This document shows, piece after piece, positions 1 through 19,104 of a DNA stretch of 19,104 nt. The position numbers were made by a program, and so were the translations under genes. The stretch is taken from NCBI GenBank assembly GCA_900553345.1, contig USDE01000005.1:1-19104 (forward strand), in the 5' to 3' direction. Source of the stretch: an uncultured Collinsella sp. (lineage in GTDB: Bacteria; Actinomycetota; Coriobacteriia; Coriobacteriales; Coriobacteriaceae). Position 1 is the stretch's first letter. Each line of letters starts with the position of its first letter. Under the pieces are notes generated by a model. That model did not search any database. It was not told the DNA's origin and saw nothing but the letters and a program-made list of their open reading frames with translations.

Positions 1-969
1 CCAAGTGGTGCCCCACTTGGAGGTGTCGCCGGAGATGTAATCGGACACTGCCTCGTAGATGGAGTCGCCCACCTGCTTCATCATGGAGCAGATGATCACG
101 TCGTCTGCAATGTACTTCTGATCAGAGTCTACGCCGATGGCATAGAAGCCCTTCTCCTGCGCCGCCTGGAAGACGCCGTCGCCGGTCTTGGAGGCAAGCT
201 GCGAAGGATCGCAGGTGGAGTCGGTGATGTACAGGTCGAAAATCTGCTTGAAGTTGTCGAGATACTCGCCCTTGATCTCGTCGTCCTCCTGGTTGTGCTC
301 CTTCTCGAACTCGTAGTAGAGCGGGAGGTTGGCGAGGTGGGTGGTGTAGCGCCAGCTGGAGGAGTCATCCATGCCGGCAGAAGTGAAGGCACCCTCAACG
401 CCAAGCTCGTCCTTGCGGGCCTGGATGTCGTCAGCGCAAGCCTTCAGCTTGTCGAAGGAGTTGATGTCCTCGGCCTTGTAGCCAGCCTTCTCGAGCAGCT
501 GCTTGTTGTAGATGATGCCGTAGCTCTCCTGGACCCAGTCGATACCCAGATCCTTGCCATCGGACTGCAGAGCCAGGGAGTCGTCAATGAGCTCACCGCG
601 GAGCTTGGTATCGGACAGGTCGGCGCAGTAATCCTTCCAGTTCTTAAGACCGGTGGGGCCGTTGACCTGGAACAGGGTCGGAGCGGAGCTCTTGGACATC
701 TCGGACTTGAGCTTCTCCTCGTAGGTGTTGGAGGCGGCGGTCACGATCTTGACCTCGACGCCCTTCTCCTCCTTGTACGCCTTGGCGATCTCCTTCCACT
801 CCTTGTCGACCTCGGGCTTAAATTGGAGGAAGTAAACCTCGGCAGCGTCACCAGAAGCAGAGGAGCCGGAGCCGGCGGAGCCACCGCAGCCCACGAGACC
901 CAGACCAAGAACCGCAGCCGCGGAACCAGCAAAGCCCAGGAACTGCCTTCTGCTCATTTCGTTCTTCAT
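1..969 (-). CDS. Solute-binding lipoprotein, family-1 sugar type N-terminus joined to BMP/PnrA-type C-terminus (partial)
   Basis: The frame is open from ATG at 967-969 to the window edge, giving 323 residues without a stop. The start is preceded by an SD (GAAAGGG). Residues 1-28 are a secretion signal with a twin-arginine stretch (SRRQFLG) and a lipobox LVGC, so Cys28 is the likely lipidated residue of a Tat-exported lipoprotein. Residues of about 45-262 look like a family-1 carbohydrate ABC binding protein (COG1653 style; EVYFLQFKPEVDKEWKEIA, IIYNKQLLEKAGY, YITDSTCDPSQLASKTGD). From about residue 263 the text changes to the BMP/Med/PnrA nucleoside-binding family (GVFQAAQEKGFYAIGVDSDQ, then a TSM/K-like stretch). 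The expected family-1 continuation (an EFA...FYQNGTW-like segment) is absent. The join falls in a TGD motif common to both families and stays in frame. Whether it is a real gene fusion or an assembly chimera cannot be decided here. No permease genes are visible. Confidence 0.8.
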   Translation of the reverse strand, partial: MKNEMSRRQFLGFAGSAAAVLGLGLVGCGGSAGSGSSASGDAAEVYFLQFKPEVDKEWKEIAKAYKEEKGVEVKIVTAASNTYEEKLKSEMSKSSAPTLFQVNGPTGLKNWKDYCADLSDTKLRGELIDDSLALQSDGKDLGIDWVQESYGIIYNKQLLEKAGYKAEDINSFDKLKACADDIQARKDELGVEGAFTSAGMDDSSSWRYTTHLANLPLYYEFEKEHNQEDDEIKGEYLDNFKQIFDLYITDSTCDPSQLASKTGDGVFQAAQEKGFYAIGVDSDQKYIADDVIICSMMKQVGDSIYEAVSDYISGDTSKWGTTW

Positions 970-1075
970 TACAATCCACCCTTTCACACCGTGGCGGCAC
1001 CCTTTGCCGCCGCCTTCGGAGATTGGCTCGGGGACTTTGCCCCTTTTGCTGATTTGTACGATACGCTATTTGGCT

Positions 1076-1091
1076 ACTTGTTTGAACAAGT
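1076..1091. promoter_or_regulatory. Inverted repeat upstream of the binding-protein gene
   Basis: ACTTGTTTGAACAAGT is a perfect inverted repeat with 7-nt arms. A related shorter site, ACTTGACAAGT, lies at 1141-1151. On the minus strand the first site overlaps a weak possible -35 (TTCAAA) placed 17 nt before TATCGT. It could be an operator. The cognate regulator is unknown, and the half-site differs from the GTnTAnAC sites nearby. The leader down to the start codon also holds two small GC-rich hairpins, at about 991-1010 and 1031-1044. Confidence 0.4.
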
Positions 1092-1152
1092 ATTACTAGA
1101 GCGGTAGAAAAACTTCGGTGAACGGTAATTTCAACTTGATACTTGACAAGTT

Positions 1153-1164
1153 TTGTATAAACAA
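1153..1164. promoter_or_regulatory. Candidate TreR/HutC-type operator 1
   Basis: TTGTATAAACAA fits the HutC-subfamily GntR operator pattern GTnTAnAC. It is one base away from the palindrome TTGTATATACAA that I recall for Bacillus subtilis TreR. It lies between the regulator's terminator and the binding-protein gene, about 185 nt before that gene's start, so it could tie that gene to the neighbouring GntR regulator. Confidence 0.45.
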
Positions 1165-1185
1165 TTATTTGTTATCAAATGCAGA

Positions 1186-1234
1186 GAAAACGCCCGGTCA
1201 AGCCGATGCATCGTCGGTTTGACCGGGCGTTTTC
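1186..1234 (-). terminator. Intrinsic terminator of the GntR gene (possibly bidirectional)
   Basis: Arms GAAAACGCCCGGTCA (1186-1200) and TGACCGGGCGTTTTC (1220-1234) are perfectly complementary, and a further short stem (CCGA/TCGG) forms within the loop. The hairpin sits about 40 nt past the stop codon of the GntR gene, with the run of Ts expected of an intrinsic terminator. Confidence 0.75.
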
Positions 1235-1275
1235 GCTTTGAGGGCATGAGTCTCGTCAGGCTGCGAGCTAGCCGG

Positions 1276-1995
1276 CTATCGCTTGGAGTTGACGCGGTAA
1301 TGGAAGATCTCGGGATGCGTGCGGGCATGCGTGACCTCGAACAAGATGCCGTCCGAGGTGTACGACTGGCTCTCCATGACGGCAACGCAGTTGTATTTGC
1401 CGAGGTCAAGATAGCTGCAGTCCTCATCGTTGGCGAGCTCGACACTCACCGTACGACGGCTCGCCATCACTTTGACACCGCGCTTGTGCTCCAGATAGCC
1501 GTAAATAGAATCTGCCGCGATCTCGGGAGTCAGGCCCTTGGCGATCGACGCCAAAAAATAGCCATGGTCCACTTGGCGCGCATTGCCGTTGAGGCTTCGG
1601 ACACGCACCACGCGAATCAACTCCTCGCCCACCTTAAAGCCCAGGCGACGAGAGCGTTGCTCAGTGCAAATCAAATGTTCAAAAGACTTGACCTCGGTCG
1701 ATGCGACGGCATTGTTGCGCTTTGCAAATTCGCCAAACGACTCGACTTCCTCGAGTGCGCCCAGCATGTCGGTTTCGCCCTTGAGCCAAATAACGCGCAC
1801 GCCCTTGCCGTGTATAGGCTGCACAAACATCTGGTCGGCCAGCATGCTCAAGGCGCGTCGAACGGTATTGCGCGTGCAGCCAAACTCCGCGGTCAGCTCG
1901 GCTTCGGTTGGCAGCATCTCCTGAAACGCATAAGTCCCGTTAATGATGCGCGAACGGATCTCGCGGTAGATTCCTTCGTAAATCGCTTTTGGCAT
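1276..1995 (-). CDS. GntR family (HutC subfamily) transcriptional regulator with UTRA domain, TreR-like
   Basis: The protein is 239 residues, normal for the HutC subfamily. Residues of about 3-70 form the winged helix-turn-helix (YEGIYREIRSRIINGTY, LPTEAELTAEFGCTRNTVRR, then the HGKGVRV wing). Residues of about 85-235 are the UTRA effector domain, which in this family binds a (phospho)sugar or similar metabolite. The start is ATG at 1993-1995 with SD AGAGGTG about 7 nt upstream. The gene is divergent from the PTS-phosphatase gene and ends at a strong terminator. GTnTAnAC palindromes occur in its own control region and before the PTS gene, which supports autoregulation and control of the permease. 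The closest functional model is the trehalose repressor TreR, with trehalose-6-phosphate or another disaccharide phosphate as inducer. That assignment is inferred from architecture, operator and the PTS neighbour. Confidence 0.85.
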   Translation of the reverse strand: MPKAIYEGIYREIRSRIINGTYAFQEMLPTEAELTAEFGCTRNTVRRALSMLADQMFVQPIHGKGVRVIWLKGETDMLGALEEVESFGEFAKRNNAVASTEVKSFEHLICTEQRSRRLGFKVGEELIRVVRVRSLNGNARQVDHGYFLASIAKGLTPEIAADSIYGYLEHKRGVKVMASRRTVSVELANDEDCSYLDLGKYNCVAVMESQSYTSDGILFEVTHARTHPEIFHYRVNSKR

Positions 1996-2047
1996 GACTT
2001 CACCTCTAATGAATATGTATGGTTAGGCACGATAGCATTTCTTAAAG

Positions 2048-2059
2048 TTGTTTAAACCG
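2048..2059. promoter_or_regulatory. Candidate TreR/HutC-type operator 2 (regulator control region)
   Basis: TTGTTTAAACCG holds the perfect palindrome GTTTAAAC, which matches GTnTAnAC. It lies about 50 nt upstream of the GntR start codon, where it would overlap the regulator's own promoter (possible -10 TATCGT on the minus strand). This is a natural autoregulation site. A further palindrome, CCGATTATCGG, starts just beyond at 2057. Confidence 0.5.
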
Positions 2060-2083
2060 ATTATCGGCAAAGCGACAGGATTT

Positions 2084-2097
2084 AACCGTTGACGGTT
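2084..2097. promoter_or_regulatory. Inverted repeat in the divergent intergenic region
   Basis: AACCGTTGACGGTT is a perfect repeat with 6-nt arms around TG, in the middle of the GntR/PTS intergenic region. A short palindrome AAACCGGTTT follows at 2110-2119. These could bind a second regulator, for example a LacI-type or global carbon regulator, but nothing in the window identifies it. Confidence 0.3.
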
Positions 2098-2156
2098 TCT
2101 GTCCCGCCCAAACCGGTTTCGATCAAAACTGCCGGTACGACAATCGTCTGGTCCTC

Positions 2157-2181
2157 TACAATGAATCCATTGTTTAAACGT
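2157..2181 (+). promoter_or_regulatory. PTS promoter -10 with overlapping operator 3
   Basis: TACAAT at 2157-2162 is a good -10 element, though no convincing -35 lies 17 nt upstream. TTGTTTAAACGT at 2170-2181 follows directly and contains the same GTTTAAAC core as the site at 2048-2059. It would cover the transcription start, the classic place for repression. The PTS start codon is about 40 nt further on. Confidence 0.5.
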
Positions 2182-2222
2182 TTCACCACGCGCAACGCGC
2201 CTCGATATTCGGGAGGCAGAAC

Positions 2223-4673
2223 ATGCTGCAAAAAATCCAACGCTTTGGCGGGGCAATGTTCGCGCCCGCCATGTTGTTTTCCATATCGGGCCTTATGGTC
2301 GGCGTCTCCGCCCTCGCAACGTCTGCGGATATCGTCGGCGACCTCGCCGTATACGGAACCCCTTGGTACGTTTTTTGGACCATCATCCAGCGCGGCTCGT
2401 GGACGGTCTTTAAGCGCCTTCCGCTCCTTTTTGCCGTAGCGCTGCCCATCGGCCTTGCCCAAAAGCAACCGGCACGTTGTTGCCTCGAGGCGCTCGTGGC
2501 CTATTTTGCCTATTGCTTCTTTTTGAGCGAGATCATCAAGCTGAGCGGAGACAACCTTGGACTTAAGTACCCGTCGTCTTTGACCTCCGCTAGCGGCATC
2601 ACCATCATCGACGGCATCAAGACGCTCGACACCGGCATTATCGGCCCGCTGGCGGTGTCGGCAACCGTCGTCGCCATCCATGACCGCTTCTACGATGTCA
2701 AGGTTCCCGATTGGCTCGGCACCTTCTCGGGCTCCTCGCTGGTCTACCTCATCAGCTTTTTTGCCGTGTTTGCCCTTGCCGCTATCTCGGCCGCCATCGT
2801 GCCCTCCGTATACGCTGTGACCGAAACACTGCGCCACGCACTTGCGGGCGTCGGCCCCTTTGGCGTGGGCATCTTTGTGCTTTTGGAGCGAGCGCTCGAG
2901 CCCATGGGGCTGCACCACCTGCTCTACATGCCGATCTACTACGACAACCTGGTCATTAACGACGGCATCTACGCCACGTGGAGCAGCTTGCTCCCCATCC
3001 TCTCCCATAGCACGCGCCCCCTTAATGAACTTGCGCCGTGGGCCGGTTTTACCGCCACCGGCTGGGTCAAGCTCTTTGGCCTTCCCGCCATCGCAGCCGC
3101 GTTCTACTCCACCGCAAAACCAGAGCGCCGCGCCGGCCTCAGGGCCATCCTTGTTCCCGCCATCATCGCCTCGGTGGTTTGCGGCGTTACCGAGCCACTC
3201 GAGTTTCTCTTTATGTTCACCCACCCCGGGCTCTTTTTTCTCTACGCCGTCTTATCGTCTTGCCTTGCCACAACCATGAATCTCTTTGGCATCGTCGGCA
3301 TCTTCTCGGGCGGCCTCATGGAGATGGCAGCCTTCAACTTTATTCCGCTCATGCGGACGCATGCCGGCTCCTACCTTTTGGCGCTCGGTATCGGCCTTGC
3401 CTTTAGCCTCATCTTTTTTGTTAGTTTTCGAGCACTCATCTTGATCTATGACCTTAAGACGCCGGGCCGCGAGGATCATGTCGCCAATCGCGCGGCAATC
3501 GATCATTTAACGGGAAGCGGCTTTGCCAAAGAGCAATCTCCCAATGACGAGGTCAATAGTCGATCCGATCAAGATCACGTCCTCGCTGAGCGGGTAATTC
3601 AGCTTTTAGGTGGCGTTGGCAATATTGTGGGCGCAACCAACTGCGCCACGCGCCTGCGCGTCGAGGTCGCAGACCCTTCCATCGTTGCAGATAACGCGGC
3701 GTTTGTCGCGGCGGGCGCCAAGGGCCTCATCATTACGGGCAAGACCGCCCAGGTGATCATCGGCATCTCCGTTCCCCGCGTTAAAGAGCATTTTGACCAG
3801 ATCATGGGCCTCGAACCGGGTTTTGCATTCGCCGCCTCGCCTTCTCATGCCGCCGACGCCACCAAAAAGCATGGCAATGTCTGCTTCTTCGACATCGACG
3901 GTACGCTCGCCTGGCAAGATCCCAGACTTGCCCAGGAGCTTCCCGAGGGCGAGCGAGACCTCTCCCCCTATCCCAACGAGACGGTTGCACAGGCAATTCG
4001 CACGTTTGTCGCCAACGGCAACAAAGCCTTTATCTGTACGGGGCGCACCCTCAGCTGCATCCATCCCAAGCTGCTCGAGCTGCCGTGGGCAGGCGTCGTG
4101 TGCCTCGCGGGCGGTTACGCCGAACTCGAGGGGCGTATCGTGCGAAATGCAGCCATAAACCCTGGTCTGCTACAGCGCCTCGCCCCCTATCTCGAGCAAT
4201 CGGGCGAGGTCATTCGCTTTGAGGGCATCGATCGCGTCGTGCGCATGAGTGCAGATGCCCCCGAGACGTACGGCTACGCACGCACCGTGGGCGACGCCGT
4301 CACGCAACTTGAGCACTACAACGCCTATAAAATTCTTATGTCCACACCACTTGCCAACCGCATCGCCCAAGATGAAGAGCTTGGACCTCTGCTCTGCCTC
4401 AACGAGCTCGAGCTCGAGGTCACAGAAATCTCGCCGCGCGAGTGCACCAAACGGGCCGGAATCAAGGCTGTGCTTGACGCCCTGGGACCAGACCACGGCA
4501 CCGTATATGGCATTGGCGACGCGAGCAACGACATCGCCCTCATGGAGGCGGTCGATGTTGGCATCGCCATGGGCAACGCGCCGGACTTCCTCAAGGAAAA
4601 GGCCGACTACGTAACCGACAGCTTCGACCACGACGGCGTCGTCACCGCGCTCGAACACTTTGGGCTTATCTAG
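2223..4673 (+). CDS. PTS EIICB (alpha-glucoside/maltose type) fused to a Cof-type HAD-IIB phosphatase
   Basis: This single 816-residue chain joins a sugar importer to a phosphatase. Residues 1-425 are the membrane EIIC domain of the GlvC/MalX-like group (QRFGGAMFAPAMLFSISGL start, GLHH around His231-232, VTEPLEF around 322-328). Residues of about 455-530 are the EIIB domain, with phospho-acceptor Cys474 in NCATRLR. After a linker of about 25 residues comes a HAD-IIB domain (about 552-816) with all motifs: FDIDGT (nucleophile Asp557, acid/base Asp559), CTGRT (Thr606), Lys743, and GDASND (Asp766, Asp770). Known GlvC-type permeases are about 530 residues and stop after EIIB. The protein should phosphorylate a sugar during uptake using an EIIA in trans. 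The tethered phosphatase may then dephosphorylate the product or a toxic sugar phosphate. ATG 2223 has SD GGGAGG six bases upstream. No phospho-glucosidase gene is nearby. The sugar is not certain. Confidence 0.9.
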   Translation: MLQKIQRFGGAMFAPAMLFSISGLMVGVSALATSADIVGDLAVYGTPWYVFWTIIQRGSWTVFKRLPLLFAVALPIGLAQKQPARCCLEALVAYFAYCFFLSEIIKLSGDNLGLKYPSSLTSASGITIIDGIKTLDTGIIGPLAVSATVVAIHDRFYDVKVPDWLGTFSGSSLVYLISFFAVFALAAISAAIVPSVYAVTETLRHALAGVGPFGVGIFVLLERALEPMGLHHLLYMPIYYDNLVINDGIYATWSSLLPILSHSTRPLNELAPWAGFTATGWVKLFGLPAIAAAFYSTAKPERRAGLRAILVPAIIASVVCGVTEPLEFLFMFTHPGLFFLYAVLSSCLATTMNLFGIVGIFSGGLMEMAAFNFIPLMRTHAGSYLLALGIGLAFSLIFFVSFRALILIYDLKTPGREDHVANRAAIDHLTGSGFAKEQSPNDEVNSRSDQDHVLAERVIQLLGGVGNIVGATNCATRLRVEVADPSIVADNAAFVAAGAKGLIITGKTAQVIIGISVPRVKEHFDQIMGLEPGFAFAASPSHAADATKKHGNVCFFDIDGTLAWQDPRLAQELPEGERDLSPYPNETVAQAIRTFVANGNKAFICTGRTLSCIHPKLLELPWAGVVCLAGGYAELEGRIVRNAAINPGLLQRLAPYLEQSGEVIRFEGIDRVVRMSADAPETYGYARTVGDAVTQLEHYNAYKILMSTPLANRIAQDEELGPLLCLNELELEVTEISPRECTKRAGIKAVLDALGPDHGTVYGIGDASNDIALMEAVDVGIAMGNAPDFLKEKADYVTDSFDHDGVVTALEHFGLI

Positions 4674-4789
4674 CCGAGCCCCTCGCCGCGTTTGCGACCG
4701 CAAGACTCAATCGTCTTCAACCGCCGCGCTCGACGCCCCAATGTGGCAATATGTTGTCTGCATAATGCAACAGTGCAACCTAAGAAAGA

Positions 4790-5815
4790 ATGCGAGAACC
4801 CGTGTCCAGTCCGTTTACCAGCTTTTTAGCCCAGCACTTTGACCAGATTAACGACTATCTGGCCACGTTTTTTGACGGACAGGCGACTTCCGCCGATATC
4901 GAGCGTTACCTGTATACCCCGCTCTCGGCATTTACGGCCAATGCCGGCAAGCGCCACCGCCCGCTCATCTGCATGCTCGCCGCGACCGCGGTAGGTGGCA
5001 GCTTTGAGAGCGCCCGCAGCGCGGCGGCAGCTATCGAGCACTTTCAGTCGGGCGCGCTGATCCACGACGACATCGCCGACAACGGCCAACTGCGCCGCGG
5101 CAAGCCCTGCATGCACCTTACCGAGGGCACGGGACTCGCCATCAACTGCGGCGATTTAGCGCTCACCATGGTCACCAAGACGGTTCTCGACGACCCCGCG
5201 CTCGAGCCCAACGTAAAGCTGCGCGTACTCCACGAGCTCACCGAGATGATCGTCCGCACCATCGAGGGCCAGGCACTCGACCTGGGTTGGGTCCGTGACG
5301 GGCGCTTCGACATCTCGGTCGACGATTACCTGGACATGGCGACGCACAAGACCGCGTACTACAGCGGAGCCACGCCGCTTGCCACCGGAGCCATCATCGG
5401 CGGAGGCAGCGAACAGCAGGTCGAGGCGCTGCGCGCCTTTGGCCTGCACACGGGCCTTGCCTTCCAGATCCAAGATGATCTGCTCAACTTGATCGGTACC
5501 AAGGAGGCCGCCAACAAGGACTTCCGCACCGATATCACCGAGGGCAAGCGCACCCTCGTCGCCGTGCACGCCCTGTCAGACGAGCGTTATCACGACGAGG
5601 TCGAGGCAATCCTTTCCTCGGGCACCGAGGACCCCGTGCAACTTGCACGCGCCGTGGAAATCTTCCAGGAGACCGGCTCCATCGATTACGCCCACACTTA
5701 CGCGCTCGACCTGACCGCCAAGGCGAAAGCGGCCATCGAGAACGTTGAGCTCGATCCGCACGCACGCGAGCTGTTCCTCTCCATGGCAGATTTCTTTGTG
5801 GAGCGCCTTAACTAG
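4790..5815 (+). CDS. Polyprenyl diphosphate synthase (trans-isoprenyl, short/medium chain)
   Basis: At 341 residues this is an all-helical trans-prenyltransferase that condenses isopentenyl diphosphate with allylic diphosphates in the cytoplasm, feeding quinone or lipid-carrier synthesis. The substrate-binding motif GKRHRP is near residue 54. The first Asp-rich motif is complete (DDIAD, Asp93-Asp97) and is followed by the usual RRGKP. The HKTAYY segment is present. The second Asp-rich motif reads QDDLLN (Asp229, Asp230, Asn233), so the last Asp of the usual DDxxD is Asn. The chain-length determinant cannot be read reliably. The start ATG has only a weak AAGAAAG upstream, and GTG at 4802 is an alternative. 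The 116 nt before it show no clear terminator for the PTS gene and a modest CATAAT -10-like box at 4761. Confidence 0.88.
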   Translation: MREPVSSPFTSFLAQHFDQINDYLATFFDGQATSADIERYLYTPLSAFTANAGKRHRPLICMLAATAVGGSFESARSAAAAIEHFQSGALIHDDIADNGQLRRGKPCMHLTEGTGLAINCGDLALTMVTKTVLDDPALEPNVKLRVLHELTEMIVRTIEGQALDLGWVRDGRFDISVDDYLDMATHKTAYYSGATPLATGAIIGGGSEQQVEALRAFGLHTGLAFQIQDDLLNLIGTKEAANKDFRTDITEGKRTLVAVHALSDERYHDEVEAILSSGTEDPVQLARAVEIFQETGSIDYAHTYALDLTAKAKAAIENVELDPHARELFLSMADFFVERLN

Positions 5816-5952
5816 CGGGGTTATAAAACCTGTCAGCAGCGTATTTGGGTACAACTTGCTACACTGTTGAGTGCATGTTTATGCATCCCTTTGCGTTGTC
5901 TATCCGACACACGCTCAAATAGTACGAATGGTACGCCGAAAGGGGTTCGTTC

Positions 5953-6858
5953 ATGGAACCTATTACAACGGGCATGCAGGGAGCAGCCGTCGAGGACGTC
6001 CAGTCCCGCCTTCTGCAGCTCGGCTATACAATCGATGACACCGAGGTCGCCGATAAGCGCTTTGGCGCCACCACCGAGCAGGCCGTTGGCACCTTTAGGC
6101 TCGACAGCGGTCTTGCCGCCGGTCACGCCGTTGACATTCCCTGCTGGAGTGCCCTGGTCGACGCCTCGTATAAACTGGGCGATCGTACGCTCTATCTGCG
6201 TATGCCCAATTTCCATGGTGCCGACGTTCAGGCCCTGCAGAGGGCGCTCAACGTTTTGGGCTTTGCCTGCGGTGAGGACGACGGCTATTTTGGCCCGCAC
6301 ACCGAGGCCGCTCTGCAGCAGTTCCAAGAAAATGTCGGCCTGTTTGCCGATGGCATGGCGTTCCAGGATACCTACGCCTATATCAACCGCCTGCATCACG
6401 TGTGGGAGGGCAAGCCCTCGGTTACCGAGGCCGAGTCGCGCATCGGCTTTGCCCGCGCCGCCAACGTTCTCGAGCGCTTCCAGATTGCCGTCATCGGTGA
6501 GGACCCCATCGCGCGTAGCGTTGCATCGCGCATGTGGAACATCGCCACGGCGACGACCGACAGCAGCGGCATGATGCTTTGCGATTCCGAGGTTCCGACC
6601 GACGTGGATCTGGTGCTCGAGATTGCAAGCGATGAGCTGCCCGCAGATGCTGCACCGCGCGCCACGATCGCCCTTGCCGAGTGTCACAACCTTGCACAGC
6701 GCATCCGCACCGCCAATGTCGCCGCGCAGCAAAAGCCCGCGCGCATTCGCATTGAGCTCACGGGCATGACGCGCTACAACGGAACCTTCACCGCAAGTGA
6801 TGCGCAGACACTCGCCGTACGCCTGCTCGATGGCGTTTGCGATGCCCTCGCAGATTAG
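5953..6858 (+). CDS. Peptidoglycan-binding domain protein with degenerate amidase-like C-terminus (CwlM-like)
   Basis: The 301-residue protein has no signal peptide and no transmembrane segment, so it appears cytoplasmic. Residues of about 5-62 and 84-142 are two PG_binding_1 repeats (GAAVEDVQSRLLQLGY...RFGATTEQAVGTF and ADVQALQRALNVLGF...YFGPHTEAALQQFQ). Residues of about 165-301 align by eye to the fold order of Amidase_3. An opening strand IAVIG is followed by a helix ARSVASRMWN and a closing RIELTGMTRYNG...AVRLLDGV that resembles the VEVGYLSN...IA.AI end. The Zn-binding His and Glu residues are missing. The layout of two PGB domains plus amidase, without export, recalls mycobacterial CwlM, which regulates MurA rather than cutting murein. 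The start has SD GAAAGGGG. A regulatory role is inference; the PGB domains are firm. Confidence 0.75.
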   Translation: MEPITTGMQGAAVEDVQSRLLQLGYTIDDTEVADKRFGATTEQAVGTFRLDSGLAAGHAVDIPCWSALVDASYKLGDRTLYLRMPNFHGADVQALQRALNVLGFACGEDDGYFGPHTEAALQQFQENVGLFADGMAFQDTYAYINRLHHVWEGKPSVTEAESRIGFARAANVLERFQIAVIGEDPIARSVASRMWNIATATTDSSGMMLCDSEVPTDVDLVLEIASDELPADAAPRATIALAECHNLAQRIRTANVAAQQKPARIRIELTGMTRYNGTFTASDAQTLAVRLLDGVCDALAD

Positions 6859-6896
6859 GTAAACTAAACGGGTTGCTTTTGGGCAACACCACACAT

Positions 6897-6971
6897 TGGG
6901 ACGTAGTTCAACGGTAGAACTCCGGTTTTTGGTGCCGGCTGTTGGGGGTTCGAATCCCTCCGTCCCAGCCA
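6897..6971 (+). tRNA. tRNA-Gln (anticodon TTG)
   Basis: The acceptor arms TGGGACG/CGTCCCA pair over 7 bp. The D arm GTTC...GAAC, anticodon stem CCGGT/GCCGG with loop TTTTGGT, and T arm GGGGG-TTCGAAT-CCCTC all form. Loop position 34-36 reads TTG, the Gln anticodon for CAA. The discriminator base G is followed by an encoded CCA. The gene is 75 nt long and starts about 40 nt after the PGB protein gene, past a small GTTGC/GCAAC hairpin with no T run, so co-transcription is possible. Confidence 0.95.
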
Positions 6972-6978
6972 AAGAAAC

Positions 6979-7015
6979 AAGCCTCTCGAACGCATAGCCG
7001 ATCGGGAGGTTTTTC
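6979..7015 (+). terminator. Intrinsic terminator after tRNA-Gln
   Basis: AAGCCTCTCGA and TCGGGAGGTTTTT form a GC-rich stem with one G-T pair, followed by a T run. It lies within 10 nt of the tRNA 3' end and should end that transcript. Confidence 0.75.
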
Positions 7016-7026
7016 TTGTGGGCAAG

Positions 7027-7043
7027 CGGAGGGATTCGAACCC
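7027..7043 (-). repeat. Inverted 17-bp copy of the tRNA-Gln T-arm/acceptor sequence
   Basis: On the minus strand this reads GGGTTCGAATCCCTCCG, identical to 6946-6962 of the tRNA-Gln gene but inverted. No D arm, anticodon arm or matching acceptor can be found on either side, so it is not a full tRNA. It may be a tRNA fragment left by an integration or inversion at the tRNA 3' end. The following 150 bases (7044-7193) show no gene or other clear element. Confidence 0.6.
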
Positions 7044-7193
7044 GCAAGGCAACACAACTTCTCGTCCAGCACGGGAAAATCTACCTTCAAAAGACAGGCG
7101 CCCCAAGCCCATTAGGACCAAGAGCGCCTTACATCTAGAAAATATAAGCCTAGTTCCGAAAAGCGAGCCGCATGCAACAACCAAGTAACCACA

Positions 7194-7330
7194 GGCCCCG
7201 GGAGAGCGGGGACACCGGCTTAGGTTTATCGCGAGTTCCGCACGAACAGGAGGCCACTTAATGTGGCCTCCGTCGTGAGCAGGACTGTAGAGCAGGAAAC
7301 CTAAGCCGGTGTCCACGCTCTCCCGGGGCC
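7194..7330. repeat. Nested inverted repeat, copy 1 of a palindromic element
   Basis: The outer arms 7194-7227 and 7297-7330 are 34 nt each and pair at 33 of 34 positions. Inside is a second hairpin, GGAGGCCAC/GTGGCCTCC with loop TTAAT (7249-7271). The right inner flank GCAGGACTGTAGAGCAGG, which runs into AAACCT, is identical to part of the hairpin at 12026-12104. The element begins 9 nt after the stop of the JetD-like gene on the minus strand. No T run follows the stem on either strand, so it does not look like a standard terminator. It could be a dispersed palindromic or MITE-like repeat, or an mRNA 3'-end stabiliser. Confidence 0.8.
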
Positions 7331-7338
7331 GGCGAAAT

Positions 7339-9546
7339 TTAGTTGTTCAGCATGCGGTCGAAGCTTCCCGAGTCGCCATCCCGATAGTCGGCGGTCATCA
7401 GAATCTCCTGCGGAATGCGTCCGCCCTCACGCAGCACGTTGCGGAACTGTACGCGCGTGACCATGGGCAGATCCTTGATCGTCGCCGCCAGGTTCTGCGG
7501 TACACCCTGGTTGGCAGCCGCGGGCTCGCACTCACCGCCGGCCTTCACGCGGCGCTTGTGCTCGGCGAGCATGGCGCGATACATACCGGCATGCAGGCGA
7601 ATCTCAACAACATTGGCATTACGGGTCTGCTCGACAATGCGCGCACCCTCTCGGTCGATATCGCCCACGTAGTAGACATAGTTAAAGCGATAGCCGATCT
7701 CGGCCAGATAATCATCCAGTGCGTGCGAAACGCTCGCCTTGCAGCCACCGCCAAAGATCACGCCACCCACCTTGGTGCCAAAAAGCTTAGCGTGCTTGCG
7801 GCCGCGCAGGAGCTTGACGATCTCGTCATAGGTGTCCAGGTTCTCGACCATAATGAACGGCTTGTCGGCGCCCAGCGTAAAGAAGCCCGTAAAGTGCACA
7901 GGACGGTTGGGAGCAACCTTGATTGCCTGCATGCTAATGCCCTTTTCGGTCATACGCCGAATCAGACGCTCGCCATGCTTGCCGTCAAAGGCCTTCTCAT
8001 CGTTAAAAATCTGGTAGGCGCGCTGGCGACGCGAAGCGACCGGCGTGTCGGCGCCGCGATTCTGCTCTATCCAAGCCTGGATGATCGCAATCTCCTCGGC
8101 AATCTTGCGGTTGGACATCTCGTTGTGCTGAGTGCGCTGCGGAGCCTTATTGCCGTCCTTGCCCTCGACCTTAACGATTTGAGTCTGCTGCTCCTTAATC
8201 TTGGAGAGCGCCGTAGGCGTGGGAACGACCTTGAGCAGCTGCCTGCCCAGGACACGGGCCAGAGCAAACGCCGAAACCTCGCCATGAGCGGGCGGCTCAG
8301 GCTGCTGGGCGGCCGCATCGTTTGCAGTCGGTTTGGGCTGCGCCTGGGATTTGCGCTTGGAATCTGCCTGAGCTTTGCGCTCTTGCTTTGGCGCGGACGG
8401 ACCCTTTTGCGAGCGCTCGGGCTTGTCCCCCTTCGCCGGCTGGCGCTTGGGCTGCTCCACCAGGGCCTCAGCCTTCGCATCCTTGCTTTGCATCGCTGCC
8501 TTCTCGGCCGCGGCCTCGGCATTTGAGCCACGACCGCCGCGGTGACGACGGCGGCGGGGCTTGCTTGAGGCGCTCTCCCCTGTCTGCTTATCAGCGGACT
8601 GTTGAGCTTTGACCTCGGTGTCAGCCGCAGACTGCGACTCGGAAGGTTGCTGCTCGCAAGCCACCGGCTCAACGGTTTTCTCAGTTTGTTCGGCCTTATC
8701 GGCCTGAGCGGTCGAAGCCGGCTCGCCCTTCTCCTGACGCTTTATGGGATACGCGCGCCCCGCAAAACCGCGGCCGGGACGACACGAACCCGAAACCCTC
8801 TTGGCAGACTCCTCAGCATCGCCTGCAACCTCGGAAGGCTCTTCAGCCTCATGCGCGACATCCTGCTGCACAGCCTTAAAGTGAGCACCGCGACGACGCT
8901 TGGGCTCTTGGGCCTCCACGGGCTTTTGCTCCTCCACGGGCTTTTGCTCCTCCACGGGCTTTTGCGACTCAGCGGCAACCTCGGTCACAACAGTCTCGGT
9001 ATCGAGTTCATCCTTTTGAGCCACGGCACGACGGAAGCGCTCCTGCTGGGCACGGCGCTGAGCATCGCGCTTTCCGCCCCCACCAAAACCGCCGCGGCCG
9101 GCCTTGGCCGTAAAGGCGCGAACGACGTTCTCATCGAGCAGCTCGTCGGTATCGACATGCTCGCGCGGGGCCGTTTCCACCGAAGCGGGCGCCTCGACAG
9201 CGTCCTCGACGGCCTCTTCGACAGCCTCGGCAAGCTGCTCCTGAGCATCACTTATCTCGGCATGAATGGTATAGAACGCCGGACGTCCGTTAATGCCGCT
9301 GCCCTCGATCTTGGTAACGATCTTTGCCGCGATGAGTTCGTCGCGCATCGCCTTGGTGTCGCATTCCTTATCGACGGAGCGGAAAATCTGCGCCAGCGCG
9401 CTCGACTTGATCTTGAGTGCCTTGCGGCAGAGCAGGTCGTAGGCAACTAGCTTGGCGCGCTCGGCAGAAAGCGACGTCTGGCTGCTCAGACGCTCAGCCA
9501 GGGCATCGACATTATTTTGGTTATCGGAATATACCGTCTTGGCCAC
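7339..9546 (-). CDS. Orphan JetD-like (DUF2220) Toprim-domain protein with long charged linker
   Basis: I place the start at GTG 9544-9546, because SD GAAAGGGG lies just before it. An ATG at 9570 would put that SD inside the gene. This gives 735 residues. Residues of about 1-90 form a helical N-terminal domain. Residues of about 90-440 are low-complexity, rich in Glu, Lys, Gln, Ala and Arg, with a KPVEEQ repeat and an Arg/Gly patch (KPRRRRHRGGRGS). The C-terminal 270 residues carry JetD-like signatures: RAYQIFNDEKAF, VENLDTYDEI (Glu568), VIFGGGCKAS and YYVGDIDREGARI (Asp629, Asp631). The last three fit the acidic metal site of a Toprim fold. In Wadjet systems JetD is the nuclease subunit that cuts plasmid DNA loaded by the JetABC SMC complex. 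No jetABC genes are present, so the role here is unknown: possibly housekeeping DNA processing, possibly RNA-related given the Arg-rich linker. The Toprim call is strong; function is open. Confidence 0.75.
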   Translation of the reverse strand: MAKTVYSDNQNNVDALAERLSSQTSLSAERAKLVAYDLLCRKALKIKSSALAQIFRSVDKECDTKAMRDELIAAKIVTKIEGSGINGRPAFYTIHAEISDAQEQLAEAVEEAVEDAVEAPASVETAPREHVDTDELLDENVVRAFTAKAGRGGFGGGGKRDAQRRAQQERFRRAVAQKDELDTETVVTEVAAESQKPVEEQKPVEEQKPVEAQEPKRRRGAHFKAVQQDVAHEAEEPSEVAGDAEESAKRVSGSCRPGRGFAGRAYPIKRQEKGEPASTAQADKAEQTEKTVEPVACEQQPSESQSAADTEVKAQQSADKQTGESASSKPRRRRHRGGRGSNAEAAAEKAAMQSKDAKAEALVEQPKRQPAKGDKPERSQKGPSAPKQERKAQADSKRKSQAQPKPTANDAAAQQPEPPAHGEVSAFALARVLGRQLLKVVPTPTALSKIKEQQTQIVKVEGKDGNKAPQRTQHNEMSNRKIAEEIAIIQAWIEQNRGADTPVASRRQRAYQIFNDEKAFDGKHGERLIRRMTEKGISMQAIKVAPNRPVHFTGFFTLGADKPFIMVENLDTYDEIVKLLRGRKHAKLFGTKVGGVIFGGGCKASVSHALDDYLAEIGYRFNYVYYVGDIDREGARIVEQTRNANVVEIRLHAGMYRAMLAEHKRRVKAGGECEPAAANQGVPQNLAATIKDLPMVTRVQFRNVLREGGRIPQEILMTADYRDGDSGSFDRMLNN
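8913..8963 (-). repeat. 18-bp in-frame tandem repeat (KPVEEQ)
   Basis: The unit CCTCCACGGGCTTTTGCT occurs twice exactly and a third time nearly complete, encoding KPVEEQ-KPVEEQ-KPVEAQ in the linker of the JetD-like protein. The near identity suggests recent slippage and possible length variation between strains. Confidence 0.85.
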
Positions 9547-9651
9547 GGGGCCCCTTTCATATGTACACATATACGTCTATATGGTACAACGCGCGCCCTT
9601 ATCCACGCAAAACATCTGCTAGAACACTCGGGCATCGCCCGCTTTTGCATG

Positions 9652-9691
9652 AAAAAAGACCGAGCCCGCGCAGCCGCGGACCCGGTCTTAT
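9652..9691 (-). terminator. Intrinsic terminator of cstA
   Basis: On the minus strand, AAGACCGGGTCCGCGG and GCGCGGGCTCGGTCTTTTTTC form a long GC-rich stem followed by six Ts. It lies about 40 nt after the cstA stop and separates cstA from the JetD-like gene, which therefore needs its own promoter. Confidence 0.85.
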
Positions 9692-9729
9692 CGAGTTGTA
9701 TAGATGTGACGTTCAACTCGTCAGGTCGA

Positions 9730-11619
9730 TTACGCCTTGGCAGCCTCGGCGTCGGCGGGAGCCTCGGCGGCAGCGGCGCGGCCATACTCGACTTTGCCCA
9801 TCTCGGACCACTCGGGCTCCTCGTCGGGCATGGAACCGGCCTCCTTGCCGAAGAACTCCTTGAGGCAGTTGACGGCAACGATGAGGCCCAGGACCATCAG
9901 CAGGACGGCGAAGACGAGCTGCAGGCCCTTGGTAGCGGCGACGGAAACGGCAGCCGTGGTGGCGGTAGCCGGGATGGTGCCGAAGAAACCGTAGGCCTGG
10001 ACGGCGGTCATGCAGCCCATGGCGCTCTGGACCAGCGAAGTGAAGGTGCAGCAGAGCAGGAAGGCGACGGGCACGTAGAGCATCCAACCCTTGCGGCCGG
10101 TGCACTTACAGAACACGGCGAGGGTGATCATGGTCATACCGCCGAGCAGCTGGTTAGAAGCACCAAAGAGCGGCCAGATGTTGGCATAGCCACCAAAGGC
10201 GAGGGCGAGGCCAGGAAGCAGGGTAACGACCGTGGCGAACCAGGGGTTGCCGAGGACCTTCATGTAGCCGGCCTTGGACTCGATGGCCAGGGCGTCGTTG
10301 GTCTGGGCAAAGAACTCGGAGAACGAGGTGCGAGCGATGCGGGCGACGGCATCGAGCGAGGTCAGGGCCAGAGCGGAAACGTTCATGGTCATGAAGACGG
10401 TTGCGAGCGTGCCGTCAACGCCGAAGGCCTGCATACCGCGGGAGATGCCGGCGGCGAAGATCTGGAACGGGGTGGAAGCGACACCGGCGTTAAGGGCGCC
10501 GGTACCGGCGGTGTTCATGTCGGAGAACATGATACCGGCGACGATGATGGCAAGGATGCCGACGAAGGACTCGACGATCATGGCGCCATAACCGACCTTG
10601 ACGGCGTCCTGCTCCTTCTCGACCTGCTTGGAGGAGGTACCAGAAGAAACGAGGCTGTGGAAACCGGAGAGAGCACCGCAGGCAACGGAGACAAACAGGA
10701 CCGGGAACATCATGCCCGAGGCATTGCTAAAGCCGGTGAAGACCGGAGCGGTGATGGTGGCCTGGCCGTTAGCGCCCAGGACGACGATACCGAGGACAGC
10801 GCAGACGATCATGACGATCATCATGATGGAAGTGAGGTAGTCGCGAGGGGTCTTGAGCATCTGGATGGGCATGGCACCGGCAAAGACCAGGTAGACCATG
10901 ACGACGGCGAACCACTGGAACTTGTCCAGGTAGACCGGGAACTGCATGCCGACGGCGAACATGAGGACCATGAGTACCACGCCGGTGACGAACTCGGCAG
11001 CGCCGGTGAGGTTGAACTTCTTCTGGGCCCAACCAAAGGCCATGGCGACGAAGGTGAACAGGATGGAGATGGTGCCAGCGCAGCCAGCGGCATAGGACTT
11101 GGTGAAGTCGATGGCACCGGTAGCAGCACCAGAAGCGTCAACGGCCGGGGTGAACATGAACGTCTTGCAGACCATGTCGGTGAAAGCGGCGATGACGATG
11201 ATGCAGAACAGCCAGCAGAACAGCAGGAACAGGCGACGGCCGGTCTTGCCGATGTACTTCTCGATGAGCTGGGCCAGGGACTTGCCGTTGTTCTTCATCG
11301 AGGCGTACAGGGCGCCAAAGTCGTGGACGGCGCCAAAGAAGATGCCGCCGACGAGGACCCAGAGCACGACGGGAAGCCAGCCGAAGGCCATAGCGACGAT
11401 CGTACCCGTAACAGGGCCGGCACCGCAGATCGAGCTGAACTGGTGCGAGAACGCGGTGAAGGCGGAGACGGGCGAGAAGCTGTTGCCGTCTTTCATGCGC
11501 TTGGCCGGCGTGAGGGCCTCTTTGTCAACGCCCCACTTGTTGGCCAGCCATCGGCCATAGCCCAGATAGCCGCAGGCGAGCACCGCCGCGGCCACAACCA
11601 TGAGCAAAACTCCGTTCAT
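9730..11619 (-). CDS. cstA: Carbon starvation protein CstA family transporter (peptide/pyruvate)
   Basis: The 629-residue polytopic membrane protein begins with a hydrophobic helix and the CstA signatures AFSHQFSSICGAGPVTG (about 55-72) and GGIFFGAVHDFGALYAS (about 90-107). It has many membrane segments up to about residue 580 and a short acidic, Ala-rich cytoplasmic tail. CstA/BtsT proteins import pyruvate and, in several species, peptides. Codon use is strongly biased toward a few preferred codons, much more than in neighbours, which suggests high expression. The start at 11617-11619 has SD GAGGAGG at good spacing. Upstream lie a strong promoter and a long leader with an intrinsic terminator and a short Ile/Val-rich ORF, so expression is probably controlled by attenuation. 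A dedicated terminator follows. The substrate cannot be read from the sequence. Confidence 0.93.
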   Translation of the reverse strand: MNGVLLMVVAAAVLACGYLGYGRWLANKWGVDKEALTPAKRMKDGNSFSPVSAFTAFSHQFSSICGAGPVTGTIVAMAFGWLPVVLWVLVGGIFFGAVHDFGALYASMKNNGKSLAQLIEKYIGKTGRRLFLLFCWLFCIIVIAAFTDMVCKTFMFTPAVDASGAATGAIDFTKSYAAGCAGTISILFTFVAMAFGWAQKKFNLTGAAEFVTGVVLMVLMFAVGMQFPVYLDKFQWFAVVMVYLVFAGAMPIQMLKTPRDYLTSIMMIVMIVCAVLGIVVLGANGQATITAPVFTGFSNASGMMFPVLFVSVACGALSGFHSLVSSGTSSKQVEKEQDAVKVGYGAMIVESFVGILAIIVAGIMFSDMNTAGTGALNAGVASTPFQIFAAGISRGMQAFGVDGTLATVFMTMNVSALALTSLDAVARIARTSFSEFFAQTNDALAIESKAGYMKVLGNPWFATVVTLLPGLALAFGGYANIWPLFGASNQLLGGMTMITLAVFCKCTGRKGWMLYVPVAFLLCCTFTSLVQSAMGCMTAVQAYGFFGTIPATATTAAVSVAATKGLQLVFAVLLMVLGLIVAVNCLKEFFGKEAGSMPDEEPEWSEMGKVEYGRAAAAEAPADAEAAKA

Positions 11620-11654
11620 TACATTTCCTCCTCTAAAAAGAACTTCCCAGACAT

Positions 11655-11693
11655 AAAAAATGAGGGCCGTCGGTTGCGCTCGACGGCCCTCAT
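11655..11693 (-). terminator. Leader terminator (attenuator) upstream of cstA
   Basis: ATGAGGGCCGTCG (on plus 11660-11672) and its perfect complement at 11681-11693 form a 13-bp stem with an 8-nt loop. On the minus strand it is followed by a T6 run (plus 11655-11660). It sits between the promoter and the cstA SD, about 35 nt before the start codon. Unless it is disrupted it should stop transcription before cstA. Confidence 0.85.
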
Positions 11694-11744
11694 CTTCATC
11701 AGCCGCCCGTTATCGTACGGGCTAGCTGTATGTGCTAACCCGCA

Positions 11745-11789
11745 TCAGATAATTACTACGCTGATAATGTTTAGCTGATGCGTGAACAT
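11745..11789 (-). CDS. Putative leader peptide ending in Ile/Val codons
   Basis: ATG at 11787-11789 opens a 14-codon ORF, MFTHQLNIISVVII, then TGA. AGAGGA lies about 11 nt upstream as a possible SD. An in-frame ATG at 11813 would give 22 residues but has no clear SD. Six of the last seven codons are Ile or Val, as in branched-chain amino-acid attenuators. The stop codon lies in a segment (11741-11748) that can pair with the CAT CAG codons of the ORF (11775-11782). Those same codons can instead pair with 11697-11703, next to the terminator. A second pair of mutually exclusive hairpins shares 11719-11721. This arrangement fits ribosome-position sensing, but the peptide is too short to be certain. 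Confidence 0.5.
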   Translation of the reverse strand: MFTHQLNIISVVII

Positions 11790-11860
11790 GTCTAAGAAAT
11801 CCTCTTCAATCATGATGTGAACGATCCGTGCGTGTTCACATCCCCCAGTGGTTGAAAAGG

Positions 11861-11889
11861 AGTATGAAACTTTAGTTACCTAAAGTCAA
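11861..11889 (-). promoter_or_regulatory. cstA promoter with internal palindromic operator
   Basis: On the minus strand TTGACT (plus 11884-11889) and CATACT (plus 11861-11866) are separated by exactly 17 nt, a strong housekeeping sigma promoter. Between and partly over them, 11869-11886 reads ACTTTAGTTACCTAAAGT, a perfect inverted repeat with 7-nt arms. A protein bound there would block RNA polymerase. Transcription would begin near 11853, giving a leader of roughly 230 nt. Confidence 0.75.
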
Positions 11890-12025
11890 CGCAAATATGT
11901 AATGAATTTTCCACTTTTTTGAATTTCTCGGTATAAAACGCCACTGACCTCGGACTTTACCCAACAAAAGTTTTTGCATGAGAGATGCCCCTGAGAGCCG
12001 CGGGAGCCGGGCGGCGCATGTGAAC

Positions 12026-12104
12026 TTTCCTGCTCTACAGTCCTGCGCAAGACGAAGGCCACTTAATGTGGCCTTCGTCTTGCGCAGGACTGTAGAGCAG
12101 GAAA
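12026..12104. repeat. Perfect 37-bp-arm hairpin, copy 2 of the palindromic element
   Basis: Arms 12026-12062 and 12068-12104 are perfectly complementary around the loop TTAAT. The core GGCCACTTAATGTGGCC and the flank GCAGGACTGTAGAGCAGG, followed by AAACCT, are shared with the element at 7194-7330. It lies 42 nt past the tsaD stop, between tsaD and the cstA promoter. No T run follows it. The stretch 11890-12025 between this hairpin and the cstA promoter is AT-rich in part and shows no gene. Confidence 0.85.
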
Positions 12105-12146
12105 CCTTATATCCGGCCCCTCCGGTCGGGGACCGCACCCATACGA

Positions 12147-13307
12147 CTACAGCGTCATGTTTGGATCGGCGTCGACGTCGAACGGCGAGATTTCACCTCG
12201 GTCGAATTTACGGCGAGCGACCTCCGCGATCATGGCGGCGTTATCGGTGCAGGCAGACAAGGGCGGCACCGTTACGCGGATCCCCTGACGCCCGAGTTTC
12301 CTGATCATCATCTCGCGCAGATGCGGGTTGGCCGAGACGCCGCCGCCGATGCAATACTCCTTGCACCCGGTAGCATGCAGGGCGTTTTTGGCCTTCTTGT
12401 ACTGCACGTCAAAGACCGCCGCCTCAAACGAAGCCGCTAGGTCGGGAAGGTGAATCGTGCGCCCGGCCTTGGTCTCCTGCTCGATGTAGAGCGTCACCGC
12501 CGTCTTGAGGCCCGAAAGCGAGAAGCGGTAGTCTCCCCTGCTGTTCAGCGCACGGGGGAAATCGATCGCCTTGGGGTTGCCCGTCTCGGCAAGCTTGGAG
12601 ATGATGGGGCCGCCGGGATAGCCAAGGCCCAGTGCCTTTGCCACCTTGTCGAAGGCTTCGCCCACGGCGTCGTCAAGTGTCTCGCCAAGCACCTCGTAGT
12701 CGCCCCATGCCCTTACGTGCACGAGCATGGTGTGCCCGCCCGAAACAAGCGTAAAGATAAACGGCGGCTTGAGGTCGGGCTGCGCCAACAGGTTGGCAAA
12801 CAGGTGACCCTCCAGATGATTGACGCACACCAGCGGTTTGCCGGCAGCATACGCAAAGCCCTTGGCAAAGGCGACACCCACCACCAAGGCACCCACCAGG
12901 CCCGGACCTTGCGTCACGCCCACGGCGGCAAGCTCACTTGGTGCAATGGCTCCGCCCGTAAGGCCCAGCGACGCTGCGGCGTCCTCGAGTGCCGCGTCCA
13001 CGACGCTCACGATGACCTCAACGTGCTTGCGCGAGGCGATCTCGGGCACCACGCCGCCAAAGCGAGCATGAAAATCAATCTGTGTCGACACCTGGTTGGC
13101 CAGTATATTGCCATCCGCATCGATAATTGCCACGGCTGTCTCGTCGCAGGAGCTCTCGATGGCAAGCACCAGGCGGCGGCGCTCGATTTCGGCACGCTCC
13201 TCAGCGGTGCGTTCGGGCGCGGGCAGCGGCCATACACGCTGTTCGGCAGCCGTCGGCTCGGGCGAGGCATTGTCGAGAGGAAGCACCAGGGGCAGCGGCG
13301 CCGTCAT
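12147..13307 (-). CDS. tsaD: tRNA N6-threonylcarbamoyladenosine transferase TsaD
   Basis: The protein is 386 residues and carries the TsaD core from about residue 45 (LVLAIESSCDETAVAI), the metal-binding HLEGH (His164, His168) and Asp355 in CTDNAAM, with GGGVSANPHLR between. TsaD transfers the threonylcarbamoyl group onto A37 of ANN-decoding tRNAs, working with TsaB and TsaE, whose genes lie upstream. The first 44 residues are not TsaD sequence. They begin MTAPLPL and, read further upstream in the same frame, continue the end of RimI (GYYGAGKDAIV just before the Met). The listed ATG overlaps the tsaB-rimI stop as ATGA and has AAGGA nearby, so coupled translation would still give TsaD. In the ancestor it was probably one fused chain. 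It is the last gene of the operon, followed by the long hairpin. Confidence 0.93.
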   Translation of the reverse strand: MTAPLPLVLPLDNASPEPTAAEQRVWPLPAPERTAEERAEIERRRLVLAIESSCDETAVAIIDADGNILANQVSTQIDFHARFGGVVPEIASRKHVEVIVSVVDAALEDAAASLGLTGGAIAPSELAAVGVTQGPGLVGALVVGVAFAKGFAYAAGKPLVCVNHLEGHLFANLLAQPDLKPPFIFTLVSGGHTMLVHVRAWGDYEVLGETLDDAVGEAFDKVAKALGLGYPGGPIISKLAETGNPKAIDFPRALNSRGDYRFSLSGLKTAVTLYIEQETKAGRTIHLPDLAASFEAAVFDVQYKKAKNALHATGCKEYCIGGGVSANPHLREMMIRKLGRQGIRVTVPPLSACTDNAAMIAEVARRKFDRGEISPFDVDADPNMTL

Positions 13308-14503
13308 GACGATGGCATCCTTGCCGGCACCGTAATAGCCAGAGCGGCATAGAGCGCAATTGCGGCCTCGTTGCCGTCCTCAACCTCAAGCGAAGCCGTG
13401 GTGCAGCCGAGCATCTGCGCGTCATAGCTCACGTGCGACAGAAGCTTGCGGGCGATGCCCTCGCGGCGATGCGCCGGATCGACGGCAACGTCCATAATCT
13501 GCACGTCCCCGTCGACGACCATACCGCCGGCAAGACCCAGCAGACGGCCGTCGTCGTGCGCCACCCACCAGCTACGTGGCGCGGCAACGTCCTCGCCCAG
13601 CTCGGACAGGAACATGCCCGGCGTCCACGCCTCGTGTCCGGCGCCTTCAAAGCAGGCGGTCTCCAGTGCGCTCGCGCCCTCGGCATCCGCCGCGCCCATG
13701 GGGCGGAATTGCAGATGACGTCCGGCAAGCTCGTCGGCAACACCTGTCACCTCACTCTGCGCGCTCTCGGCAAGGCCCAGACGCTTGCGCTCGTTTTCCT
13801 CGGCGTCCGAAAGGCGCGTATAGATCGGCAAGACGCGAGCCGGATCGCCATCGCCTGCGGCGTGCGCCATCAGCAGGCCCTCGCCCGAGGGCCACCACAG
13901 GTCTCGCTCCACGCAGCGCGCCGTCTCATCCTCGCCCAGCAGTTTGCCATAACGCACGAGACCGTCACCAGTCAGCTGAACCTGATCCCAGTCCGCGGTC
14001 TGGCGCCACTCATCAAGCGCCACGGCGGCCTTGACCACGCGCTCGCGCTCAAACAGACGCTCGGGGCCCTCATCCCCCAGCACATAGAGCGCCGGGTACA
14101 CCTCGCCGCGCATGGCATCGGCAAGAACACCAAGCTTGCCGCGCACGCCGGCCTTCCATGCCGTCCAGGCGCAAGCATCGAGCGTCGACACGCCCAGCAA
14201 CGGCACATTGGCACCGTGCGCCAGACCCTTTGCGGTGGAGATGCCGATACGCACGCCCGTAAACGAGCCGGGACCGCGACCGACCACATAACAGCCGACA
14301 TCGCTGCGATCCAGGCCGGCCTGCTTCAGTAGGTCATCAACAGTATTCACGAGCTCCACGTTGGCATGGCGGCGACACAGATGGTCCCCACTTACCAGCT
14401 TTGCCTCGCCTGTCTGCACGTCAATCCAGCTTGCCGCGCAGGCAAGCATGTCGGTCGATGTGTCGAGCGCCACCACCAGCGCGTTGTCGTTATGCAAGCT
14501 CAT
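13304..14503 (-). CDS. tsaB: TsaB-RimI fusion, RimI part frameshifted at its C-terminus
   Basis: ATG 14501-14503 is preferred over an upstream TTG because AAGG lies about 8 nt before it; this gives 399 residues overlapping tsaE by 14 nt. Residues of about 8-215 are TsaB, the scaffold paralogue of TsaD, with GRGPGSFTGVRIGISTAKGL near 76-95. Residues of about 262-390 are a RimI-type GNAT acetyltransferase with the acetyl-CoA loop HRREGIARKLL; RimI acetylates ribosomal protein S18. The chain ends ALYAALAITVPARMPSS, whereas GNATs continue GF...YY....DA..M after ALYAAL. That ending, GYYGAGKDAIVM, is present in another frame directly after (13305-13340). About 7-10 residues are missing and the frame is shifted. 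RimI activity is doubtful; TsaB is intact. It could also be a sequencing or assembly indel. Confidence 0.9.
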   Translation of the reverse strand: MSLHNDNALVVALDTSTDMLACAASWIDVQTGEAKLVSGDHLCRRHANVELVNTVDDLLKQAGLDRSDVGCYVVGRGPGSFTGVRIGISTAKGLAHGANVPLLGVSTLDACAWTAWKAGVRGKLGVLADAMRGEVYPALYVLGDEGPERLFERERVVKAAVALDEWRQTADWDQVQLTGDGLVRYGKLLGEDETARCVERDLWWPSGEGLLMAHAAGDGDPARVLPIYTRLSDAEENERKRLGLAESAQSEVTGVADELAGRHLQFRPMGAADAEGASALETACFEGAGHEAWTPGMFLSELGEDVAAPRSWWVAHDDGRLLGLAGGMVVDGDVQIMDVAVDPAHRREGIARKLLSHVSYDAQMLGCTTASLEVEDGNEAAIALYAALAITVPARMPSS

Positions 14504-14996
14504 CTTGTACAGCCTTATCAATCAAATGGGAAAGCTCAATCGCGCGCTCGCCGTGTGCCTCGAGCGTTATCGTTCGCACGTCGCTGTCGTCCTCATCGCG
14601 CTTAAGCGTCACCGAAAGATACTCATCTGTCAGTTCATCCTGAAACTGCTCGCCCCATTCCAGCAGGCAAACACCCTCATAGCCCAGCACGTCAAAAATG
14701 CCCGTATCCTCAAGCTCGTAGGCATGCTCCAGGCGGTACAGATCAAAATGGAACAGCGGAATACGCCCTTGGTCATGAACGGCCATGAGTGCGAACGTAG
14801 GGCTTGTGACCATATGCTCATCGCCCAGAGCGCGCGAAACGCCCTTGGTAAAGTGGGTTTTGCCCACCCCGAGGCCGCCGGTCAAGATCAGCACATCGCC
14901 ATCTTCTAGACACGGTGCGACCAGCTCGCCAAAATGCTCCGTATCGGCAGTACGGGCCGTTCTATAGGTACCTACCCCCAGGCGCTCCAGGGACAT
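14490..14996 (-). CDS. tsaE: tRNA threonylcarbamoyladenosine biosynthesis ATPase TsaE
   Basis: The 168-residue P-loop protein has Walker A GGLGVGKT at 40-47, the family motif SPTFAL, and HFDLYRL. TsaE hydrolyses ATP to reset the TsaBD complex during t6A synthesis. ATG at 14994-14996 has GGAG five bases upstream. It follows the glycosylase gene by 15 nt and overlaps tsaB by 14 nt, consistent with translational coupling. The length is normal for the family. Confidence 0.95.
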   Translation of the reverse strand: MSLERLGVGTYRTARTADTEHFGELVAPCLEDGDVLILTGGLGVGKTHFTKGVSRALGDEHMVTSPTFALMAVHDQGRIPLFHFDLYRLEHAYELEDTGIFDVLGYEGVCLLEWGEQFQDELTDEYLSVTLKRDEDDSDVRTITLEAHGERAIELSHLIDKAVQDELA

Positions 14997-15011
14997 ATAC
15001 GCTCCTTATTA

Positions 15012-15632
15012 TTATTCCGAGGCGGTCTCCGGCGCGGGGTGCCGCTCCAGATAGTCGCCCAGCATCTTAAAGTCTTCCTCCAGCAACTCCTGCCACGCCG
15101 GATTGCGCAGCGCCGCCGCAGGATGAAACGTCGGCATCACCACAAAGTGGCCCATCTGATGGAACCTGCCGCGCAGCTTGGTAATGCCGATCTCGGTCTT
15201 GAGCACAAAGTGCGTTGCGGGGTTACCGAGCGTCACGATGATATCGGGCCAGATGCTTCGAATCTGCTCGCGCAAAAACGGTGAGCAAGCCAGCACTTCC
15301 TCGGGACGCGGATTGCGGTTTCCCGGCGGGCGGCACTTAAGCACGTTGGCGATATAGACGTCCTCGCGCTTAAGACCTGCCAGGGACAAAATGCCGTTGA
15401 GGTCTTCACCCGCCGCCCCCACAAAAGGTTCGCCCTGCAAATCCTCGTTGCGACCCGGTGCTTCACCAATAAACATGACGCGAGCGTGGGGGTTTCCCAC
15501 GCCAAACACGATGTTATGGCGCGACTGATAGAGCTGGCAGAGATGGCAGTCGCCTAAAACAGCCTCAATCTCCTCGAGTGCGACCTCACGTGGCGCCTGA
15601 TGGGTATGGCCGGGAATGTGCATGACGCCCAT
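15012..15632 (-). CDS. Type-4 uracil-DNA glycosylase (4Fe-4S)
   Basis: Four Cys (29, 32, 100, 116) occur in the family-4 spacing for a 4Fe-4S cluster. GEAPGRNEDLQGEPFVG (56-72) is the catalytic/uracil pocket motif, and HPAAALRN (170-177) the second. The enzyme removes uracil from DNA for base-excision repair. I use ATG at 15630-15632, 206 residues, because TAGGAG lies six bases upstream, overlapping the stop of alr. A longer reading to 15680 would run inside alr without its own SD. It sits between alr and tsaE, a DNA repair gene inside a cell-wall/tRNA operon. Confidence 0.93.
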   Translation of the reverse strand: MGVMHIPGHTHQAPREVALEEIEAVLGDCHLCQLYQSRHNIVFGVGNPHARVMFIGEAPGRNEDLQGEPFVGAAGEDLNGILSLAGLKREDVYIANVLKCRPPGNRNPRPEEVLACSPFLREQIRSIWPDIIVTLGNPATHFVLKTEIGITKLRGRFHQMGHFVVMPTFHPAAALRNPAWQELLEEDFKMLGDYLERHPAPETASE

Positions 15633-15640
15633 AGCGGCTC

Positions 15641-16786
15641 CTACACGTAGACCTTGTCGAGACGCATGCCAAAGCCGCAAGCGACCTCGTAGTTAATCGT
15701 TCCGCGCAGTCGGGCCATCTCGTCCATAGTGATCTCGGCATCGCCATCGCGGCCGACAATAATCATCTCGTCACCATACTCGGCCTCGGGAATCTCGTGT
15801 GCCGGGTTGGACTGAATGGCGACCATAAACTGATCCATGCAGATATTGCCAACCTGACGCACGCGCTCGCCGCGATACAGCACATCCATACGATTGGAAA
15901 GCGTACGCGATAGGCCGTCGGCATAACCGATCGGCAGCGTGCAGATCTGAACGCGCGTACGCGGTACGCGGTAGGTAAAACCGTAGCCCACGCCCTCGCC
16001 CATCGCAGGGTGCGCCACGCGCGTCACGCGCGCATGAACGCTCATAACGGGATCGAGCTGCATCACACGGCTACTCAGCTCGCACGGCTGCATGCCATAC
16101 AAGCCAACGCCGGCGCGAATCATATCAAAATGCATCGAGGGGTCGAGCATCGAGGACGGCGTGTTGGCGCAATGCACGATACCGCACTCAAAACCCGCAT
16201 CCTTAATGGCCTGAACGGCCTCGGTAAAGCGCTGGCACTGCAGCTTGTAGTCCCAGCCCGAAGGTTCATCGGCCGTGGCGAAGTGCGTAAATACGCCGTC
16301 GCACTGAATACCGCGATGGAAATCAATACCGCGGACAAAGTCGAGCACCTGCGTGTAATGTACGCCGATGCGGTTCATGCCCGTCTCGATGGCGAGATGA
16401 TACTTGCCCACCTTGCCCGCCGCGACGGCACATTCGCCATACGCAAGAGCAAAGTCGGACGTATAGACCGAGGGCATGATATCGAACTCGAGCAACGTCG
16501 GAATGGCCTCGATAGGCGGCTCGCTTAGGATAAGGACGGGTTTCGTAATCCCGCCCTGTCGGAGCTCAACGCCCTCGTTAACCGTCGCCACGGCAAACAT
16601 GTCGGCGCCGGCCGAATACATAATCTTGGCGCACTCAACAGCTCCATGACCATAAGCGTCGGCTTTAACCACGCAGCACAGGCGCTGACGCGGATTCAGC
16701 AAATTCTTATAGGCCCTCGTGTTGCGGCGAAGCGCCCCGCGGTCGATCTCGACCCAGGACCAACGCGTCAAATCGGCTTTATTCAT
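15641..16786 (-). CDS. alr: Alanine racemase
   Basis: This PLP enzyme makes D-alanine for peptidoglycan. VVKADAYGHG contains the PLP lysine (Lys41), and GVGYGFTY carries the catalytic tyrosine (Tyr268). IRAGVGLYGM and GNICMDQFM are further family motifs. At 381 residues the length is standard. It starts 2 nt after the nnr stop and its end overlaps the SD of the glycosylase gene, so it is plainly part of one operon. Confidence 0.97.
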   Translation of the reverse strand: MNKADLTRWSWVEIDRGALRRNTRAYKNLLNPRQRLCCVVKADAYGHGAVECAKIMYSAGADMFAVATVNEGVELRQGGITKPVLILSEPPIEAIPTLLEFDIMPSVYTSDFALAYGECAVAAGKVGKYHLAIETGMNRIGVHYTQVLDFVRGIDFHRGIQCDGVFTHFATADEPSGWDYKLQCQRFTEAVQAIKDAGFECGIVHCANTPSSMLDPSMHFDMIRAGVGLYGMQPCELSSRVMQLDPVMSVHARVTRVAHPAMGEGVGYGFTYRVPRTRVQICTLPIGYADGLSRTLSNRMDVLYRGERVRQVGNICMDQFMVAIQSNPAHEIPEAEYGDEMIIVGRDGDAEITMDEMARLRGTINYEVACGFGMRLDKVYV

Positions 16787-16788
16787 AA

Positions 16789-18405
16789 TTAGTCATCCGA
16801 CCCTTCGTCCGTGATTCCCAGATCATCGAGCGCATCCTTTGCCGCCAACTCCATGGCGGGACCGATCAAGTCGATAAGATCGGTCGCGATAACGCTCTTC
16901 TCGCCAAACTCCGTCGCCGCGGCAAAACCGGCATAGCTATGAAGCGCGACGGCATACGAGTACAGCAGCTCCCAGCGGTCCATCTCATCGCGCATGGTGG
17001 CTAGCGTGCCGGCCAGAATACCCGCAAGGACGTCACCCGAGCCAGCGGTCGCCAACGACGCCGGGCCAGAGAGCGGCAGCAGCACGCGCTCAACACCGCA
17101 AATGGCCGTCGTCGGGCCCTTAGCGATAACAACGAGGTTATCGGAACCGGCGGCCCAGACAACCTTTTGCGCGGCGGCAATCGCGGTTCCAAGGTCATTG
17201 ACCTCATCACCGGCGACGAGACGCGAAAGCTCACGATAATGCGGCGTCATAACGAGCGGCTGCTCACGACGATACATCTCGGGATTACTGTCGATGCCAT
17301 CGATTGCAATCTTGGCAAGGCAGTTGAGAGCATCGGCATCCAAGATAAGCGGTACGTCGAGCTCAAGCAGACCCGAAACCACCTGCATGGCACCGGCAGA
17401 TGTCGTCATGCCGGGACCACACAGCACGCAGCTATATTTCTTGGCAATCTCACATACCGTCATGCGCGCAGCGGCACCAAAAGAACCGCGGGAATCAGAT
17501 GGAATAGCAAAGACCGGAATCGAGGGGAGCGCCATGCGGATAAGGTTGGCACACGCATCCGGAGTCGCGACTGCCACATAGCCGGCGCCTGCGCGGGCAG
17601 CGGACTTGGCAGCCATAATGGCCGCACCAGGATACTGCGCCGATCCGGCAACAATGAGCACCGAGCCGCGCGAGTACTTATCGATATTCGTAGGCAGCGG
17701 AGCAAAATAGTCCACAAGGTCACCGGGTTCCACGATCTCGGCAGCATGGTCGACATCGTCAATAACCTCATCAAGGCGGTCATACAGACCGCCGCAGACC
17801 AGATCGCCTGCATATTCGGGACCGTCAGCGCTGTATAAGCCGATCTTGGGAGCAATCATCGTCACCGTACGCTCGGCACGAATGCAGTCGTCATCCACCA
17901 CACCCGTCTCGGCATTCAGGCCCGAAGGAACATCGATGGAGACAACGCGATCGGCATTTTCATTGACCGTGGGGATCCAGATTGAAAACGGCGCACGAAG
18001 ATCACCATGAAAACCGGTACCAAAAATGGCATCGACTACAACATCAGCCTTATCAATCAGCACCTCCAGCTCATCACGAGAGGGGCCGACACACACATGC
18101 ACGTCGCGACCAGCAGTACGACGGGCGACATGACGAGCGAGAGCGGCAGGGATCTCATCCGGCTCAACCGGAGAGACGATATCTACATCAACGCCCTTAT
18201 GCGTCAGAATGTCAGCGGCAACCCAGCCATCTCCGCCATTGTTGCCAAAACCGACCAATACAAGAACGCGATCGGGGTTGAGCTTTAAAATCTCGTTGGC
18301 AGCAAATTCGCCCGCCAACTCCATGAGTTCGGCCTTCGAGGTACCCTCACGCTCGATAATATCTTCGAGGCGAACGACTTCCTCGGTACTCAAAACCGGT
18401 TTCAT
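16789..18405 (-). CDS. nnr: Bifunctional NAD(P)H-hydrate epimerase / ADP-dependent dehydratase
   Basis: The 538-residue fusion repairs hydrated NAD(P)H. The N-terminal YjeF_N domain (about 1-215) epimerises R- and S-NAD(P)HX and shows GNNGGDG at 54-60 and DAIFGTG. The C-terminal carbohydrate-kinase-like domain (about 225-520) dehydrates S-NAD(P)HX using ADP, with GSGD at 455-458 around Asp458, and KGPTTAI. The start ATG directly abuts the acpS stop, and SD AGGAG lies in the end of acpS. A short acidic tail ends the protein. Confidence 0.96.
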   Translation of the reverse strand: MKPVLSTEEVVRLEDIIEREGTSKAELMELAGEFAANEILKLNPDRVLVLVGFGNNGGDGWVAADILTHKGVDVDIVSPVEPDEIPAALARHVARRTAGRDVHVCVGPSRDELEVLIDKADVVVDAIFGTGFHGDLRAPFSIWIPTVNENADRVVSIDVPSGLNAETGVVDDDCIRAERTVTMIAPKIGLYSADGPEYAGDLVCGGLYDRLDEVIDDVDHAAEIVEPGDLVDYFAPLPTNIDKYSRGSVLIVAGSAQYPGAAIMAAKSAARAGAGYVAVATPDACANLIRMALPSIPVFAIPSDSRGSFGAAARMTVCEIAKKYSCVLCGPGMTTSAGAMQVVSGLLELDVPLILDADALNCLAKIAIDGIDSNPEMYRREQPLVMTPHYRELSRLVAGDEVNDLGTAIAAAQKVVWAAGSDNLVVIAKGPTTAICGVERVLLPLSGPASLATAGSGDVLAGILAGTLATMRDEMDRWELLYSYAVALHSYAGFAAATEFGEKSVIATDLIDLIGPAMELAAKDALDDLGITDEGSDD

Positions 18406-18945
18406 CTATGCTCCTAGCGCATCTTGCGGATCATCATCCAGATGTTCCGACAAAGCAGATTGTTGCAGCTGTTCGAGCTCGTCTAAGACAGAACGAGCCT
18501 CTTTAAATGTCTGAGCAACGCGCTCCTTCGTGCTCACCCTTTCTTCCTTGGGTTTAGGTCGAGCATCCTCGGTGATCGCAATGGCATTAGCAACAGCCAA
18601 GTCACCCGTCAGAGTAATAGAAAGAGCGACCTCGACAACGCCCAATTCCTGGGCGATTTCGAGAGCACGGCCCGAAAGCAGCGCTTTTGGCTTGCCGAGC
18701 TTATCGCGCGTTACGGAAACGTCTTTACGGCCAACGCCCTGGCTAAAACCCGTACCAAGCGCCTTAAGTACCGCCTCGCGAGAAGCAAAACGACTGGCAT
18801 AATGCGCGGCAGGACGAGACGAGGCATCGCAATACGAACGCTCTTCATCGGTAAACACGCGCCGAGCAAACGCGGGCGTCTTCTCAAGGATTGAATTCAT
18901 TCGGGAAATCTCGACGATATCAACGCCGATTCCGGCTTCGGCCAT
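18406..18945 (-). CDS. acpS: Holo-[acyl-carrier-protein] synthase with C-terminal helical extension
   Basis: AcpS transfers phosphopantetheine from CoA to ACP. GIGVDIVEI holds metal-binding Asp9 and FASREAVLKALGTG holds Glu57 and Lys61. I use ATG 18943-18945 because GGAGGTGA immediately precedes it; an ATG at 18957 has no SD. The protein is 179 residues, while family members are usually about 120-130. Residues of about 128-179 form a charged helical tail (ERVSTKERVAQTFKEARSVL) of unknown role that is not part of the enzyme core. It is the first gene of the operon. Confidence 0.93.
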   Translation of the reverse strand: MAEAGIGVDIVEISRMNSILEKTPAFARRVFTDEERSYCDASSRPAAHYASRFASREAVLKALGTGFSQGVGRKDVSVTRDKLGKPKALLSGRALEIAQELGVVEVALSITLTGDLAVANAIAITEDARPKPKEERVSTKERVAQTFKEARSVLDELEQLQQSALSEHLDDDPQDALGA

Positions 18946-18974
18946 AATCACCTCCATGCTGCACAGACTATGAC

Positions 18975-19004
18975 ATTGTAGCCCGTTCGCAGAAGATGCA
19001 ACAA
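18975..19004 (-). promoter_or_regulatory. Promoter of the acpS operon
   Basis: On the minus strand TACAAT (plus 18975-18980) is a strong -10. TTGTTG (plus 18999-19004) lies 18 nt upstream as -35, a modest match; TTGCAT at 15 nt is an alternative. Transcription would start about 25 nt before the acpS start codon. It follows the terminator of the preceding gene, so it likely drives all seven genes. Confidence 0.6.
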
Positions 19005-19052
19005 ACGAGGGTCAAAAACACAGCGACAGTGGAGTGATGGCCCTATAAGCGC

Positions 19053-19084
19053 AAAAAAGGGGGAGGCCGCGAGGCCTCCCCCTT
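19053..19084 (-). terminator. Intrinsic terminator of a gene beyond the right edge
   Basis: AAGGGGGAGGCC/GGCCTCCCCCTT is a perfect 12-bp stem with loop GCGA. On the minus strand it is followed by six Ts (plus 19053-19058). It should end a minus-strand gene to the right of the window and isolates the acpS operon. Confidence 0.8.
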
Positions 19085-19104
19085 CTCAGTTCGATGCGAC
19101 GGCT

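Follow-up and report, generated by a model that had tools for sequence, protein, structure and literature searches.

At the left edge of a 19,104-nucleotide stretch of Collinsella DNA (here called the window) a single open reading frame passes from one family of binding proteins into another, and the question it raises is whether this is a genuine hybrid gene or a product of the way in which the sequence was obtained. The frame occupies window 1-969 on the minus strand, comprises 323 residues counted from its ATG and is still open where it leaves the window at the left edge; a GTG start further upstream, at 987, gives a 329-residue version of the same frame. The initial annotation held that the frame switches from a sugar-binding protein to a BMP/PnrA protein without a stop, and this was borne out both by the uninterrupted minus-strand frame from 969 to 1 and by Pfam searches. 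In the 329-residue frame SBP_bac_8 was matched at residues 66-253 (E = 2.7e-21), SBP_bac_1 with 8.4e-14 and Bmp at residues 264-325 (2.4e-11), and no single Pfam family model, which the annotation had considered would argue against a chimera, spanned the whole chain. The split was the same when the two parts were searched separately, as had been proposed: window 184-969 alone returned SBP_bac_8, SBP_bac_1 and a TAT signal, with one further match below the cut-off, and window 1-183 alone returned Bmp (1.2e-11), with DOMON below the cut-off. The first 262 residues of the 323-residue chain belong to an SBP_bac_8/SBP_bac_1 sugar-binding protein (SBP) and the last 61 to a Bmp/PnrA protein. Both domains are incomplete, SBP_bac_8 (PF13416) being matched over profile positions 1-172 of 279 and Bmp (PF02608) over positions 190-253 (195-254 when that piece was searched alone) of 301, with the window edge cutting the latter domain. 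The first 20 positions of the window form an inverted repeat, two 8-bp arms around a 4-base loop (CCAAGTGG TGCC CCACTTGG), which is perhaps linked to the point at which the contig stops.

The origin of the head (window 198-969, minus strand) can be traced to the front part of a Collinsella sugar ABC-transporter solute-binding protein, with a TAT-type signal, that is truncated at the join. A search of 58 relatives with window 1-1100 gave matches in 23. In 16 of them identity of 95-99% extended from query base 1 as far as 924-930 (window ~171-177) and ended at the join, the SBP gene being intact; one of the remainder matched at 70% over query bases 254-927 and six gave short matches only. Comparison with other strains, a check suggested by the initial annotation, thus found the intact gene without the tail in these 16 relatives. 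Among 32 loci from the genome_contigs collection, 19 were from Collinsella and matched residues 1-264 only, 12 were more distant SBP genes and one (L083, from a metagenome-assembled genome of Candidatus Faecousia faecigallinarum) was alone in matching just residues 257-323. Full-length homologues in many genomes would have marked a known fusion; there was none in the 58 relatives and no locus among the 32 covered the whole chain, the one protein of this build among the best protein matches being P0012, which has a variant tail and is considered below. The best match among plasmid records, an 899,693-base record of Collinsella aerofaciens, likewise covered the SBP side only (query 1-927).

The Collinsella locus L128 is collinear with window 174-18399 at 95-97% identity, save for a break at 12012-12055; window 18400-19104 is left out of this alignment because L128 ends there. 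On these matches, the head and the window up to 18399 are assigned to Collinsella. Residues 1-262 resemble the Collinsella carbohydrate ABC transporter extracellular solute-binding protein (SBP_bac_8/SBP_bac_1), and the loci L068 and L128 have the same regulator and PTS-like neighbours as the window (names given by eye). The intact Collinsella protein differs in being 438 residues long, in continuing as TGDDATNEFATGKAV and in being followed by two permease-like genes (by eye), unlike the gene in the window. One cluster of intact SBP proteins (P0149) has 5048 members.

Other parts of the window were noted in passing. At 2223-4673 there is an 816-residue frame in which, by eye, a PTS sugar permease is joined to a HAD-type phosphatase, and since L068 carries an 817-residue frame of the same kind this permease-phosphatase fusion is probably real in Collinsella. 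At 13304-14521 a TsaB-like protein appears by eye to be fused to a RimI-like acetyltransferase, adjoining TsaD-like and TsaE-like genes. The 75 bases at 7225-7299 have a 100% match elsewhere in L128, at 13496-13570 beside the break in its alignment with the window, and are perhaps a short dispersed repeat.

The tail (window 1-176, minus strand) has quite another history. When window 1-215 was searched alone, 16 of the 58 relatives matched, all within the first 39-45 bases, which comprise the SBP side and the word shared by the two genes at the join (see below), and at the threshold of that search the tail DNA itself was matched in none of the 58. L083 is 82% identical to the tail at the nucleotide level. 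Of 136 genomes of the genus to which L083 belongs, 20 matched the tail, 11 of them across 106 bases or more and the others over short stretches only, the best being L085 with 88% over 201 bases. The donor's own tail DNA was found neither among these 136 genomes (best 88%) nor in a sample of 400 genomes of the family (best 81%), and a search of viral contigs with a degenerate version of the BMP stretch gave no match. At the protein level, residues 262-323 (62 residues) are identical to P0001-P0003, which are BMP proteins without an SBP part. The contigs that carry P0001 reach 17.6 kb; P0003 ends at its C-terminus in CLLYTSDAADPRQPEG, which we take by eye to be a translated sequencing adapter, and it was given less weight because its end looks like adapter read-through. 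Residues 262-323 thus resemble the BMP/PnrA-type protein (PF02608) of Candidatus Faecousia and its relatives, the native context of which is QIASKTGDGVFQAAQEKGFYAIG, and comparison of the sequences assigns the tail to an internal piece of a BMP gene from a Candidatus Faecousia-like member of the Clostridia, cut by the window edge. The native genes differ in having a lipoprotein-like start of their own and in preceding an ABC ATPase-like gene (by eye). Faecousia is in a different phylum from Collinsella. Recombination confined to a single Collinsella genome was also considered as a source of the tail and was rejected, because BMP-like genes were absent from all 16 genomes with this SBP and, in the 12 of 58 relatives in which such genes did occur, were at most 37% identical.

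What the two genes have in common is a short word at the join. It had been suggested that a brief stretch around TGD, expected in both families, lay at the switch point; a shared stretch is indeed there, but it is longer than the 10 nt first proposed (ACCGGCGACG) and reaches 21 nt in two native BMP loci. The native BMP protein reads QIASKTGDGVF, the residues preceding TGDGVF being mostly QIASK in native BMP genes, and the native SBP reads QLASKTGDDA. The BMP gene of L085 and the Collinsella SBP gene have an exact common run of 21 nt, TTGCCTCCAAGACCGGCGACG, at window 177-197 on the minus strand. Among the fetched loci this 21-mer was present in three of eight distinct Collinsella contexts, that of the nearest genome included, and in 20 of 53 Collinsella locus records (duplicates counted). 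On the other side, it was present in two of 24 native BMP loci (L085 and L092), the other 22 having between one and seven mismatches; this count omits L084 and L106 (the same place as L083), L089 (the same as L113) and L094 (which starts past the join). A pattern search found it in two of the 136 genus genomes, both places lying within the BMP match. The length of 21 nt rests on relatives of the donor because the donor was not found at the DNA level (best 88%), and the run common to the SBP gene and the window's own donor may extend slightly more or slightly less far upstream.

A smallest k of 21 is usual in metagenome assemblers. A review describes chimeric contigs, in the case of closely related species, as arising from metagenome assembly graphs linked through shared k-mers (PMC7299287). 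The window resembles the inter-genome chimeric contigs of short-read metagenomes in that its origin changes abruptly at a word about as long as the smallest k, in the nearness of the window edge to the join and in the occurrence of several partners for one gene; no feature was found in which it departs from them. An exact word at least as long as the smallest k (21 nt) was found in native genes of both sides (L085, L092 and three of the eight Collinsella contexts), and the origins of the two sides are distinct, one being Collinsella and the other Faecousia-like Clostridia. We therefore consider, from the shared in-frame word, the distance between the organisms, the intact gene in relatives, the nearby edge and the recurrence of the join described below, that the apparent fusion is very probably an assembly artefact at a contig end, in which a shared k-mer led to the misassembly of Collinsella with another gut bacterium. 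In the sequenced sample a strain of Collinsella would have been present together with a Faecousia-like clostridium, the former carrying the 21-base word in its SBP gene and the latter carrying it, in the same frame, in its BMP gene. At a small k the assembler graph would merge at this word, and the Collinsella contig would be extended by some 176 bases into the wrong genome before ending. No stop interrupts the frame, since the shared word is read in the same phase in both genes, within ASKTGD. Since an assembly error has likely joined the genes of two organisms, the joined frame is not to be regarded as a real gene. We infer a metagenomic or otherwise mixed assembly as the source of the window, and a contig end at its edge.

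An important consideration in weighing this explanation is whether the same join occurs elsewhere. Among the best 120 of 893 matches to the tail and the best 120 of 7989 matches to the whole chain, P0012 alone has both domains. It joins the same SBP to a BMP protein at the same ASKTGD|G as the window and extends to the natural BMP C-terminus, and it is represented by one sequence on one 9.6-kb contig, seen as protein only. It differs from the window at one of 264 head residues and five of 62 tail residues, and its tail is at best identical at 60 of 62 residues to a listed BMP protein. The presence of two BMP alleles at one point on a near-identical head fits two separate joins at the shared word, and fits these better than one inherited fusion. 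What the sequence comparisons show directly is the two origins, the presence of the word in native genes of relatives and a second occurrence of the join in which the partner is another allele.

The recurrence can be read in another way, and this is one of the points that speak against an artefact: a join that reappears in a second assembly might be a rare real fusion. On such a reading clostridial DNA would have been transferred into Collinsella and homology-guided or illegitimate recombination would have produced an in-frame hybrid binding protein. The open frame is in its favour, as is the fact that the join has been seen twice and that P0012 reaches the natural BMP C-terminus, and both types of bacteria live in the gut. 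However, the hybrid was absent from the 58 relatives and the 19 Collinsella loci, the tails of the window and P0012 differ whilst their heads are one residue apart, and both Pfam domains are cut, so that recombination of this kind is extremely unlikely. We would give equally little credence to a real in-frame sugar- and nucleoside-binding hybrid that had arisen on more than one occasion, by way of the 21-base word, from gut bacteria so far apart and was expressed in Collinsella. A real fusion was rejected because the SBP gene is intact in relatives, none of the 58 gave a match to the tail DNA and the tail of the second chimera is a different one.

A variety of other joins involving the same SBP came to light. 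A search with the SBP tail returned, among the best 120 of 3570 matches, six 410-residue proteins (P0262, P0266, P0269, P0270, P0272 and P0275) in which PF17757, which we take to be the UvrB interaction domain of Mfd, is followed by SBP residues 332-438. The join has the same coordinates in all six, at DAQKATE, and each is one sequence on one contig, seen at the protein level. The commonest Collinsella SBP allele at this point is GATGCCCAGAAGGCCACCGAG, in 39 of 53 locus records (duplicates counted), and this exact 21-mer was present in four of 31 genomes from the clostridial genus to which G796 belongs, in all four lying within an Mfd-like gene that has 89-98% identity to the heads of these proteins. 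The other SBP allele (that of L068), which was the first pattern tried, occurred in none of the 31. The six proteins are likely to be false database entries. The same SBP was also found joined to PF13568 (P0251), PF01520 (P0241) and PF01588 (P0179), each on one contig. Of 34 proteins with 90% or higher identity to some part of this SBP, 25 were flagged as having a non-aligning end; sequence reading covered six of the 25 (P0179, P0241, P0251, P0262, P0266 and P0275) as well as P0258. The reverse product, a BMP head with an SBP tail, was not present among the best 120 of the 3570 matches to the SBP tail.

The repeated joins also bear on the suggestion that the chimera was a physical molecule, formed before assembly by PCR template switching or library ligation at the shared word. 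A shared stretch of 21 nt could prime template switching too, but the same join point recurs in P0012 with another tail allele and the Mfd-like join recurs in six proteins, and a rare molecule would be expected to prevail only seldom in assembly over the abundant true path. This origin is accordingly very unlikely, and we infer that graph merging, rather than chimera formation in the library, made the join. Of the two possibilities that the initial annotation left side by side, recombination or misassembly by way of a shared stretch, it is misassembly that is favoured by the intact gene, the distant tail, P0012 and the Mfd-like case, and a biological chimera is not supported.

The apparent fusion is thus without importance as biology. 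It does provide a clear and checkable example of the way in which a 21-base word common to two gut bacteria can produce an intact-looking fusion gene, and such a gene may afterwards be entered in protein databases as a cluster in its own right; P0012 and the six Mfd-like/SBP proteins have the look of such entries. Those who mine metagenomes for fusions should check the joins for a shared word of assembler-k length.
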